Positions 1 through 64,000 of a DNA stretch of 64,000 nt are shown here, one piece after another. Source of the stretch: Actinocorallia sp. API 0066 (lineage in GTDB: Bacteria > Actinomycetota > Actinomycetes > Streptosporangiales > Streptosporangiaceae); contig NZ_JAJLQY010000007.1 of assembly GCF_020991275.1 (NCBI RefSeq), forward strand, positions 186,001-250,000, in the 5' to 3' direction. The notes below the pieces were generated by a model. The model searched no databases. It saw nothing but the letters and a program-made list of their open reading frames with translations, and had not been told where the DNA came from. Every line of letters begins with the position of its first letter. The first letter of the stretch is position 1. Made by a program: the position numbers and the translations under genes.

Positions 1-207
1 CTCGCGGCGGTCCCAGACCAGGCCGGTCGCGGGCACCCAGGCGTCGGCGCCTTCGGGGTCGGCCGCGCGCGCGAGCTCCGCCAGCGTCAGGAACGGCTCG
101 GCCGGGGCGAGGCGGTAGCGCGCCGGATCGTAGTCCCGGCTCGCGTAGGAACGCCCTGTGCAGCGCCACAGCGGCCGGACCCGCCGCCCGACCCGCGATC
201 TGCCCAT
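1..207 (-). CDS. Partial hypothetical protein (N-terminal 69 residues)
   Basis: An open frame on the minus strand runs from an ATG at 207 to the window edge, so only the N-terminus is visible. The peptide begins MGRSRVGRRVRPLWRC and is rich in Arg, then Ala, Asp and Pro, with no signal peptide or membrane segment. I do not recognise a family. The third codon position is strongly GC, as in genuine genes here. There is only a weak G-rich stretch before the ATG, so the start is uncertain. It could also be a fragment of a longer frame entering from the left. Confidence 0.4.
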   Translation of the reverse strand, partial: MGRSRVGRRVRPLWRCTGRSYASRDYDPARYRLAPAEPFLTLAELARAADPEGADAWVPATGLVWDRRE

Positions 208-333
208 CGCAACCCCCGACCGTGTTTGTGGTGGCTGAGTCCGCCAAGGACGCTGCGATCCTAAGCACCAGCCCCGCCCACCACCGACCGCGTCGTCCGC
301 CTAAGGAGAATGCGCACCCCCGCTTTACCAGCT

Positions 334-467
334 GTGTTCGATGGGCCCGGAGGCGGCCGCTTCGCGAGCCCGACTTCGTCGGGAGCGGCCGCCTCCGGGC
401 GTGTTCGATGGGCCCGGGGCCGGCCGCTTTGCGGCCCCGACTTCGTCGGGAGCGGCCGCCCCCGGGC
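334..467. repeat. Tandem pair of 67-bp palindromic repeats
   Basis: Two head-to-tail units, 334-400 and 401-467, each begin GTGTTCGATGGG and fold into a nested hairpin. The outer stem is 17 bp (perfect in unit 1, one mismatch in unit 2) and an inner stem CCCGAC/GTCGGG closes on a TTC loop. Paired changes between the units keep most of the outer stem. A related element with the same order of parts lies at 3395-3483 in the opposite orientation. The stretch 208-543 has no convincing gene, so these repeats are its main content. Confidence 0.8.
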
Positions 468-478
468 CGGAAAACAGA

Positions 479-515
479 CCGACCGGCCGCGGTCGAGGGT
501 CGCCGCGCCGGTCGG
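479..515 (-). terminator. Possible terminator hairpin downstream of the membrane protein gene
   Basis: The arms CCGACCGGC (479-487) and GCCGGTCGG (507-515) can form a 9-bp stem about 30 nt past the stop of the minus-strand gene ending at 544. No U-run follows, as is common in high-GC actinomycetes, so function is inferred from position. Confidence 0.35.
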
Positions 516-543
516 GGTCCAAAGGGGTCGAAGGGGAAGGGGG

Positions 544-1143
544 TCAGGGGAGGAGGATGCTCACCGGGGCGTCCGGGCGGGCGCGCTGGGCGCGCGATCC
601 GGGGGAGTGCGGGCCGGGCTCGGCCGTCCTCGGGTGCTGCCCGGCGGTGTGCGCGTCGTCGGGCGCCTCGTTCGGCCGCGGCACGGGGCCTGAGGACTCC
701 TGGACGGTCGGGGCGGCGCTCTCCTGGGTCAACGGGTGGCCCTGCGGCGGCGCGGCCGGTGCGGACTCCTCAGCCGCCTCCTGCGCCATGTCGGCCTCCG
801 TCCACGGGAGCTGGCCGAGGGAGAGGCGCGGCTTGACCGGCTCGGCCTCGACGGCGGCGGGCGGCGCGGCGACGGGCGGCGCGGAGGTGTCGGCCGACTC
901 GACGGGCTCGGTCCTGCGCGGCACGGCGACCTTGGACGGCGTCGGCGCGCTCACCCACACGGTGGTGCGCTCCGGCCGCGGTGCCGAGAGCGGCACCTCC
1001 GAGGGCGGCGCGGAACCGGTGGACAGCATCGCGAGCCCGACGACGGCCCAGGCGGCCAGGGCGATGACGGGAATGAGGGAAAAGGCGACAACCCGGCCCG
1101 GGGAGGAGTTGTGCGCGGCGTGCGACCCTGAGTATCTGCTCAC
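544..1143 (-). CDS. Single-pass membrane protein with long Pro/Ala-rich tail
   Basis: A 199-residue protein from the chosen GTG start at 1143 (VSRYSGSHAAH). One hydrophobic segment (about residues 17-40, VVAFSLIPVIALAAWAVVGL) is followed by a long low-complexity tail rich in Pro, Ala, Glu and Ser, probably outside the membrane. No enzymatic domain is visible. The open frame continues upstream to 1314, but that part has poor codon bias, so I shortened it; no clear Shine-Dalgarno supports either start. The tail could be a wall-spanning or interaction region. The decamer array at 1351-1430 lies upstream. Confidence 0.55.
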   Translation of the reverse strand: MSRYSGSHAAHNSSPGRVVAFSLIPVIALAAWAVVGLAMLSTGSAPPSEVPLSAPRPERTTVWVSAPTPSKVAVPRRTEPVESADTSAPPVAAPPAAVEAEPVKPRLSLGQLPWTEADMAQEAAEESAPAAPPQGHPLTQESAAPTVQESSGPVPRPNEAPDDAHTAGQHPRTAEPGPHSPGSRAQRARPDAPVSILLP

Positions 1144-1350
1144 GGGGCGAGAGTTGCACAGTCCCGGGTAATCGGCTGGGCTTTTTCCGGAATTCGTTAT
1201 GGTTCCTCGAAATGCCGACAGACCCTCTGACCTGCGTGATAGTGCGCGGGGTAATGGAGTGAATATCGGTCTTATCTTGAACGATAGCCGCCGATGTGGT
1301 CCGATCGTGGCCAATTAATTTCGAATCATCCCTGATCATGTCGGACCATT

Positions 1351-1430
1351 TCCTATGTGTTCCTATGTGGTCCAACCCGCCCCAACCTCCCCCAACCCGG
1401 CGCAACCCGGCTCAACCCGCCCCAAGGTGG
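1351..1430. repeat. Array of eight in-register decamers (CAACCC-rich)
   Basis: Eight consecutive 10-bp units can be laid in register. The first two are TCCTATGTG-type and the next five carry CAACC at the same offset (1373, 1383, 1393, 1403 and 1413); a CAAGG variant ends the run at 1423. The 10-bp period is close to one helical turn. It lies between the mIHF terminator and the upstream side of the membrane protein gene. No gene is visible in 1144-1462. Confidence 0.7.
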
Positions 1431-1462
1431 GCAGAAGTCCCCCGTAGGCGGCCGGACATGAA

Positions 1463-1495
1463 GGAACCCCGCCATGCCGGGCATGACGGGGTTCC
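1463..1495 (-). terminator. Terminator of mihF
   Basis: GGAACCCCG (1463-1471) pairs with CGGGGTTCC (1487-1495), and the interior (CATGC/GCATG) pairs further to give one long hairpin 18 nt past the mihF stop. Confidence 0.75.
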
Positions 1496-1512
1496 GGGGC
1501 AGACGCGGCGGG

Positions 1513-1821
1513 TCAGCCGCCGATCTCGGCCCGCAGCTTGGCGCGCTGCTGCTCGCCGAGGCCGCCGACGCGGCGGTTCTCGTCGATGCCGAGCTTCTCG
1601 ATCAGGGCGGAGACCTTGGCCGGGCCGTAACCGGGCAGCGCCTTCAGGACCTGCGTGACCTTGGTCTTCTTGGCCACGGCGTCCTCGCGGTCGAGCACGT
1701 CGCCCAGGCTGAGCGTCCCGGCCTTCAGCGCCGCCAGCAGCTCACTGCGGGCCTTGCGGGCCTCCTGGGCCTTGGCGAGAGCTTCGGCCCGCTGCTCGGG
1801 GGTCAGCGTCGGCAGAGCCAT
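1513..1821 (-). CDS. mihF: Integration host factor, actinobacterial type (mIHF/sIHF)
   Basis: A 102-residue nucleoid-associated DNA-binding protein, unrelated to E. coli IHF. It begins MALPTLTPEQRAEALAKAQ and contains the family's helix-two-turn-helix core around LKALPGYGPAKVSALIEKLG, followed by the GIDENRRVGGLG signature. The length is typical. The start is supported by GAGGAG six nucleotides before the ATG. In this family the protein bends DNA and affects supercoiling, replication and development. The gene stands alone with its own terminator rather than beside gmk/rpoZ as in many relatives, so it may be a second paralogue; that cannot be settled from the window. Confidence 0.9.
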   Translation of the reverse strand: MALPTLTPEQRAEALAKAQEARKARSELLAALKAGTLSLGDVLDREDAVAKKTKVTQVLKALPGYGPAKVSALIEKLGIDENRRVGGLGEQQRAKLRAEIGG

Positions 1822-1966
1822 CGTTTCTCCTCGTCGTTCGTGGAACCGCCCGTGCCGTCGGCGCGGGCGTAGGGACCATCATGGCGAAGAGGACCGGCTG
1901 ATGCCCACTTGAGCAGCGGATTAGTTCGATCTGACGATGGCCGGTGACCCATCGTGATCGTTTTCG

Positions 1967-2031
1967 GCCCTGCGGACGGCCGGAGCACGCCCCGGCCGGA
2001 AGTCTCCGGGCCCGTCAACCGGCCGCAGGGC
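1967..2031 (-). terminator. Large hairpin after the lipoprotein gene
   Basis: GCCCTGCGG..CCGG (from 1967) pairs with CCGGCCGCAGGGC (ending 2031), with a small bulge. It begins 15 nt past the stop of the minus-strand lipoprotein gene and is a good terminator candidate. Confidence 0.55.
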
Positions 2032-2046
2032 CCATCAGAACGCGGC

Positions 2047-2592
2047 TCAGAAATTCGAGCTCGGCGGGAAGATCGCGGACACCGCGATGGTGCCACACGG
2101 CGTCCAGTCCCAGGCGACCTGGACCGGCGCGACGCCGTCCCCGGTGCCCGGCGCGTTGAAGGCCAGGCCGGACGCCTTGGCGCACTCGCCGCCGCCTCCG
2201 CTGCTCATCAGGTAGAAGACCGCGCTTCCGCCCTTGGGCAGCGTGGTGGCGGGCGGGACGCCCCCGATGCCGCCGAAGCCCTCGGGGATCTCGGCGGCGC
2301 CGACGCCCGCGACGCGCTGGCCGTCGCCGGTGTAGGGGTAGACCTCGGCCCGTCCCTCCAGCGTGCAGGGCGCGCCGCCGTTGACGATCTCGATGCGGCG
2401 CACGTGGGTGCCCGCGCCGCCCTGGCCCTCGCCGAGCTTGAGCGACAGGTCGGGGTTGGCGCATTTGGCCGTCGCGCCGTCCCCGCTCCCGTCCTTGTCC
2501 GTGCCGTCGCCGCCGGAGCAGCCCGCCGCGCACAGGGCGGCCAGGGCGGTCAGGGCGAGCGCGGCCGGGACGCGTGCTCGTGTGCCGAACAT
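2047..2592 (-). CDS. Secreted lipoprotein, DUF4232-like
   Basis: 181 residues. The N-terminus (MFGTRARVPAALALTALAAL) is a signal sequence ending in a lipobox-like CAAGC, so the mature protein is probably lipid-anchored on the outer face of the membrane. A Gly/Asp linker leads into a beta-rich domain with two widely spaced Cys pairs and the pattern LKLGEGQGGAGTHVRRIEIVN, which resembles DUF4232 extracytoplasmic domains. Function is unknown. Two adjacent ATGs (2595 and 2592) follow GGAGG; the second has the better spacing and was chosen. The hairpin at 1967-2031 ends the transcript. Confidence 0.75.
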   Translation of the reverse strand: MFGTRARVPAALALTALAALCAAGCSGGDGTDKDGSGDGATAKCANPDLSLKLGEGQGGAGTHVRRIEIVNGGAPCTLEGRAEVYPYTGDGQRVAGVGAAEIPEGFGGIGGVPPATTLPKGGSAVFYLMSSGGGGECAKASGLAFNAPGTGDGVAPVQVAWDWTPCGTIAVSAIFPPSSNF

Positions 2593-2764
2593 CATGGACC
2601 TCCGAAGTCTCGTCGGTTTCGCCCAGGATGAGACCGTAGTGCCCGACACCTCCGCAACCCGCCCGTCCCGACGCTGTGCCGCCGCCGCGCCCCGCCCGCC
2701 CCGCGCACAACCGCCCGGCGCCGGGTGCTCAGCGGCCTGACAAGAGACGCGCGGCGCCATGACA

Positions 2765-2795
2765 AAGGGCGCGGATCTCGATGATCCGCGCCCTT
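2765..2795 (-). terminator. Terminator of tRNA-Arg
   Basis: A perfect 13-bp stem (AAGGGCGCGGATC, 2765-2777, with its complement 2783-2795) and a 5-nt loop start 11 nt past the tRNA 3' end. Confidence 0.8.
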
Positions 2796-2805
2796 GTGCC
2801 CACTG

Positions 2806-2877
2806 CGCTCCCGGCAGGATTCGAACCTGCGCTTTTGCCTCCGGAGGGCAACGCTCTGTCCCCTGAGCTACGGGAGC
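2806..2877 (-). tRNA. tRNA-Arg (anticodon CCG)
   Basis: Read on the minus strand, the acceptor arms GCTCCCG and CGGGAGC pair perfectly, with G as discriminator. The anticodon stem TTGCC/GGCAA encloses the loop CTCCGGA with anticodon CCG, and the T arm contains GGTTCGAATCC. CCA is not encoded in full. It decodes CGG, a common codon in this GC-rich genome. Confidence 0.95.
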
Positions 2878-2969
2878 ATGTCGCTTGTCGCAACGGGAGA
2901 CAAGGCTACCAGGGTTCACGCCGGGGCGCGCACGCGATCGTTTCGAGTGCGCGCCCCGTGTGCTCCGGC

Positions 2970-2975
2970 TAGCCT
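2970..2975 (+). promoter_or_regulatory. -10 element for a leaderless response-regulator transcript
   Basis: TAGCCT ends 7 nt before the GTG start at 2983. The surrounding bases nearly match those before the gene at 3523. No clear -35 is visible. Confidence 0.45.
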
Positions 2976-2982
2976 CGGTCCC

Positions 2983-3423
2983 GTGGTCGAGAAGCTCGGG
3001 CGGGTGCTGGTCGTCGATGACGACGAGGTGATTCGGCAGCTCATCGCGGTCAACCTCCAGCTTGAGGGGTTCGAGGTGGCCACCGCGGTGGACGGCCGCG
3101 ACTGTCTCGACCGGGTCCGCGAGGTCGCGCCGGACGTGATCACGCTGGACGTGATGATGCCGCGCCTCGACGGCTGGATCACCGCCGTCCGGCTCCGCGA
3201 GAACCCTGAGACGGCGCACATCAGGGTGGTGATGATCACCGCCCGCGCGCAGGAGCGCGACCTGGACCGGGGCATCGAGATCGGCGTCGACGCCTACGTC
3301 ACCAAACCCTTCGACCCAGCCGAGTTGATCCGCACCGTCCGCCGCCTGTCAGCACACGGCCCGGGACCGGGGGGCCGCCAGGCCCCCCGCCCGGGGCCGG
3401 GCGCTCCCGGGGCTGCCCCGTAG
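2983..3423 (+). CDS. Single-domain (CheY-like) response regulator
   Basis: 146 residues. A receiver domain fills residues 7-120: acidic pocket VVDDDE, phosphoacceptor Asp56 in ITLDVMMPRLDGW, and the conserved Lys108 in YVTKPFDPAEL. No output domain follows, only a 25-residue Gly/Pro-rich tail that overlaps a palindromic repeat and is probably unstructured. It would act through protein contacts or as part of a phosphorelay; no partner kinase is adjacent. The GTG start is supported by a -10 hexamer 7 nt upstream and by the absence of a Shine-Dalgarno. The last ~8 codons and the stop lie inside the repeat at 3395-3470. Confidence 0.85.
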   Translation: MVEKLGRVLVVDDDEVIRQLIAVNLQLEGFEVATAVDGRDCLDRVREVAPDVITLDVMMPRLDGWITAVRLRENPETAHIRVVMITARAQERDLDRGIEIGVDAYVTKPFDPAELIRTVRRLSAHGPGPGGRQAPRPGPGAPGAAP

Positions 3424-3470
3424 GCCGCCAAGGCCGGAGGGGTAGCGCCGGGCTCGCAAAGCGCCCGGCC
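3395..3470. repeat. Third, diverged copy of the nested palindrome
   Basis: GGCCGGGCGC (3395-3404) pairs perfectly with GCGCCCGGCC (3461-3470), enclosing smaller stems. Read on the minus strand from about 3483 it starts GTGTTTATTGGG and then has GCTTTGCGAGCCCG, matching the two units at 334-467. It includes the stop codon of the response regulator and probably ends its transcript. A separate 8-bp hairpin (GGGGGGCC, GCCA loop) is at 3369-3388. Confidence 0.65.
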
Positions 3471-3509
3471 CCCAATAAACACAGTTCGGCTGTCCACATT
3501 CTGGTCGGC

Positions 3510-3515
3510 TACCCT
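3510..3515 (+). promoter_or_regulatory. -10 element for the lysA-hom operon, leaderless
   Basis: TACCCT ends 7 nt before the GTG start at 3523, in the same spacing as the element at 2970. No Shine-Dalgarno precedes the start. Confidence 0.5.
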
Positions 3516-3522
3516 CGGTGGC

Positions 3523-4173
3523 GTGACTCCCGGTGAGCTTGACGCGGTGATCGTCACGGCGGTCCGTGCCGTGACCGGTGTCGTCGTGTCCGGCGCCGCG
3601 ATCACCTGGGAGGACACCTATGTCTCGCCGGTCGCGGTGCGCCACCGGCTGCCCGCGCAGGCGATCGCCGAAGAGGTCGCGGCGCACCCCGGCGTCTCAC
3701 ATGTCGAGACGAGAGGTCCGGGCCTGCTCGCGGTGCACCTCGCGGTGCCCGGCCGGATCGCCGAGGCGATCACGCGCGACGAGCGCTACGGCACGGGTGC
3801 GACAATCAAGGCGTGCTGGGCGGATTTCCCCAGAACGTTCGACAATCCCGGCTTCCGGGTCAGGTTCGCGCATGAGCGCGCCTGCGCCGTGCTGCGCCGC
3901 GCGCCCGAGCTGGGCGTGCCGCGGGGCGACGCCGCCGCGCTGACCACGCCTGCCGAACGGAAGCTGCTCGGGCTGCTGGCGGGGTTCGACGGGCACCGAA
4001 AACCGGTGCTCCAACTGGAACGGATCGCGGACGCCTACCACGACGTCCACGAGGCGTTCCGCGAGGAGCCGACCCCGCAGCACGGCGCCCGCGTCCTTCT
4101 CGCCGGAGCCGTGCGCGTCACGTTGAGCAACGGGCTGCGCAGGCTCGGAGAGACCCCGAGAGAGAGATTGTGA
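3523..4173 (+). CDS. nrtL: ArgS-related anticodon-binding (DALR) protein
   Basis: 216 residues, resembling the C-terminal anticodon-binding part of arginyl-tRNA synthetase without the catalytic Rossmann fold. The second half, from [17 protein letters not shown] to the end [18 protein letters not shown], is the all-helical DALR domain; the ArgS motifs HIGH and KMSKS are absent. Similar stand-alone proteins, called NrtL in Streptomyces annotation, sit just upstream of lysA. Its stop overlaps the lysA start by 4 nt (GTGA), so the two are translationally coupled. A role in tRNA binding or regulation is inferred only from the domain. Confidence 0.75.
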
Positions 4174-5564
4174 GCAGAGTTCACCCGGCGGGCGGCAGGC
4201 ACGAGAACGTCCTGCCCGAGGACCACCCGTCACCCGCACCGGCCGACCTGAACGCGCTGGCCGCCGAGGTGTGGCCGCGCACCGCCACCCGCGCCGGGGG
4301 CGCCGTCACCGTCGGCGGCGTCGACGTGCGCGACCTGGCCCGCGACTTCGGCACCCCCCTGTACGTCGTCGACGAAGAGGACTTCCGCCAGCGCGCGCGC
4401 GAGTACGCGGCGGCCTTCTCCGACGGAAGCGTGCACTACGCGGGCAAGGCGTTCCTCAGCGGCGCCGTCGTGCGCTGGCTGCACGAGGAGGGCCTCGGCC
4501 TTGACGTGTGCACGGGCGGCGAGCTGGCCCTGGCCCTCGCGGCGGACTTCCCGCCCGAGCGGATCACCATGCACGGCAACAACAAGTCCGCCGACGAGCT
4601 CGTCATGGGCCTGGAGGCGGGCGTAGGCAGGATCGTCCTGGACTCCTACGAGGAGATCGCCCGGCTCGGCTTCCACGCCGAACGGCTCGGCGTCCGGCCC
4701 AAGGTCATGATCCGCGTCACCACCGGCGTCGAGGCGCACACCCACGAGTTCATCGCCACCGCGCACGACGACCAGAAGTTCGGGTTCTCCCGTGGCTCGG
4801 GCGCCGCGCTGGAGGCCGTCCGGCGGGTGCTGGCGCTGCCGCGGCTGGAGCTGGTCGGGCTGCACTCGCACATCGGCTCGCAGATCTTCGAGACCGACGG
4901 GTTCGAGGTCGCCGCGCACCGCGTCGCCGAGCTGCTCGTCGCCATCCGGGACGAGCACGGCGTCGTCCTGCCCGAGCTGGACCTCGGCGGCGGCTTCGGC
5001 ATCGCCTACGTCGAGGGCGACGAGCCCATCGACGCCAAGCTCATCGCCGACAACATGCGCGACATCGTGGCCCGCGAGTGCAAGGCGTACGACCTGCCCG
5101 TCCCGAAGCTGACGGTCGAGCCGGGCCGCGCCATCGTGGGTCCGGGCGGGATCACCCTGTACGAGGTCGGCACGATCAAGGACGTCGAGGGCATCCGCAC
5201 GTACGTCAGCGTGGACGGAGGCATGAGCGACAACCTCCGCACCGCCCTGTACGGCGCCGAGTACACCGCGAAGCTCGTCAGCCGGGAGTCGACCGCCGAG
5301 CCCCTCCTGTGCAGACTTGTCGGCAAGCACTGCGAAAGCGGGGACATCGTCGTGCGTGACCTATGGTTGCCCGAAGATGTTGCGCCCGGAGACCTGGTGG
5401 CCGTGGCCGCCACGGGCGCCTACTGTCGGTCGATGGCCAGCAACTACAACCACGTGACCAAGCCCGCCGTGGTGGCGGTCCGTGAGGGCGCCGCGCGCGT
5501 CATCGTCCGTCGGGAGACGGTCGCCGATCTGTTGAGGCTCGACATGGAGGTGGGACAGCCGTGA
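4170..5564 (+). CDS. lysA: Diaminopimelate decarboxylase
   Basis: 464 residues. A PLP enzyme that decarboxylates meso-diaminopimelate to L-lysine, the last step of lysine synthesis. The N-terminal alpha/beta barrel carries the PLP lysine in [10 protein letters not shown], then [18 protein letters not shown] and the phosphate-binding [11 protein letters not shown]. The C-terminal beta domain has [10 protein letters not shown] and [12 protein letters not shown], which form the substrate site at the dimer interface. The 4-nt overlaps with the preceding and following genes place it in an operon with the ArgS-like protein and hom. An extra ~40 residues precede the barrel, as is common in actinobacteria. 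Confidence 0.97.
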
Positions 5565-6844
5565 AACCGGTGCGGGTGGCTTTGCTCGGATGCGGTGTCG
5601 TGGGCACCGAGGTGGTCAGGCTGCTGCTGGAGCAGTCCGATGACCTGGCGGCGCGGGTCGGCGCCCCGGTGGAGCTGGCGGGCATCGCCGTCCGCCGCCC
5701 CGACCGGGTGCGCGCGGGCGTCCCCGCCGACCTCCTGACGACCGACGCCATGGGCCTCGCCACCCGCCCGGACGTGGACATCGTGGTCGAGGTGATCGGC
5801 GGGATCGAGCCCGCCAGGTCCCTCATCCTGGGCGCGCTGAAATCCGGCAAGTCCGTCGTGTCGGCCAACAAGGCGCTGCTCGCCGAGGACGGGCAGACCC
5901 TCTTCGGCGCGGCCCGCGAGTTCGGCGTCGACCTCTACTACGAGGCGTCCGTGGCCGGGGCCATCCCGCTGCTGCGCCCGCTGCGCGAGTCCCTCGTCGG
6001 CGACAGCATCCACCGGGTGCTCGGCATCGTGAACGGCACCACGAACTACATCCTCGACCAGATGGACACGCACGGCGCCGGGTTCGCCGACGCGCTCGCC
6101 GAGGCGCAGGACCTCGGGTACGCCGAAGCCGACCCCACCGCTGACGTCGAGGCGTTCGACGCCGCCGCCAAGGCCGCGATCCTCGCCCAGCTCGCGTTCC
6201 ACACCCCCGTCACCACCGCCGACGTGCACCGCGAGGGCATCACCGCGGTCACCGCGCAGGACGTCGCGGGCGCCAAGGCGATGGACTGCGTCGTCAAGCT
6301 GCTGGCGATCTGCGAGCGCGGCGGCGACCGGGGCGTCTCGGTCCGGGTCCACCCGGCGATGATCCCCAGGTCGCACCCGCTCGGCTCGGTGCGCGGCGCC
6401 TACAACGCGGTGTTCGTCGAGGCGGAGTCGGCCGGGAGCCTCATGTTCTACGGCGCGGGCGCGGGCGGCGCCCCGACGGCGTCGGCGGTGCTCGGCGACA
6501 TCGTGGCCGTCGCCCGCAACCGGGTCAGCGGCGCGTCCGGCCCCGTGGAGACCACCTACGCGGCGCTGCCCATCCTCCCGATGGGCGACACCGTCACCCG
6601 CTACTACGTGCAGCTCGACGTCGCCGACCAGGCGGGCGTGCTCGCCCAGGTCGCCGAGGAGTTCGCCCGGCACGGGGTGTCCATCCAGGCCGTCAGGCAG
6701 GAGGGCAGGGGCGACGACGCCCAGCTCGTCATCGTCACCCACCGCGCCCCCGACGCGGCGCTGGACGCCACGGTGGAGTCCCTGCGCTCACACCCGTCGG
6801 TGCGCGAGGTGGCGTCGGTGATGCGGGTCGAGGGCGACATCTGA
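5561..6844 (+). CDS. hom: Homoserine dehydrogenase
   Basis: 427 residues. It reduces aspartate semialdehyde to homoserine, the branch leading to threonine and methionine. The Rossmann motif [12 protein letters not shown] is at the N-terminus. The catalytic domain shows [14 protein letters not shown] and [14 protein letters not shown], with downstream Lys/Asp residues in the expected places. A C-terminal ACT domain (from about residue 345, [18 protein letters not shown]) is the usual site of threonine feedback. The GTG start overlaps the lysA stop (GTGA). thrC follows after a 115-nt structured gap rather than directly. Confidence 0.97.
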
Positions 6845-6851
6845 TCTCGTC

Positions 6852-6959
6852 TAGACTCGCTCCCCATAAAGGCAGGTCACTCCCCGGTTCGGGTTTGCCC
6901 TACGGGCAGCCGGCTCTGATGCCGTCCCTTCGACGGCACGCATCCAGAGAGGAAAAGCC
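6852..6959 (+). promoter_or_regulatory. Promoter and structured leader of thrC
   Basis: TAGACT (6852-6857) is a good -10, giving a leader of about 95 nt. The leader holds two stable hairpins: TGCCC-TAC-GGGCA (6896-6908) and a 7-bp stem TGCCGTC/GACGGCA (6920-6938) just before the GAGAGGA ribosome site. I could not match it to a known riboswitch and see no run of Thr/Ile codons typical of an attenuator peptide. Confidence 0.45.
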
Positions 6960-8015
6960 GTGAGCGCTTGGCGCGGGCTGATAGAGGAATACCGTGACCG
7001 GCTCCCGGTCACCGACAAGACCCCCGTCGTCACGCTGCTTGAGGGCAACACCCCCCTGGTGCCGGCGCACCGCGTCTCGGCCCAGACCGGCTGCGAGGTC
7101 TACCTCAAGGTAGAGGGCCTGAACCCCACCGGTTCCTTCAAGGACCGGGGCATGACGATGGCGATCTCCAAGGCGGCCGAGGAGGGCGCGCAGGCCGTCA
7201 TCTGCGCGTCCACCGGCAACACCTCGGCGTCGGCAGCCGCCTACGCGGTGCGCGCGGGCATGACCTGCGCGGTGCTCGTGCCGCGCGGCAAGATCGCGAT
7301 GGGCAAGCTGGCGCAGGCGCTCGTGCACGGCTCCAAGCTGCTCCAGGTGGACGGCAACTTCGACGACTGCCTGGAACTGGCCCGCAAGCTCGCGGTGGAC
7401 TACCCGGTCGCGCTGGTCAACTCGGTGAACCCCTACCGGCTCCAGGGCCAGAAGACGGCCGCGTTCGAGATCGTCGACGCGCTCGGCGACGCCCCTGACG
7501 TGCACTGTCTCCCCGTCGGCAACGCGGGCAACATCTCGGCCTACTGGATGGGCTACAAGGAGTTCCACACCGACGGGGTGTCCACGAAGAAGCCCCGGAT
7601 GATGGGCTTCCAGGCCAGCGGCGCCGCCCCGTTCGTCTCGGGCGCGCCGGTGAGCAACCCGCAGACCATCGCCACCGCCATCCGCATCGGCAACCCCGCG
7701 TCCTGGGACCTCGCCTCGGCCGCCCGCGACGAGTCGGGCGGCGCCATCGGCTCGGTCACCGACCGGCAGATCCTCGCCGCCTACCGGCTGCTCGCCCGTG
7801 AGGAGGGCGTGTTCGTCGAGCCCGCCTCCGCCGCGTCCGTCGCGGGGCTGCTCCAGGCGAGCGAGCAGGGCGCCATCCAGCCCGGTCTGAAGGTCGTGTG
7901 CACCGTGACGGGCAACGGCCTCAAGGACCCCGACTGGGCCATCTCGGGCGCGCCCAAGCCCACCACGGTCCGGGTTGACGCGCACGAGGCGGCCACCGCG
8001 CTCGGCCTTGCCTGA
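6960..8015 (+). CDS. thrC: Threonine synthase
   Basis: 351 residues. A PLP enzyme converting O-phosphohomoserine to L-threonine. The PLP lysine lies in [14 protein letters not shown], the phosphate loop is around [13 protein letters not shown], and the glycine-rich site [12 protein letters not shown] follows. The length fits the shorter actinobacterial class. The GTG start at 6960 is preceded by GAGAGGA. thrB follows 37 nt downstream, so the two are probably co-transcribed. The leader upstream suggests separate control from lysA-hom. Confidence 0.97.
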
Positions 8016-8052
8016 GCCGTAGCACCCCCGCACCCTTAGCTGAGCGGAGAGC

Positions 8053-8961
8053 ATGAGCGACAGCGTCACCGTCGAGGTTCCGGCGACCAGCGCCAACCTG
8101 GGTCCCGGCTTCGACTCCCTGGGCCTCGCCCTGACCTACCACGACGAGGTGACCGTCGAGACGGCCTCCTCCGGCGTCGAGATCTCCATCGAGGGGGAGG
8201 GGCAGGAACTCGCCTCCCTCGGCGAGGAACACCTCATCGTGCAGGTGTTCCGCCGCGCGTGGGAGCGGATCGGCCCGGCCGCCGCGCCCGGCGGGGTGCG
8301 GCTGCACTGCGTCAACCGGATCCCGCACAGCCGCGGCATGGGCTCGTCGTCCGCCGCGATCGTCGCGGGGATCACCGCCGCGCGCGCGCTTCACCCGGCC
8401 GGAGGCGCGTTCTCCGACGACGCCGCCTTCGCGCTCGCCACCGAGATCGAAGGCCATCCCGACAACGTCGCGCCGTGCCTGGCGGGCGGCCTCACCATCG
8501 CGTGGACGCGGCACGACGGGCCCCGGCTCGTCCGGCTCGACCTCGACGCCCCCGTCACCGTGTTCGTGCCCGACCAGCGGCTCGCCACGGAGCGTGCGCG
8601 CGGGCTGCTGCCCGCGTCGGTGAGCCACGCGGACGCCGCGGCGAATTCTGCCCGCGCGGCCTTGCTCATCGCCGCACTGACCAGCAAACTGGGCTACGAC
8701 GTGCTGTTGGACGCGACCGAGGACCGCCTGCACCAGTCCTACCGTGCGCCCGCGATGCCGGGCTCGGCGGCGCTGGTGGAGCGGCTCCGCCGGGCGGGAG
8801 TGCCGGCCGTGGTCTCCGGGGCCGGGCCTACGGTTCTGGCATTCGGGTGGCCTACCGTCGGTTGGCCGCAAATCGAGGCGGGTAAAGGCTGGGATATGCA
8901 CCAGCTGAACGTCAGCCCCTTCGGTGCCCGCGTTCAGCCGCGCGACTCGCGAACACGCTGA
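8053..8961 (+). CDS. thrB: Homoserine kinase
   Basis: 302 residues, GHMP kinase family. It phosphorylates homoserine to supply the ThrC substrate. The N-terminal VPATSANLGPGFDSLGLAL is the family's first motif, the ATP loop is SRGMGSSSAAIVAGI, and the C-terminal motif is GVPAVVSGAGPTVLAF. Length is normal. The start follows GCGGAGAGC. It is the last gene of the aspartate-pathway cluster; a long untranslated leader for rho comes next. Confidence 0.96.
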   Translation: MSDSVTVEVPATSANLGPGFDSLGLALTYHDEVTVETASSGVEISIEGEGQELASLGEEHLIVQVFRRAWERIGPAAAPGGVRLHCVNRIPHSRGMGSSSAAIVAGITAARALHPAGGAFSDDAAFALATEIEGHPDNVAPCLAGGLTIAWTRHDGPRLVRLDLDAPVTVFVPDQRLATERARGLLPASVSHADAAANSARAALLIAALTSKLGYDVLLDATEDRLHQSYRAPAMPGSAALVERLRRAGVPAVVSGAGPTVLAFGWPTVGWPQIEAGKGWDMHQLNVSPFGARVQPRDSRTR

Positions 8962-9245
8962 CCTCAGGGAATACAAGTGCGCCATGGTGGTGTTAGGCTG
9001 GAAGCCGCACCAGATGCCCCGCTCGGGGCCGTTGGCCCATCGGCATCACCACCGCCGATGCGCCCGTGCACCTGGCTCTCCACTTCTGATTCCCTTCGGC
9101 TTGGGGACGAGTACGCGATCATCTGGCTGTCTTCGGAAATTCCGCATGGCGAACTGATCGCCGGATTCGGCGCCCCCGCCGAGTCGAACCATCGGGTAGA
9201 TCGGCCTCCTATCGGCCCACACCCGCTCCCTGGGAAGGACCCTTT
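8962..9245 (+). promoter_or_regulatory. Long intergenic leader upstream of rho
   Basis: 284 nt lie between thrB and rho. Visible structures are GCCCC/GGGGC (9016-9029) and CATCGGC/GCCGATG (9038-9060), followed by an unusually AT-rich part near 9085-9150. Long rho leaders that allow autoregulation are known in other bacteria. A small open frame crosses it (8977-9249), but its codon use is poor and I do not call it. Confidence 0.4.
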
Positions 9246-11144
9246 GTGAGCGAATCCAGCGAACTGCTGAACGAAGCGCCGGCCGAGGCGCCCGCGCCCA
9301 AGCGCGCCCGTCGTGGCACCGGGCTGTCCGCCATGGTGCTCCCCGAGCTCAAGACCCTCGCGGCCCAGCTCGGCATCAGCGGAACCACCGGGATGCGCAA
9401 GAGCCAGCTCATCGCTGCCATTCAGGAGAAGCAGGGCGGCCCGGCCGCGGGGGCCACGTCGGGTGCCGCGACCAAGACCGAGACCGTCAAGGCCGAGGGG
9501 AAGGCGGAGACGAGGTCCGAGAGCGCCGAGCAGGCGCCGACCCGCACCCGTCGCCGCGCCGCGCCGCGCGAGGACGTCGAGCAGGCGGAGGCGAAGGTGG
9601 AGCCCAAGGCCGAGGCCAGGGCCGCCGAGAGCAGGACCGAGAGCAGGACGGAGCGGTCCATCGACGAGCAGGGCGAGGGCGGCGAGAACCGGCGTGAGGG
9701 CCGGCAGCGCACCCGCAGCGGCCGCGACCGGGGCGAGCGCGGCGAACGCCAGCGTGAGCGCGGTGAGCGCGGTGAGCGCGGTGAGCGCGGGGACCGTGGC
9801 GAGCGCGGCGGCCGTGAGGACCGCGGCGGACGTGACGACAGGGGCGACCGCGGCGGCCGTGAGGAGCGGCAGAGCGGCGGCGGCCAGCAGGGCGGAGAGC
9901 ACGAGGAGGAGCGCGCCTCGCGGCGCGGCCGCCGGTTCCGCGAGCGCAACCGGGGCCGGGGCACCGGCGGCGGACGCGACCGCTACGAGGCCGAGCCCGT
10001 GGTCGCCGACGACGACGTGCTGATCCCCGTCGCGGGCATCCTCGACATCCTCGACAACTACGCGTTCGTCAGGACCACCGGCTACCTCCCCGGCCCGAAC
10101 GACGTGTACGTCTCGCTCGCGCAGGTCCGCAAGAACGGGCTGCGCAAGGGCGACGTCGTCACCGGCGCGGTCCGGCAGGCGCGCGAGGGCGAGCGGCGCG
10201 AGAAGTTCAACGCGCTGGTCCGCCTCGACACCGTCAACGGCATGGAGCCCGACCAGGCGCGCGGCCGCGTCGAGTTCTCCAAGCTGACCCCCCTGTACCC
10301 GCAGGAGCGGCTGCGCCTGGAGACGGACGCGAACATCCTGACGACCCGGATCATCGACCTGGTGAGCCCGATCGGCAAGGGCCAGCGCGGTCTGATCGTC
10401 TCCCCGCCGAAGGCCGGCAAGACGATGGTGATGCAGTCGATCGCCAACGCCATCACGAAGAACAACCCCGAGTGCCACCTGATGGTCGTGCTGGTGGACG
10501 AGCGGCCCGAAGAGGTCACCGACATGCAGCGGTCGGTGAAGGGCGAGGTCATCCACTCGACCTTCGACCGTCCGGCCGAGGACCACACGACCGTCGCGGA
10601 ACTCGCCATCGAGCGGGCCAAGCGGCTGGTGGAGCTGGGCCACGACGTGGTGGTGCTGCTGGACTCGATCACCCGTCTGGGCCGCGCCTACAACCTGGCG
10701 GCGCCCGCCTCGGGCCGCATCCTCTCCGGTGGTGTCGACTCGACGGCGCTGTACCCGCCCAAGCGGTTCTTCGGCGCGGCCCGCAACATCGAGAACGGCG
10801 GCTCGCTGACGATTCTCGCCACCGCTCTCGTGGAGACGGGCTCCCGGATGGACGAGGTCATCTTCGAGGAGTTCAAGGGCACCGGCAACATGGAGCTGAA
10901 GCTCTCCCGCCAGCTCGCCGACAAGCGCATCTTCCCGGCGGTGGACGTCGACGCGTCCAGCACCCGCAAGGAGGAGATCCTCATGGCCCCCGAGGAACTC
11001 CGCGTCGTCTGGCAGCTCCGCCGCGTCCTGCACGCCCTCGACACCCAGCAGGCCCTGGAACTCCTTCTCGAGAAGATGAAGGAGACCAAGTCCAACGCCG
11101 AATTCCTGCTCCAGGTCCAGAAGACCACGGTCGCCCACGACTGA
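9246..11144 (+). CDS. rho: Transcription termination factor Rho
   Basis: 632 residues, far longer than the ~420 of E. coli Rho. Residues 1-60 form the N-terminal helical domain (LKTLAAQLGISGTTGMRKSQL). Residues ~60-255 are a low-complexity insertion, first Glu/Ala/Lys-rich and then Arg-Gly-rich with repeated GERGERGDRGER. The RNA-binding cold-shock-like domain follows (GILDILDNYAFVRTTGYLPG), then the hexameric ATPase: Walker A SPPKAGKTMVMQ, Walker B VVVLLDSITRLGRAYN and the Q/R loops. Such RG-rich insertions are known in actinobacterial Rho and bind RNA. The GTG start has GGAAGGA upstream. A strong hairpin ends the gene. Confidence 0.97.
   Translation: MSESSELLNEAPAEAPAPKRARRGTGLSAMVLPELKTLAAQLGISGTTGMRKSQLIAAIQEKQGGPAAGATSGAATKTETVKAEGKAETRSESAEQAPTRTRRRAAPREDVEQAEAKVEPKAEARAAESRTESRTERSIDEQGEGGENRREGRQRTRSGRDRGERGERQRERGERGERGERGDRGERGGREDRGGRDDRGDRGGREERQSGGGQQGGEHEEERASRRGRRFRERNRGRGTGGGRDRYEAEPVVADDDVLIPVAGILDILDNYAFVRTTGYLPGPNDVYVSLAQVRKNGLRKGDVVTGAVRQAREGERREKFNALVRLDTVNGMEPDQARGRVEFSKLTPLYPQERLRLETDANILTTRIIDLVSPIGKGQRGLIVSPPKAGKTMVMQSIANAITKNNPECHLMVVLVDERPEEVTDMQRSVKGEVIHSTFDRPAEDHTTVAELAIERAKRLVELGHDVVVLLDSITRLGRAYNLAAPASGRILSGGVDSTALYPPKRFFGAARNIENGGSLTILATALVETGSRMDEVIFEEFKGTGNMELKLSRQLADKRIFPAVDVDASSTRKEEILMAPEELRVVWQLRRVLHALDTQQALELLLEKMKETKSNAEFLLQVQKTTVAHD
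9754..9789 (+). repeat. Four perfect 9-bp repeats inside rho
   Basis: GTGAGCGCG is repeated four times exactly and encodes Arg-Gly-Glu triplets of the Rho insertion. The number of copies could vary by slippage without breaking the frame. Confidence 0.85.
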
Positions 11145-11159
11145 CCGTCACCCCACGCG

Positions 11160-11193
11160 AAGGGCCCGCCCGGTTCGTCCGAGCGGGCCCTTT
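11160..11193 (+). terminator. Terminator of rho
   Basis: AAGGGCCCGC (11160-11169) pairs with GCGGGCCCTT (11183-11192), followed by TTCCC, 15 nt past the rho stop. Confidence 0.85.
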
Positions 11194-11307
11194 CCCGTGC
11201 CCACGGGTCGCGGTTCGGGGGTTATCCCCACTCTGGGGACGGTGGGTCGCCGGATGGTGTGGGGCTGGGCGGTTCGGGAGGCTGGGGGTGTCGAGAGAGA
11301 GGGAGGC

Positions 11308-12606
11308 ATGATGGAAGGTTCTGGAGGGCGTGGCCCTGGGATTCCGGCCATTCCCACGCCGTTGGAGTTGGTGCGGGACGTCTCGGTGTGGAAGGCGGCG
11401 TTGTATTTTCCGCTTTCGTCGCCGCTCGGGTTTGTCTGGCTTGTGGTTCTGGCGGGTGGGGTGCCGTTGGCGGCGGCCACGACGATCATCTGGGTCGGGT
11501 TGCCGCTGTGGGCGTTGTTGCTGGTGCTGCTGCGGGCGGGGTCGATGCTTGATCGGCGGCTTATCAGGATCGCCTTCGGGGTGCGGATACCTGATCCGTA
11601 CAGGCAGACCCCGCAGGGGTCGTTGTTCCAGAAGGGCAAGACGATCCTCGGGGATCCGGCCACGTGGAAGGACCTCGCCTTCCAGGTCGTGCGGATTCCG
11701 CTGGCCTTCGGGTACTGGGTGAGCTCCATGGTGATGTGGGGGCTCACGTTCGCGCTGGTCTTCGCGCCGGTCGGAGGCCAGATCAACGAGGGCTTTGTAC
11801 CGGACTTCGGAAGGTACGAGCCCCGGGTCGACTCCTGGTACGACGGGCTGCCCTTCACCGTCCTCGGGCTCGGCTGCTTCATCGGGTGCCTCTACGTCGT
11901 CAAGGTGCTGAGCATCGGGCACGTCGCGCTGTCGCGGGCGCTGCTCGGGCCGTCGGAGAAGCAGGCGCTGCGGGTGCGCGCCACCCAGTTGCAGGCCAGC
12001 AGGGCGCGCGGGGTGGACGCGGCCGAGGCCGAACGGCGCAGGATCGAACGGGACCTGCACGACGGCGCACAACAGCGCCTCCTCGGCGTCGCGCTGGACA
12101 TCGGGCGTGCCCGCGCCAAGATCAACGACGATCCGGAGCAGGCCCGGCTGCTCATCGACCAGGCGCACGAGGGGGCCCGCGCCGCGATCGCCGAACTGCG
12201 CGACCTGGCGCGCGGCATCTACCCGGCGATCCTCACCGACCGGGGCCTGGAGGCGGCGCTGTCGGCGCTGGCCGGGCGCTCACCGGTGCCGGTGCGGATC
12301 AGCGTCGCGCTGCCCGAGCGGCCGCCCGCCGCCGTCGAGTCGATCGCCTACTTCACCGTCGCCGAGGCGCTGACGAACGTCGCCAAGCACGCGCGGGCCG
12401 ACCAGGCGGCCGTCGAGGTGCGGCGGGACGGCGACCGGGTCGTCGTGGAGATCCGCGACGACGGCGGGGGCGGCGCCGTCCTCGCGCCGCACGGCGGCCT
12501 CGCCGGGCTCGCCGACCGCGCCGCGACGATCGACGGCACCCTCTCCCTGGACAGCCCCGAAGGCGGCCCGACCGTCGTCCGCGCCATCCTGCCCTGCACC
12601 TGGTGA
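11308..12606 (+). CDS. Membrane sensor histidine kinase (HisKA_3 family)
   Basis: 432 residues. Four hydrophobic segments in the first ~215 residues (for example FVWLVVLAGGVPLAAATTII) form the membrane sensor part. A HisKA_3 dimerisation domain follows, with the phosphoacceptor His in RRIERDLHDGAQQRLLG, then a HATPase domain with an N box (EALTNVAKHA) and G boxes (IRDDGGGG, GGLAGLADRAATIDG). The start is set by GGGAGG just before two ATGs. The response-regulator gene lies 103 nt downstream and is the evident partner. The signal sensed is unknown. Confidence 0.9.
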   Translation: MMEGSGGRGPGIPAIPTPLELVRDVSVWKAALYFPLSSPLGFVWLVVLAGGVPLAAATTIIWVGLPLWALLLVLLRAGSMLDRRLIRIAFGVRIPDPYRQTPQGSLFQKGKTILGDPATWKDLAFQVVRIPLAFGYWVSSMVMWGLTFALVFAPVGGQINEGFVPDFGRYEPRVDSWYDGLPFTVLGLGCFIGCLYVVKVLSIGHVALSRALLGPSEKQALRVRATQLQASRARGVDAAEAERRRIERDLHDGAQQRLLGVALDIGRARAKINDDPEQARLLIDQAHEGARAAIAELRDLARGIYPAILTDRGLEAALSALAGRSPVPVRISVALPERPPAAVESIAYFTVAEALTNVAKHARADQAAVEVRRDGDRVVVEIRDDGGGGAVLAPHGGLAGLADRAATIDGTLSLDSPEGGPTVVRAILPCTW

Positions 12607-12709
12607 CAGCCCCTCCCGACACGATGGAATGACGACGTGAGCGCGGGGCCGCCCTGGTGACGGCCCCTCGCAGTCGCTGGAGGACCGGGATCAACGAAGA
12701 GGGGGAAGC

Positions 12710-13336
12710 GTGCGTGTCGTGATCGCCGAGGATTCGGTGCTGCTGCGGGAGGGGCTGATCCGGCTGCTCACGGATGAGGGCGTCGAGACGGTCGCGGCCT
12801 GCGGCGACGGGGACGCGCTCGTCGCCCTGGTCGCCGAGCACCGGCCCGACCTGGCGATCACCGACGTCCGGATGCCGCCCGGATTCGGTGACGAAGGGCT
12901 GCGGGCCGCCCTGACGATCCGGCCTACGCCCGTCCTGGTGCTCTCCCAGTACGTCGAGGAGCAGTACGCCGCCGAACTGATCGGGGGAGGGGCGCGTGGC
13001 GTGGGCTACCTGTTGAAGGAGCGGATCTCGGACGTCGCGGAGTTCGCCGACGCGGTCCGGACGGTCGCGGGGGGCGGCACCGTGATCGACCCCGAGGTCG
13101 TCGGCCAGCTTCTGGGCCGCAACCCGCTGCGCGGCCTCACCCCGCGCGAGCGCGAGGTGCTGGCGCTGATGGCCGGGGGCCTGTCCAACGCGGGGATCGC
13201 GCGCTCACTCGTCGTCGGGGAGGGCGCGGTGGAGAAGCACATCTCGTCGATCTTCGGCAAGCTCGGCCTCGCCCCCTCCCCGGACGCCCACCGCCGGGTC
13301 CAGGCGGTCCTCGCCCACCTGCGCGACAACCGCTAG
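12710..13336 (+). CDS. NarL/LuxR-type response regulator
   Basis: 208 residues. Receiver domain with acidic pocket AEDS, phosphoacceptor Asp52 in LAITDVRMPP and Lys103 in YLLKERI. The C-terminal LuxR helix-turn-helix (about residues 143-200) starts LTPREREVLALMAGGLSN and has the recognition helix near GEGAVEKHISSIFGKLGL. It pairs with the histidine kinase upstream. The GTG start has the purine-rich GAGGGGGAAGC before it. Its targets cannot be read from the sequence. Confidence 0.93.
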   Translation: MRVVIAEDSVLLREGLIRLLTDEGVETVAACGDGDALVALVAEHRPDLAITDVRMPPGFGDEGLRAALTIRPTPVLVLSQYVEEQYAAELIGGGARGVGYLLKERISDVAEFADAVRTVAGGGTVIDPEVVGQLLGRNPLRGLTPREREVLALMAGGLSNAGIARSLVVGEGAVEKHISSIFGKLGLAPSPDAHRRVQAVLAHLRDNR

Positions 13337-13493
13337 CGGCGGTTCCCCGCCCCACGGCGACCGTGGGCCCACGGGATAAGCGCTGGTCCTCGCACGGCGC
13401 GGCATCCGTCATACTGGGAGGGCCCACAGGTTCCGGTTCCCAGGTGCGGTGATCCGCATTCCTGACCCGGAGCCGTCTCGAAGGAGATCCACC

Positions 13494-13715
13494 ATGAAGC
13501 CCGAGATCCACCCCGCCTACGTCGTCACCGAGGTGACCTGCACGTGTGGGGCGACCTTCACGACCCGCAGCACCGTGGAGAGCGGCCAGATCCGCTCCGA
13601 CGTCTGCTCGCAGTGCCACCCGTTCTACACGGGCAAGCAGAAGCTGCTCGACACCGGCGGCCGCGTCGCCCGGTTCGAGGCCCGCTTCGGCAAGAAGAAG
13701 GCAGCGGACAAGTAG
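13494..13715 (+). CDS. rpmE: 50S ribosomal protein L31
   Basis: 73 residues. It starts [19 protein letters not shown] and ends with a basic tail. The zinc-binding pattern is intact: the Cys pair in TCTCG and the pair in CSQC, so this is the zinc-containing (C+) form. AAGGAG lies 8 nt before the ATG; the frame is open further upstream but without a ribosome site. rho-rpmE-prfA is a conserved order. A strong hairpin separates it from prfA. Confidence 0.97.
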
Positions 13716-13723
13716 GGGTGCGG

Positions 13724-13760
13724 GGAGCCCGGCCGCGGCGTGCGCCGCGTGCCGGGCTCC
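13724..13760 (+). terminator. Terminator between rpmE and prfA
   Basis: GGAGCCCGGC (13724-13733) pairs perfectly with GCCGGGCTCC (13751-13760), and an inner CGCGGCG/CGCCGCG stem extends it. It probably reduces read-through from rpmE into prfA. Confidence 0.75.
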
Positions 13761-13803
13761 ACTGCTCACCCGCCCCGCCGTGCCGAGCCGAAAGAACAGA
13801 CCC

Positions 13804-14859
13804 GTGAACCTGGACCTCGACGACTTCCTGCGCGAGTACGCCGACATCGAACTGGCGCTCGGCGACCCCGCCGTGCACGCCGACCAGAAGAAGGCGCGCG
13901 AGCTGGGCAAGCGCTACGCGCACCTGCGGCCGATCGTCGAGACCTACCGGGAGCTGACGCAGGCCGAGGACGACCTGGGCACGGCCCGCGAGTTGGCCGC
14001 CGAGGACAAGGCGTTCGCCGAGGAGGCGACGGCCCTGGAGGCGCGGATCGGGGAGCTGAACGAGCGGCTGAAGCGCCTGCTCGTCCCGCGCGACCCCAAC
14101 GACGACAAGGACGTGATCGTCGAGATCAAGGCGGGCGAGGGCGGCGAGGAGTCCGCGCTGTTCGCGGGCGACCTGCTGCGGATGTACACGCGGTACGCCG
14201 AGCGGGTCGGCTGGAAGACCGAGATCATCGACTCGCAGCTGTCGGACCTGGGCGGCTACAAGAGCGTCACCATGGCCGTGAAGGCCAAGGAGGGCGCCTG
14301 GTCGCAGCTCAAGTGGGAAGGCGGCGTGCACCGGGTGCAGCGGGTGCCCGTCACCGAGTCGCAGGGCCGTATCCACACCTCCGCCGCGGGCGTGCTCGTC
14401 ACCCCCGAGGCCGAGGACATCGACATCCAGATCGACCCGAACGACCTGCGGATCGACGTGTTCCGCTCGGGCGGGCCCGGCGGGCAGTCGGTGAACACGA
14501 CGGACTCGGCGGTCCGGATCACGCACGTGCCGACGGGCGTCGTCGTGCAGTGCCAGAACGAGAAGAGCCAGTTGCAGAACAAGGAGTCGGCGCTGCGGGT
14601 GCTGCGCTCCAGGCTGCTGGCCGCCGCGCAGGAGGAGGCCGACGCCGCCGCTTCCGCCGAACGTAAGGCGCAGGTCCGTACTGTCGACCGCTCCGAGCGC
14701 ATCCGCACCTACAACTTCCCGGAGAACCGCATCTCCGACCACCGCGTCGGCTTCAAGGCGTATAACCTCGACCAGGTGATGGACGGAGACCTGCACGCCG
14801 TCATCAAGGCGCTGGTGGACGCCGACATGGAACGCAGGCTGGACGAAATTCAGCAGTAA
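13804..14859 (+). CDS. prfA: Peptide chain release factor 1
   Basis: 351 residues. It releases finished peptides at UAA and UAG. The stop-codon recognition tripeptide appears as PVT in [14 protein letters not shown], which marks RF1 rather than RF2. The peptidyl-transferase motif GGQ is in [15 protein letters not shown] and is the substrate of the adjacent PrmC. I chose the GTG at 13804, where homology begins ([16 protein letters not shown]); the upstream extension of the frame crosses rpmE. The stop overlaps the prmC start by one base (TAATG). Confidence 0.97.
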
Positions 14860-15725
14860 TGAACTTGCTTCTCGACGAGATCGCGCGGGCCACGGCCCGG
14901 CTGGCCGAGGCCGGTGTCGCCTCCCCGCGTGCCGACGCCGAGGAGCTTGCCGCCTATGTGCACGGCGTCGGCCGCGGCGAGCTGCACACGCTGCCCGACA
15001 GCGCCTTCGACGCCCGGTACTGGGAGGGTGTGGCGCGGCGTGAGGCGGGCGAGCCCCTCCAGCACATCACCGGCCGCGCCTACTTCCGGTACCTGGAGCT
15101 GACGGTCGGCCCCGGCGTTTTTGTGCCGAGGCCGGAGACCGAGGTGGTGGCGGGCTGGGCGATCGACAGGCTGCGCGAGATGGACGTCGCCGACCCCGTC
15201 GTCGTCGATCTCGGCACCGGCTCCGGGGCGATCGCGCTGTCGGTCGCGCAGGAGGTGCCGCAGGCGCGGGTGCACGCCGTCGAACTCGACGCCGACGCGC
15301 ACCGGCACGCCGCCCGCAACATCGCCGACCTCGACGTGCGCGGGCAGGTCACGCTGCACCAGGGCGACCTCGCGGGCGCGCTGCCCGAACTGAACGGGCG
15401 CGTCGACCTTGTGGTCAGCAATCCGCCTTACATCCCCATGAGCGAGTGGGAGTACGTGCCGGTCGACGTGCGCGAGCACGACCCGGCGCCCGCGCTGTGG
15501 GGGGGCGGCGACGACGGCCTCGACGCCGTCCGCGCGGTGGAGCGGACGGCCCGTAGGCTGCTGCGTCCGGGCGGGTTCGTGGCCGTCGAACACAGCGACC
15601 TGCAGGGCGCGTCCGTCTACTGGATCTTCGCTGAGGAACGCGGCTGGCGCGACGTGCGCAACCGCCGCGACCTCACCGACCGGGACAGGTTCGTGACCGC
15701 GCGCCTGACGACCTCGATGGAGTAA
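14859..15725 (+). CDS. prmC: Release factor glutamine N5-methyltransferase
   Basis: 288 residues. It methylates the glutamine of the GGQ motif in release factors. The N-terminal five-helix domain is followed by the SAM-binding fold: VVDLGTGSGAIALSVA and the catalytic NPPYIPMSEW, the signature of Asn/Gln methyltransferases. Start and prfA stop overlap, so the enzyme is translated together with its substrate. The Sua5 gene begins 7 nt after the stop. Confidence 0.96.
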   Translation: MNLLLDEIARATARLAEAGVASPRADAEELAAYVHGVGRGELHTLPDSAFDARYWEGVARREAGEPLQHITGRAYFRYLELTVGPGVFVPRPETEVVAGWAIDRLREMDVADPVVVDLGTGSGAIALSVAQEVPQARVHAVELDADAHRHAARNIADLDVRGQVTLHQGDLAGALPELNGRVDLVVSNPPYIPMSEWEYVPVDVREHDPAPALWGGGDDGLDAVRAVERTARRLLRPGGFVAVEHSDLQGASVYWIFAEERGWRDVRNRRDLTDRDRFVTARLTTSME

Positions 15726-15732
15726 GCCCCTC

Positions 15733-16626
15733 ATGAGCCGACACTACGACTGCTCTGACCCGATCCAGCGGGCGCGGGGCATCGCGGACGCCGCGTCCTG
15801 CCTACGCCGTGGCGAGGTCGTCGTCTTCCCTACCGACACCGTGTACGGGATCGCGGCCGACGCGTTCACCCCGGCCGCCGTCCGGGCGCTGCTCGAAGCC
15901 AAGGGGCGCGGGCGGGACATGCCGCCGCCGGTGCTCGTCGGCTCGGTGCGGGCGGCGACGGCGCTCATCGACGACCTCGGGCCCTACGGGCAGGACCTCA
16001 TCGACGAGTTCTGGCCGGGCGCGCTCACCGTGGTGTGCCACGCGAACCCGAGCCTCGCCTGGGACCTCGGCGACACCAAGGGCACCGTCGCGGTGCGGAT
16101 GCCGCTGCACGACCTCGCCCTCGAACTGCTGCGGGAGACGGGTCCGCTCGCGGTGTCCAGCGCGAACCTGAGCGGAAGCCCGGCCGCCCGGACGGCCGTG
16201 GAGGCACAGGAGATGCTCGGCGACTCCGTTTCGGTGTACCTCGACGGGGGGCCGTCGAGCGCCGGGGCCGCCTCCAGCATCGTGGACCTGACCGGGACGC
16301 TGCCGAAGCTGCTGCGCCGCGGCGCGATCTCCGAAGCGCGGCTGCGGACCGTCAGCGGGGTGCTGCTGCGCGACGAGTTCCTCGGTGACGAGGAGGAGGA
16401 CGACGCGCTCACGTCGGCGGAGCTCGCCGAGGAGGAGGCCGCGGCGGCGCTCTCCCTCCAGAAGGACCTCGCCGACGACGACGTCGACAAGCCCGCCGAC
16501 GTGAAGCTCACCAAGGACACCGGGACCGGCTCCGACGTCAGGCTCACGAAGGACGCGCCGGACGAGAAGCCCGACGTGGACCTGACGAAGGACACCGGCG
16601 CCGGGCCCGACCTCAAGAAGGACTGA
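15733..16626 (+). CDS. L-threonylcarbamoyladenylate synthase (Sua5/YrdC/TsaC) with acidic repeat tail
   Basis: 297 residues. It makes threonylcarbamoyl-AMP from threonine, bicarbonate and ATP for the t6A37 tRNA modification. Residues 1-215 are the YrdC domain (FPTDTVYGIAADAF, LLEAKGRGRDMPPPVLVG, GPLAVSSANLSGSPA). Residues ~215-297 are unlike the usual Sua5 domain: an acidic stretch (DEEEDDALTSAELAEEEAA), then three copies of V-x-LTKD (VKLTKD, VRLTKD, VDLTKD) and a PDLKKD end. The tail is probably disordered and its role is unknown. It is co-transcribed with prmC (7-nt gap). Confidence 0.92.
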   Translation: MSRHYDCSDPIQRARGIADAASCLRRGEVVVFPTDTVYGIAADAFTPAAVRALLEAKGRGRDMPPPVLVGSVRAATALIDDLGPYGQDLIDEFWPGALTVVCHANPSLAWDLGDTKGTVAVRMPLHDLALELLRETGPLAVSSANLSGSPAARTAVEAQEMLGDSVSVYLDGGPSSAGAASSIVDLTGTLPKLLRRGAISEARLRTVSGVLLRDEFLGDEEEDDALTSAELAEEEAAAALSLQKDLADDDVDKPADVKLTKDTGTGSDVRLTKDAPDEKPDVDLTKDTGAGPDLKKD

Positions 16627-16742
16627 CGGCCGCCGACGAGCCCCGCGCGGATCCGGAGACGGGCTGACGGCGGGGCCCGGACGGGTCAGGGGACGGTCAG
16701 GCCGGAATGCTCCCGTGCGGCGCTGAGGCCGCCGTGCGGGGC

Positions 16743-17693
16743 CTAGCGGGCGCGCCGGGTGGCAAGGTACCCCAGGGTCAGCAGCATCAGCCCGGACAGC
16801 AGCTTGTCGTCCACGGCGGCGCGCCACACCCCGCCGTCGATGACGTCGTCCAGGACGTCCCAGACGACGAGGACGGCGCCTCCGGCCAGCATCGCGCCAC
16901 GCAGCCACACCGGGCTGCGGCCGTGCACGACCATGCCGAGCGGCGCCGCGGCCAGCAGCACGAGCCAGCCCCACGGGGTGAACCCGAAGTGGGCGGGCGC
17001 CCGCGTCGGCACCGGCACGCTGAGGGCGCCGGGCGTGAACGCGGCGCGCACCACCATCCCCTCGCGCGGCAGCAGCGCGGACTGGCGGAACTCGGCGGTG
17101 CCGGGCGTGCCGGGGCCGCCCGCGCACGGCGTGTGCGCGCGGGCCCGTCCAGCGAGGCAGCCCGCCGCGAAGACGACGGGGGCGCGCAGCCGTACCGTCG
17201 CGTCCGCTATCGGGTGCGGCCAGCCGGGGCCCAGCACGTCCCAGAGCAGTTCGTCGTGGGCGCCGCCCTCGCGCAGCACGCCGACGAGGTCGTAGGAGAG
17301 CACGTAGGTGTGGCGGCCGGAGACGGGACGGTCCGCGCCGATCCGTAGCTGGCGCTCGTGCATGAAGTCGCGGACCGTCAGGTTGACCGGCGCGAACGTG
17401 GGGCTGGCGACCTCCACCGACGTCACCCGGTAGACGCGGTCTCCGTCGCGCTGCCTGACCCGACGCAGCAGGCCCGTCGAGCTCTCCTCCGCGTAATCGA
17501 CGGTGAACGTCTCGCGAACGTTGACCGTGCCGTCCGCGCCGATCGTGAGCAGCGCCTCGTAGGACGGCACCGTCGCCTCGGCCGACTGCTGATCCCGGAA
17601 CAGGATGGGCAGCGCGGCGAGGAACAGCAGTGTGAGGGCCGTCATGAGGCCGGTGGGGGAGGGGCGCCGGGTGGGGGAGGAGAATCGGGTCAT
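16743..17693 (-). CDS. DUF2207-like membrane protein
   Basis: 316 residues. An N-terminal hydrophobic segment (LMTALTLLFLAALPILF) is followed by a long beta-rich extracytoplasmic region starting YEALLTIGADGTVNVRETFTVDY, as at the start of DUF2207 domains. Two or three hydrophobic segments near the C-terminus (WGWLVLLAAAPLGMVV, WLRGAMLAGGAVLVVW) anchor it, and it ends in Arg residues. Function is unknown. No Shine-Dalgarno is visible; a GTG directly before the chosen ATG (17696), 7 nt after AAGACT, is an alternative leaderless start. It converges with the Sua5 gene. Confidence 0.7.
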   Translation of the reverse strand: MTRFSSPTRRPSPTGLMTALTLLFLAALPILFRDQQSAEATVPSYEALLTIGADGTVNVRETFTVDYAEESSTGLLRRVRQRDGDRVYRVTSVEVASPTFAPVNLTVRDFMHERQLRIGADRPVSGRHTYVLSYDLVGVLREGGAHDELLWDVLGPGWPHPIADATVRLRAPVVFAAGCLAGRARAHTPCAGGPGTPGTAEFRQSALLPREGMVVRAAFTPGALSVPVPTRAPAHFGFTPWGWLVLLAAAPLGMVVHGRSPVWLRGAMLAGGAVLVVWDVLDDVIDGGVWRAAVDDKLLSGLMLLTLGYLATRRAR

Positions 17694-18041
17694 CACCGGG
17701 TGCAGTCTTTCGCGAACGCAGCGCAGCGCGCAGCCGGTTCGCGCCAACCGGGCCATGCCATGGGACGGGAAAAGTGAGGAAGCTCACATGCAACCGGTGT
17801 GTTAGTGGTGATTCACCTGTGACCCATGGTATTCCAGCAGCTCAGAGTGGTCAGTGGGGATCGTCCGGCGTCCGGCCCGACCGCCGGACATCCCTTCTTG
17901 GACGCCGCCGTCCGTCCGCTGGTTCTCAAAAACGCCCCTATTTCGGTCACCGGCACAGACGGCATATGCGGCGCATAAACGTGATCTTTCCTTTACCGCT
18001 ACAGTCCCGACCCGAGTAGGCAGAGATCAAGGAGTGATCAC
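17694..18041. other. Divergent intergenic region upstream of the tandem secreted-protein genes
   Basis: 348 nt with no gene I can support. It contains the shared motif at 17784-17798 and, near 17925-18005, an AT-richer stretch that probably holds the promoter of the gene at 18042. Confidence 0.5.
17784..17798 (+). promoter_or_regulatory. Shared 15-bp motif, copy 1
   Basis: TCACATGCAACCGGT occurs exactly here and at 18612-18626, upstream of two paralogous secreted-protein genes. It contains GCAAC, as in some ECF sigma -35 elements, but I see no matching -10 at 16-17 nt. Confidence 0.45.
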
Positions 18042-18506
18042 ATGCGGCGAATCGCTGCGGTAACCGTCACCACCGTCGCCCTGAGCGTCGGCATGGCCCT
18101 GGCCGCGGCCCCCGCCGGAGCCGCCCCCGCCGACACCGCCAAGAAGGTCACCAAGAGCTGGGTGACCAACAAGGGCAAGACCGCGATCTTCAAGTCGATC
18201 AAGGCCGACGGGACGTACACGCGCACCGGCAAGTCGATCAAGACGAGGGGCTACGTCCAGGACTACGCCCGCAACGGCTGGTCCCCGGGCGTGCAGTTCC
18301 GGGTCTGGAACAAGGGTGAGTGGCGGTACTCGGCCGTCTACTTCGCCAAGCTGAGCACCACCGGCAAGCCCGCGGACCAGAAGTTCCGCTACAACTACGG
18401 CGCCTTCTGGAGCGCCACCGGCACCAAGCTCCAGGTGCGCGAGGTCGCGCTCAAGGCGACCAACAGCAAGAGCCGCAAGTACGGGGCCTGGAAGAAGCTG
18501 TTCTAG
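18042..18506 (+). CDS. Small secreted basic protein, tandem family member 1
   Basis: 154 residues. The signal peptide MRRIAAVTVTTVALSVG ends near APAGAAPA, giving an exported mature protein of ~125 residues. The mature part is rich in Lys, Tyr and Trp, with conserved blocks KTAIFKSIKADGTYTR, NGWSPGVQFRVWNKGEW and the C-terminal KATNSKSRKYGAWKKLF. The last block is identical in the next gene, and the central block recurs in all three tandem genes. AAGGAG lies before the ATG. I do not recognise the family; the basic aromatic surface suggests binding to wall polymers, but that is speculation. Confidence 0.75.
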   Translation: MRRIAAVTVTTVALSVGMALAAAPAGAAPADTAKKVTKSWVTNKGKTAIFKSIKADGTYTRTGKSIKTRGYVQDYARNGWSPGVQFRVWNKGEWRYSAVYFAKLSTTGKPADQKFRYNYGAFWSATGTKLQVREVALKATNSKSRKYGAWKKLF

Positions 18507-18530
18507 GCGGTCGCGCCCCCAGGGCGGATC

Positions 18531-18572
18531 CGGGCCCGGCACCCCGTGGAGGGGGCCGGGCTCGGTGCTTTT
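18531..18572 (+). terminator. Terminator after secreted protein 1
   Basis: CGGGCCCGGC (18531-18540) pairs with GCCGGGCTCG (18555-18564) with one G-U pair, followed by GTGCTTTT. Confidence 0.7.
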
Positions 18573-18611
18573 CGGGTGCTGTGCCCGGCTATTCGGTCGG
18601 TGTGGCAAAGG

Positions 18612-18626
18612 TCACATGCAACCGGT
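18612..18626 (+). promoter_or_regulatory. Shared 15-bp motif, copy 2
   Basis: An exact copy of the motif at 17784-17798, here 73 nt before the start of the second paralogue and after the terminator of the first, so it is well placed to control the second gene independently. Confidence 0.5.
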
Positions 18627-18698
18627 TTGGGGGTTTTGGGGGCTGGTTGTCGGTACAGTCCGTGCGGAAATTCTTGCGGGCGATCAAGGGGTGGGGAC

Positions 18699-19142
18699 AT
18701 GCGGCGGATCGCCGCGGCGGCCTTGGGGGTCGCCCTTCTTGTGGGGGTAGGGGCCGGGGCGGCGCAGGCGGCGCCCGGTGACACGGTGACGCGCAAGTGG
18801 ACGGCTCCGGCGGGCAAGACCAAGATCCTCAAGGCGGTGAGGCCGTACGGGGTGTACACCCGCGAGGGTGATGTTGTGTGGACGCGGGGGTACCTGAAGG
18901 ACCTCAAGCGGGACGGGTGGTCGCCCGGCGTCCAGTTCCGCGCCTGGGACAAGGGGAAGTGGAAGCAGTCCGACGTGTACTTCCGGGTCAAACCCAACGG
19001 GAAGCCCTACGACCAGAAGTTCACCATGCACTACGGGCTGTTCTGGGCGACGTCGGCCAAGCACCTCCAGGTGCGGAAGGTCGCGCTGAAGGCGACCAAC
19101 AGCAAGAGCCGCAAGTACGGGGCCTGGAAGAAGCTCTTCTGA
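18699..19142 (+). CDS. Small secreted basic protein, tandem family member 2
   Basis: 147 residues. Signal peptide MRRIAAAALGVALLVGVG with cleavage near AAQAAPGD. The mature part aligns along its length with the gene before it: KTKILKAVRPYGVYTR, RDGWSPGVQFRAWDKGKW, and an identical 17-residue C-terminus ending GAWKKLF. This is a clear tandem duplication. The frame is open upstream, but this ATG starts the signal peptide and is preceded by GTGGGGAC. It has its own copy of the shared upstream motif. Function unknown. Confidence 0.78.
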   Translation: MRRIAAAALGVALLVGVGAGAAQAAPGDTVTRKWTAPAGKTKILKAVRPYGVYTREGDVVWTRGYLKDLKRDGWSPGVQFRAWDKGKWKQSDVYFRVKPNGKPYDQKFTMHYGLFWATSAKHLQVRKVALKATNSKSRKYGAWKKLF

Positions 19143-19188
19143 GTACGATGCGGCACCGAGCCAGCGACCACCCACGGGAGCCCTCCGG

Positions 19189-20280
19189 ATGCCACGCGTC
19201 ACCCTGACCGTCACGGGCGCGCTGCTGACGGGCGCCGCCCTCCTCGCCGCGCCGGGCAGTGCCGCCCCGCCGGAGGCCAAGCCGAAGCCGCCCAGGCCGG
19301 AGGCGCCCCCCGCGGTGCTGGCCGAGGGCCGCTTCCGCACCGCTGACGGCGCGGCCGCCGCCTTCAGGTCGATCGGCGCGAGCGGCAGGTACACCATCAC
19401 GGAGGAGGCCGTCACCGTCTCCTTCACGCTCACCGACCGGCGCCGCGACGGCTGGACGGCCGGTGTCCAGTTCGCGACGGCCGAGGCGTGGGACGAGCAC
19501 CACTCGCCCGTCTACCACCCCGTCGGACGGGCCGGGGAGCCACGTCCCGGCACGGTGCGCGGAGGCCGGGTGGAGGGGATCGAGCCGGTGGACCGCCCGC
19601 GCTGCCATGGGTGCGTCGTCCGGGAGCCCCGTAAGGCGGCGAACCGGGAGCGGCCCGTGGACGGGAAGATCACCTACCGGTTCCCCAGGGCGTTCACCTC
19701 AGAGTTCACCGAGGGCCTGTGGGTCCGGGAGGTCCTGGTGAAGCGGCAAGGCCGCCGTACCGTGGTGCGTCCAGGGCCCGTCACCCGCCTGTACCGGGCT
19801 TCTGTCGGCACGGTCCACCCGGGTCCGCGCGCCGCCCGGCTCGCCCCCGGCGCCCCCTTCACCGGCGGCCTCCCGGCGGCGGAGCGCAGGGCCGTCCCGG
19901 CGGGGACCACGCCGTTCGCAGGCAAGCAGTTCCCCGACGCGGCGGCCGAGGGCGTCCCGGCGGAGGTGTGGGGCACCTTCGGGAGGGTCCGCGAGCGGGG
20001 CGAACCCGCCGCCCGGCTGCTGCTCCGGATCAGGGACCTCGCCGCCGACCGCCGCCACGCGGGGGTGATCGTCACCTTCACCGACGAGGACGGCACCACC
20101 ACCGACACCTGGACCTTCTGGAACGCCAGGGACAGCGCCGGACGTTGGACCAGTCGGCTCGCGGTCAACAAGCTGTCAGGACACCTCTTCTACCGGCCCT
20201 GCGCGGGTACTCAGAAGTACACGGAAGCAGGATGGACGTACACGCCGACCGTGTGCGGCACCACCAGGCAGCTCTACTGA
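19189..20280 (+). CDS. Secreted protein, long member of the tandem family
   Basis: 363 residues. An N-terminal signal (MPRVTLTVTGALLTGAALLA) ends near GSAAPPEA, then a Pro-rich linker. Residues ~45-200 match the smaller neighbours (AAAFRSIGASGRYTITEEA, RRRDGWTAGVQFATAEAW). Residues ~200-363 look like a second, more diverged copy of the same fold (LLLRIRDLAADRRHAGVIVTF, and TKYTEAGW-like aromatics at the end), so this may be an internally duplicated protein. The start lies 46 nt after the previous stop. No known family recognised. Confidence 0.7.
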   Translation: MPRVTLTVTGALLTGAALLAAPGSAAPPEAKPKPPRPEAPPAVLAEGRFRTADGAAAAFRSIGASGRYTITEEAVTVSFTLTDRRRDGWTAGVQFATAEAWDEHHSPVYHPVGRAGEPRPGTVRGGRVEGIEPVDRPRCHGCVVREPRKAANRERPVDGKITYRFPRAFTSEFTEGLWVREVLVKRQGRRTVVRPGPVTRLYRASVGTVHPGPRAARLAPGAPFTGGLPAAERRAVPAGTTPFAGKQFPDAAAEGVPAEVWGTFGRVRERGEPAARLLLRIRDLAADRRHAGVIVTFTDEDGTTTDTWTFWNARDSAGRWTSRLAVNKLSGHLFYRPCAGTQKYTEAGWTYTPTVCGTTRQLY

Positions 20281-20448
20281 TCCGGCCGACGGCGAGCGGA
20301 GCCGCAGAGGGGACGAAGGCCGTGGAAAGCGCATCCGGGACGGCCGGAAGGCGTAAGGTGTCCTGATCGTGGGACGTCGCCCGGTGCCAACCGACGGGCT
20401 GCCGCGGCCGTCTCAACAGTAGGGCCGACGGGGAACGGGGGTGGGGGC

Positions 20449-21627
20449 GTGCGGGAGTACCTGCTGGTGATCCTCACCGGCATCACCGTGACCTACCTGC
20501 TCGTCTCCCCGGTGAAGAGCCTGGCGATCGCCATGGGCGCCCAGGCCGCCGTCCGCGACCGCGACGTGCACAAGGTCCCCACCCCGCGCATCGGCGGCCT
20601 CGCCATGTTCGGCGGGCTGCTCGGCGCGCTGGTGATGGCCCGCGCCCTCCCGCACATGACCGAGGTCTTCATCGAGACCAAGACGGCCAACGCGGTGATC
20701 CTCTCCGGCGCACTGATCGTCATGCTCGGCATCGCCGACGACCTGTGGGACATCGACGCGCTCACCAAGCTGGCCGGGCAGATCGCCGCCTCGGGCATCC
20801 TCATCATGAACGGCGTCCAGCTGAGCGCGCTGCCCCGCCCGGACGGCGGATCGCTGGCCCTGGCCCCGCTGTACGGGGTGCCGCTCACCATCTTCATCGT
20901 CGTCGCGACGATCAACGCGGTGAACTTCATCGACGGCCTGGACGGCCTGGCCGCGGGCGTCGTCGGGATCGCCGCGTTCGCGCTGTTCCTGCTGTCCTAC
21001 CGGCTCGCGGACGTCATCGACATCCCGCTGCTCATCGGCCCGACGATGATCGCGGGGGTGCTCGTCGCGATCTGCGTGGGGTTCCTGGCGCACAACTTCC
21101 ACCCGGCCCGCATCTTCATGGGCGACACCGGCTCGATGCTCATCGGCCTGCTGCTCTCGGCGGCGACGATCCAGCTCATCGCGCTGTTCGACACGGCGCT
21201 CGCGCAGAAGTACTCGATCTTCCCGCTGTGGCTGCCGCTGCTGCTGGTGCCGATGGTGGTGGTCGTCCCGTTCGCGGACATGCTGCTCGCGGTGTGGCGG
21301 CGCACCAACCAGGGCCTGTCGCCGTTCGCGCCGGACAAGCACCACCTGCACCACCGGCTTCTCCGTCTGGGACACTCCCACCGGCGTTCGGTCCTCATCA
21401 TGTACGGGTGGGTCGGCCTGGTCGGCGCCTGCATGGTCGCGCTGTCGTTCGTCCCGCCGAACTCGCCCACCTGGCAGGCGGCCGTGCTGTTCGTCACGCT
21501 CTGTGTAGCGGCTCTGGGTGCCGCCCTTATGGTCGGGGTGCCGCGCCTCATCGCCCGGAGGGCCTTCCAGGCCGAAGTCGAGGCCGCCGCGGCCGGACCC
21601 GGTGACCGAACCCGGCAACCCGTGTAA
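20449..21627 (+). CDS. wecA: Undecaprenyl-phosphate GlcNAc-1-phosphate transferase (WecA/TagO type)
   Basis: 392 residues, about 11 membrane helices. It transfers a sugar-1-phosphate (usually GlcNAc-1-P) from a UDP-sugar to the decaprenyl/undecaprenyl carrier, starting cell-wall polymer linkage units. Family motifs are present: GIADDLWDIDALTKL, NFIDGLDGLAAGVVG, FMGDTGSMLIGLLL and the C-terminal HHLHHRLLRLGHSHRR. The GTG start is preceded by GGGGGTGGGG. It sits before the ATP synthase cluster, as in mycobacteria and Streptomyces. glyA, often just upstream in relatives, is not in this window. Confidence 0.93.
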   Translation: MREYLLVILTGITVTYLLVSPVKSLAIAMGAQAAVRDRDVHKVPTPRIGGLAMFGGLLGALVMARALPHMTEVFIETKTANAVILSGALIVMLGIADDLWDIDALTKLAGQIAASGILIMNGVQLSALPRPDGGSLALAPLYGVPLTIFIVVATINAVNFIDGLDGLAAGVVGIAAFALFLLSYRLADVIDIPLLIGPTMIAGVLVAICVGFLAHNFHPARIFMGDTGSMLIGLLLSAATIQLIALFDTALAQKYSIFPLWLPLLLVPMVVVVPFADMLLAVWRRTNQGLSPFAPDKHHLHHRLLRLGHSHRRSVLIMYGWVGLVGACMVALSFVPPNSPTWQAAVLFVTLCVAALGAALMVGVPRLIARRAFQAEVEAAAAGPGDRTRQPV

Positions 21628-21680
21628 CGCTCCGTTCGCCTTGCCGTCGCCCGGGGGTAATTGCCGGAGTTCCCTAGGCT

Positions 21681-21696
21681 TGTGATAGCTTTCACT
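21681..21696 (+). promoter_or_regulatory. CRP-like operator upstream of the ATP synthase locus
   Basis: TGTGA-N6-TCACT matches nine of the ten arm positions of the CRP consensus TGTGA-N6-TCACA. It is 41 nt before the first AtpI-like start, so it overlaps or adjoins the promoter. Confidence 0.45.
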
Positions 21697-21737
21697 AAGT
21701 AGAGACGAACACGTAACGTAACCACCCCGGAGCCCTC

Positions 21738-22193
21738 ATGGACTCGTCAGGCACGCGCCTCCTACTCGGCGCCGCCCTTCCCGTCTCCCTCGCCGGAGTC
21801 GTCGCCGTCGCTGTCGGAACCTTCGTCAGCGGGCTGGAAGGCGCCCTCGGCGCGGCACTGGCCGCCGCAGCGGTGATCGCGTTCTTCTCTCTCAGCGCGT
21901 ACGTCGTGAACTGGGCTTCGAAGATCTCCCCGCAGACCGTCATCATCGCCGGGCTGACGAGCTACGTGCTCAAGGTGCTCGCCATGATGATCCTGGTCTC
22001 GGCGGTGAAGGGTGTCACGGTTTTCGACACCGCCGTTTTCGGCTGGACGGTCGTCGGCCTCGCGGTCGCCTGGATCGTCGCCGAGTTCCGGATCACCCTC
22101 AACACACGGAAGCCCTATATCGATGAACCCGCCGGTGAAGCCCGCAGCGACGACGCGCGTGAGCGCGCCTCGCACAGGGCCACTCCGATATGA
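21738..22193 (+). CDS. AtpI-like membrane protein (ATP synthase subunit I family)
   Basis: 151 residues with four hydrophobic segments (LLLGAALPVSLAGVVAVAVG, ALAAAAVIAFFSLSAYVV, IAGLTSYVLKVLAMMILV, GWTVVGLAVAWIVAEF) and a charged C-terminal tail. Position and topology fit the AtpI family, thought to help c-ring assembly or Mg uptake for the ATP synthase. It is the first gene of the atp locus, with a CRP-like site before it. The ATG follows CCCGGAG. Confidence 0.7.
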   Translation: MDSSGTRLLLGAALPVSLAGVVAVAVGTFVSGLEGALGAALAAAAVIAFFSLSAYVVNWASKISPQTVIIAGLTSYVLKVLAMMILVSAVKGVTVFDTAVFGWTVVGLAVAWIVAEFRITLNTRKPYIDEPAGEARSDDARERASHRATPI

Positions 22194-22229
22194 CCAGTCC
22201 GCGTCTAGCCTGCTATTGTCCGGAACGCG

Positions 22230-22445
22230 ATGAGCGAGCACGAGGCACCCTCCAGAGGGGCGGGCCCCAGCTTCGCAGACGCCATGTGGTCGGTCCCGAG
22301 CTACATCCTCTCGGGAATGGTCATCTGGGGCGGCGCGGGTTGGTTGCTGACCAGTCTGACCGGGTGGGAGCTGTTCAAGCCGGTCGGGTTGGTGATCGGT
22401 GTGGTGCTCGCCGTCTACCTGGTCTACGTGAAATACGGTCGCTGA
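22230..22445 (+). CDS. Small AtpZ/AtpI-family membrane protein
   Basis: 71 residues with two membrane helices (YILSGMVIWGGAGWLLTSL and PVGLVIGVVLAVYLVYV) and a short N-terminus. This hairpin topology matches the small F0F1-ATPase-associated (AtpZ/AtpI) family. It lies between the larger AtpI-like gene and atpB, so the locus has two candidate assembly proteins. TAGCCTGCTATTGT just upstream may serve as an internal promoter; this is weak evidence. Confidence 0.7.
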   Translation: MSEHEAPSRGAGPSFADAMWSVPSYILSGMVIWGGAGWLLTSLTGWELFKPVGLVIGVVLAVYLVYVKYGR

Positions 22446-22556
22446 CCGCCGGTCCCCGTGCCCGGTCAGCCGGTTCTTGATCCGATATCAGCTTGAAGGG
22501 AACGCCACAGTGCGCGAGTGCAGCGAGCGGACCACCGTGCCCACAGAGGTGAAGAA

Positions 22557-23351
22557 GTGAGTACACCGATCGTGCTCGCATCCTCGGGGGCTGAGTTCAC
22601 CCCGCCCGGCGCCGAACTGTTCGACTTCCCCCCGCTGTTCGCGGGCGGCCCCGAATGGCTGACGAAGCCGGTCGTGCTGGCCCTGCTCGGCTCCCTCATC
22701 ACCATCGCCTTCGCGTGGAGCGCGTTCGCCAAGCCCAAGCTCGTGCCGCGCGGCATGCAGAACATCGGCGAGGTCGGCTACGTCTTCGTCCGCGACCAGG
22801 TGGCCCGCCCGTTCCTGGGCAAGGACGCCGAGCGCTGGATGCCGCTCCTGCTGTCGATGTTCATGCTCATCTGGTTCTGGAACATCTTCGCCGTCATCCC
22901 GGTCATCCAGTTCCCGGTCGCGTCGCACATCGCGTTCCCCGCGGTTCTCGCGCTGAGCGTGTACATCCTCAAGATCTACCTGGGCATGAAGCACCAGGGG
23001 CCGGTGAAGTACTTCACCAACCTCATTCCCCCCGGCCTGCCCAAGCCGATCTACGTGCTGCTCGTCCCGATCGAGTACCTCTCGACGTTCGTGCTCGCGC
23101 CCTTCACCCACGCGGTCCGACTTTTTGCGAACATGTTCGCGGGCCACATCATCCTGGCCTTCTTCAGCCTCGTGGGCTACTGGTTCCTCATCGAGAACCC
23201 GTCGTGGCTGGGCGCTCCCGTCGGCGTGCTCGGCGTGGTCATGACCATTCTCATGACCGCCTTCGAGATGTTCATCCAGTTCCTCCAGGCATTCCTGTTC
23301 ACGATGCTGGCCGCCATGTACATCGGCAGCGGCCTGCACGCGGACCACTAA
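22557..23351 (+). CDS. atpB: F1Fo ATP synthase subunit a
   Basis: 264 residues, five to six membrane helices. Subunit a forms the proton half-channels against the c-ring. The essential Arg lies in THAVRLFANMFAGHIIL, preceded by IEYLSTFVLAPF. The GTG at 22557 (VSTPIVLAS) is preceded by AGAGGTGA; an upstream ATG in frame at 22518 lacks a ribosome site and codes for a polar stretch, so I rejected it. First structural gene of atpBEFHAGDC. Confidence 0.96.
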   Translation: MSTPIVLASSGAEFTPPGAELFDFPPLFAGGPEWLTKPVVLALLGSLITIAFAWSAFAKPKLVPRGMQNIGEVGYVFVRDQVARPFLGKDAERWMPLLLSMFMLIWFWNIFAVIPVIQFPVASHIAFPAVLALSVYILKIYLGMKHQGPVKYFTNLIPPGLPKPIYVLLVPIEYLSTFVLAPFTHAVRLFANMFAGHIILAFFSLVGYWFLIENPSWLGAPVGVLGVVMTILMTAFEMFIQFLQAFLFTMLAAMYIGSGLHADH

Positions 23352-23410
23352 CGCCTCCTATCCCCAAGGACCAGACCGGCGGAACGTCCGTCGGCCAACT
23401 GAAGGAGTAA

Positions 23411-23653
<243 letters not shown>

Positions 23654-23692
23654 TCGGCCGCTGAAAACCCCTGACGAAAGGCTGCGAACACC

Positions 23693-24247
23693 ATGATCAC
23701 AGCAGCTTCACTGCTCGCTGCGGAGGGGGGCAACAACCCCCTCATTCCGCACACCTATGAGCTGGTCGTCGGAATCTTCGCCTTCTTCGTCGTCGTCCTG
23801 GTCGTCGGCAAGATCCTGACTCCCCGGATCCAGAAGACGCTCGCCGAGCGGACCGAGCTGATCGAGGGCGGGCTCAAGAAGGCCGAGGACGCGCAGGCCG
23901 AGGCCAAGCAGACCCTCGACGCTTACAAGAGCCAGCTCTCGGAGGCCCGCCAGGAAGCGGCGCGCCTGCGCGAGGAGGCCCGCGAGCAGGGCGCCCAGAT
24001 CATCGCGGAGATGAAGGAACAGGCCCAGGTCGAGGCCCGCCGGATCGTCGAGAACGCCCAGGCGCAGATCGAGCAGGAGCGGGCCCAGGCCCTCGCCTCG
24101 CTGCGCGCCGAGGTCGGCGCGCTCTCGGTCGACCTGGCCGGACGCGTCGTCGGCGAGTCCCTTGAGGACGAGGCACGCCAGCGCCGCATCGTCGACCGCT
24201 TCCTGGAGGAGCTCGAGTCCTCCAACGCCGCCGGTAAGGCCCTCTGA
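23693..24247 (+). CDS. atpF: F1Fo ATP synthase subunit b
   Basis: 184 residues. One N-terminal membrane helix (ELVVGIFAFFVVVLVVGKIL) is followed by a long helical coiled coil rich in Glu, Ala, Lys and Gln, the peripheral stalk that holds F1 to subunit a. Length is slightly above the E. coli subunit. GAAAGG lies upstream. The stop codon TGA overlaps the atpH start ATG by one base. Confidence 0.96.
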   Translation: MITAASLLAAEGGNNPLIPHTYELVVGIFAFFVVVLVVGKILTPRIQKTLAERTELIEGGLKKAEDAQAEAKQTLDAYKSQLSEARQEAARLREEAREQGAQIIAEMKEQAQVEARRIVENAQAQIEQERAQALASLRAEVGALSVDLAGRVVGESLEDEARQRRIVDRFLEELESSNAAGKAL

Positions 24248-25056
24248 TGGCGGGTGCTGTCAGCAGGGCCGCACTGGCCGCGGTCGAGGAGCGGTTCCCG
24301 GCGATCCTCGGCACCGCCGACGCGTCCGCGCTGGGCGCCGAGCTGTTCGAGGTCCTGCGCCTGCTGGACCGCGAGCACGGCCTGCGCCGCACCCTGTCCG
24401 ACCCCTCGGCTCCGGCCGAGGCCAAGGCGGGGATCGTCGGCGCGCTGCTCGACGGCAAGGTCGGCGACGCGACGGTCACGCTGGTCCAGGAGGTCGTCCG
24501 GCGCCGCTGGAGCACCTCCGGCGAGCTGACCGACGCGATCGAGCTCTACGCGGTGGCCGCCGAGGCCGCCGCCGCCGAGCAGGCCGGCCAGCTCGACCAG
24601 CTCGAGGAGGACCTCTTCCGGTTCGGCCGGATCATCGAGGGCGACCCCGAGCTGCGCAACGCGCTCGCGGGCGAGCGCCTCCCGGCCGAGCGCAAGGCCG
24701 AGCTCGTGCGGTCCCTGCTGGAAGGCAAGGTCGGTGGGCCGACCCTGGCCCTCGTGCTCGAGGTCGTCACCCATCCCCGGGGACGTAGCCTGGAGCGTGG
24801 GCTCGACGCCTACGGCAAGATCGTCGCCGCTCGGCGCAACCGGCTCGTCGCGCTCGTGCGCAGCGCTGTCGCGCTGACCGGCGAGCAGCAGAACCGTCTG
24901 GCGGCCGCGCTCGGCGCGTCCTACGGCCGCGAGGTACACCTGAACATCGAAATCGACCCCGCGGTGCTCGGCGGAATCGCCGTCCAGCTCGGGGACGAGG
25001 CAATCGACGGCACGATCGCCGGACGCCTTGACGGCGTGCGCCGGCGGATCGCCTGA
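24247..25056 (+). CDS. atpH: F1Fo ATP synthase subunit delta
   Basis: 269 residues, longer than the ~177 of E. coli but normal for actinobacteria, where the N-terminal helical domain is enlarged. The C-terminal part contains the conserved [20 protein letters not shown] and ends [17 protein letters not shown]. It links subunit b to the top of the alpha/beta hexamer. Translationally coupled to atpF (1-nt overlap). Confidence 0.95.
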
Positions 25057-25073
25057 AGGGCAAGAGAGGAATC

Positions 25074-26711
25074 ATGGCGGAGCTGACGATCCGTCCGGAT
25101 GAGATCCGGAACGCGCTGGAGCGTTTCGTCCAGTCGTACGAGCCCGACGCGGCCGCGCGCGAGGAGGTCGGCACTGTCACCGAGTCCGGCGACGGTATCG
25201 CTCGTGTCTCGGGCCTCCCCTCGGCGATGGCCAACGAGCTCCTTGAGTTCGACGGCGGTATCCGCGGTCTGGCGCTGAACCTCGACACGCGCGAGATCGG
25301 CGCTGTTGTACTGGGCGACTTCACAAAGATCGAAGAGGGCCAGGCCGTGCGTCGCACGGGCGAGGTCCTCTCCACCCCGGTCGGTGACGACTTCCTGGGC
25401 CGCGTCGTGGACGCCCTGGGCAACCCGATCGACGGCAAGGGCCCGATCGACTCGACCGAGCGCCGCGCGCTGGAGCTGCAGGCTCCGACCGTCGTGCAGC
25501 GCCAGTCGGTGAGCGAGCCGCTGCAGACCGGCATCAAGGCCATCGACGCGATGACGCCGATCGGCCGTGGCCAGCGCCAGTTGATCATCGGCGACCGGCA
25601 GACCGGCAAGACGACGGTCGCGGTCGACACGATCATCAACCAGAGGGAGAACTGGCTCTCCGGCGACCCGGAGAAGCAGGTCCGCTGCATCTACGTCGCC
25701 ATCGGCCAGAAGGGCTCCACCATCGCGGCCGTGCGCGGCACGCTGGAGGAGGCCGGCGCGCTGGAGTACACGACCATCGTGGCCGCTCCCGCGTCCGACC
25801 CCGCCGGCTACAAGTACATCGCGCCCTACACGGGTTCCGCGATCGGCCAGCACTGGATGTACCAGGGCAAGCACGTCCTGATCGTCTTCGACGACCTGTC
25901 CAAGCAGGCCGAGGCGTACCGCGCCGTGTCGCTGCTGCTGCGCCGTCCGCCGGGCCGTGAGGCGTACCCCGGTGACGTCTTCTACCTGCACTCCCGCCTG
26001 CTGGAGCGCTGCGCGAAGCTGTCCGACGACCTGGGCGCCGGCTCGATGACGGGCCTCCCGATCATCGAGACCAAGGGCAACGACGTGTCGGCGTTCATCC
26101 CGACCAACGTCATCTCCATCACCGACGGCCAGTGCTTCCTGGAGACGGACCTGTTCAACCAGGGCGTCCGGCCTGCCATCAACGTCGGTGTCTCGGTCTC
26201 CCGGGTCGGTGGCTCGGCGCAGATCAAGGCGATGCGCAAGGTCGCCGGCACGCTGCGGCTGTCCCTGTCGCAGTACCGCGACCTGGAGGCGTTCGCCGCC
26301 TTCGCGTCCGACCTCGACGCGGCGTCCAAGGCCCAGCTGGAGCGCGGCTCCCGTCTGGTCGAGCTGCTCAAGCAGCCCCAGTACAGCCCGTTCCCGGTCG
26401 AGAAGCAGGTCGTCTCGGTGTGGGCCGGCACGTCCGGTGAGCTGGACGACGTCCCGCTTGAGGACATCCGCCGCTTCGAGGCCGAGTTCCTCGACCACGT
26501 GGAGCACAACGCCAAGGGCGTGCTGCCCGGCATCCGCGAGACCCGCCAGCTGTCCGACGACGCGCTGACCACCCTGAAGGACTCGATCACCGAGTTCAAG
26601 AAGGGCTTCACCACCAGCGCGGGCACCCTGCTGGGCGCCGACGAGCCCGTCGAGCCCCTGGACGCCGAGGACGTCGAGCAGGAGACCATCAAGCGCGTCA
26701 AGAAGGTTTGA
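25074..26711 (+). CDS. atpA: F1Fo ATP synthase subunit alpha
   Basis: 545 residues. Walker [15 protein letters not shown], the [13 protein letters not shown] strand before it, and the signature [17 protein letters not shown] with the arginine finger. The subunit binds but does not hydrolyse nucleotide. An Asp/Glu-rich C-terminal extension of ~30 residues ([20 protein letters not shown]) is actinobacterial in style. AGAGAGGA precedes the ATG. Confidence 0.98.
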
Positions 26712-26714
26712 TCC

Positions 26715-29053
<2,339 letters not shown>

Positions 29054-29063
29054 GGCGGTCTCC

Positions 29064-29097
29064 GGCCGCCGGGGCCGGGTGTCCGGGCCCGGCGGCC
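29064..29097 (+). terminator. Strong hairpin between atpD and atpC
   Basis: A ~15-bp stem with one mismatch (GGCCGCCGGGG... with ...CCCGGCGGCC) and a GTGT loop, followed by CTTCTTG. It may terminate partially or stabilise the upstream mRNA, lowering atpC relative to the rest of the operon. Confidence 0.55.
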
Positions 29098-29120
29098 CTT
29101 CTTGAAGAGGAGAGAGCACT

Positions 29121-29510
29121 ATGGCGATCAGAGTCGCCCTCGTCTCGCCCGAGCGCGAGGTGTGGGCGGGCCAGGCCGAGATGGTGGTCGCGCAGACCAT
29201 CGAGGGTGAGATCGGTATCCGTACCGGCCACGCCCCGGTGCTGGGCGTCCTCGTCGACGGCAGCGTCGTGAAGATCTTCCCCGAGGGCGGCGAGGTCATC
29301 GTCGCCGCGGTCGGCAGCGGGTTCTTCTCCGTGGCCGACAACGAGGTGTCGGTGCTGGCCGAGCAGGCCGAGCTGGGCGCCGAGATCGACCTGGCCGAGG
29401 CACGTGAGGCCCTCGCCACGGCGCAGGCCGCGGGCGACGGGGACAACCCGCAGGCCGTGGCCGAGCGCCGGGCCCGGGCCCGGCTCCGCGCGGCCGGCGC
29501 GGACGTCTGA
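29121..29510 (+). CDS. atpC: F1Fo ATP synthase subunit epsilon
   Basis: 129 residues. N-terminal beta-sandwich (RVALVSPEREVWAGQAEMVV, EGEIGIRTGHAPVLGVL) followed by a short two-helix C-terminus (EIDLAEAREALATAQAA... AERRARARLRAAG). It couples rotation to catalysis and can inhibit ATP hydrolysis. AGAGGAGAG precedes the ATG. DUF2550 begins 13 nt after the stop. Confidence 0.95.
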   Translation: MAIRVALVSPEREVWAGQAEMVVAQTIEGEIGIRTGHAPVLGVLVDGSVVKIFPEGGEVIVAAVGSGFFSVADNEVSVLAEQAELGAEIDLAEAREALATAQAAGDGDNPQAVAERRARARLRAAGADV

Positions 29511-29523
29511 GAGCAGACCGGCA

Positions 29524-29976
29524 GTGGGCGAGCACCTGGCAGAGATCACCGGCTGGGTGCTCGTCGCCGTCGTACTGGTCGTTGTCGCCCTTTTTGCGGT
29601 GATGACGCTGCGGCGGTGGCTGCTCGAGCTGGGCGGCGGCACCGTCGAGTGCAGCCTGCGGGATCTGGCGGGCACGGGCGTGTGGCGGCTGGGGATCGGC
29701 CGCTACCAGGGTGACGAGTTGCAGTGGCACCGGGTCTTCGGGTTCCGGCGTCGGCCCCGGATGGTGATCCAGCGGCGCGGCCTTGTGGTGCTGGGGCGGC
29801 GGACCCCGTCCGAGGAGGAGGCCGAGGCGCTGGCGGGCGACGCGGCCATCATCGAGGTGCGCAGCGGCGACGCGAAGGTGGAGCTGGCGATGTCGCTGGG
29901 GGCGCTCACCGGGTTCCTCGCCTGGCTGGAGTCCTCGCCGCCCGGCTGGCCCGTGGACCTGCCTTCGGGCGCGTGA
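29524..29976 (+). CDS. DUF2550 family membrane protein
   Basis: 150 residues with one N-terminal membrane helix (VLVAVVLVVVALFAVMTL) and a cytoplasmic domain (GGTVECSLRDL, WRLGIGRYQGDELQWHRVFG). The family follows atpC in most actinobacteria but has no known function. I chose the GTG at 29524, directly before the helix; the longer frame overlaps atpC and is rejected. Confidence 0.88.
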   Translation: MGEHLAEITGWVLVAVVLVVVALFAVMTLRRWLLELGGGTVECSLRDLAGTGVWRLGIGRYQGDELQWHRVFGFRRRPRMVIQRRGLVVLGRRTPSEEEAEALAGDAAIIEVRSGDAKVELAMSLGALTGFLAWLESSPPGWPVDLPSGA

Positions 29977-29988
29977 GGCGGCGGGCTC

Positions 29989-29994
29989 TACGCT
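29989..29994 (+). promoter_or_regulatory. -10 element for leaderless adenosyltransferase gene
   Basis: TACGCT ends 7 nt before the ATG at 30002, with no Shine-Dalgarno. Confidence 0.45.
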
Positions 29995-30001
29995 TGCGCG
30001 T

Positions 30002-30583
30002 ATGAGCCGTGAAGACGAACCCGTCGTCCTTTCCCAGATCTACACCCGGACCGGTGACGACGGCACCACCGGGCTCGGCGACATGAGCCGGACGGCCAAG
30101 ACCGACCCGCGCCTCGCCGCCTACGCGGATGTCGAGGAGGCGAACGCGTTCCTCGGGGTGGCGCTGGCTTCCGGGGGGCTGGCCCCGGACGTCGCGGCGG
30201 TGCTGCGACGCGTCCAGAACGACCTGTTCGACGTCGGGGCGGATCTGTCCACTCCCGTCGTCCCGGATCTCGGCTACGAGCCGCTACGCGTCACTGAGGC
30301 TTACGTGGAGCGTCTTGAGGCGTGGTGCGACGAGTACAACGCGCCCCTTCCGACGCTGCGGAGCTTCATCCTCCCCGGCGGCGACCTCACGACCGCCCAC
30401 CTGCACGTGGCCCGCACCGTTTCCCGCCGCGCGGAACGCTCCGTCTGGGTCGCGATCGAGGCACACGGCGACTCCATGAACGGCCTGACGGCCCGCTACC
30501 TCAACCGCCTCTCCGACCTCCTGTTCATCCTGTGCCGGACGGCCTCCGGCGGCGACGACATCCTCTGGAAGCCAGGCGGCTGA
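30002..30583 (+). CDS. pduO: ATP:cob(I)alamin adenosyltransferase, PduO type
   Basis: 193 residues. It adds the 5'-deoxyadenosyl group of ATP to cob(I)alamin or cobyrinic acid, making coenzyme B12. The N-terminal ATP site is YTRTGDDGTTGLGD. The helical bundle has RTVSRRAERSVWVA and YLNRLSDLLFILCR, the PduO signature rather than the CobA type. The ATG at 30002 follows a leaderless -10. The methylmalonyl-CoA epimerase at 49.5 kb belongs to a B12-dependent pathway that would use the product. It converges with the acetyltransferase 5 nt away. Confidence 0.93.
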   Translation: MSREDEPVVLSQIYTRTGDDGTTGLGDMSRTAKTDPRLAAYADVEEANAFLGVALASGGLAPDVAAVLRRVQNDLFDVGADLSTPVVPDLGYEPLRVTEAYVERLEAWCDEYNAPLPTLRSFILPGGDLTTAHLHVARTVSRRAERSVWVAIEAHGDSMNGLTARYLNRLSDLLFILCRTASGGDDILWKPGG

Positions 30584-30588
30584 CGGGC

Positions 30589-31074
30589 TTACACGGACCG
30601 GGCCATCAGCACGTCGTCCACATACCGCCCGTCAATATAGAACTCCTCCCGGAGAATCCCTTCGATGTGGAACCCGGCCTTCGCGTAGAGCCGCCGCGCC
30701 CCGGTGTTCACCGACAACACCCGCAACGTGACCCGCCGAGCCCCCTGCCGCCGCGCCTCGGCACAGGCCGCCTCCACCAACGCCAGCCCCACCCCCGTCC
30801 GCCGCACGTCATGATCCACCCCAAGCCCCTGGATCTGCCGCACATGCGCCGCACTGGCCACCAACACCGGCTGCACCAGCCGCAGATACCCCACCACCCT
30901 CCCCCCAAGCTCCGCCACCAGAAAATGCTCCGGCAGATGAAACCTGTCAAAAAAGTGCGGCCCCACCCCGGGCCGAGGCCCCGCCGAACTCTCCCCCGAC
31001 CACGTCCGCCGATCGAGGTCCGCCAGCACCCTCTCGTCCTGCGGCCGCGCCTTCCTGATCACCACTCCACTCAC
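30589..31074 (-). CDS. GNAT-family N-acetyltransferase
   Basis: 161 residues from the chosen GTG at 31074 (VSGVVIRKARPQDE). The acetyl-CoA loop lies in DVRRTGVGLALVEAACAEAR (Q/RxxGxG/A type), and the fourth motif is around SVNTGARRLYAKAGF. The substrate is unknown; the layout resembles RimI/ribosomal or small-molecule acetyltransferases. CAGACT 6 nt before the GTG may be a leaderless -10. It is the first gene of the minus-strand accessory block. Confidence 0.85.
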   Translation of the reverse strand: MSGVVIRKARPQDERVLADLDRRTWSGESSAGPRPGVGPHFFDRFHLPEHFLVAELGGRVVGYLRLVQPVLVASAAHVRQIQGLGVDHDVRRTGVGLALVEAACAEARRQGARRVTLRVLSVNTGARRLYAKAGFHIEGILREEFYIDGRYVDDVLMARSV

Positions 31075-31414
31075 CCCCCCAGTCTGCCGCCCCCACCCAC
31101 CCCACACACACCAGACGAAAGGACCACCCGACCCTCACAGACAGATCGCGATGCCACCGCGCAAGCCATCCGGCGGGTGCGTCCAGGCGAGGAAAGATCG
31201 CGGACGGGGGTCGCCGCCTCGTAGGAGGTTCGCGTTGGGGTGTCATACGTGACGCCGACGGTGGACGGCGAGTATCTCCCGCACGGCCTCGGTCACGAGG
31301 GTTGCCGCTGGAGCAGCAGCACCCGCCCGTCACGCTGGACGCCCGCCCCGACGACGACCCGCTGAACCCCGTCCCGCCCGGCGAACCCGACGAGCCGATC
31401 CAGACCAAAGAACC
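31075..31414. other. Gene-poor stretch with possible coding debris
   Basis: 340 nt with no intact gene. A GTG at 31250 opens 38 codons (VTPTVDGEYLPHGLGHEG), and another plus-strand frame from about 31300 (start LPLEQQHPPVTLDARPDDD) has a coding-like GC3 pattern before ending near 31440. They could be pieces of a single broken gene joined by a frameshift, but I cannot name it. Confidence 0.3.
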
Positions 31415-31615
31415 TCAGCCACGCCGTCCCTCCAGAAGATCACGATGATTCCCGGTCACCTTGCGGAACGCTTCGACATAGCCTTTCGCCTGCTGGAACT
31501 CATCCTGCCTGCACCACACGGAAAGCCTTAGCGTGTCGCGATGGAACCCCTCAGCCTGCGGGAAATCCCCTTGCCCGTAGGAGAACGCCCCCGGCGGTCG
31601 GGGCAGGATAGGCGC
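31415..31615 (-). pseudogene. Truncated C-terminus of a DegT/DnrJ/EryC1/StrS-type aminotransferase
   Basis: Directly after the Nudix stop codon, and in the same frame, 66 codons stay open to a TGA at 31415. The peptide (GDFPQAEGFHRDTLRLSVWC, then a helix FQQAKGYVEAFRKV) resembles the last ~50 residues of DegT-family sugar aminotransferases, where FPVAE..L..LP(V/L) is followed by a helix. No start codon, PLP site or other part of the enzyme is present. I infer the rest was lost when the Nudix/SAHH-like genes or another segment arrived. The family assignment is from pattern memory only. Confidence 0.5.
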
Positions 31616-32167
31616 TTAAAGGTTCGTGAGCTTCGCGGCGAGTTTGGGGGTGGGGGCATCGGAGTGGTCGCGCCAGGCGAAGCCGGAGACTTCTTCGTAT
31701 TGGAGGGAGACTTTGGGTTCGTTGACGTGGAAGGCGTAACGGAAGTCGGCGTGCCAGTGTTCGGGTTCGCCTTTGGCCGGGTTGGCGGGGATGGTGTGGA
31801 CGTCGATGTCCATCGGGGTGACGTCGTGTCCGGGCGGCGAGATGGCGCTGTGCCAGGAGATGCCGGTCTCTTCCTCCAGTTCTCGGAGCGCGGCCTGGAT
31901 CAGGCTGCCGTCTTCGGGTTCAAGGTGGCCGCCGGGTAGGAGCCATTTGCCGAGTGCGTTGTGTTCGATGAGCAGGAGTCGCCGGTCGTCGTCGATGACC
32001 ACGGCGCCGCAGGTGACATGGCCGCCCTCGAAGGTGTGACGGCTGGTCAGGTCCCCGGCGTCGCCGTTCAGCGCGTCCAGGAGGCGCGCGAGGTGTTCGG
32101 CCTCACCGGGGTGGGCCGCCAGGTAGCGAGTGACGATGGCGCGGATCTCTTTGTGCTTGACGGTCAT
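31616..32167 (-). CDS. Nudix hydrolase (coupled to SAHH-like gene)
   Basis: 183 residues. The Nudix box is complete: GGHLEPEDGSLIQAALRELE followed by EETGI, providing the metal-binding Glu residues. The preceding strand GAVVIDDDRRLLLIEHNALG is typical. Residues 1-45 form an extra N-terminal helical part (HKEIRAIVTRYLAAHPGEAEHLARLL). The ATG at 32167 overlaps the stop of the SAHH-like gene, so the two are translationally coupled. The substrate is unknown; coupling suggests a nucleoside- or nucleotide-linked compound related to the partner enzyme. Confidence 0.88.
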   Translation of the reverse strand: MTVKHKEIRAIVTRYLAAHPGEAEHLARLLDALNGDAGDLTSRHTFEGGHVTCGAVVIDDDRRLLLIEHNALGKWLLPGGHLEPEDGSLIQAALRELEEETGISWHSAISPPGHDVTPMDIDVHTIPANPAKGEPEHWHADFRYAFHVNEPKVSLQYEEVSGFAWRDHSDAPTPKLAAKLTNL

Positions 32168-33291
32168 GTCGTCCTGTCGAAGTGGTGGAGCCACAGTTCG
32201 GCGATGCGGCTTCGTCCGGTTTTGTCCAGCTCATGCAGCCCTGGTTCCAGGCGCTCGCTCCCAGCCAGTACGGCGAGCGCGGCCAGGATTTCGGCTTGGA
32301 CCAGGAAGATGAAAGCACCGACGGATGCGCCGTGCAGGAAGTTGACGGCGTTGCCTCCGGCCAGCACGTAGAAGTAGTGGCCTGTCCGGGAGTATCGGGT
32401 GATGTGGTCGCCGTTGGGGGTCCGTGTGTAGAGGGTGTTCAGGGTGTCGAGTTCCAGTTCGTCGTCCGAGCTGGTCACCGAGGCGATGTAGGCGCCGTTG
32501 GCGATGGAGGCGAAGTCGTCCTCGCGGAGCGAGAGGTTTCCGGTCGCGCAGATGACGAGGCCGGCTCCGGTCAAGGCGGTGCGGAGGGTGTGGGTGGTCC
32601 GGAAGCCTTGGGAGAGTGCCTGGGTGCGTTTGACGGGGTCGTGGTCGTAGATGGTGGCGGTGACGTGTTTGGCGTGGAGCATGGCGGCGATGGAGCGGCC
32701 GATTTTTCCGTAGCCGATGACGGTGGCGTTTCGGCCGTTCAGGATGTCGCCTCGGGTTCGGATGAGGGCTTCGGTGCTGAAGGTGATGGATTGGCCGACG
32801 AGGAAGTCTTCGGGGTCTTTGAGTGGGGAGCGGGCGACGCTGAAGACTGGGCATGGCAGTTTCTCCAGGCTCGCGTACCGCTGGTGGCCGTTCTCGGTGT
32901 CCTCGACCACGCCGATCAGTTCGCCGGAGAACCGGGCGCACACGTGTGTGAGTGTGGGGGCGAAGTAGCCTCCGACGTCCAGGAGGATGAGTCGGCGGCC
33001 GGCGGCACGGGACTCCAGGAACTGCAGAACCGCGTCAGGGTCGCTGAACCGTTGCCGGTCGAGCGGATCGACCTTCATCAGGTTCGCCACGACGGCTTGG
33101 GCGGTGTGGTCGATGGACTTGGGTTTGGGGAGCACGGACGCGATGTCACAGACCCGGCCGACCGCGCGGAGGAACGTCGGCCGCTCCGCCAGCAGATGCG
33201 TGATGACCACGCCCGACACATCGTCGTTGGGGGTGGGGGCGACCTTGCCGAAGAATGATTCGACGCGGCTCACCTCGAAGTCTTCGAGCAC
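32164..33291 (-). CDS. S-adenosylhomocysteine hydrolase-like NAD-binding protein
   Basis: 375 residues. The C-terminal half has an AdoHcyase-type NAD fold: NATVIGYGKIGRSIAAMLHA, then GLVICATGNLSLREDDFASI (compare TTGC.D in true SAHH). The N-terminal half keeps an echo of the substrate domain: ILLDVGGYFAPTLTH and GVVEDTENGHQRY, where SAHH has DDGGD and EETTTGV. It is shorter than SAHH (~430-490) and several catalytic residues differ, so the reaction is probably different. AGGAGG 7 nt before the GTG at 33291 fixes the start, although the frame is open further. Translationally coupled to the Nudix gene. Confidence 0.8.
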   Translation of the reverse strand: MLEDFEVSRVESFFGKVAPTPNDDVSGVVITHLLAERPTFLRAVGRVCDIASVLPKPKSIDHTAQAVVANLMKVDPLDRQRFSDPDAVLQFLESRAAGRRLILLDVGGYFAPTLTHVCARFSGELIGVVEDTENGHQRYASLEKLPCPVFSVARSPLKDPEDFLVGQSITFSTEALIRTRGDILNGRNATVIGYGKIGRSIAAMLHAKHVTATIYDHDPVKRTQALSQGFRTTHTLRTALTGAGLVICATGNLSLREDDFASIANGAYIASVTSSDDELELDTLNTLYTRTPNGDHITRYSRTGHYFYVLAGGNAVNFLHGASVGAFIFLVQAEILAALAVLAGSERLEPGLHELDKTGRSRIAELWLHHFDRTT

Positions 33292-33540
33292 CGTGCGGCC
33301 TCCTAGGCACACGCAGGGGGAGGGGACATTCACCGGTCCGCGCTTCGAGGGGTCAGCACGTAGGCGACGCGTTCGGCGGCGGCAGCATCCATCGCCATGC
33401 CAGCGACGGTAAGAAGGCCGTGGCCCAGGAGGCCATGGGTAAGGACGGCATCGAGTCTCCAGTGGGGTCGTTGTCTGTGACGACTCTGCCGAGAGCACCC
33501 GCTCCGGCTCCACTGGTGTGACCAGGTGTGGCGGGGGTCG

Positions 33541-34389
33541 TTACAGTTCGTCGCGTGCGGATGCGATCAGGGCTTGGGCCTGGTTTCCGACGACCGTCAT
33601 CTGTGCGAGTCGTTCGAAGGTCCGCCCGTAGACGGCGATCTCTGTGGGGTTGGTGACGGTGATGAGGGCTGTGACGGACTCGATGGAGACTTGGGCGTCG
33701 TCGTAGATCCAGAACGACTCGGGTGGCCAGATGACGCGCTCGGTGTTCGCGGGGATCACGCCGAGGGACACGTTCGGGAGGCGGGACGCCTTGATGAGCC
33801 TGTCGAGTTGTTCGGCCATCACGGCGGGGTCACCGTAGCGGGCTCGGAGTGTGCTCTCTTCGAGCACGAACGCGAACGTCCGGCCTGTGGACAGGACCCG
33901 TTGCCGGTCCATCCGGGCGGCGACGGCTTCGGCCAGGTCGTCCGTCGGGGTTCCCCGGAACTCGGCGATGAGCCGCAATAGGTGCTCGGCGTAGGCGGGC
34001 GTCTGCAACAGGCCGGGGATGATGCCGGGCTCGTAGATCCGGAATCGTCGTGTTCGCTCCCACAGGGGCACCCACGCCTGCTGGAGCTGCCGCAGACCGC
34101 CCCGGTGCAGGCGCGTCCACTCCAGGTACGCGCCCTTGACGTTCCGTAGCACCGCCAGCAGTTCGGGGACCTGCTCGGCGGCGCCGCAGGCGGTACACCA
34201 GGCTCTGATGTCGGCGGCGCTGGGCAGCCTGGCCCCGTGCTCGATCTTCGATACCTTCGTGTGCCCGCGCCAGCCGATCACGGCGGCCAGCGCGGACGCG
34301 GTCAGCCCGGCGTCGAGGCGGAGTTCGCGGAGCCGGTCGGAGAGGTCCTGGAGGGCGCGCTGCGCGGATGAGGACGGGGAAGCGGCCAT
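33541..34389 (-). CDS. XRE-family regulator with DUF5753 domain
   Basis: 282 residues. An N-terminal helix-turn-helix (LRELRLDAGLTASALAAVIG, then HTKVSKIEHGARLPS) is followed by a DUF5753 domain with the usual YEPGIIPGLLQTPAYAEHLL and a beta-rich C-terminus. Such proteins are abundant in actinomycetes, regulate development or secondary metabolism, and are usually paired with small partners. Here the partner is DUF6879, 19 nt upstream in the same operon. The SAHH-like gene lies 249 nt downstream and is a possible target. Confidence 0.9.
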   Translation of the reverse strand: MAASPSSSAQRALQDLSDRLRELRLDAGLTASALAAVIGWRGHTKVSKIEHGARLPSAADIRAWCTACGAAEQVPELLAVLRNVKGAYLEWTRLHRGGLRQLQQAWVPLWERTRRFRIYEPGIIPGLLQTPAYAEHLLRLIAEFRGTPTDDLAEAVAARMDRQRVLSTGRTFAFVLEESTLRARYGDPAVMAEQLDRLIKASRLPNVSLGVIPANTERVIWPPESFWIYDDAQVSIESVTALITVTNPTEIAVYGRTFERLAQMTVVGNQAQALIASARDEL

Positions 34390-34408
34390 GGTGGGGAGTG
34401 CTCGGCGG

Positions 34409-34975
34409 TCAGGTGCTGGACCTGGTGTACTCCGCGTTGTCGATGCCGCGTTTCCAGGCGGCCTCGAACGACTCGGCGCAGAACGCGATCACCTCGGCGT
34501 CGGTGCACCATTCCATCGAGACGGGGACCCCGTCCCCGCTGAAGTGGTTCCAGATGAGCACCTCGTCGTCGAAGATCCAGAAGTCGTTCGCCGGGAACTT
34601 CAGATCGCACGCTTGCGCCCTCGGTAGCCAGCGGGTGGCTTCGCCCGCGTGCACGTTCGTGAAAGCCGTGTCGAGCAGGAACCGGGTGTACTCGCTCAGC
34701 GGCTCCGACACCACGCGCAGGCGGCGCACCTCGACGCCGCGTGCCGTCGCCTCCTGGATGACGGTCAGCCACGGCCGCCACCAGGACGCGGGGTCGGCGG
34801 GGTCGTCCCGGTGTCCGGCCTTCCACGCCGTGTAGCCCTTGTCCTCGCGGGAGACCGCGTAGCCGTCCCTCAGCTCCAGGTGGATCGCCGACCTGGTCGA
34901 GGCGGCGAACAGGGGCGGGAACTCAGGCTTCGCCGGATCGGTCGCCGTCAGCAGCGGCGCGGCGTTCGTAGGCAT
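34409..34975 (-). CDS. DUF6879 family protein
   Basis: 188 residues, soluble. Conserved family features: SAIHLELRDGYAVSREDKGY, WWRPWLTVIQEATARGVEVRRLRVVSEPLSEYTRFLL, and the acidic FPANDFWIFDDEVLIWNHFS. The family is nearly always next to XRE/DUF5753 regulators, as here, and is probably a partner of that protein. It overlaps the preceding small gene by 53 nt. Molecular function unknown. Confidence 0.8.
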   Translation of the reverse strand: MPTNAAPLLTATDPAKPEFPPLFAASTRSAIHLELRDGYAVSREDKGYTAWKAGHRDDPADPASWWRPWLTVIQEATARGVEVRRLRVVSEPLSEYTRFLLDTAFTNVHAGEATRWLPRAQACDLKFPANDFWIFDDEVLIWNHFSGDGVPVSMEWCTDAEVIAFCAESFEAAWKRGIDNAEYTRSST

Positions 34976-35216
34976 TCACGATCTCCTTGAGAACAGGCAG
35001 CATCTCCGGCGGCCAGGCGATCACCGTCTCATGCGCCGGGGGCACCGCCCCGTGGTCCGCCGCGCACACCGCCGCCAACCCCTCAAGGACGGCCCGGTCG
35101 AGGACGGTCGGGCCCTGCAACATCAGCCGCCCCGTTCCTTCCTCTAGCCATGCCGTCGGAGACTGGCCATCCTGCGATCCGGGCAGATGCCCGATCAGAC
35201 GGAACGGTACAGACAT
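34923..35216 (-). CDS. Small hypothetical protein upstream of DUF6879
   Basis: 97 residues from the ATG at 35216, which has GGAGGGCAGT before it; the frame is open 69 nt further, but without a ribosome site. It contains GTGRLMLQGPTVLDRAVLEG, and helical segments (VLKEIVNAYERRAAADG) near the C-terminus. No membrane segment or known domain. The coding region overlaps the DUF6879 start, so the two are co-expressed. Confidence 0.6.
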   Translation of the reverse strand: MSVPFRLIGHLPGSQDGQSPTAWLEEGTGRLMLQGPTVLDRAVLEGLAAVCAADHGAVPPAHETVIAWPPEMLPVLKEIVNAYERRAAADGDRSGEA

Positions 35217-35386
35217 ACTGCCCTCCAGGAGGGGGACACGATCGGATATGCCTCCCCTGGCCTCGGCAGGTTGCGTCATCCCCAAACTCCAACGGGCCGG
35301 AGACGGCCATCCCGACCCCTCGGGACAGCGGTGCCACTTTCGGCTTCAGCGGCGACCGGGCGACGTTGAACGCCGGGGAGGTTTGT

Positions 35387-35857
35387 TTACGGCTTGGGGG
35401 TGCCGTGTTCTAGGTAGAGGGTGGTGTTGTTGGTGCGGGCGGTGGTGGCGTGGTGGAGGCGGCGGGCTAGGCGGTCGATGGTGAGGGTGGTGGCGTGTTC
35501 GACGGGGTGGAATTCGATGGTGGCGATCTCGGCGGGGTCGAGGTGGATATTGGTGAGGTGGGTGTTGGTTAGGGTGCCGCCGTCGAAGATGTAGAGGAGT
35601 TTGTCGCCTTCGGTGGGGTTGGGGGCCCAGTCGGTGAGGAGTAGGCGGCCGATTGGGGGGGTGATGCCGAGTTCTTCGTGGACTTCGCGGATGGCGGCCT
35701 CGTGGGGGGTCTCGCCTTGTTCGACGTAGCCGCCGGGGATGTCTCGGTAGTCCTTGTAGGTGGGGACTACTAGGAGTATCCGGTCTTGGTGGTCGAAGAA
35801 GAGGACTCCGGCGGCTACGACGGGCCGGGCGAAACTTGCGGTGGGGTCGCTGGTCAC
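35387..35857 (-). CDS. Nudix hydrolase
   Basis: 156 residues. Core strand VVAAGVLFFDHQDRILLV and a complete Nudix box (GGYVEQGETPHEAAIREVHE followed by ELGI). It hydrolyses a nucleoside diphosphate linked to another group; the substrate cannot be read. The GTG start is weakly supported. Codon use is less GC-rich at third positions near the C-terminus (TNNTTLYLEHG), hinting at recent acquisition. It is the second of three Nudix genes in this window that sit near an XRE-type regulator. Confidence 0.85.
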   Translation of the reverse strand: MTSDPTASFARPVVAAGVLFFDHQDRILLVVPTYKDYRDIPGGYVEQGETPHEAAIREVHEELGITPPIGRLLLTDWAPNPTEGDKLLYIFDGGTLTNTHLTNIHLDPAEIATIEFHPVEHATTLTIDRLARRLHHATTARTNNTTLYLEHGTPKP

Positions 35858-35944
35858 GGCTTGGCTTTAGGGGTGGTTGTTTCGTTGGGTGGAGATGCGG
35901 CGGCCCCGGCTGGTGGAGCTGCCGGGGCCGGTGGGGAGGGGTAT

Positions 35945-36202
35945 TTACAGTTCCAGGGTGCCTGACTTCACGTGGTTGATGAGGCCGGTGAAGGAGGTGC
36001 GGGTGAGTGTCAGGTGTCCGGCGTTCGGGTGCTTGCTGTCCCGGATGCCGATCTGCGTGGAGACGTCGCCGACTTCTACGCACTGGCCCGTTTGGCCGCC
36101 GCTGTGGCTGGACTTGCGCCAGGCGACTTCCACGCACATGCCGCTGTCGCCGCCGCTGTAGCTGGACTTGCGCCACTGGGTGAACGTCGTCGTCGTGTTC
36201 AC
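35945..36202 (-). CDS. DUF397 protein with duplicated motif
   Basis: 85 residues. The DUF397 core WRKSSYSGGDSGMCVEVA appears at about residues 10-27 and again, slightly altered, as WRKSSHSGGQTGQCVEVG at about 28-45; the C-terminal half is the usual IRDSKHPNAGHLTLTRTSF. Most DUF397 proteins have one copy. The start overlaps the stop of the XRE/DUF5753 gene by 4 nt, the standard arrangement of these regulator/partner pairs. Confidence 0.9.
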   Translation of the reverse strand: MNTTTTFTQWRKSSYSGGDSGMCVEVAWRKSSHSGGQTGQCVEVGDVSTQIGIRDSKHPNAGHLTLTRTSFTGLINHVKSGTLEL

Positions 36203-37002
36203 AGTTCCTCCAACGCCTTTCGGATCGCGGCTCCGGAGTCCTCGGCGGTGAGCGCGTTGGACCGGATCAGCTCGAACAATATGCCAAGTTCCGCGACGTA
36301 GTTCGCGTCGTCGACGAGTTGCCCCTTGCCGCCCGCCATCTCCGCGTAGCCGAGGTCCGCCTCGCCCGGCGACGATAGCAGCGTGAACGAGCCCTCCGGG
36401 CAGATTTCAGCGGCCTCCGGCACGATGTGGACGTGCACGTGGGGCAGCTCGGCGAGTTCGAGCAGCCGTTCGAGCTGCCCGCGCACCACGTCCCGTCCAC
36501 CGAACGGACGGCGCAGCACCGAGGCGTCCAGGAGGGCGACGACTGCGGGCGGCTGCTCCCGCGCCAGGAGTTCCTGCCGCCCTACCCGCTTCTCGATGAG
36601 TTCTTCCAGCCTGGTCGGCTGCGCGCCGGGGGCGAGGACCGCCCGTGCGTACTCCGGCGTCTGGAGCAAGCCCGCCACCACGAAGTTCTGGTAGATCCGG
36701 ATCATGCCCGCTTCGGACTCGGCGTCCGTGTACTCCTCGAATCCTGCGGGGAGGCCGGGCTCTTTCAGGATGAGCGGGAAGAGGGGGGCGAAGGTGTGGT
36801 CGAGGCTGAACGCGCCGTCGAGTGCTTCGAGGTTCTTGAGGGTCGGGCGTCGCTGCATGGTCTCGAAGCCGCTTACGAGGCTCTTGCTCACGTGGATTCT
36901 TCGCCCGAGGAAAGCCTGAGACCAGCCTCTCGCCTCTCGCAGCCTTTTCAGGTGATAGGCGAGGTAAGCGCGGGCCGATTCTGACGGGTCGATCGTCGGC
37001 AT
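36199..37002 (-). CDS. XRE-family regulator with DUF5753 domain
   Basis: 267 residues from ATG 37002, with GAGAGGA upstream; the longer open frame is rejected. Helix-turn-helix region LKRLREARGWSQAFLGRRIH followed by VSKSLVSGFETMQRRP. DUF5753 part: IRIYQNFVVAGLLQTPEYAR, then VVALLDASVLRRPFGGRDVV and the C-terminal GYAEMAGGKGQLVDDAN. It is translationally coupled to its DUF397 partner and diverges from the gene at 37223. Confidence 0.92.
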   Translation of the reverse strand: MPTIDPSESARAYLAYHLKRLREARGWSQAFLGRRIHVSKSLVSGFETMQRRPTLKNLEALDGAFSLDHTFAPLFPLILKEPGLPAGFEEYTDAESEAGMIRIYQNFVVAGLLQTPEYARAVLAPGAQPTRLEELIEKRVGRQELLAREQPPAVVALLDASVLRRPFGGRDVVRGQLERLLELAELPHVHVHIVPEAAEICPEGSFTLLSSPGEADLGYAEMAGGKGQLVDDANYVAELGILFELIRSNALTAEDSGAAIRKALEEL

Positions 37003-37222
37003 CTGGGGGGTCCTCTCGGGTTCCACACCGGGTTGTGGACACGCGCCGTCACTCGTGTTCACGTCTCTGTGGCGAACTTTAGCCATGCGGCCGGAGGCTT
37101 GAGGCGAAGACGGGAAATCCCGACCTCTGGAGATGGCGGTGGCTTTCGACCGGCCAAGACGCCACAGGGCAGAGGCCGTCACGGATGTTCCTTTTGTGAT
37201 TCAAGAAAGGGAGTGCGTGCAT

Positions 37223-37888
37223 ATGTCGATGCGTGGGTTTTCCGCCGTGAATCTGGCGCGTTGGGGTGTTGTGCCGTACATCACGGCGTGGTCGTCGGAG
37301 GAGACGTCGCCGGTCGCGGTGGTGGTTCGTGGTGGGCGGATCGCGTATGCCGACGAGAGGGCGGAGGACCGTGATGGTTCGGGGGTGTTGTGGACGCGGA
37401 TCGGGTTCAGCCCCGGCGTCGGGGTTCCGGAGTTCAAGTCCGTCCATTTCTTCCGGCAGCGGGAGGCGATGCGCCGTCTGCTGTGCCAGGTGTGCGGCAC
37501 GCCCTGCGGTAAGAGCGGGTTGTGGATGCTGTCGCAGGAGGAGTACGAGAGCGCGGACGGCCCGTGGCCCGCGCCCGTCATGACGGCGCATCCGCCGGTG
37601 TGTCCGGGGTGTGTGGAGCGGTCGGCGCGGCTGTGCCCGCACCTGCGTCGGGGGTACGTGGTGCTGCGTCCCCGGCGCGTCGCCCCGGCCGGGTTCTCGG
37701 GCATGCTCTACCGGCCCACCCGGGCCGGTCTGGCACCCAGCGACGCCACCATCGCCCACAACGACCCCCGCACCCGCTGGCTACGCGCGACCCAACTCCA
37801 CGTCCAACTGGAGGACTACGACGTCATCAGCCTCGGCAACATGATCATCACCGACCCCAGAAGCGCGACGCTGCGTTCGACCGGGTGA
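37223..37888 (+). CDS. Cysteine-rich hypothetical protein
   Basis: 221 residues. Two Cys clusters, CQVCGTPC and CPGCVERSARLC, suggest a zinc-binding module between residues ~90 and 145. The N-terminal part (GVVPYITAWSSEETSPVAVV) and the C-terminal LHVQLEDYDVISLGNMIITD have no assigned domain, but such proteins are common in actinomycete accessory regions. AAGGGAG lies upstream of the chosen ATG. It is the last accessory gene before nucS. Function unknown. Confidence 0.65.
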   Translation: MSMRGFSAVNLARWGVVPYITAWSSEETSPVAVVVRGGRIAYADERAEDRDGSGVLWTRIGFSPGVGVPEFKSVHFFRQREAMRRLLCQVCGTPCGKSGLWMLSQEEYESADGPWPAPVMTAHPPVCPGCVERSARLCPHLRRGYVVLRPRRVAPAGFSGMLYRPTRAGLAPSDATIAHNDPRTRWLRATQLHVQLEDYDVISLGNMIITDPRSATLRSTG

Positions 37889-37939
37889 GTGTGGTGGATC
37901 GGGCGTGGGCCGGGGGGAGGGGGTGGGAGACTGGGGGGT

Positions 37940-38620
37940 ATGCGTTTGGTGATTGCTCGGTGTTCGGTGGACTACGTGGGGCGGCTTACGGCGCATCTGC
38001 CGTTGGCTACTCGGCTGGTGTTGATGAAGGCCGACGGGAGTGTGTCGATTCACGCGGATGATCGGGCGTTCAAGCCGTTGAACTGGATGAATCCGCCGTG
38101 CAGTGTGCGGGAGGAGGGGTTTGAGGAGAACGGGGCCATCGCTCGGTGGACGGTGACGCACGGGAAGTCGGGGGAGCAGCTCATTCTGACGATCTTCGAG
38201 ATCCTGCATGATCATCGGCATGAGCTCGGGGTGGATCCGGGGCTGCAGAAGGACGGGGTGGAGGCGCACCTGCAGGAGCTGCTGGCCGAGCACATCACGA
38301 CCTTGGGGGACGGGTACCGGCTGATTCGGCGGGAGTACCCCACGGCGATCGGGCCGGTGGACATCCTCTGCAAGGACGCCGGGGGCGGGACGGTCGCGGT
38401 CGAGATCAAGCGGCGCGGGGAGATCGACGGGGTGGAGCAGCTCACGCGGTATCTGGAGCTGCTGAACCGGGATCCGCTGCTGGCGCCGGTGCGGGGGGTG
38501 TTCGCGGCGCAGGAGATCAAGCCGCAGGCGCGGGTGCTGGCGCACGACAGGGGAATCGACACCGTCACGCTGGACTACGACGCGCTGCGCGGGATCGAAC
38601 GGGACGGGACGCTGTTCTGA
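37940..38620 (+). CDS. nucS: Mismatch-specific endonuclease NucS
   Basis: 226 residues. The RecB-like C-terminal nuclease domain is clear: [20 protein letters not shown] followed by [18 protein letters not shown] supplies the catalytic Asp, Glu and Lys. The N-terminal DNA-binding/dimer domain begins [20 protein letters not shown]. In actinobacteria NucS replaces MutS/MutL for mismatch repair together with the beta clamp; the last residues (GTLF) could contact the clamp. The ATG follows GAGACT with 6 nt between, a possible leaderless start. Confidence 0.95.
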
Positions 38621-38651
38621 GCGTTCCGCTCGATCCCGCGCTTCGCGTCTG

Positions 38652-39176
38652 TCACAGGTCGGGCGTGAAGGAGTAGGTGTACTTCGCGTAGTGGGACCGG
38701 GTGCCCGGCACGTACACCCGGTAGGTGCGGTTGTCGCGCAGCACCCAGCCGGTCTGGCCGAACCGGTCGGTGGTGCGGCACGAGGTGGTGCGGAAACGGC
38801 GTTGGCCGCCGCTGCGGTACTGGCGCTGCTGGAGACAGACGGTGGCACGCCGCAGCACCTTGTTGGTGCCGTCGCGTTTCAGGGTGACCTCGAGGACGGA
38901 GCGGTCGCGGCGGTAGTCGCGCAGGTCCAGGTCGACCGCGACGCGGTAGCGGCGGTAGTTGGGCAGCGCGGGCGCGGCCGCGCGGTTCATCGGGACGGCG
39001 AGGGCGCCGACGGTCTGCGGCGCTGTCTCGACCGTCGCGGTGCTCTCGACCGTGGCCGCGGTGTCGGCGGCCGTGGGCGGCGGGGCCGCGGGGATGGTGG
39101 AGGTGGACGCGAAGGCCGTCGGGGTCGCCGCCAGCGTCGCCGCGGCCGTTGTCGCGAAGAGCATCTTCTTGATCAT
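38652..39176 (-). CDS. Secreted protein of unknown function
   Basis: 174 residues. Signal peptide MIKKMLFATTAAATLAATPT, cut near AFA-ST, then a Thr/Ala-rich linker. The mature domain (RRYRVAVDLDLRDYRRDRSV, VLRRATVCLQQRQYRSGG, TGWVLRDNRTYRVYVPGTRS) is beta-rich and basic, with a Cys pair that could form a disulfide. GGGAGGATGC precedes the ATG, so the longer frame is rejected. Convergent with nucS. Confidence 0.78.
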   Translation of the reverse strand: MIKKMLFATTAAATLAATPTAFASTSTIPAAPPPTAADTAATVESTATVETAPQTVGALAVPMNRAAAPALPNYRRYRVAVDLDLRDYRRDRSVLEVTLKRDGTNKVLRRATVCLQQRQYRSGGQRRFRTTSCRTTDRFGQTGWVLRDNRTYRVYVPGTRSHYAKYTYSFTPDL

Positions 39177-39329
39177 GCATCCTCCCGGATAGATCGTTAT
39201 CGTGTGACCTGTCCGAGAGCGGTGCCGATAAATCGCTGTGTCGCGCTTCTCCTTGGTCAATTATCGGGCAAACACGCGCTTTATCGGAAATGGTATGTCT
39301 GGTTTGTCGGGCTTAATGGGAATTGCTGG

Positions 39330-40211
39330 TCAGGGCCGGGTGTAGGGGACGCCGACCCGCGCGTGCGCCTCCTCGATGGCGCGCTGCCGCACCCCCCACC
39401 GCAGCGTCCGGGTGAGCACCTGCCCCGCCGCGCGCGCGGCGAGCGGGTCGAGCGGGGTGCGCGGCTGGAGGCCCAGTAGGCGCTTCGCCCAGGGCGGCAG
39501 CAGGTCGGTCGCGGCCCTGCTGACGAGCCGGGTCGCCGCGCGCGACTGCGCGTCGCCGCCGACGGGCGAGCGCAGGAACCGGATCGTCTCCAGCGTCTCC
39601 TCCGAGACGGTGAGGCGCGGCCGCATGTCGGCGAAGTAGTCGGCAACGTCGGCGCGCGATTTGGGTACGTCGGTCGCCCCGAGCATCTCCGAGACGACGG
39701 AGTACTGCCCGAAGTACTCGTCGACGCCCTTCCCGTCCAGCGGCTTCGGGTGGTAGCGCAGGTGCGCCCGGACGGCCTGGGCCGACTGGGTGACGCCGGT
39801 CCAGATGATGTCGGCGGAGCTCGTCGCCGAGTAGGGGCGGCCGTCGGGCATGGTGCCGTGGACGCGCTTGTGCATCGCGCGCACGATCCCGACGAGTTTC
39901 TCGGCGACCGGGGTCGCGCCGAACGACACGCCGCGCACGAAGCTGCTGGTGAACCCCAGGCGGCGCAGGGGATCCTCCAGGTAGTTCGAGTGCTGGTTGG
40001 TGCCGTGCGTGACGGGTTCGTTGAGCGCGCCGAGCAGCAGGCCCGACACGCCGCCGAGGACGCCGGAGGGGTCGGCGTGCAGGTACCAGACGGCGGAGCC
40101 GGGGCCGAAGAGCCCGGGGTCGCCGACGGGCTCGGTGTACTGCTCGCCGGGCAGGTGGGCGGCGGCCAGGGTGGCCCAGTAGGAGTCGTCGATCCGCTTC
40201 CGCAGGTTCAT
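39330..40211 (-). CDS. MpaB-like oxygenase (DUF2236)
   Basis: 293 residues. The family (latex-clearing protein/MpaB type) binds haem through conserved His residues; HGTNQHSNYLEDPLRRLG and RAMHKRVHGTMPDGRPYSAT carry the family pattern. The ATG at 40211 lies 7 nt after TAAGTA, with TTGCTA at 17 nt spacing as -35, so the transcript is leaderless. It diverges from a TetR gene and shares an operator with it, and is therefore the probable regulated target. Confidence 0.85.
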   Translation of the reverse strand: MNLRKRIDDSYWATLAAAHLPGEQYTEPVGDPGLFGPGSAVWYLHADPSGVLGGVSGLLLGALNEPVTHGTNQHSNYLEDPLRRLGFTSSFVRGVSFGATPVAEKLVGIVRAMHKRVHGTMPDGRPYSATSSADIIWTGVTQSAQAVRAHLRYHPKPLDGKGVDEYFGQYSVVSEMLGATDVPKSRADVADYFADMRPRLTVSEETLETIRFLRSPVGGDAQSRAATRLVSRAATDLLPPWAKRLLGLQPRTPLDPLAARAAGQVLTRTLRWGVRQRAIEEAHARVGVPYTRP

Positions 40212-40232
40212 AAGCACATACTTACGGATCGT

Positions 40233-40258
40233 TGAGACAAATAGCAAGCGTTGTCTCA
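40233..40258. promoter_or_regulatory. TetR operator in the mpaB/tetR divergent promoter
   Basis: A perfect inverted repeat TGAGACAA-N10-TTGTCTCA. It overlaps the -35 of the mpaB-like gene (TTGCTA, 40242-40247) and lies just upstream of the tetR -10 (40263-40268), so one bound dimer could repress both. Confidence 0.75.
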
Positions 40259-40262
40259 CGGC

Positions 40263-40268
40263 TAGGCT
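40263..40268 (+). promoter_or_regulatory. -10 element of the leaderless tetR transcript
   Basis: TAGGCT ends 7 nt before the ATG at 40276. Confidence 0.5.
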
Positions 40269-40275
40269 GGGGGAC

Positions 40276-40893
40276 ATGACCTCCCCGTCCGCCGCCCCCG
40301 CCGCCCCGGCCGCGCGCGCCTCCACCGAGCAGCGGATCATCGACGCCGCCGAGGAGTGCTTCGCCAGGGTCGGGGTCGCCAGGACGACGGTAGAGGACGT
40401 GGCCCAGGCGGCAGGGATGTCCCGGGCCACGCTCTACCGGAACTTCTCCGGCGGCCGCGACGAACTGATCCTCGCCGTGTTCCTGCGCGACGTCGGCCGC
40501 TTCCTGGACGGGCTCACCGCCCGGGTGCCCGAGCGGTTCGACCCCGCCGACGCGGTGGTGGCCGGGGTGCTGGACGCCGTCCGGTTCGTCCGCGACGAGC
40601 CGAAGTTCGCCGCCCTGTTCGTCCCGGACGCGGTCGGGCACACGCACAAGGCCGTCTCGCACGCCTCACAGCGGGCGCTCGACCTGTGCGCGGAGAAGGT
40701 CGAGCCGTACTTCCGCGCGGCGCGCGACGCGGGCCTGTTGCGGGCCGAACTCGACGTGTTCGGCACCGTCGAGTTCCTGTTCCGGCTCATCGCCTCGCTC
40801 AGCCTCGCCCCGCTGGACCGGCCGGACGCCGAGACCGCGAAGTTCCTGCGCACGTACGTGGTGCCCGCGCTCGTCCCGGCCGCGACGCTCTGA
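40276..40893 (+). CDS. TetR/AcrR-family regulator
   Basis: 205 residues. N-terminal HTH: RIIDAAEECFARVGVARTTV, then EDVAQAAGMSRATLYRNF. The C-terminal helical ligand domain is of TetR_C type. It probably represses itself and the divergent MpaB-like gene through the palindrome at 40233-40258. The ligand is unknown. The first ~18 residues are Ala/Pro-rich and not part of the fold. Confidence 0.92.
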   Translation: MTSPSAAPAAPAARASTEQRIIDAAEECFARVGVARTTVEDVAQAAGMSRATLYRNFSGGRDELILAVFLRDVGRFLDGLTARVPERFDPADAVVAGVLDAVRFVRDEPKFAALFVPDAVGHTHKAVSHASQRALDLCAEKVEPYFRAARDAGLLRAELDVFGTVEFLFRLIASLSLAPLDRPDAETAKFLRTYVVPALVPAATL

Positions 40894-40948
40894 CGTGCGG
40901 GTCCCCGAGTTATCCACAGGGCCGGATCCGGAACGCGCGCGGGACGGG

Positions 40949-40954
40949 TAGCGT
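40949..40954 (+). promoter_or_regulatory. -10 element of the leaderless M50 protease gene
   Basis: TAGCGT ends 7 nt before the GTG at 40962. Confidence 0.5.
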
Positions 40955-40961
40955 TCGGCTC

Positions 40962-41765
40962 GTGAGTCAGACACAGCGCCGCTCGAACCGGGGGATCAGC
41001 CCGGTGTTCCTCGGCATCGCGGCCTTCACCGTCCTGTGCGGCATGCTCGCCTGGGGCGCGGGCGACGAGGCCAGCCAGCCCGCGCGCCTGGCCGTCTTCG
41101 GGTTCGTGCTGGGCGGCTGGATCGTGTCGCTGTGCCTGCACGAGTTCGGGCACGCCGCGCTCGCGCACCGCTTCGGCGACCACTCGGTGGCCTCGCGCGG
41201 CTACCTGACGCTGAACCCCCTCAAGTACACCGACATGACCCTCAGCATCGTGCTCCCGGTGCTGTTCCTGCTGCTCGGCGGCATCGGCCTGCCGGGCGGC
41301 GCCGTCTGGATCGACAGGGGCGCCATCGCGGGCAGGATCCGGCACAGCCTCATCTCCTTCGCCGGGCCGGCGGCGAACCTGCTGTTCGCGGCGCTGTGCG
41401 GGGTGGCCCTCCAGCAGTGGGCGGGCGCCGACGACCTGCTGGAGGTGCTCAGCGGCGAGCACGGGGTGTTCTGGACGGCGGTCGCCTACCTCGGCTTCCT
41501 CCAGGTGACGGCCGCGGTGCTCAACCTGCTCCCGGTGCCGGGGCTCGACGGGTTCGGCATCTGGGAGCCGTATCTGCCACGGCGGTTCGTGCAGAGGGTC
41601 GCGCCTTACGGCATGTACCTGTTCCTCGGCCTCATCGCGCTGCTCTGGATCCCACCGATCAACCGGGCGTTCTTCTCGCTCGTCTACGGCATCACCGGCT
41701 GGTTCGGCATTCCGGGCGACCTCGCCCGGATCGGGCACTCCCTCTTCCTCTTCTGGAATCTTTGA
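40962..41765 (+). CDS. Site-2-type (M50) membrane metalloprotease
   Basis: 267 residues, about six membrane helices. The zinc site HEFGH is at residues 60-64 within a helix, and the third ligand is in NLLPVPGLDGF, the M50 signature. FAGPAANLLFAALCG is the usual segment between them. It would cut substrates within the membrane, for example anti-sigma factors; no candidate substrate is adjacent. I chose the GTG at 40962 because of the -10 spacing; the longer frame overlaps tetR. Confidence 0.9.
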   Translation: MSQTQRRSNRGISPVFLGIAAFTVLCGMLAWGAGDEASQPARLAVFGFVLGGWIVSLCLHEFGHAALAHRFGDHSVASRGYLTLNPLKYTDMTLSIVLPVLFLLLGGIGLPGGAVWIDRGAIAGRIRHSLISFAGPAANLLFAALCGVALQQWAGADDLLEVLSGEHGVFWTAVAYLGFLQVTAAVLNLLPVPGLDGFGIWEPYLPRRFVQRVAPYGMYLFLGLIALLWIPPINRAFFSLVYGITGWFGIPGDLARIGHSLFLFWNL

Positions 41766-42014
41766 CGCCTCCGCCCCCGCCCGTCCCGCTTATCCCTCCC
41801 GTCCTATCCGCCCCACCCGCCCTGTCCACCCCATCTGTCACATATGTCCCGCTCGTCCCATCCGGCACGGGGGTTTCGGCCCGGGCGGGTTGGTCATGCC
41901 AAGGTTACGGGCGGGTAAGCGAAAGGTCTCGTTCCGTGGCCCGGCGCACTGGACGTCTCCCAAAAAGGTGATTAGCGTCACCTGTGGACACTCCGGCGGA
42001 AGGAAGCCACACGC

Positions 42015-42401
42015 ATGTCCCTTGACGTCTCCCCCCAGTTGCTCGAAAGGGCACAGCAAGGTGAGATCGACGACGCAACGTTCGTCGAGTGCATCAGGAC
42101 CTCCCTCCCGTACGCGTGGGATCTGATCAGCGGGCTGGTCGCCGACCTCGAGGTCGCCGGAGGCGACTTCGCCGACAACCAGACCCCGCCACCGGACGAG
42201 CAGGCGCGCGGGCAGCTCCTGCGAGTCCTGGCGAGCGACGCCATGCGCGGCAGCATCGAGCGCTACTTCGGCGTGAAGCTCGCCTTCCAGAACTGCCACC
42301 GGGTGGCGGTCTTCCCCAAGGGGGAGGGCACCGCCTACCGGCAGTTCGTCACCGCACGGGAGCAGATCCTCAACCAGCAGCCGCACCTGCGCGACTGCTG
42401 A
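42015..42401 (+). CDS. SCO5389-like conserved protein
   Basis: 128 residues, soluble, with a short helical start (MSLDVSPQLLERAQQGEIDD) and the conserved TSLPYAWDLISGLVADLEVA and NQTPPPDEQARGQLLRVLAS. It resembles the protein next to nucS in Streptomyces coelicolor (SCO5389). No known activity. GGAAGGAAG precedes the ATG. Its end overlaps the end of the convergent flavin-dependent oxidoreductase gene by 32 nt. Confidence 0.8.
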   Translation: MSLDVSPQLLERAQQGEIDDATFVECIRTSLPYAWDLISGLVADLEVAGGDFADNQTPPPDEQARGQLLRVLASDAMRGSIERYFGVKLAFQNCHRVAVFPKGEGTAYRQFVTAREQILNQQPHLRDC

Positions 42402-43395
42402 CCGTTTCGCGGAGCCTCGGCAGCACTTCCCCGCCGAGGCTCCGCACCGTTTCGGCGACCCGCCCGGCGTCCGCCGAGCACTCCACGAGCAGCACCACCC
42501 GTCCCACGTCGGGCAGGGCGCAGGCCCGCGCCAACGCCTCCGCGCAGTCCTCCGCCGTGCCGACGGCGTGCATCCCGGCGAGCTCCGCCGCGTACTCGGC
42601 GGCGTCCCTGACGTGCCGGGGCCGCCCGTCCACCGGCACGTAGCCCGCGAGGCCGGGCCCCATCCAGCGCGGCAACTCCTCGGTGACGGTCCGCCGCGCC
42701 TCCTCCCGCGTCCGGCCCACCCACGCGACGCCCGTCGTGACGTGCCCGGCGCGCGGCGGCCCGCCGAACTCCCGGTACCTGCCGACGGCAGCCGCCTTCT
42801 CCGCGTCGCCGACGTGCATGCCGAGCAGCATCGGCAGGCCACGTTCGGCCGCGAGCCGCTCGGACGCCGGGCTCGTCGCGGCGAGGAACACCGGGGGCGG
42901 CGTCTCGGGCCGTGGCAGCAACGGCACCTCGCGGAACCGGAAGAACGCCCCGTCGGCCGCCACAGAGCCCCCGCCGTCCAGGGAGGCGAGCAGGAGGTCC
43001 AGGGACTCCGGAAAACCCGTCTCGTAGCGGCTCAGGCCCGTCCCGAGCACCTCCAGCTCGCGCCACGGCCCGCCCCTGCCCACCCCGAGCAGGAACCGGC
43101 CGGGCGCCAGCGACGCCAGGAGCCGCGCCTCCTCGGCCAGCGCGACCGGATGCCGCGACGGCAGCACCGCGACGGCGGTGCCCACCGCGATCCGTGACGT
43201 CGCCGCCAGCAGGTGCCCGGCCAGCACCGTCGCGGACGGGCACACGCCGTAGGTCATGAAGTGGTGCTCGGCGAGCCACACCTCGTCAAAACCGGCGTCC
43301 TCGGCGGCGCGGGCGAGCGCGACGGTGCGGGCGAGGGCGGTGGTGGAGGACTGGCCGGGCCACTGCCCGGCGGGGAGGAAGAGTCCGAAGCGCAT
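42370..43395 (-). CDS. LLM-class flavin-dependent oxidoreductase
   Basis: 341 residues, luciferase-like TIM barrel using FMN or F420. It begins MRFGLFLPAGQ; typical stretches are ARAAEDAGFDEVWLAEHHF, RIAVGTAVAVLPSRHPVALA and RFLLGVGRGGPWRELEVLGT. The substrate cannot be inferred. It is single and convergent with the SCO5389-like gene, and its start faces the hydroxyacyl-CoA dehydrogenase gene. Confidence 0.92.
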   Translation of the reverse strand: MRFGLFLPAGQWPGQSSTTALARTVALARAAEDAGFDEVWLAEHHFMTYGVCPSATVLAGHLLAATSRIAVGTAVAVLPSRHPVALAEEARLLASLAPGRFLLGVGRGGPWRELEVLGTGLSRYETGFPESLDLLLASLDGGGSVAADGAFFRFREVPLLPRPETPPPVFLAATSPASERLAAERGLPMLLGMHVGDAEKAAAVGRYREFGGPPRAGHVTTGVAWVGRTREEARRTVTEELPRWMGPGLAGYVPVDGRPRHVRDAAEYAAELAGMHAVGTAEDCAEALARACALPDVGRVVLLVECSADAGRVAETVRSLGGEVLPRLRETVSSRAGAAAG

Positions 43396-43466
43396 GGTCC
43401 CTTGCCTTCCCCGGGAAGGGCGTCTGGGAGACTTTCTCCCAGGCGCTGTCGAGAAGAGGAACGGTT

Positions 43467-44525
43467 ATGGCTTTCGGCAAGGTGGGCGTGGTAGGGCTCG
43501 GCACCATGGGCGCGGGCATCGCCGAGGTGCTGGCGCGCGGCGGGATCGACACCGTCGGCATCGAGGTGAACGAGGCGGCGCTGGAACGCGGCCGGACCAC
43601 CGTGGAGAACTCGACGGCGCGCGCGGTGACCCGGGGCAGGCTCACCGAGGAGGCGCGTGAGCAGATCCTCGGCCGGTTGACGTTCAGCACCGACTTCACC
43701 GACCTGGGCGACCGCGACCTGGTGATCGAGGCGGTGCCGGAGCTGATCGACCTCAAGGCGAAGGTCTTCGCCCAGTTGGACAAGGTGTGCCGTCCCGACG
43801 CGGTGCTGGCGACCAACACCTCGTCCCTCTCGGTGACGGAGATCGCGGGCGCCACGACCCGGCCCGAGTCCCTCGTGGGTGTGCACTTCTTCAACCCGGC
43901 CGTGGTGATGAAGCTTGTGGAGATCATCTACAGCGAGCGGTCGCGGCCCGAGCACGTCGAGGCCGTGACGTCGTTCGTGCGCGACCTCGGCAAGGTGCCC
44001 GTGACGATCGGCGACCGGGCCGGGTTCGTCGCGAACCGGCTGCTGTTCGGGCTGCTCGGCCCGGCCGCCCAGCTCGCCGAGACGGGCGTCGCCAAGGAGG
44101 ACATCGACGCCTCCCTCAAGGAACTCGGCCTGCCCATGGGCCCGCTCACGCTGATGGACCTCATCGGCCTGGACACCTGCCTTGAGGTGTTGGAGTCCAT
44201 CCACGCCGACTCCGGGTCGCCCCGCCACGAGCCCGCCGGGCTGCTGCGCAAGCTGGTGAGCGAGGGGTCGCTCGGCCGCAAGTCCGGTGGCGGCTTCTAC
44301 ACCTACGACCGGGCGGGCTCCGGCACCGTCGTCGCGCCCGTCGAGGGCACCGCGTCGGCGGAGGTCGCCGAGCAGCTCTACGGCCCGTACCTCCAGGACG
44401 CCGCCGAGATGGTGAAGAGCGGCTACTGCACCGCCGACGACGCCGACGCCGCGATGACGCTCGGCTGCGGCTTCCCCGTCGGCCCGATCGCCGCCCTGCG
44501 CGAACGCGGCACGTGGCAGGACTGA
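43467..44525 (+). CDS. 3-hydroxyacyl-CoA (3-hydroxybutyryl-CoA) dehydrogenase
   Basis: 352 residues, longer than the usual ~285. NAD motif GVVGLGTMGAGIAEVLARGG; catalytic region VGVHFFNPAVVMKLVEII; C-terminal domain with AGFVANRLLFGLLGPAAQLA, ending at GRKSGGGFYTYD. A further ~65 residues (AAEMVKSGYCTADDADAAM, PVGPIAAL) resemble part of a second C-terminal domain, as in duplicated multifunctional forms. It reduces acetoacetyl-CoA or oxidises 3-hydroxyacyl-CoA and fits with the thiolase at 50 kb. Confidence 0.92.
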   Translation: MAFGKVGVVGLGTMGAGIAEVLARGGIDTVGIEVNEAALERGRTTVENSTARAVTRGRLTEEAREQILGRLTFSTDFTDLGDRDLVIEAVPELIDLKAKVFAQLDKVCRPDAVLATNTSSLSVTEIAGATTRPESLVGVHFFNPAVVMKLVEIIYSERSRPEHVEAVTSFVRDLGKVPVTIGDRAGFVANRLLFGLLGPAAQLAETGVAKEDIDASLKELGLPMGPLTLMDLIGLDTCLEVLESIHADSGSPRHEPAGLLRKLVSEGSLGRKSGGGFYTYDRAGSGTVVAPVEGTASAEVAEQLYGPYLQDAAEMVKSGYCTADDADAAMTLGCGFPVGPIAALRERGTWQD

Positions 44526-44536
44526 CGACCGACGCT

Positions 44537-44542
44537 TAGGCT
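44537..44542 (+). promoter_or_regulatory. -10 element of leaderless gene 44550
   Basis: TAGGCT ends 7 nt before the ATG at 44550. Confidence 0.5.
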
Positions 44543-44549
44543 CGAACCC

Positions 44550-44828
44550 ATGGCCCGCAAGAACAGGCGGGACGACGGCGGCGCCCGTCCCCTGTCGTCC
44601 TTCGGCGTGCAGGAGACCCGGAGCGAACCGGACGGCGAGTGGCACGTGCGCACCGTCTCGGCGGCTGCGGCGGTCAAGAGCTACCGGTGTCCCGGGTGTG
44701 AGCAGCTCATCCCGCCCGGGACCCCGCACCTCGTCACCTGGCCCGCCGACCGTGGCGGCCCCGACGACCGCCGCCACTGGCACCGGCCCTGCTGGGCGTC
44801 CCGCCTGCACAGAAGACCCAGAAGGTGA
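44550..44828 (+). CDS. Small basic protein with zinc-ribbon-like cysteines
   Basis: 92 residues. The central CPGCEQLIPPGTPHLV and C-terminal HWHRPCW place two Cys, one His and another Cys as in small treble-clef or ribbon zinc sites. The N- and C-termini are rich in Arg. It resembles the short proteins found before an alpha/beta hydrolase in Streptomyces. The next gene starts 1 nt after the stop, so they are co-transcribed. The actual function is unknown. Confidence 0.75.
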   Translation: MARKNRRDDGGARPLSSFGVQETRSEPDGEWHVRTVSAAAAVKSYRCPGCEQLIPPGTPHLVTWPADRGGPDDRRHWHRPCWASRLHRRPRR

Positions 44829-44829
44829 C

Positions 44830-45540
44830 ATGACCACGGAGATCAGGGCGGCCACGGTGTTGGCGGCGCGGCGGCAGGACGTCGTGCTGCACACGTCGGA
44901 CGGGCTGGAGTTGGTGGGGGAACTGGCGCTCCCGGCGGACCGGGAGCCGGTGGCCACGCTCGTCTGCCTGCATCCGCTGCCCACGCACGGCGGGATGATG
45001 GACAGCCACGTGCTGCGCAAGGCGTCCTACCGGCTGCCCGCGCTGGCGGGGCTCGCCGTGCTGCGGTTCAACACACGCGGCACGACGTCGGAGCGCGGGA
45101 CGTCACAGGGCGCGTTCGAGGAGGGCGAGGGGGAGCGGTTCGACGTCGCGGCGGCGCTGGAGTTCGCCGAGTACCACGACCTGCCCCGGGTGTGGCTCGT
45201 CGGCTGGTCGTTCGGCACCGAACTCGCGCTCAAGTGGGGGCTCGACCCCTCGGTGGAGGGCGCGATCCTGCTGTCGCCGCCGCTGCACCGCGCCACCGAC
45301 ACCGACCTGGACGCCTGGGCCGCCGACGGCCGCCCGCTCGTCGCCCTCGTGCCGGAGCTGGACGACTACCTGCGCCCGGCCGAGGCCGTCCAACGGTTCG
45401 CGCGGGTGCCGCGAGCCGAGGTCGTCGGGGTGCCGGGGGCCAAGCACCTGTGGGTGGGCGAGCCGTCCGTGCGGATCGTGCTCAACGAGATCGTCCAGCG
45501 GGTCGTGCCGGAGGCGTGGCCGCTGCCCGTCTCCGTCTGA
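44830..45540 (+). CDS. Alpha/beta hydrolase
   Basis: 236 residues. Nucleophile elbow GWSFGTELALKWG, oxyanion region LVCLHPLPTHGGMMD, and a C-terminal VPGAKHLWVGEP with the catalytic His. It resembles the small hydrolases that act on short peptides or esters. Start MTTEIRAATVL is preceded by AGAAGGTGAC and follows directly on the zinc-ribbon gene. Confidence 0.88.
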   Translation: MTTEIRAATVLAARRQDVVLHTSDGLELVGELALPADREPVATLVCLHPLPTHGGMMDSHVLRKASYRLPALAGLAVLRFNTRGTTSERGTSQGAFEEGEGERFDVAAALEFAEYHDLPRVWLVGWSFGTELALKWGLDPSVEGAILLSPPLHRATDTDLDAWAADGRPLVALVPELDDYLRPAEAVQRFARVPRAEVVGVPGAKHLWVGEPSVRIVLNEIVQRVVPEAWPLPVSV

Positions 45541-45657
45541 CGGCTCCGCTTCCGGGCGTCCCCGGTGACCGTAGACGGCCACGCCGTGGTGGGTGTGTGG
45601 TCTTGAGGGTACGGAAGGGGGGATTGAACCGTTTCAAGGAGACCTAAGGGGAAACTG

Positions 45658-46449
45658 ATGCAGTTGTACGCACGGGACGTCGGCCGCGGCACTCCGCTCG
45701 TACTGCTGCACGCGTTCCCGCTGTCGTCGTCGATGTGGCTGCCGCAGCGCGAGGCGCTCGCCGGCCGGTTCCGGGTGATCACCCCCGATCTGCGCGGGTT
45801 CGGCGGCTCGGTGCTGGGCGACGTCGAACCGTCCGTGGAGACGATGGCGGACGACGTCGCGGCGCTGCTGAAGTCCAAGAACATCCCGCGCGCCGTCATC
45901 GGCGGGCTCTCGATGGGCGGGTATGTCGCGATGGCGCTGTGCCGCCGCCACCCCGACCGGGTGCGCGGCCTCGTCCTCGCCGACACCAAGATGACCGCCG
46001 ACACCGACGCCGCCCGCGCCAACCGGCTGCGGATGGCCGACCGGCTCGGCCGCGACCGCGACGTCCGCCCGCTGCTCACCGACGTGCTGCCGCACCTCGT
46101 CGGGCCGACGACGATGCGCCAGCGGGCCCTCGTCTACGGCAGGATCCGGGGCCTCGTCCAGGCCACGCCGCCCGCCGCCGCCGCGTGGGCGCAACGCGCG
46201 ATGGCGGCCCGGCCCGACAGCACCGACACGCTGAAGGCGGTGAAGGCGCCGACCCTCGTCATCGTCGGCGACGAGGACGGCGTCACGACCGAAGCCGACG
46301 CCCGCGCCATGACCGAGGTGCTACCGAACGCCGAACTACACGTCATCCCGCGCGCGGGCCACCTCACGTCGATCGAGCAGCCCGACCTGTTCAACCAGTC
46401 CGTCGCGGACTTCGTGTCGGCCGTCGCGCGGGCCACCCCCGCCGCCTGA
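45658..46449 (+). CDS. Alpha/beta fold hydrolase
   Basis: 263 residues. The oxyanion motif LVLLHAFPLSSSMW, nucleophile elbow IGGLSMGGYVAMAL, acid in VIVGDEDGVTTEADAR and catalytic His in IPRAGHLTSIEQP are all present, so the enzyme should be active. AAGGAGACCTAAGGGGAAAC precedes the ATG. The substrate is unknown (esterase/3-oxoadipate enol-lactonase-like). A strong hairpin follows. Confidence 0.9.
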   Translation: MQLYARDVGRGTPLVLLHAFPLSSSMWLPQREALAGRFRVITPDLRGFGGSVLGDVEPSVETMADDVAALLKSKNIPRAVIGGLSMGGYVAMALCRRHPDRVRGLVLADTKMTADTDAARANRLRMADRLGRDRDVRPLLTDVLPHLVGPTTMRQRALVYGRIRGLVQATPPAAAAWAQRAMAARPDSTDTLKAVKAPTLVIVGDEDGVTTEADARAMTEVLPNAELHVIPRAGHLTSIEQPDLFNQSVADFVSAVARATPAA

Positions 46450-46452
46450 ACC

Positions 46453-46487
46453 CCCGGCGGCCCGCCGGCGCGCGGCGGGCCGCCGGG
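46453..46487. terminator. Bidirectional terminator
   Basis: A perfect 15-bp stem (CCCGGCGGCCCGCCG with its complement, 5-nt loop) lies exactly between two convergent genes that end at 46449 and 46491. Confidence 0.8.
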
Positions 46488-46490
46488 CCC

Positions 46491-47768
46491 CTAACGGGCG
46501 TCCTGCCGTGGGTGCACGACCTCGCGGATGATGAGCGAGATGGCCGCGGCCACCGGGATGGCCAGCAGCGCGCCCGTGATGCCCATGAGGCTGCCGCCGA
46601 TGAGCGCGGCGATGACCGTGACGACGGGCTGCACGTTCACCGACCGCTGCATGATCCGCGGGTAGATGAAGTAGTTCTCCACCTGCTGGTACAGCACAAA
46701 GAAGATGCCGCAGGCGATGCCCTCGGGCACCCCGGTGAGGAACCCGACGAGCGTGACGATGGTGCCGCCGATCGTCGCGCCGACCATCGGGATCAGGCCG
46801 GTCAGCCCCACGATGAGCGCGAGCACCGCCGCGTAGGGCACCCCGACGATGCTGAGGAAGATGTAGGTGGTGACGCTGGCGATGAGCGTGATGGTCGCCG
46901 CGCCGGAGACGTAGCCGCCGATCTGGTCGAGGATCTCGTCGCCGAGCAGGGCGACGCGGGCGCGGCGGGTGCGCGGCGTGAACCGGTAGAAGAAGTTCTT
47001 CATCTGCGGCAGCGCGGCCAGGAAGTACAGGGTGAGGATCAGCACCGTGAAGGTGTTGAAGATCGCCGACAGCGCGCCCTTGCCGAGGTTCAGCGCCCAG
47101 TCCGCGACGCTGGCCTGGAAGTTGGACTCCAGCAGCTTCTGCCGCGCCGTCTCCAGCAGGTTGTAGCGCTGGTCGAACTCGGCGATCCGCTGGTTCTGCT
47201 GGAGTTGGACGATGTACTCGGGCACGTGCTCGGCGAACTTGCTGATCTCGTTGACGACGGGCGGCACGACGGCCCAACCGACCCCGGTGAAGAACAGCAC
47301 GACCGCCAGGAACACCACGGTGACCGCTTTGCCGCGCGACAGCCCGACCTGCACGAGCCGCTCGACGGCCGGGTTCAGCCCGACCGCGAGGAACAGCGAG
47401 ACCGTCAGCAGGATCAGCACCTGCACGACGTCGAGGACCGCCTGGACGAGCAGCCACGCGCAGATGCCGCCGAGCACCGCGGTGAACCCGAAGACGAACG
47501 GGGAGCGGGTCAGCGGACGGCCTGGCGTGCCGAACGGGAGCAGGTCGGTGACGCCCGCCTCGCGGTGCCGCTGGCTCAGGTCGGTGAGCGGGTCGGGGGA
47601 GATCCGCGGCGTGGGGTCGGCGCCGCGCGGCAGCGGCACCGGGTGCGCCGCCTCCGGTTCCGGGCCTACGACGGACGCGGGCGGGTCCACCACGGTGCCC
47701 TTGTCGCCGATGTCACCCGGGTCCGGCGCCGCACCTTCGGGCGGGGGGGTCGGGGTCGAGTCCTGCAT
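46491..47768 (-). CDS. AI-2E family transporter (PerM/YdiK-type membrane protein)
   Basis: 425 residues. The first ~110 residues are a Pro/Asp-rich cytoplasmic region; eight hydrophobic segments follow (SPFVFGFTAVLGGICAWLLV, ILLTVSLFLAVGLNP and so on), with the family pattern LALIVGLTGLIPMVGATIGG and GIFFVLYQQVENYFIYPRIM. Family members have been linked to export of AI-2 or to sodium/proton transport. GAGGAG before the ATG at 47768 fixes the start. Confidence 0.9.
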   Translation of the reverse strand: MQDSTPTPPPEGAAPDPGDIGDKGTVVDPPASVVGPEPEAAHPVPLPRGADPTPRISPDPLTDLSQRHREAGVTDLLPFGTPGRPLTRSPFVFGFTAVLGGICAWLLVQAVLDVVQVLILLTVSLFLAVGLNPAVERLVQVGLSRGKAVTVVFLAVVLFFTGVGWAVVPPVVNEISKFAEHVPEYIVQLQQNQRIAEFDQRYNLLETARQKLLESNFQASVADWALNLGKGALSAIFNTFTVLILTLYFLAALPQMKNFFYRFTPRTRRARVALLGDEILDQIGGYVSGAATITLIASVTTYIFLSIVGVPYAAVLALIVGLTGLIPMVGATIGGTIVTLVGFLTGVPEGIACGIFFVLYQQVENYFIYPRIMQRSVNVQPVVTVIAALIGGSLMGITGALLAIPVAAAISLIIREVVHPRQDAR

Positions 47769-47821
47769 GCCCACTCCTCACAGCCTGACGACGAACTGAC
47801 GTCCCATAGATAGACGACGAA

Positions 47822-47852
47822 GGACCCGAGGTCGTTTGCCGACCCCGGGCCC
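47822..47852 (-). terminator. Terminator of the coiled-coil protein gene
   Basis: GGACCCGAGGTCG pairs with CGACCCCGGGCCC (two mismatches) around a TTTGC loop, 43 nt past the stop at 47896. Confidence 0.6.
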
Positions 47853-47895
47853 TGTGTCAGACCACTCAGCCTCCGGCCCCCTCAACGGGAGCGGG

Positions 47896-49182
47896 TTACT
47901 CCTGCCACCAGTCGTCGTCGTCGCCGGACTGGGCGGCCGGCTTCTTGGCGGCGGCGGACTTGGCGGCCGGGGCCGCCTTGGGCTCGGGCGCGGAGACGGC
48001 GGGCGCGGGCTCGGGAGCCGCGACCTCCGGCGCCGACATCACCGGGGCGACACCGCCGATGAGCTGGCGGAGCTGGTTCAGGTGGCTGGTGATGGAGTCG
48101 CGCTGGCGCGTGAGCTCGTCCACCTGGCGCTGCGCCGCAGTGCGGATGCGCTCGGCCTCGGCCTTGGTCTCGGCGAGCAACTGCTCGGCCTGCGACTTGG
48201 CCTCGGCGATGACGTTGTCGGAGTTCTTGCGCGCGTTGGCCATCAGCTGCTTGGCGTGCGAGTCCGCCTCGCGGCGGGTCTGCTCGGCCTGCTGGGTGGC
48301 CTTGGCGGCGCGCTGCTCGGCGGAGGCGGCGCGCTGCTCGGCCTCGGCGACGAGCTTCTGGGTGGCGGCCTGGGCGGCGGCGTGCCGCTCGGCGTCCTGC
48401 CGGTCGGCCTCCTCGCGGCGGGCCGCGAGCTGGATCTCGAACTCGGCCTCGGCCTGGGCGCGCTGCGCCTCGGACTCCTCAAGGATGCGCTGGGCCTGCG
48501 CCCGCATCTCGTCGGCCTGGCGCTTGGCCGTGGTGAGGATCTCGTCGCGCTCACGCTTGGTGGAGGCGCGCAGCTGGGCGACCTCACGCTCCGTGGTGGT
48601 GCGCAGCTTGGCGATCTCACGCTCGGCGCTGGCGCGCTTCTCGGCGACCTCGTGGTCGGCGGTGGCGCGCAGCTTGGCGACCTCCCGCTCGGTGGTGGAG
48701 GTCAGCTCGTCGGCCTCGCGGCGGGCGCTGGTGCGCACCTCCTCGGCCTCACGCTCGGCGGTGTTGCGCATGTCGTCGCCCTCGCGCTGCGCGGTGGCGC
48801 GCAGCTCGGAGGCGTCGTTCTCGGCGGTGGCGCGCAGTTCGGCGGCGTCGACCTTGGCGGCGGCCTTGATCTCGTTGGCCTCGGACCGTGCGGCACCGAC
48901 GAGTTCGGTCGCCTGCTCCTCGGCGAGGCGCAGCAGCTGCTCGATGCGGGCGCCGAGACCGGAGTAGGTCGGGCGCTCCTGCTCCTGCAGCTGGCGGTGG
49001 GCGTCGGACAGCTCCCGCTGAAGCGCGCCCGCCTGTTCGCTGGACTTGCGCACCTCGTTGTCGAGCTGCTTGATGTGCTCGTCAACCTGGTGTCGGTCGT
49101 AGCCGCGGAGGACTACGTCGAACTCCTTGGCGGGGGTGTCTTCGAAGAAGTTGCTGAGCTGGGCGTCGATGTCGGACTGCAT
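47896..49182 (-). CDS. FilP/Scy-like coiled-coil protein with DivIVA-type N-terminus
   Basis: 428 residues. Residues ~15-60 match the DivIVA domain (FDVVLRGYDRHQVDEHIKQL). From residue 89 to about 231 there are thirteen consecutive 11-residue repeats with the pattern RE(V/A)xxLRxTAE, an 11-residue (hendecad) coiled coil. More coiled coil follows to ~355, then a Pro/Ala tail and the acidic end DDDDWWQE. In Streptomyces such proteins form filaments at growing hyphal tips; the gene neighbourhood (nucS to epimerase) is the same. Codon constraint makes the opposite strand look open. Confidence 0.88.
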   Translation of the reverse strand: MQSDIDAQLSNFFEDTPAKEFDVVLRGYDRHQVDEHIKQLDNEVRKSSEQAGALQRELSDAHRQLQEQERPTYSGLGARIEQLLRLAEEQATELVGAARSEANEIKAAAKVDAAELRATAENDASELRATAQREGDDMRNTAEREAEEVRTSARREADELTSTTEREVAKLRATADHEVAEKRASAEREIAKLRTTTEREVAQLRASTKRERDEILTTAKRQADEMRAQAQRILEESEAQRAQAEAEFEIQLAARREEADRQDAERHAAAQAATQKLVAEAEQRAASAEQRAAKATQQAEQTRREADSHAKQLMANARKNSDNVIAEAKSQAEQLLAETKAEAERIRTAAQRQVDELTRQRDSITSHLNQLRQLIGGVAPVMSAPEVAAPEPAPAVSAPEPKAAPAAKSAAAKKPAAQSGDDDDWWQE

Positions 49183-49526
49183 GGAGGCTCAATCCTGGTG
49201 TGACGAGTGGGCCGGGGTCATCTGTGATCTCACAACCGGTTGATGGCCTGGCGGTGCGCAGAGCTTCTTCCGGCGAGAGCAGCGTACTCCCGCCGCTGCC
49301 GTGTTGGGGGCTCATCTGAACGCACTGCGTAGATTGTCGGATTTGTTACCTTTTCTGAATGTGGTCGACCCGCCTCTCCGCGACGGAGAGTGACCTGGTG
49401 AATCGGACATGAAGGCCGAGACGCCAACGGAAAACCCGCTGCGTGACCAGGTGGTTTCGATCACGTCACGAAACAGGCAACGCCGGACGACAACCATCGA
49501 GACGGTGACTTTCCGGCCTTCCCGAC
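49183..49526. other. Intergenic region between coiled-coil and epimerase genes
   Basis: 344 nt without a convincing gene. It contains an AT-richer stretch at 49331-49360 that probably holds the promoter of the coiled-coil gene, a palindrome TGTGA-TC-TCACA at 49223-49234, and a hairpin CTCTCCG/CGGAGAG at 49374-49390 that may end the epimerase transcript. Confidence 0.4.
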
Positions 49527-49988
49527 TCATTCGGAGGTGCCGGACTCCTCAGACGCTGTCGCGGGCGCCTTCTGGACGAGTTCCGTCAGCACGCCGTGGC
49601 AGTCCTTCGGGTGCAGGAACGTGATCCGCGACCCCAGCGAACCCCGGCGCGGCTGCTCGTAGAGCACCCGGACGCCCTTCGCCGCGATCCCGTCCGCCTC
49701 CTCCTGGACGTCCGAGCCGTCCGTGCCGAACGCGATGTGGTGGACGCCCTCCCCGTTCTTCTCCAGCCACTTGCCGACGGGCGAGTCCGACCGGGTCGGG
49801 GTGATCAACTGGATGTAGGACGCCGCCCCGTCACCGGTGTCGTTGATCTTGAGCATGCACTCGCGCACACCCTGCTCCTCGTTCACCTCGAAGTGCGCGT
49901 CGGTGAAGCCGTACGTCGCCCTGTAGAACTCGACGGTCGCGTCCAGGTCGAAGCACGCGATACCGATGTGGTCGATGCGGGAAAGCAT
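49527..49988 (-). CDS. mce: Methylmalonyl-CoA epimerase
   Basis: 153 residues, VOC metalloenzyme. It interconverts (R)- and (S)-methylmalonyl-CoA in propionyl-CoA metabolism. Metal-ligand His in RIDHIGIACFDLD, then the second half with EGVHHIAFGTDGSD and the C-terminal Glu in GVLTELVQ. GGAGGG precedes the ATG at 49988; the frame is open further but unsupported. Adjacent, divergent acetyl-CoA acetyltransferase is the conserved neighbour. The mutase partner uses coenzyme B12, made via the adenosyltransferase at 30 kb. Confidence 0.95.
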   Translation of the reverse strand: MLSRIDHIGIACFDLDATVEFYRATYGFTDAHFEVNEEQGVRECMLKINDTGDGAASYIQLITPTRSDSPVGKWLEKNGEGVHHIAFGTDGSDVQEEADGIAAKGVRVLYEQPRRGSLGSRITFLHPKDCHGVLTELVQKAPATASEESGTSE

Positions 49989-50073
49989 GGGGCGAACCCT
50001 CCAGTAACTCGGGATGGCGCTGCTGGGTATCGTGGCAAACGTCGTGAGCCGCGGTTTGGGAGGCCCCCTAGTT

Positions 50074-51249
50074 ATGTCTTCAGTGATCGTCGCGGGTGCC
50101 AGGACGCCCATCGGGCGCCTCCAGGGCTCCCTGAAGGACTTTAGCGCCACCGACCTGGGCGGACTGGCGATCAAGGCGGCCCTGGAGCGGGCCGGAGTGG
50201 CGCCCGACGCCGTCCAGTACGTGATCATGGGGCAGGTGCTCCAGGCGGGCACCGGGCAGATCCCGGCGCGGCAGGCCGCCGTCAAGGCGGGCGTGCCGAT
50301 GACCGTCCCGGCGCTGACCGTCAACAAGGTGTGCCTGTCCGGCCTGGACGCGATCGCGCTCGCCGACCAGCTCATCCGCGCGGGCGAGTTCGACATCGTC
50401 GTCGCGGGCGGCATGGAGTCGATGACGAACGCGCCGCACCTGCTGCCGAAGTCGCGCGCGGGCTACAAGTACGGCTCCGTCGAGGTCCTCGACCACATGG
50501 CCCACGACGGCCTCACCGACGCGTTCGACGCGATCCCGATGGGCGAGTCCACCGAGCGCGTCAACGCCCGGCTGGGGCTCACCCGGGAGGCGCAGGACGA
50601 GTTCTCGGCGCGCTCCCACCAGCGCGCGGCCGCCGCGATCAAGAACGGGCTGCTCGCGGACGAGATCGTGCCCGTCGAGATCCCCGTCCGCCGGGGCGAG
50701 CCCGTCGTCTTCAGGGACGACGAGGGCGTGCGCGCCGACACCACCGCCGAGTCGCTGGCCCGGCTGCGCCCCGCGTTCGCCAAGGACGGCACGATCACCG
50801 CCGGTTCGTCCTCGCAGATCTCCGACGGGGCAGCGGCGGTCGTCGTCATGTCCAGGGCCAAGGCGGAGGAGCTGGGGCTGACCTGGCTCGCCGAGATCGT
50901 CGCGCACGGGAACGTCGCGGGGCCGGACAACTCGCTGCACTCCCAGCCGTCCCGGGCGATCGAGCACGCGCTCGGCAAGGCGGGCCTTTCGGTCGGCGAC
51001 CTCGACCTCGTCGAGATCAACGAGGCGTTCGCCGCGGTCGGCGTCCAGTCCTCGGCCGACCTCGGGCTCGACGGCGACATCGTCAACGTCAACGGCGGCG
51101 CCATCGCGCTCGGCCACCCGATCGGCATGTCCGGCGCCCGGATCGTGCTCGCCCTCGCGCACGAGCTGAAGCGGCGCGGCGGCGGCACCGGCGCGGCCGC
51201 CCTGTGCGGCGGCGGCGGCCAGGGCGACGCCCTGATCGTCAAGGTCTGA
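50074..51249 (+). CDS. Acetyl-CoA C-acetyltransferase (thiolase)
   Basis: 391 residues. It condenses two acetyl-CoA or cleaves acetoacetyl-CoA. Active-site Cys in [12 protein letters not shown], His in [16 protein letters not shown] and the second Cys in [10 protein letters not shown] are all present. I chose the ATG at 50074 ([14 protein letters not shown]), the family start. Divergent from mce; with the dehydrogenase at 43.5 kb it supplies 3-hydroxybutyryl-CoA and the ethylmalonyl-CoA route. A strong terminator follows. Confidence 0.96.
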
Positions 51250-51258
51250 GGACGGCAG

Positions 51259-51290
51259 GAGGGCGCGGCCCGTCAGCGGGCCGCGCCCTC
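51259..51290. terminator. Bidirectional terminator after thiolase
   Basis: A perfect 14-bp stem (GAGGGCGCGGCCCG, TCAG loop) 9 nt past the thiolase stop. It also faces the end of the lanthipeptide operon at 51332 and marks the edge of that cluster. Confidence 0.85.
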
Positions 51291-51331
51291 GCGCGTCGTC
51301 TGGCGGCGCTAGCCGGCTGACATCGTCTACC

Positions 51332-52450
51332 TCACGCTCGTGATGGCTTTCGTCCGAACAGCACGCGAAGCCGATGTTCTGCCGTGCGGACAGACGCGTC
51401 GAGGGTGTCCCTGTGGCTGGCTGGCAGGGTCTTTACGCCGAGGAATGCGGTGGCAACCACTGCGGCGAGGTGTTCTTCCTGCCAGATCCTCATCTGGCTG
51501 CGCAGATGGGGTTGGTCCAAGACGTCGCGGGCGGCGTAGGCGTCGGTGGCGGCCACGTCGAAGAGGGCGTCACGCAGGTTCATGGTGTGGCCTGTGCTGG
51601 ATGGCAGGTCGAGCGCGGTCTGGGCCAAGCGGACCCGGAACACTGCGGTCATCGGGTCGGGCTGCTTCACCAGCGTGAGGGTCTCCTGCATTGTGCGGTC
51701 CACAGCCTTCTGTGAGGAGGAGGCTTCTGGCCGAATCGTCTGGAGGAGGAGCGCAGCGACGGTGCTCTCCCAAGGCTCGGTGGGGATGGTGGACTCGATG
51801 GTCGCAATGGCCTCGTCGGTCTGGCTCTTTTCCAGGAGGGACATGATCTTGATTTGGCGGCCGTCGAGGAGCCGGTTGCCGATGCCGCGGTGTGCCGCCA
51901 TCGCTTGGGCGGCTTCGGTCCAGCGGCCTTGCCGGGTGAGGGCTCGGGCGCCGTCGATGAGCAGGGTGATCCACAGTTCGGTGCAGATCTTCTTGTGGTG
52001 GTCGGTGGTTGGTGTCCAGGGGGCGAGGTCAACGGTGTGGCCGCGGATGCTGGTAGTGCCGCGTGCTTGGGCGGCGCGATAGAGCCTTTGGAGGACGTCG
52101 TAGGCGGCGTCGCCATCGCCTTCGCGGATGAGGAGTCGTGCGATGTTCACGATCGGCATGAGCCCCATGACGGCGATGTCAGGCTCCAGGTGTTCGGCTT
52201 CGGCGAAGATGGCGTGTTGTCTCCAGCAGAGGTCGGTGGCCAGGTCGGGCAGGCCGGTGTCGGAGGCGATGAGGGCGGCGAAGTTGAGGGTTCCGCAGGC
52301 GCGGGCCACCTGGTCGTGGTGGCTCGCGCCCGGGATTTGAGTGGTGAGCGCGGTGAGGTCGGCGATGCGGGTGCCGAGTGGAGTCCCGGGCGGTTTGGTG
52401 CGGCAGACCAGCGGGATGCGGGCTGCGATCGCGGGGTCCATCGCGCTCAC
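51332..52450 (-). CDS. Helical (TPR-like) protein, last gene of the lanthipeptide operon
   Basis: 372 residues, soluble, all-helical by pattern. Repeated helix pairs (CGTLNFAALIASDTGLPDLA, AAYDVLQRLYRAAQARG, ALTRQGRWTEAAQAMAAHRG) resemble the tetratricopeptide part of actinomycete XRE regulators, but there is no DNA-binding domain. The GTG at 52450 lies 6 nt after the stop of the methyltransferase gene, so it is translationally coupled; an ATG at 52441 is an alternative. Its role in peptide maturation, regulation or immunity is unknown. Confidence 0.7.
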   Translation of the reverse strand: MSAMDPAIAARIPLVCRTKPPGTPLGTRIADLTALTTQIPGASHHDQVARACGTLNFAALIASDTGLPDLATDLCWRQHAIFAEAEHLEPDIAVMGLMPIVNIARLLIREGDGDAAYDVLQRLYRAAQARGTTSIRGHTVDLAPWTPTTDHHKKICTELWITLLIDGARALTRQGRWTEAAQAMAAHRGIGNRLLDGRQIKIMSLLEKSQTDEAIATIESTIPTEPWESTVAALLLQTIRPEASSSQKAVDRTMQETLTLVKQPDPMTAVFRVRLAQTALDLPSSTGHTMNLRDALFDVAATDAYAARDVLDQPHLRSQMRIWQEEHLAAVVATAFLGVKTLPASHRDTLDASVRTAEHRLRVLFGRKPSRA

Positions 52451-52456
52451 CGTCTT

Positions 52457-54505
52457 CTACCGCCAGTCGATGACGAGGCGGCTGAGGGGCTTGTCGATGA
52501 TGAACCGCGGGTCGGTGGCGGTGAGCAGGTCGCGGTGGGCGGCTGTGGCCATCCGGAAGCCGGGTTCGGGGGCGTCGTTGCCGTAGTCGCGGTCCCATTC
52601 GCTGATCGCTGCGCTGACCTGGTCGGCGAGGACAGCGGCGCCGGGGCCGTGGCCGATGATGCCGATCTCCCAGTACCGGCCGTCGTGGTCTTCGCCTTCG
52701 CGGATGGTCAGGTAGGCCAGGCTGTCGCCGTCCAGGGCGGCTATGGAGCCCCAGCCGAAATGCGGGGTGAATCCGGGCCGCCGGCCCGGCATCCGGGACA
52801 GGCCGTTGGGCAGGACGCACGCGAGCCACAGGTAGACCCACTGCCAGGGGGAGCCCTGACGGAACTTCACGCCGGTGTAGACCTTGTGGGAGGGCTGGTC
52901 GAGGATGGTGCGCATCGCCTCGCGGTCCACCTGCTGCTCAGTGAAGGTCTCCAGGCGGACGTCGCCTTCACCGTCGTGGTGGATGAGGGTGGAGACGTCG
53001 TCGCAGATGCCCTTGCGCAGTGGCACGAACGATGCCATCTCGCAGGAGACGACCTTCCACGTCTGGCCGTCGGCGCGTTCGAAGGCGAAGCTGCGGGAGA
53101 TGCTGCCGCGGATGCGCATCGGGATGACCAGCCGCCCTCCCGGGGCGAGTTGCTCCAAGACGGCGGGCGGGATGTCCGCGGCGCTCACGGTGAACTGGAT
53201 GCGGTCGTAGGGCCCGTGCTCGGGGAGTCCGGTCGCGCCGTCGGCCAGCAGTACGGAGATGTTGCCGGCGCCGGAGGCCGCCACGCGGGCGGCGGCGTGG
53301 CCGACGAGGTCGTCGTCGACGTCGACCGTCCACACGTGTCCGCCGGGAGCGACCACGCGGCCGAGGAGCGCGGCGTTGTAGCCGGTGGCGGCACCGGCCT
53401 CCAGGACGTTGTGGCCGGGCCTGGCGCCGAGCTGCTCCAGCTGGGTGGCCACGATGGACGGGGCGGAGATGCAGGAGATCATCTCGCCGTGGTCGTCGTG
53501 CTTGATCGGGACCGCGTCATCGGCGTAGGCGGCCTCGATGCCGGCGTCGGGGATGAACGTGTGCCGCTCGACGGTGCGGAACGCTTCGATGATCTCGGGC
53601 GTGCGCAGGTGACCCGAGGAGGTCAGCGTGGTCGCCAGAGCGTCGCGGAGCTCGGCGGGGTCGGTGGTCGAGGTGATGGTGGACTCCATGTGGTCGAGGT
53701 TATGGGCGGGGGGTGTGGCGGGGCCGGTGAACACGGCGGTGCCTGGCTCGTCGTCGAAAGACGCATGGCGGCCGAGCCACGCGAGTGCCGCCTGCTCGTT
53801 CGGCGGGACGCCTGCCCGGTTCAGCGCGAAGATCGCATGGTGGGTGAGAACCGCACGCGACCCCCGCGTCAGGACGCCGCTCGCAGCGAGCCGGGCCACG
53901 TCGCGCCCGGTCGTGTGGAACGCTTCGACGCGCTCAGCCCAGCCGGGCTCTGCGTTCTCGCGCTGGGCGGCATCGGCGTGCATCAGGCGCCGCATCCCGG
54001 CGATGGCCGCGGCGCGGGACGCCGGGTCGTGGGGCGCGTCGATCCGAGGGCGGAGCGCGGCCAGGCGCGCCCACACATCGCCGATCTCGAAGGGGTCGAG
54101 GCCGGCGGCCCGGTGCATGGTCGACAGCAGCAGGACAGTCCGCTCCCGCGCTCGGGGGTCGCCGGTCTCGGCTAGGGCGGCCGGGCTGTCGGCGCAGAAC
54201 AGGTCGTGTGCCAGCGCCATGCCGTCCGGGCCGCCGAAGGCGTCGGTCTCGGGTTCGTACACTCCGCTGACCCAGTGGGCGGCGAGCCCGGTGGTGACGA
54301 GGTCGTCGAGGATCTCGCCTACGGGATGTTCGGTGCGCAGCCGGACCTTTCCCTCCTTGCGCAGGAAGTGCCAGCGCTGCCCTTCCAGCTTCTCCCTCAG
54401 CACGGTCGCGGTCTTCGCCTCCACTCCCTGGTCGCCGAAGGAGATGGTGGCCTGGTTCCACTGCGGGGTTTCGGAGGCCGGAAGGTTCTCGTCGTTCCAG
54501 TCCAT
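52457..54505 (-). CDS. FxLD-system methyltransferase fused to a SpaB_C-like elimination domain
   Basis: 682 residues. Residues ~10-260 resemble the C-terminal (SpaB_C/thiopeptide-type) domain of lantibiotic dehydratases: QATISFGDQGVEAKTATVLR, WHFLRKEGKVRLRTEHPVGE and THHAIFALNRAGVPPNEQA. Residues ~275-460 are a protein-L-isoaspartate-type methyltransferase with SAM motif NVLEAGAATGYNAALLG and PGGRLVIPM. The remaining ~220 residues are the family's C-terminal part. I infer that the first domain removes glutamate to form dehydro-residues and the second methylates an Asp of the peptide, giving isoaspartate or a succinimide, as known for other lanthipeptide PIMTs. The ATG at 54505 lies 39 nt from lanC. 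Confidence 0.85.
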   Translation of the reverse strand: MDWNDENLPASETPQWNQATISFGDQGVEAKTATVLREKLEGQRWHFLRKEGKVRLRTEHPVGEILDDLVTTGLAAHWVSGVYEPETDAFGGPDGMALAHDLFCADSPAALAETGDPRARERTVLLLSTMHRAAGLDPFEIGDVWARLAALRPRIDAPHDPASRAAAIAGMRRLMHADAAQRENAEPGWAERVEAFHTTGRDVARLAASGVLTRGSRAVLTHHAIFALNRAGVPPNEQAALAWLGRHASFDDEPGTAVFTGPATPPAHNLDHMESTITSTTDPAELRDALATTLTSSGHLRTPEIIEAFRTVERHTFIPDAGIEAAYADDAVPIKHDDHGEMISCISAPSIVATQLEQLGARPGHNVLEAGAATGYNAALLGRVVAPGGHVWTVDVDDDLVGHAAARVAASGAGNISVLLADGATGLPEHGPYDRIQFTVSAADIPPAVLEQLAPGGRLVIPMRIRGSISRSFAFERADGQTWKVVSCEMASFVPLRKGICDDVSTLIHHDGEGDVRLETFTEQQVDREAMRTILDQPSHKVYTGVKFRQGSPWQWVYLWLACVLPNGLSRMPGRRPGFTPHFGWGSIAALDGDSLAYLTIREGEDHDGRYWEIGIIGHGPGAAVLADQVSAAISEWDRDYGNDAPEPGFRMATAAHRDLLTATDPRFIIDKPLSRLVIDWR

Positions 54506-54544
54506 CGTGTCGGGTCGCTCCTGCTCGGCTCGGAGGTGAACGGG

Positions 54545-55612
54545 TCAGGTGATCAGCAGGGCGCGGGTCCAGCCGGTGACGTCGGTCCCCTCCAGCGCCA
54601 ACCGTGCGCCCGCGCGGCCTTCGAGGAAGCCCGGTCTAGGGAGGCTGTCGATCCCCGCGCCGACATGCTCGGCGAGCTGGTCCAGGTGGCCGGTGTAGCG
54701 GTCGCCGTCTGCGCTGTCGGCGGCGATGGCCCGGGTGAGGGCCAGGAGTCCGGCCCACCCGTGGCACAGCGACGCATCGGTGATCAAACCCATTCGGGTC
54801 TGGTCGTCCAGTACGGCTGCCGCGGCATCCTCAGCCGATCGGGCGCGTGCTGGATCATCGGTAGCGAGCGCTGCCAGTTGCAGGGTGCGGGCGATCCCGA
54901 GGTCTCCGTAGCACCACGACGGGCGCCTCGCCGGGTTCGGCCACGCAGTGGTGGAGCCGAGTTGCTCTCGGGTGGTCCAGTAGCCGCCGCGGCACTCCAG
55001 CCAATCGGCGAACGTACCGATCGCGTCCCGTTGGCCGGGAACCTCGATGTCGTGGCGTGTAGCCAGAGCGAGCAGGGCGAGCGGTCCGGCGATGCCGTGC
55101 GCCATCCCGTTATTGGCGTGCCCACCGGGCATCTCTTCATGCCCCGGGCCTGCTGGGCACCACCATCCCGGCACGGAAGGATCTGTGGCCGGCGGGGCGG
55201 CCAGGTGCGTCAGCTCGGTCAGCACGCCGTGGAGCTGAGGGGCGCCGGGGCGGGACAGGAGCACCGTCCCCAGGCCGGTCAGCCCTTGGATGAGGTCGAA
55301 CTCCGCCAGGTGCGGTAGCCGTCCCTGTTCTCTGCGGCGGGCGGCAGCCGCGATGCGGGCGGCCACGATCCGGTCAACGGCGGCGGTGACCGCTCGCCCT
55401 GCGCGGCTCCTGCGGCCGAGGACGAACTCTAGCGCGGGGGCTCCGTGGAACAGGCCCGCGTTCGCGCCGGCGCTGACGCCACCTGCGACCGCCTCAGCCA
55501 GCAGAGGCCGAGCTGCGGCGAGGTCGCCGCGTTCCAGGTGCAGCAGCGCCACGCCGAGACCCTGCTCAGCCAGCGCCTGCGTCTTCGGTGGCTTCGTTGA
55601 CGTGGTGGTCAT
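54545..55612 (-). CDS. lanC: Lanthionine synthetase C-type cyclase
   Basis: 355 residues, alpha/alpha toroid. It catalyses addition of Cys thiols to dehydroalanine/dehydrobutyrine to make lanthionine rings. The zinc ligands are visible: Cys in SWCYGDLGIARTLQL and Cys-His in ASLCHGWAGLLALTRA; the conserved His of GMAHGIAGPLALLAL is also present. The start overlaps the dehydratase stop by 4 nt. Length is slightly short for LanC (~400). Confidence 0.92.
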   Translation of the reverse strand: MTTTSTKPPKTQALAEQGLGVALLHLERGDLAAARPLLAEAVAGGVSAGANAGLFHGAPALEFVLGRRSRAGRAVTAAVDRIVAARIAAAARRREQGRLPHLAEFDLIQGLTGLGTVLLSRPGAPQLHGVLTELTHLAAPPATDPSVPGWWCPAGPGHEEMPGGHANNGMAHGIAGPLALLALATRHDIEVPGQRDAIGTFADWLECRGGYWTTREQLGSTTAWPNPARRPSWCYGDLGIARTLQLAALATDDPARARSAEDAAAAVLDDQTRMGLITDASLCHGWAGLLALTRAIAADSADGDRYTGHLDQLAEHVGAGIDSLPRPGFLEGRAGARLALEGTDVTGWTRALLIT

Positions 55613-57672
55613 GGCAGGGCCTCCACCGCTTGGACGATGCTGTGCGCCCGTCCGCCGATCCAGCCGTTCGCGTCCGGCGGCGGCGCCTCGTGGAGCACAG
55701 CGACGGGATACCTTCCCAGGTGGGTGCGAAGCAGGTCCATGCCCAGGTCTTGGGAGAGGTCGAGGAGAAGGTGCTGGTCGTCCAGCGCGAGGAGGACGCG
55801 CTCAGGCACCCTGGCCCTTCTCCGCCAGGCGTGCAGATGCGCAGCCCACTCCGACAGCGGTGTCCGCCGACCGATCCGGCTGCTTGAACTCGCCAGGGTT
55901 CGCTCACGCAGCTGCCAGCGGGCGGCGACCAGGACAGATCGCCGGTAGCGCACCGCCGGGGTGAACGGCAGCGTCCACGCTGCTCCCCAGTCGAACCACG
56001 TCATCTGCGGCACCGAGGCACGGCTGAGCTCGGCGAGGAACCGGACCAGCGGCGGCGTGAAGTTGTTCCACACGAAGTTGATCGCCGTCGGGACCAGGAG
56101 TTCCAGCCGGACGCCCGTCTCGGCCACCACGAGGTACAGGTGGCCGTTCTCCATGCCGACGGCGAGATCGGCGGGACGCAGCACCTTCTCGTCGCTTCCT
56201 CGGAACTCACCCACGCTCACCACATCACCCAGCACCTGCGGCGCGCGGGTGAGCAGATCGGCCGCCAGCCGACTGGAGTGGAACGACAGCTGTGCCGGCC
56301 TAGCCCCGGCGGTCACAGTGGGCAAGCTGGTGTGCCCGTCGGCGGCACCGGGGAACAGGTGCCAGAACCGGCCCGTCATCGTCCCGGCGGCCCGAGAGAC
56401 CGTGTGCACGCGCAGCCGGAAATCACCACGATCCAAGGCGGGAATCGACGGCGCATCGACCTGCGCGCACACTTCGAAATGCGGCGCCCGAGCAGTCGGC
56501 GGGCCACCCGCAGCCGCCTCCAGCTCCTCGATCACCGCCTCGGACAGCACCACCTCCCGACGGCCCTCCAACGCCGCGCCTCCCGCCAGATCCAGCAGCA
56601 ACCGGTCGCGGCGTGACATCGGCCGAGGCGGCTCAGACGCCGCGCCGAAGCCGTCCGGCATCCCCAAGCCCGTGTCCGGATCGGTCAACTGAAGCAAGGA
56701 GACCTCGACGCCCTCACCGAACCGGTCCGCGAACGCCTCCAGATAACGGCGCCACGGCCCCGTTCCCTGCGGGCACGTCGACAGCCGGGCCAGCACCGTT
56801 GCGGCCGTCTCCACCTCGACAGCCACCGATTCAGGCAACCGCACCAGGGCGTCCAGCCGCACGTCCGTGAACCTCCGGTCCGCACCGCCCAGCACGTCGG
56901 CATCCGCCACCACAGCGGCTGGCAGAACGGATGCCGGGTCAACGACCGTCGCCGGGGCGCGCAGACCCGAACGCAGCAAACCGACACGCAGCAGCTCAGC
57001 CACCAGACCGGCCCTGTCCGCTTCGCTGGTAGTGGGGAAATCGGCGGCGAGCTTTCCCAGCAAGGCTGGGTAAGAGATCGGCGAGGAAGCTACCTCCACG
57101 ACCAACCCAACAGCGGCCGTCAGCGGCATCGAGAACTCCGCGGTTCCCTCAGCCGGAATGCGCACCCGGCCACCGTCGATCCGCGCCAGGGTGTTCACGC
57201 ACACCTCGACGTCGGCCAGCACCGCCGGGTCCGCCTCACCTGCTCTGACCAGGGAGTCCAACCACGCCGGGTCATGTCGATCGACGATCTCGTGCGCCTG
57301 CCCGAAACGCACCTTTGCCCGTTCTCCGAACTCGGCGAGTGCGACGCCGGCGAACAGCCCGAAAGGGGTGGAACGGTGGGCGTAGCGGATGGCGTACCGG
57401 GCGACGGCAAGCGCCGCCCGGCGCGCCCGACGGGTTTCCATCTGCCGACCGGACAGGATCGCATCGACTTGGCGCGCCAGGTCAGGGCTCGCGGAAGAGA
57501 TCGTCCGCTGGAACTCCTCATCCCCCCAGACCGGACCCAGCCAGAGGCGCCACTGGTCCGTCGTGGCACCTGGAGCAGGCCAAGCCGGGACTTCGAGGCC
57601 GCGGCAATTCACCGTGGCCCGCAGCATCGGTGGACCGGTGCGCCGGTACTGTCTGCGCCGCGAGCGGGTCAT
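55609..57672 (-). CDS. lanB: Lantibiotic dehydratase, glutamylation part only
   Basis: 687 residues. It matches the N-terminal (Lant_dehydr_N) part of class I LanB, which glutamylates Ser/Thr from glutamyl-tRNA. The diagnostic RYAIRYAHRSTPFGLFAGVA lies near residue 105, and the C-terminal region shows VVAETGVRLELLVPTAINF and LLALDDQHLLLDLSQDLGM. Full-length LanB is ~1000 residues; the missing elimination domain appears to be on the methyltransferase protein of the same operon. The ATG at 57672 is 58 nt after the precursor stop. Confidence 0.92.
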   Translation of the reverse strand: MTRSRRRQYRRTGPPMLRATVNCRGLEVPAWPAPGATTDQWRLWLGPVWGDEEFQRTISSASPDLARQVDAILSGRQMETRRARRAALAVARYAIRYAHRSTPFGLFAGVALAEFGERAKVRFGQAHEIVDRHDPAWLDSLVRAGEADPAVLADVEVCVNTLARIDGGRVRIPAEGTAEFSMPLTAAVGLVVEVASSPISYPALLGKLAADFPTTSEADRAGLVAELLRVGLLRSGLRAPATVVDPASVLPAAVVADADVLGGADRRFTDVRLDALVRLPESVAVEVETAATVLARLSTCPQGTGPWRRYLEAFADRFGEGVEVSLLQLTDPDTGLGMPDGFGAASEPPRPMSRRDRLLLDLAGGAALEGRREVVLSEAVIEELEAAAGGPPTARAPHFEVCAQVDAPSIPALDRGDFRLRVHTVSRAAGTMTGRFWHLFPGAADGHTSLPTVTAGARPAQLSFHSSRLAADLLTRAPQVLGDVVSVGEFRGSDEKVLRPADLAVGMENGHLYLVVAETGVRLELLVPTAINFVWNNFTPPLVRFLAELSRASVPQMTWFDWGAAWTLPFTPAVRYRRSVLVAARWQLRERTLASSSSRIGRRTPLSEWAAHLHAWRRRARVPERVLLALDDQHLLLDLSQDLGMDLLRTHLGRYPVAVLHEAPPPDANGWIGGRAHSIVQAVEALP

Positions 57673-57730
57673 CTGGCACTCCGATCCATGAGGCGGGCCT
57701 GGGACGATCAGCGGTATGCCGCAGCGCCGT

Positions 57731-57919
57731 CTAGGACGTCGTGCAGGCGCTCGGGCAGGAGCTTCCGCACGTGTCGTTCGTGCTGCACATCAGGATCGTG
57801 TCGGCGGCCGGGGTGTCCTCGATGAAGGTGATGTCGAGGCCGAACGGGTCGAAGTCCACCGCGGCGCCGTCCGCAGCGGTGTCGGCGGCGGACTGCTGGT
57901 CGATCGTCGGGGTGCTCAT
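57731..57919 (-). CDS. lanA: FxLD-family lanthipeptide precursor
   Basis: 62 residues. The leader (1 to ~40) is acidic and Ala-rich and contains FDPFGLDITFIED, with the FxLD signature at residues 26-29 (F-G-L-D). The core (from ~41) starts TILMCSTNDTCG and has four Cys at 45, 51, 55 and 59, with ten Ser/Thr as possible dehydration sites. Asn48-Asp49 lies between the first two Cys, a fitting target for the PIMT domain. AAGGAG is 9 nt before the ATG at 57919; the longer frame has no ribosome site. No protease or exporter gene is adjacent. Confidence 0.9.
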   Translation of the reverse strand: MSTPTIDQQSAADTAADGAAVDFDPFGLDITFIEDTPAADTILMCSTNDTCGSSCPSACTTS

Positions 57920-58053
57920 AGTGCTCTGCTCCTTCGCTGAGCCCTGCGCGGGGCTAGTGCTCCGCACACGTGTCGTTACGGTCCGGGTCAGCACAAGTGA
58001 ACGACGGCTCAGTCTCCGGCCGCTATGGTCGGAGGCGTCCCGAAGGGTTTATT

Positions 58054-58065
58054 CGGTTTAAACCG
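58054..58065. promoter_or_regulatory. Perfect 12-bp palindrome before the cluster regulator
   Basis: CGGTTTAAACCG lies 12 nt before the start of the regulator gene, overlapping its leader and ribosome site. AT-rich and symmetric, it is a good candidate for the regulator's own operator. A second palindrome ACACGTGT (57966-57973) lies nearer the precursor promoter. Confidence 0.5.
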
Positions 58066-58077
58066 GGTGGGAATCTG

Positions 58078-59439
58078 ATGCCACGGGCACCTGGCGAGCG
58101 CGTCCCCAATCTTCGACTCCGCGAAGCGATAGCAGAGGCCGGCCTGAGCTACGACGGTGTGGCACGCGCCGTGGTCCGCGTCGCGGCCGAACACGGCGAG
58201 GTACTCCGAACCAACAAATCGACCATCGCGCACTGGGTCTCGGGCACCGCCCCCGTCGAACGCACAGCCCACTACCTGGCCGAAGCCCTGTCACGCCGAA
58301 CCCGGCGTCCGATCACCCTCGCGCAGCTCGGCCTCACCACAGACAGCAGCCCGCAGCGGACCGGAACGCACCCCGTCGAAACGGCCACCCTCCTCGGCCG
58401 CGCCGACGTCGAGCACCGCGGGTATCTGGCCGCGGCGGTCTACACCGCCTCCGACGTCGCTATGCCGCTGGACTACGACCCCGAGCCGGTCTCACGACTC
58501 CTGCGGGCCCGCACCGGGAGTTCACGCGTCGGCCCCGAGGAGATCACCGTTGTCCGCCACATCACCCGAGCGTTCGGCGCCGCCGACGAACTCCTCGGCG
58601 GTGGGCACGGCCTGTCCACCGTCGCGACCTATCTCGCAGACACCGCAGCACCACTTCTGACCGGCCGGTTCGCCAATGGCGACACCCGCAGCGACGCCTA
58701 CGCCGCCGTATCCGAACTGGCGTGGCTACTGGGCTGGAAACACCACGATCTCGGCCAAGAAGGCGCAGCCCAGAAGTACTACCTGCTCGGGTACCAACTC
58801 GCGGTCGAAGCCGACCCGAACGCACACGCCGCCTGGATGATGCGCGCCATCGCGCACCAAGCCCTCAGCCTGAAAGAGCACGGGCACAGCCGTGACCTCA
58901 TCCAAGCCGCGCTCAAACGGGCGAAAGGCCACGCCGACGGCGCCACCGAAGCGCTCCTCCACATCACCCACGCCCGAGCCCACGCCGCACTCGGCAACCG
59001 GTCCTCCGCCGCAGAGGCGCTTTTGGACGCCGAAGACGCCCTCACCCGCGACGACGAACCGCAACCGAGTTACTCCCTGCTGATGGGGCCGGCCGCCGGA
59101 ACCGTCGACTCCCACACCGCCCGGACCCTCACCGAACTCGGTGACCACCTCGGCACAGAGCAGCGGCACCGGGCTGCCTTCTCCTCCTGGGACCTGGAGG
59201 CGTTCCCGCGAGTCCATCTCCTCACCCACATGGATCTCGGCGACTGCCTGGCCGCCCAGGCCCGCGCCGACGAAGCCATCGCAGCGTGGAGCAGCGCCCT
59301 GGACCTGGCCGAAGGCATGGCCTCAGCCCGCACCCGGTCGGCATTCACCTCCATCCGCCACACCCTCGCCCTCTACCAGCGCCGCAAGGTCCCAGGTGCC
59401 GCGCTTCTCGCGCAGCGAATCCGGCAAACCGCCTTCTGA
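58078..59439 (+). CDS. HTH regulator with TPR-like domain
   Basis: 453 residues. The N-terminal ~75 residues form a helix-turn-helix variant (NLRLREAIAEAGLSYDGVAR, KSTIAHWVSGTAPVER) as in large actinomycete XRE proteins; the rest is a string of helix pairs (AAVSELAWLLGWKHHDLGQE, ARAHAALGNRSSAAEALLDA) resembling TPRs. The ATG at 58078 is preceded by GGTGGGA. It diverges from the lanthipeptide operon and is the obvious candidate regulator. The Nudix gene starts 13 nt downstream. Confidence 0.82.
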   Translation: MPRAPGERVPNLRLREAIAEAGLSYDGVARAVVRVAAEHGEVLRTNKSTIAHWVSGTAPVERTAHYLAEALSRRTRRPITLAQLGLTTDSSPQRTGTHPVETATLLGRADVEHRGYLAAAVYTASDVAMPLDYDPEPVSRLLRARTGSSRVGPEEITVVRHITRAFGAADELLGGGHGLSTVATYLADTAAPLLTGRFANGDTRSDAYAAVSELAWLLGWKHHDLGQEGAAQKYYLLGYQLAVEADPNAHAAWMMRAIAHQALSLKEHGHSRDLIQAALKRAKGHADGATEALLHITHARAHAALGNRSSAAEALLDAEDALTRDDEPQPSYSLLMGPAAGTVDSHTARTLTELGDHLGTEQRHRAAFSSWDLEAFPRVHLLTHMDLGDCLAAQARADEAIAAWSSALDLAEGMASARTRSAFTSIRHTLALYQRRKVPGAALLAQRIRQTAF

Positions 59440-59440
59440 T

Positions 59441-59446
59441 TAGGAT
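59441..59446 (+). promoter_or_regulatory. -10-like element before the Nudix gene
   Basis: TAGGAT ends 6 nt before the GTG at 59453, so the gene may also be transcribed as a leaderless mRNA separate from the regulator. Confidence 0.35.
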
Positions 59447-59452
59447 CGAGCC

Positions 59453-59929
59453 GTGAACGACAACGCTCTACCACCGGCGCTGGACTCCCACACGCTCCTC
59501 GTCGCCGCCGTCATCGTCCACGACAAGACAACCGACCAAGTCCTGCTCCTCCAAAGAGCGCCCGGGGCCAAGTTCGCGGCGGGGCACTGGGACCTGCCCG
59601 TCGGCAAAGCCGACAGAGGCGAACTCATCACCGCAACCGCGGCCCGGGAGCTGAAAGAGGAAACCGGCCTGATCGTCGAGCCGGCCGACCTCACCATCGC
59701 GGGCATCATCCACGGCGCCTGGGGTGTCGAAGCCCCCAACGGGTTCCTCACCGTCGTCTTCGCCACCCACGCCTGGACCGGCGAAGCAACCAACAACGAA
59801 CCCCACAAGCATTCTCGCGTCGCCTGGACCGCGACAGACCACATCCCAACCGAGTTCGTGTCCACGACCCACACCGCTCTGACCCACTACCTCAGGAACG
59901 GACCGATGGTCTTCAGCGACGGCTTCTGA
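59453..59929 (+). CDS. Nudix hydrolase beside the lanthipeptide cluster
   Basis: 158 residues. Core strand TLLVAAVIVHDKTTDQVLLL and complete Nudix box (GKADRGELITATAARELKEE followed by TGLIV). It hydrolyses nucleoside-diphosphate-linked substrates; no specific substrate is visible. Its pairing with the HTH/TPR regulator is common in actinomycetes, so it may belong to a regulatory module rather than to peptide maturation. Confidence 0.87.
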   Translation: MNDNALPPALDSHTLLVAAVIVHDKTTDQVLLLQRAPGAKFAAGHWDLPVGKADRGELITATAARELKEETGLIVEPADLTIAGIIHGAWGVEAPNGFLTVVFATHAWTGEATNNEPHKHSRVAWTATDHIPTEFVSTTHTALTHYLRNGPMVFSDGF

Positions 59930-59956
59930 GCCCCACCTGAGGAGTCCGAGGTTAGT

Positions 59957-60607
59957 CTAGGTTGCCGGGCCGTTGATGGTGACTTCGGTGAAGCCGAGTG
60001 CCTTCATCAGGTTCTCCAGCATCTGGCGGGTGTTGGCGTCCGCCCGTTCCTTCAGGCCGCTGGCCTCGGCGGCGTCCTCGATCTTGGTCTCGGCGAGCTG
60101 GTAGAGCTGCTGCTGGTCGTTCGGGTTGCTGGAGAAGAAGTCGCCGATCCGGTCGAACAGGCCGCGCTCGGTGGCGAACACGTAGGACTTGTCGTTGTCC
60201 AGCGCGGCGTCCTCAAGGGCGGCGGGCGGGAGGGTGATCGTCACCTTCGTGCGGTCCTCGCTGACCTCGAGCTGGTCGATCTTGGAGAAGTCGACGTAGG
60301 CGTCCACCGAGCCGATCGCGACGAACAGCGTCCGCTGGCCCCGGATCGCGCCCGGCAGGAACTTGGCGTCCTTCTCCAGGTCGACGACGATCTGGAACTG
60401 GCCGGTCGCCGCCTCGTAGCGCGACAGGTCCTTGATCGACTTCAGCACGGCGGGGCCGGACCGGTCCCGGTCGGTCGTGCCGAAGGGGTTGGCCCAGTCG
60501 GGCAGCCAGTTCATGCCCGAGGCGATGCCGTAGAGCACGGCGAGCACCAGAACGACGGCCCCCGTCTGGAGGAGTCGACCGGATCGCCCCGATTCTTTGG
60601 TGTTCAT
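59957..60607 (-). CDS. DUF4230 family membrane-anchored protein
   Basis: 216 residues. One N-terminal membrane helix (LLQTGAVVLVLAVLYGIASG) precedes an extracytoplasmic domain (VLKSIKDLSRYEAATGQFQI, SVDAYVDFSKIDQLEVSED, KVTITLPPAALEDAALD), the DUF4230 pattern. The C-terminus is helical. Function is unknown. ATG at 60607 chosen because it leads directly to the helix. Confidence 0.82.
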   Translation of the reverse strand: MNTKESGRSGRLLQTGAVVLVLAVLYGIASGMNWLPDWANPFGTTDRDRSGPAVLKSIKDLSRYEAATGQFQIVVDLEKDAKFLPGAIRGQRTLFVAIGSVDAYVDFSKIDQLEVSEDRTKVTITLPPAALEDAALDNDKSYVFATERGLFDRIGDFFSSNPNDQQQLYQLAETKIEDAAEASGLKERADANTRQMLENLMKALGFTEVTINGPAT

Positions 60608-60676
60608 AGCGGAAAGACTTCCCCACCGGAGCCCGCTCATGCAGGGGGTCGGATGACCTTCTTGTGATCATGGCCT

Positions 60677-60682
60677 TACCTT
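60677..60682 (+). promoter_or_regulatory. -10 element of the leaderless DUF3817 gene
   Basis: TACCTT ends 7 nt before the GTG at 60690; ATGACC (60653-60658) at 18 nt is a possible -35. This spacing favours GTG 60690 over the TTG at 60681. Confidence 0.5.
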
Positions 60683-60689
60683 GGATGAC

Positions 60690-60992
60690 GTGATCCGAGC
60701 CTTCCGTTACGTCTCGCTCGCCGAGGCCACGTCGTTCCTGCTGCTTCTGCTCGTGGCGATGCCGCTCAAGTACCTCGCCGACCAGCCGCTCGCGGTGTCG
60801 GTCGTCGGCGCCGCGCACGGCGGGCTGTTCCTCGCCTACGTCGCGCTCGTCGCGCTGACCTTCCGCGACCTGGGCTGGAGCCTCGGCCGCGCGTTCCTCG
60901 CGCTGGTCGCCGCGGTGCTGCCCGTCGCGCCCTTCTTCGTCGAGAAGCACTGGATCAAGGAGCCCGCCGCACCGGCCGCCGCGCAGGGCTGA
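60690..60992 (+). CDS. DUF3817 family membrane protein
   Basis: 100 residues with three hydrophobic segments (SLAEATSFLLLLLVAMPLKY, VVGAAHGGLFLAYVALVALT, AFLALVAAVLPVAPFFVEKH). The conserved RYVSLAEATSF start and PVAPFFVEKHW end are those of DUF3817. Function unknown. The start is set by the leaderless -10. Confidence 0.85.
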   Translation: MIRAFRYVSLAEATSFLLLLLVAMPLKYLADQPLAVSVVGAAHGGLFLAYVALVALTFRDLGWSLGRAFLALVAAVLPVAPFFVEKHWIKEPAAPAAAQG

Positions 60993-61006
60993 GCCCGCGC
61001 TCCCGC

Positions 61007-62254
61007 TCACATGAAGTGGGCGCGGCTCAGCTCGCACGCCCGGAAGAACCGGTAGTTCCGGGCGAACCACTCGCGGCGCTGGCTTTCGGCCCAGTGTGCG
61101 AACGGGGTGATGGGACGGGCCGGCATCGGCTCGTCCAGCAGCCAGGACACGACCTGCTCCTGGTAGCCCGTGCTCGCGCCCGCCGCGCAGCCGCCCAGCG
61201 CCGCGCCGATCTCCCGGACGGCCCGCCGCTCGTACCCCGGCGTCAGGTCGGCCAGGTGGAACCCGACGACGCCCCGGCCGACCCGCATCGGCTCCCGGCC
61301 CGGGATCTGCTCGATCCGGCGGATCGCGCCCGGCGTCCCGGCCAGCCGGGTGGCCAGCGGCGCGACCGCCGCGCCGAGCGTCGGCAGCGCGTCGCGCAGC
61401 GCCGGATGGACGCACACGCTCACCGGCCACTCACGGCACACGTACTCCGGCGTGGACGGCGCCGTCACCGTGCCGCCCGCCGCCTCCAGCCACGCCGTGC
61501 AGCCCAGCACGCCGCCCAGCGCCAGGCCCACCGGCACGAGCAGCCGGGGCCGCCGGGTGATCCACGCGGTGTAGCCCAGGACCAGCGCGACCGCCAGGCC
61601 CGCCGCCCAGCCCGCCTGCGCGGCGGGCACCCCCGGCAGCAGGTCCTCGAACGGGTCGACGGGCGCGAGCCGGGCGGGCGGCAGCAGCGCCCACGCGTCC
61701 GACGGGCGGAACGCGCCCCACGCCCACGCGGCCGCCGCCGCGGCCGCCACAACCAGGGTGTGCGGCCAGATCCGACCCGCCAGATACCCGGCCACCACCA
61801 CCAGCGCCGTCGCGGTCGACCCGGCCGCGACGCCCGCCGCCTGCGCCGCGCCGAAGCCGCCCTCGCGCAGCACCGGCCCGGCCAGCAGCGCCCAACCCGC
61901 CAGATGGGCGAGCAGCGCCACCGCGACGAGCAGGGCGAGATCGTGCAGCGGCGCGGCGGCAGGAGAGCGGGCGGCCAGCGCGCGCAGGTAGTCCAGGCGC
62001 CTACCGCGCACGCCCGTCCACGCGGCCAGCGCGGCGGCGGCGGGCCCCGCCCACCGGACCGACGCCTCGGCCGCGCGCACCGTGCCGTCCCAGTCGTGGA
62101 AGCCGACCGGCAGCGCCCGCCAGCCCGCGACCGCGCCGAGCCCCGCGAGCACCGGCAGCGCCACCAACAGCGACCAGCGCCGCGCGTCCACCCGCATGAC
62201 CCGGGCGACGCGCGCTATCCGTGCGGGCCGTACCGCCCGCGCCAGGTCACTCAC
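61007..62254 (-). CDS. Multi-pass membrane protein, partner of the ABC-like ATPase
   Basis: 415 residues. Six or seven hydrophobic segments in the first ~270 residues (LLVALPVLAGLGAVAGW, LALLVAVALLAHLAGWALLA, LLVPVGLALGGVLGCTAWLE), then a ~140-residue extracytoplasmic or cytoplasmic domain with two Cys (VCREWPVSVCVHPALRDALP) and the end RNYRFFRACELSRAHFM. It starts 6 nt after the ATPase gene, so the pair is co-transcribed as in ABC-2-type transporters, though no permease family is evident. Confidence 0.7.
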   Translation of the reverse strand: MSDLARAVRPARIARVARVMRVDARRWSLLVALPVLAGLGAVAGWRALPVGFHDWDGTVRAAEASVRWAGPAAAALAAWTGVRGRRLDYLRALAARSPAAAPLHDLALLVAVALLAHLAGWALLAGPVLREGGFGAAQAAGVAAGSTATALVVVAGYLAGRIWPHTLVVAAAAAAAWAWGAFRPSDAWALLPPARLAPVDPFEDLLPGVPAAQAGWAAGLAVALVLGYTAWITRRPRLLVPVGLALGGVLGCTAWLEAAGGTVTAPSTPEYVCREWPVSVCVHPALRDALPTLGAAVAPLATRLAGTPGAIRRIEQIPGREPMRVGRGVVGFHLADLTPGYERRAVREIGAALGGCAAGASTGYQEQVVSWLLDEPMPARPITPFAHWAESQRREWFARNYRFFRACELSRAHFM

Positions 62255-62260
62255 GCCGCG

Positions 62261-63010
62261 TCAGCCGCAGGGGAGCGGGGTCTGGCCGCGCGCGGCCCCG
62301 GACGGGACGGCGCGGCGCTCGGCCGCGAGCGCCGCGGGCCCCGGCGGCGGGCACGGCACCGGAGCCCGGTCGGCGGGGGTCAGGCTGCAGTGGTGCAGCA
62401 CGAGCACGCTGTCGCACCACGAGGTCAGCGGGCCCGTCTCGGCCGAGGTGACGACGACCGTCGGCGCGGCCGCCGCGATCAGGGCGCCGAGTTCGGCGGC
62501 CGCCGTGTCCGACAGGCCGGTGAGCGGATGGTCGAGGAAGGCGATGTCCGGTTCGTGCACACACGCGGCGGCGAGCCCGGCGCGCACCCGCAGATCGGGC
62601 GGCAGGCTGCTGAGCGGCCAGCCCGCGACGTCGTCGAGGTCGAGCATGCCGAGCACCCGCGCGACGGACGTGGGCGGACGGCGCTGGTAGTAGGCGGCGT
62701 AGGAGACGAAGTCGCGCACCGAGGAACTCGCCGCCCAGGGCGAGGAGGCGGGCAGGAACCCGATGCGGGAGCGCAGCAGCCGCAGCCCGGCGCGGGCCCC
62801 GGCGTCGTGGCCCAGCACCTCTAGCCGGCCGGTGTGCGGCCTGCGCAGTGTCGCGAGCGTGGCGAGCAGGTCCGACGTGCCGGAGCCGGCCGGGCCCACG
62901 ATCCCGACCGCGCCCTGTGGCAGGCCGAACGAGACCGGCCGCAGCACCCACCGTCCCCCACGGCGGACGCCCAGTCCCTTCGCCACGATCGCGGATGTCT
63001 CCACGATCAC
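62261..63010 (-). CDS. Degenerate ABC transporter ATP-binding protein
   Basis: 249 residues with the overall ABC ATPase pattern but altered motifs. Walker A reads GPAGSGTSDLL (residues 39-49): the catalytic Lys is Thr45. The signature is LSSLPPDLRVRAGLAAA instead of LSGGQ, and Walker B is PDIAFLDHPLTGL with His in place of the catalytic Glu. A switch-like SAETGPLTSWCD remains. It may bind but probably not hydrolyse ATP. The GTG at 63010 has GGGGGAT upstream. The membrane partner follows directly. Confidence 0.8.
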   Translation of the reverse strand: MIVETSAIVAKGLGVRRGGRWVLRPVSFGLPQGAVGIVGPAGSGTSDLLATLATLRRPHTGRLEVLGHDAGARAGLRLLRSRIGFLPASSPWAASSSVRDFVSYAAYYQRRPPTSVARVLGMLDLDDVAGWPLSSLPPDLRVRAGLAAACVHEPDIAFLDHPLTGLSDTAAAELGALIAAAAPTVVVTSAETGPLTSWCDSVLVLHHCSLTPADRAPVPCPPPGPAALAAERRAVPSGAARGQTPLPCG

Positions 63011-63239
63011 TTTGTGTATCCCCCTGAGTCGTCGGCGACACGTGTGCCTTCAGGCCCATTCCGGCGCTCTCCCCAGGCGGCCGGGCCTTTTGCCGTGGCA
63101 TCACGCATCGACAGCGGAACTATAACGGCCCTTTGGTATCGCTGTCAGCAGTCTTTTGGTCACTCGCCGCGATGTCCACTGTGCGCCGTGCCCGCGCCGC
63201 CGCGTTCGGTATCCCCCGCGGATGAGGCAGGATGGACCC

Positions 63240-64000
63240 ATGCAGAAGCGTGATTTCTCCCTGCACGGCGCCGTCGATCTGGGTGCCCGCGCGGCCGCGG
63301 CCAAGAGGCAGCAGGAGCGCGCCGAGCGGCCCGCGGGAGCGGGCGGCCAGTACGTGTTCGACGTGACGGACGCGACGTTCGGCTCCGACGTCGTCGAGCG
63401 TTCCATGCGCGTCCCGGTGATGGTCGCCTTCATCGTGGACAAGGAACCCTCGTGCGACGCGCTGGTGGGCGACCTGGAGAAGCTGGTGGCCGAGGGCGCC
63501 GGCAGTTGGCTGCTGGCCCGGGTGGACATCGAGGTCAACCAGCAGCTCCAGGGCTACCTCCAGCAGATGCGGGTGCAGCGGCTCCCGTTCGTCGGCGTCG
63601 TCGTCCAGGGCCAGATGATGCCCTTCCTGAACAGCGTGCCGCCCGAGGCCGAGCTGCGCGCCGCCGTCGGCGAGCTGTTCGCCGCGCTCAAGGAGCAGGG
63701 CCTGATGGGCGACCTGCCGCCGGAGGAGGCCGAGGGCGGGCAGCCTCCGCTGGACCCGGCGCACGCCGCCGCCGAGGAGGCGCTCGGGCGCGGCGACTTC
63801 GAGATCGCCGCCGAGGCGTTCCGCGAGGTGCTCGCCGCCGACCCGCGCGACGAGGTGGCCAAGCGACGGCTCGCTCTTACCGAGTTGACGATCCGAGTCA
63901 AGGGCTACGACCAGGAGCGGGTGGGCACCGATCCGCTCGCGGCCGCCGACGTCCAACTGCTCCAGGGCGACGTGGAGGGCGCGTTCGACAGGCTGATCGC
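63240..64000 (+). CDS. Thioredoxin-fold/TPR protein (CnoX/YbbN-like), partial
   Basis: At least 253 residues; it runs off the window. Residues ~37-150 are a thioredoxin fold (VFDVTDATFGSDVVERS, VPVMVAFIVDKEPSCDALVG, QRLPFVGVVVQGQMMPFLNS). The active-site CxxC is absent: where WCGPC is expected the sequence reads KEPSCD, with a single Cys72. TPR-like helices follow (HAAAEEALGRGDFEIAAEAF). This is typical of CnoX/YbbN-type co-chaperones rather than a redox enzyme. CAGGAT is 7-8 nt before the ATG. Confidence 0.88.
   Translation, partial: MQKRDFSLHGAVDLGARAAAAKRQQERAERPAGAGGQYVFDVTDATFGSDVVERSMRVPVMVAFIVDKEPSCDALVGDLEKLVAEGAGSWLLARVDIEVNQQLQGYLQQMRVQRLPFVGVVVQGQMMPFLNSVPPEAELRAAVGELFAALKEQGLMGDLPPEEAEGGQPPLDPAHAAAEEALGRGDFEIAAEAFREVLAADPRDEVAKRRLALTELTIRVKGYDQERVGTDPLAAADVQLLQGDVEGAFDRLI

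Follow-up and report, generated by a model that had tools for sequence, protein, structure and literature searches.

A FxLD-class lanthipeptide operon of Actinocorallia sp. API 0066 with a half-length LanB and a predicted syn-type glutamyl lyase fused to a methyltransferase

The stretch of Actinocorallia sp. API 0066 DNA that we analysed (64,000 nucleotides, the window) carries a FxLD-class lanthipeptide operon on the minus strand at positions 51332-57919; an NsdA-family regulator and a Nudix gene diverge from it. We propose, with a probability of about 0.6, that the operon encodes a class I FxLD pathway in which the dehydratase is split, the sole lyase is fused to the tailoring methyltransferase and would act with syn geometry, and a TPR-like protein serves as partner. 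Gene content, loss of a LanB half, lyase type, conservation and the neighbourhood of the TPR-like gene and the glutamyl lyase (GL) were read from the sequence, and from there we infer the chemistry.

Gene content, orthologous loci and precursor

All seven genes, the five of the operon plus the regulator and the Nudix gene, were present (Table 1). The LanB-type and LanC-type domains together make a class I lanthipeptide gene set, and the FxLD assignment made by an earlier sequence-only reading was confirmed by HMM search, as both the precursor (TIGR04363) and the methyltransferase (TIGR04364) scored above cut-off. That reading had also named a FxLD-family match of the dehydratase as a check, which no NCBIfam model gave, while the HTH/TPR regulator and Nudix gene that it described as divergent were recovered as such. 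The precursor and LanB genes are separated by 58 bp, LanB and LanC overlap by 4 bp, and 39 bp and 6 bp separate LanC from the fused protein and the fused protein from the TPR-like gene, respectively. No sigma-70-like promoter or terminator-like site was found in 51200-58300. Among the seven genes we recognised neither a protease nor an exporter, and the scan beyond them covered only ten ORFs between 32164 and 47774.

Table 1. Features of the operon and its divergent neighbours (positions in the window; scores in bits)
Feature	Position	Strand	Length	Evidence
LanA, FxLD precursor	57731..57919	-	62 aa	TIGR04363 (NCBIfam) 53.9, cut-off 30; alignment of 20 precursors
LanB, glutamylation half only	55609..57672	-	687 aa	PF04738 522.9; no PF14028 match (Pfam)
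LanC cyclase	54545..55612	-	355 aa	PF05147 87.6
Fused protein (both domains below)	52457..54505	-
Glutamyl-lyase (GL) domain	53720..54505	-		PF14028 60.6; TIGR03891 112.6, cut-off 48.45, residues 38-247; residue tests
PIMT-like O-methyltransferase domain	52457..53656	-		TIGR04364 410.1, cut-off 320, residues 284-681; PF01135 141.7
TPR-like helical protein, proposed syn-lyase partner	51332..52450	-	372 aa	AlphaFold2 model and neighbourhood
Likely shared divergent promoter region	57920..58077			interval between the start codons assigned to the divergent genes
NsdA-family HTH/TPR-like regulator	58078..59439	+		NF053720 324.8, cut-off 75; start set from relatives
Nudix hydrolase gene, link to pathway uncertain	59453..59929	+		PF00293 69.4

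For the regulator, a start at 58078 is more likely than one at 57970, because alignments with the relatives at L027, L028 and L044 start only at residue 31 or 37 of the long ORF; L028 and L044 also have a close Nudix relative next to the cluster. Relatives of the fused protein were encoded at 24 loci in named genomes, and at 19 of these all five genes occurred in the same order (at L033, L035 and L037 one gene is split or only a fragment), which is more than chance. The other five loci (L041, L042, L046, L048 and L050) were without some of the genes, and at least three of them lie at a contig end.

The core peptide was near-invariant across 20 precursors from distant actinobacteria, and an open-access literature search gave no match to its motif. 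T41, C45, T47, D49, C51, S54, C55, C59 and T61 were kept in 20/20, while S46, T50, S53 and T60 varied; S57 and S62 were likewise invariant, so that invariance alone cannot mark out the ring residues. T61 was absent in the L093 precursor. Homology to CoiA1 and OlvA, whose rings are described in the text of PMC9486935, predicts four rings, T41-C45, T47-C51, S54-C59 and C55-T61, and an aspartimide or isoAsp at D49.

The LanB half and the fused lyase-methyltransferase

The LanB-like dehydratase of the sequence-only reading proved to be half of one. The PF04738 match runs to the last model position and the protein aligns with residues 90-773 of the 1115 of MibB, so that, judged by its sequence, it is the glutamylation half of LanB alone; it has no lyase half, and the methyltransferase carries a lyase domain instead. 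In this family the LanB half glutamylates Ser and Thr from Glu-tRNA. All 19 unbroken orthologues, counting the window's own and leaving out L035 (LanB in two ORFs) and L093 (a 659-aa ORF, possibly broken), were 673-687 aa long and had no GL half, which rules out an assembly artefact as the cause of the short LanB.

The GL domain lies N-terminal to the TIGR04364 region and is the sole lyase in the operon. The extra N-terminal domain previously seen on the methyltransferase is, by its residues, a glutamyl lyase of the syn type. The published marks of syn-lyases are a Lys replacing the NisB Tyr and a hydrophobic residue replacing Arg826 (roles from PMC9486935 and PMC9011353), and both were found in the window, as K50 and A89, together with R55, R57 and E84. 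A profile of 18 relatives aligned with NisB likewise placed Lys on the Tyr, kept the RxR pair and placed Ala on the Arg of 'ERYGG'; within the clade, position 50 was K in 21/21 and position 89 was A in 19 and T in 2. Across 106 loci, K50, R57 and E84 occurred in all 104 that could be scored. R55 was not universal (R in 96 of the 104; otherwise 5 P, 2 K and 1 H), and position 89 was T, which is not hydrophobic, in six. A pair of His, H222/H223 (21/21 and 20/21 in the clade; 80 and 88 of the 106 loci overall), lies near the position of the anti-lyase catalytic His across an alignment gap, which makes loss of the anti-lyase base no more than tentative. The structural model of the fused protein was poor (mean pLDDT 53.2, pTM 0.32) and was left unused. 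The previous statement that one operon holds all core maturation genes is valid only if the fused domain performs the elimination, as we infer.

In LanC, HGxxG and WCYG were kept in 20/20 relatives and CHG in 18/20, which we take to be the cyclase motifs.

Among known systems, coi of S. coelicolor shares the FxLD-type precursor, the LanC, a syn-lyase domain fused to a PIMT and one further gene without an assigned function, CoiH, but its LanB is full-length with its own anti-lyase, the half that is absent here (PMC9486935). The Thr/Cys spacing of a coi-like precursor (L100) matches that of the window peptide, which differs from coi in an extra Cys (C45) and in a Ser at one ring Thr (S54). Some syn-lyases have been suggested to prefer Thr (PMC9486935); S54 runs against that preference. 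The olv cluster of S. olivaceus has a FxLD-type precursor, a PIMT that turns Asp to isoAsp and an expected extra N-terminal ring, as here, but its LanB is canonical and full-length and its methyltransferase carries no lyase domain (PMC9486935, PMC13001092). In SapT (spt) and dmxorosin the glutamylation and lyase halves are on separate polypeptides, as in the window, and each product is reported to have one Lan and three MeLan, with D-allo-L-MeLan in SapT; the lyase is a protein of its own, with no fused methyltransferase mentioned in the relevant parts of these sources (PMC9011353, PMC9890492, PMC11855644), and the comparison here is one of enzymes and products. Methyltransferase-fused syn-GLs beside a full-length LanB have been reported (PMC9486935). 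For a GL-methyltransferase fusion beside a short LanB, no description was found in the open-access paper listings and text passages covered by our search.

The extra Cys, two residues before a ring Thr and expected to form a fourth ring, occurred in none of 31 scored loci with the LanB Arg pair intact, in 16/18 with the pair lost and in 20/23 counted as having no lyase domain; these are raw counts that exclude 34 of the 106 loci as unscorable, place L175 (whose LanB is split between two ORFs, the second carrying the lyase) among the lyase-absent loci and miss the extra Cys of L029, which escaped the search pattern. In a LanB tree of 95 rows made by a quick method, the Cys showed two changes and the lyase three or more, giving only one or two independent pairs, too few for a test of the link. 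OlvA, with the extra Cys and a canonical LanB (PMC9486935), speaks against such a rule.

The TPR-like neighbour of syn-type lyases

The helical protein to which the sequence-only reading had assigned no role is indeed helical and TPR-like, and emerged as a recurrent neighbour of syn-lyases. No curated family (Pfam and NCBIfam among those searched) scored above cut-off; the AlphaFold2 model (pLDDT 87.2, pTM 0.84) gave one match at E <= 0.001, with a TM-score of 0.14, and the other matches shown were mostly TPR and other helical-repeat proteins, with no functional clue. Kinship with the neighbouring NsdA-type regulator was rejected (hhalign probability 0.3). In 394 genomes the family occurred at 59 places, at 53 of which a syn-GL lay within 4 kb on the same strand. 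The GL was upstream in 54/54 pairs, and at three loci (L009, L128 and L135) the two formed a single ORF. The gene adjoined GL-methyltransferase fusions in 42/44 loci and stand-alone GLs in 24/59, 35 of these 59 being without it, as were 36 of 88 strong syn-GLs. When the methyltransferase gene was separate, it often stood at the other end of the cluster, with the TPR-like gene after the GL (for example at L095, L096 and L102).

We consider the TPR-like protein to be a partner of the syn-lyase, with a probable role as an adaptor that presents the peptide or docks the lyase. Judged by gene order it may be akin to CoiH, since coi-like loci (L100 and L117, for example) have a TPR gene after the GL-methyltransferase fusion. 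A tie between its presence and loss of LanB's own lyase was rejected, the Arg pair being lost in 9/41 full LanBs beside a syn-GL with the gene and in 11/29 without it.

Proposed pathway, alternatives and significance

In the proposed pathway, the LanB half would glutamylate core Ser and Thr from Glu-tRNA, and the fused N-terminal domain would remove the glutamate in syn fashion, its signature predicting that Thr becomes (E)-Dhb and Ser becomes Dha. LanC would then add the four Cys to close the rings predicted above, and the PIMT-like domain, on the model of OlvSA, would methylate D49 to give an aspartimide that opens largely to isoAsp. Because the only lyase in the operon is, by sequence, of the syn type, we expect the D-allo-L form for each of the three methyllanthionines, as in SapT. 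The TPR-like protein would act alongside the lyase. Leader removal and, for the cluster in the window, export as well would depend on genes beyond the operon. No product or activity is recorded for the cluster.

The stereochemistry could instead be mixed, as in mCoiA1, if a full-length LanB encoded elsewhere supplied an anti-lyase in trans. PF14028 does match ten times in the genome, and five of these matches lie at or close to the end of 934-1073-aa ORFs, with the canonical lyase residues kept in L012 and L014 and the Tyr, RxR, Arg and His, although not the Glu, in L010. However, these LanBs are part of different gene clusters, a LanB usually requires its own leader peptide, and the short LanB in 19/19 unbroken orthologues would require such a partner in every host, so that we regard this route as improbable. 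Only slightly less unlikely is that the fused domain eliminates in a non-syn manner or at selected sites, giving DL/LL-methyllanthionine or a partly dehydrated product. The conserved His pair is in keeping with this, and CoiC failed to close every ring when CoiA1 had been dehydrated by only the syn-lyase, to the all-(E) form (PMC9486935), a result that also counts against the main reading. Lys for Tyr and Ala for Arg, in contrast, argue for syn elimination.

A role of the TPR-like protein in the methyltransferase step, in regulation or in self-protection, rather than in elimination, is doubtful, yet the most probable of the three alternatives. Its frequency beside GL-methyltransferase fusions over stand-alone GLs would fit, and the coi enzymes, CoiSA(ED) included, worked in E. 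coli without CoiH (PMC9486935). Against this, the protein is fused to the GL and never to the methyltransferase at the three single-ORF loci, its gene follows the GL where the methyltransferase gene is distant, and kinship to the NsdA-type regulators is undetectable. We retain the partnership with the syn-lyase as the preferred reading.

In class I lanthipeptides, lyase and cyclase determine methyllanthionine stereochemistry. The cluster is a natural case from which the anti-lyase has been removed, and it poses two direct questions: is a single syn-lyase enough for all Thr residues, and has the LanC changed to suit? For the uncharacterised gene found repeatedly next to syn-lyases, it offers a role that can be put to the test. 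That the core is conserved in distant actinobacteria points to a common target or an endogenous function and would speak against an arms-race antibiotic. Tentatively, and at somewhat less than even odds, we see here a system in which a single bifunctional lyase-methyltransferase makes a widespread, near-invariant lanthipeptide wholly via (E)-Dhb, while members of a new TPR-like family recruit or position the syn-lyases. If true, olv (anti only), coi (mixed) and the window would complete one ring topology in three stereochemical forms.

Operon make-up and the separated lanthipeptide dehydratase halves

The lanthipeptide operon proposed in the sequence-only reading was borne out, with all of its genes present in one minus-strand unit (Table). 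A 4-bp overlap joins LanB to LanC, the other genes are spaced 58, 39 and 6 bp apart, and the genes for an NsdA-family regulator and a Nudix protein diverge from the operon. Precursor and methyltransferase both scored over the cut-offs of the FxLD models named in that reading, so the class assignment stood, although the picture was incomplete, since it missed that the LanB is only half of the enzyme and that the methyltransferase carries a lyase domain.

Pfam matched PF04738 to its final model position in the 687-aa LanB-type protein and found no PF14028 in it, and the alignment to MibB stopped at residue 773 of 1115. Because the following gene overlaps its stop, the LanB gene has no room for a lyase. 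Instead, residues 35-247 of the fused protein matched PF14028 (TIGR03891 at 38-247) and residues 284-681 matched TIGR04364. The accessible text of PMC9486935 and PMC9011353 distinguishes syn-lyases from anti-lyases by a Lys at a NisB Tyr and a hydrophobic residue at NisB Arg826. A profile of 18 relatives against NisB and MibB placed Lys on the Tyr and Ala on the Arg and kept the RxR pair, the signature residues in the window being K50, R55, R57, E84 and A89. Among 106 loci, two of them not scorable, K50, R57 and E84 were found in 104/104 and R55 in 96/104, and position 89 was Ala in 94, Thr in six and Val in four. H222/H223 are conserved near the place of the anti-lyase catalytic His, but the alignment has a gap there; this His is seemingly missing from SptBb (PMC9486935, PMC9011353, in part).

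Features of the operon, its surroundings and related loci
Feature	Location	Strand	Remark
Precursor (LanA), 62 aa	window, first gene of unit 57919-51332	-	
LanB-type protein, 687 aa	window, second gene of unit 57919-51332	-	
LanC, 355 aa	window, third gene of unit 57919-51332	-	
Fused protein, 682 aa	window, fourth gene of unit 57919-51332	-	
Helical protein, 372 aa	window, fifth gene of unit 57919-51332	-	
AdoHcyase-NAD-domain protein	window 32164-33513	-	
HTH/DUF5753 regulator	window 33541-34389	-	
HTH/DUF5753 regulator	window 36199-37182	-	
MPAB/Lcp-type oxygenase	window 39330-40430	-	
Luciferase-like monooxygenase	window 42370-43395	-	
AI-2E-family transporter	window 46491-47774	-	
ABC transporter	L186:11450-13384		Embleya; Nudix gene between TPR gene and transporter
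ABC transporter	L038:13398-15410		Saccharopolyspora
ABC transporter	L187:10774-12771		Streptomyces

Distribution and surroundings of the cluster

Relatives of the fused protein turned up at 24 loci in a scan of named genomes, namely in Frankia, Planomonospora, Nonomuraea, Sphaerisporangium, Sinosporangium, Actinomadura, Microbispora, Streptosporangium, Saccharopolyspora, Microtetraspora, Actinoallomurus and Streptoalloteichus. The five-gene set was retained in identical order in 19 (a count that takes in L033, L035 and L037, each with one split or fragmentary gene), and the five remaining loci were without some genes. Unbroken LanBs of this clade (n=19, window included) span 673-687 aa, and on an Embleya plasmid with the same five genes the LanB measures 678 aa as judged from coordinates.

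The available part of PMC9486935 reports syn-lyases, either fused to a methyltransferase or as stand-alone extras, in clusters equipped with a full-length dehydratase as well; the printed fusion accompanies a full-length LanB, whereas that of the window accompanies a short one. Such lyase-methyltransferase fusions occurred in 44 of the 106 loci; the LanB next to them is full in 17 and short in 23, and four have no LanB within the stretch covered. These counts are no census, as the loci were collected with the window's own proteins. The 23 comprise 21 rows of the window's clade and the divergent L126 and L138, which were placed apart on the LanB tree. Among full LanBs beside a syn-lyase, 20/70 no longer carry the Arg pair with which their own lyase would bind glutamate (including L009, L011, L102, L104, L137, L148 and L176), and the lyase state changed at least three times on the LanB tree, built by a quick method and with many weak forks. 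Precursors with an extra Cys accompanied 16/18 scored LanBs without the pair, cases that are not independent because they come mostly from one clade.

The genome itself holds seven TIGR04364 proteins and four TIGR04363 precursors over cut-off. What looks like a decayed sister cluster lies on its contig 40 (L145:7729-9659, minus strand), where broken remains of a lyase, a TPR protein and a LanC occur together. L028 and L044 have close relatives of both the regulator and the Nudix protein beside the cluster; L027, cut off by a contig end, has one of the regulator. An ABC transporter gene lay 3' of the TPR gene in three of 30 stretches searched (L186, L038 and L187), where it is a candidate exporter; L028 had a match about 8 kb off and the window had none. 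Identity of the fused protein is 80-84% with its counterparts in L027, L028 and L048 (two Frankia and, over the available part, Actinoallomurus), against 64-73% with the remaining named relatives. Planomonospora and Microbispora share the family code of the window's genome and Frankia has another, so the cluster may have been transferred horizontally.

The TPR-like helical protein

No curated family matched the helical protein, TPR models scoring under cut-off. AlphaFold2 gave a helical-repeat model (pLDDT 87.2, pTM 0.84) whose fold neighbours were generic TPR proteins. Relatives were found in at least 43 of 394 genomes of the class, a lower bound as five candidates were scored per genome. A syn-lyase lay within 4 kb on the same strand at 53/59 TPR places, and the lyase was upstream in 54/54 pairs; of the six exceptions, five are partial matches and the sixth (genome G251, contig 881) starts at a contig end. 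Lyase and TPR domain, in this order, form a single ORF in L009, L128 and L135. The first (L009:238-2181, minus strand, 647 aa) has a lyase of syn type and comes from contig 23 of the genome that contains the window; it adjoins a full LanB in whose own lyase the Arg pair is lost.

The rule does not hold conversely, as 36/88 strong syn-lyases had no TPR hit; a wider TPR profile run on all 36 neighbourhoods gave weak or partial matches alone (L151, L160, L166 and L180), and L156, L161, L169, L174 and L178 end within 0.8 kb past the lyase, where absence is not judgeable. TPR genes adjoin 42/44 lyase-methyltransferase fusions vs 24/59 stand-alone lyases. Our reading of the TPR-like protein is that it partners the syn-lyase, most likely as an adaptor. 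An essential role is disfavoured because the coi enzymes were active in E. coli without CoiH (PMC9486935, in part), which, judged from gene order, is probably of the same family.

Predicted rings and stereochemistry

Residues T41, C45, T47, D49, C51, S54, C55, S57, C59, T61 and S62 were invariant in 20 precursors, while S46, T50, S53 and T60 varied; L093, outside this set, is without T61. The last 18 codons gave pS 0.46 and pN 0.07, and the 12 leader codons ahead of the core 0.22 and 0.16. Residues T43, C47, T50, C51, C55 and T57 of the L100 precursor have the Thr/Cys spacings given for CoiA1 in the accessible text of PMC9486935; the comparison uses that description and L100 in place of the CoiA1 sequence itself. 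Mapping the published rings onto the window's precursor, we infer rings T47-C51, S54-C59 and C55-T61. D49 would fall within the first, which agrees with reports of a TxDGC motif (PMC10787088 and PMC13001092, both in part). OlvA carries an extra Cys in place of an Asn of CoiA1 (PMC9486935, in part). L100 has an Asn two residues ahead of the ring Thr, a place taken by C45 in the window; as T41 lies four residues ahead of C45, a fourth ring, T41-C45, is predicted.

In the coi system, two sites of (Z)-Dhb are ascribed to the full LanB and one of (E)-Dhb to the syn-lyase (PMC9486935, as far as available). No anti-lyase is encoded in the window's operon, from which D-allo-L-MeLan would be expected in each of the three rings that derive from Thr, and Lan in the one from Ser. 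One Lan and three MeLan is also the composition reported for SapT (PMC9011353 and PMC9890492, partial text). The chief difficulty for this all-syn route is that CoiC left some rings unclosed when CoiA1 was dehydrated by the syn-lyase alone (PMC9486935, same portion), so that the LanC of the clade would have to differ. Alternatively, the precursor could be acted on in trans by other LanBs, as the genome contains further full ones. The all-syn route makes a sharp prediction that is cheap to test by experiment.
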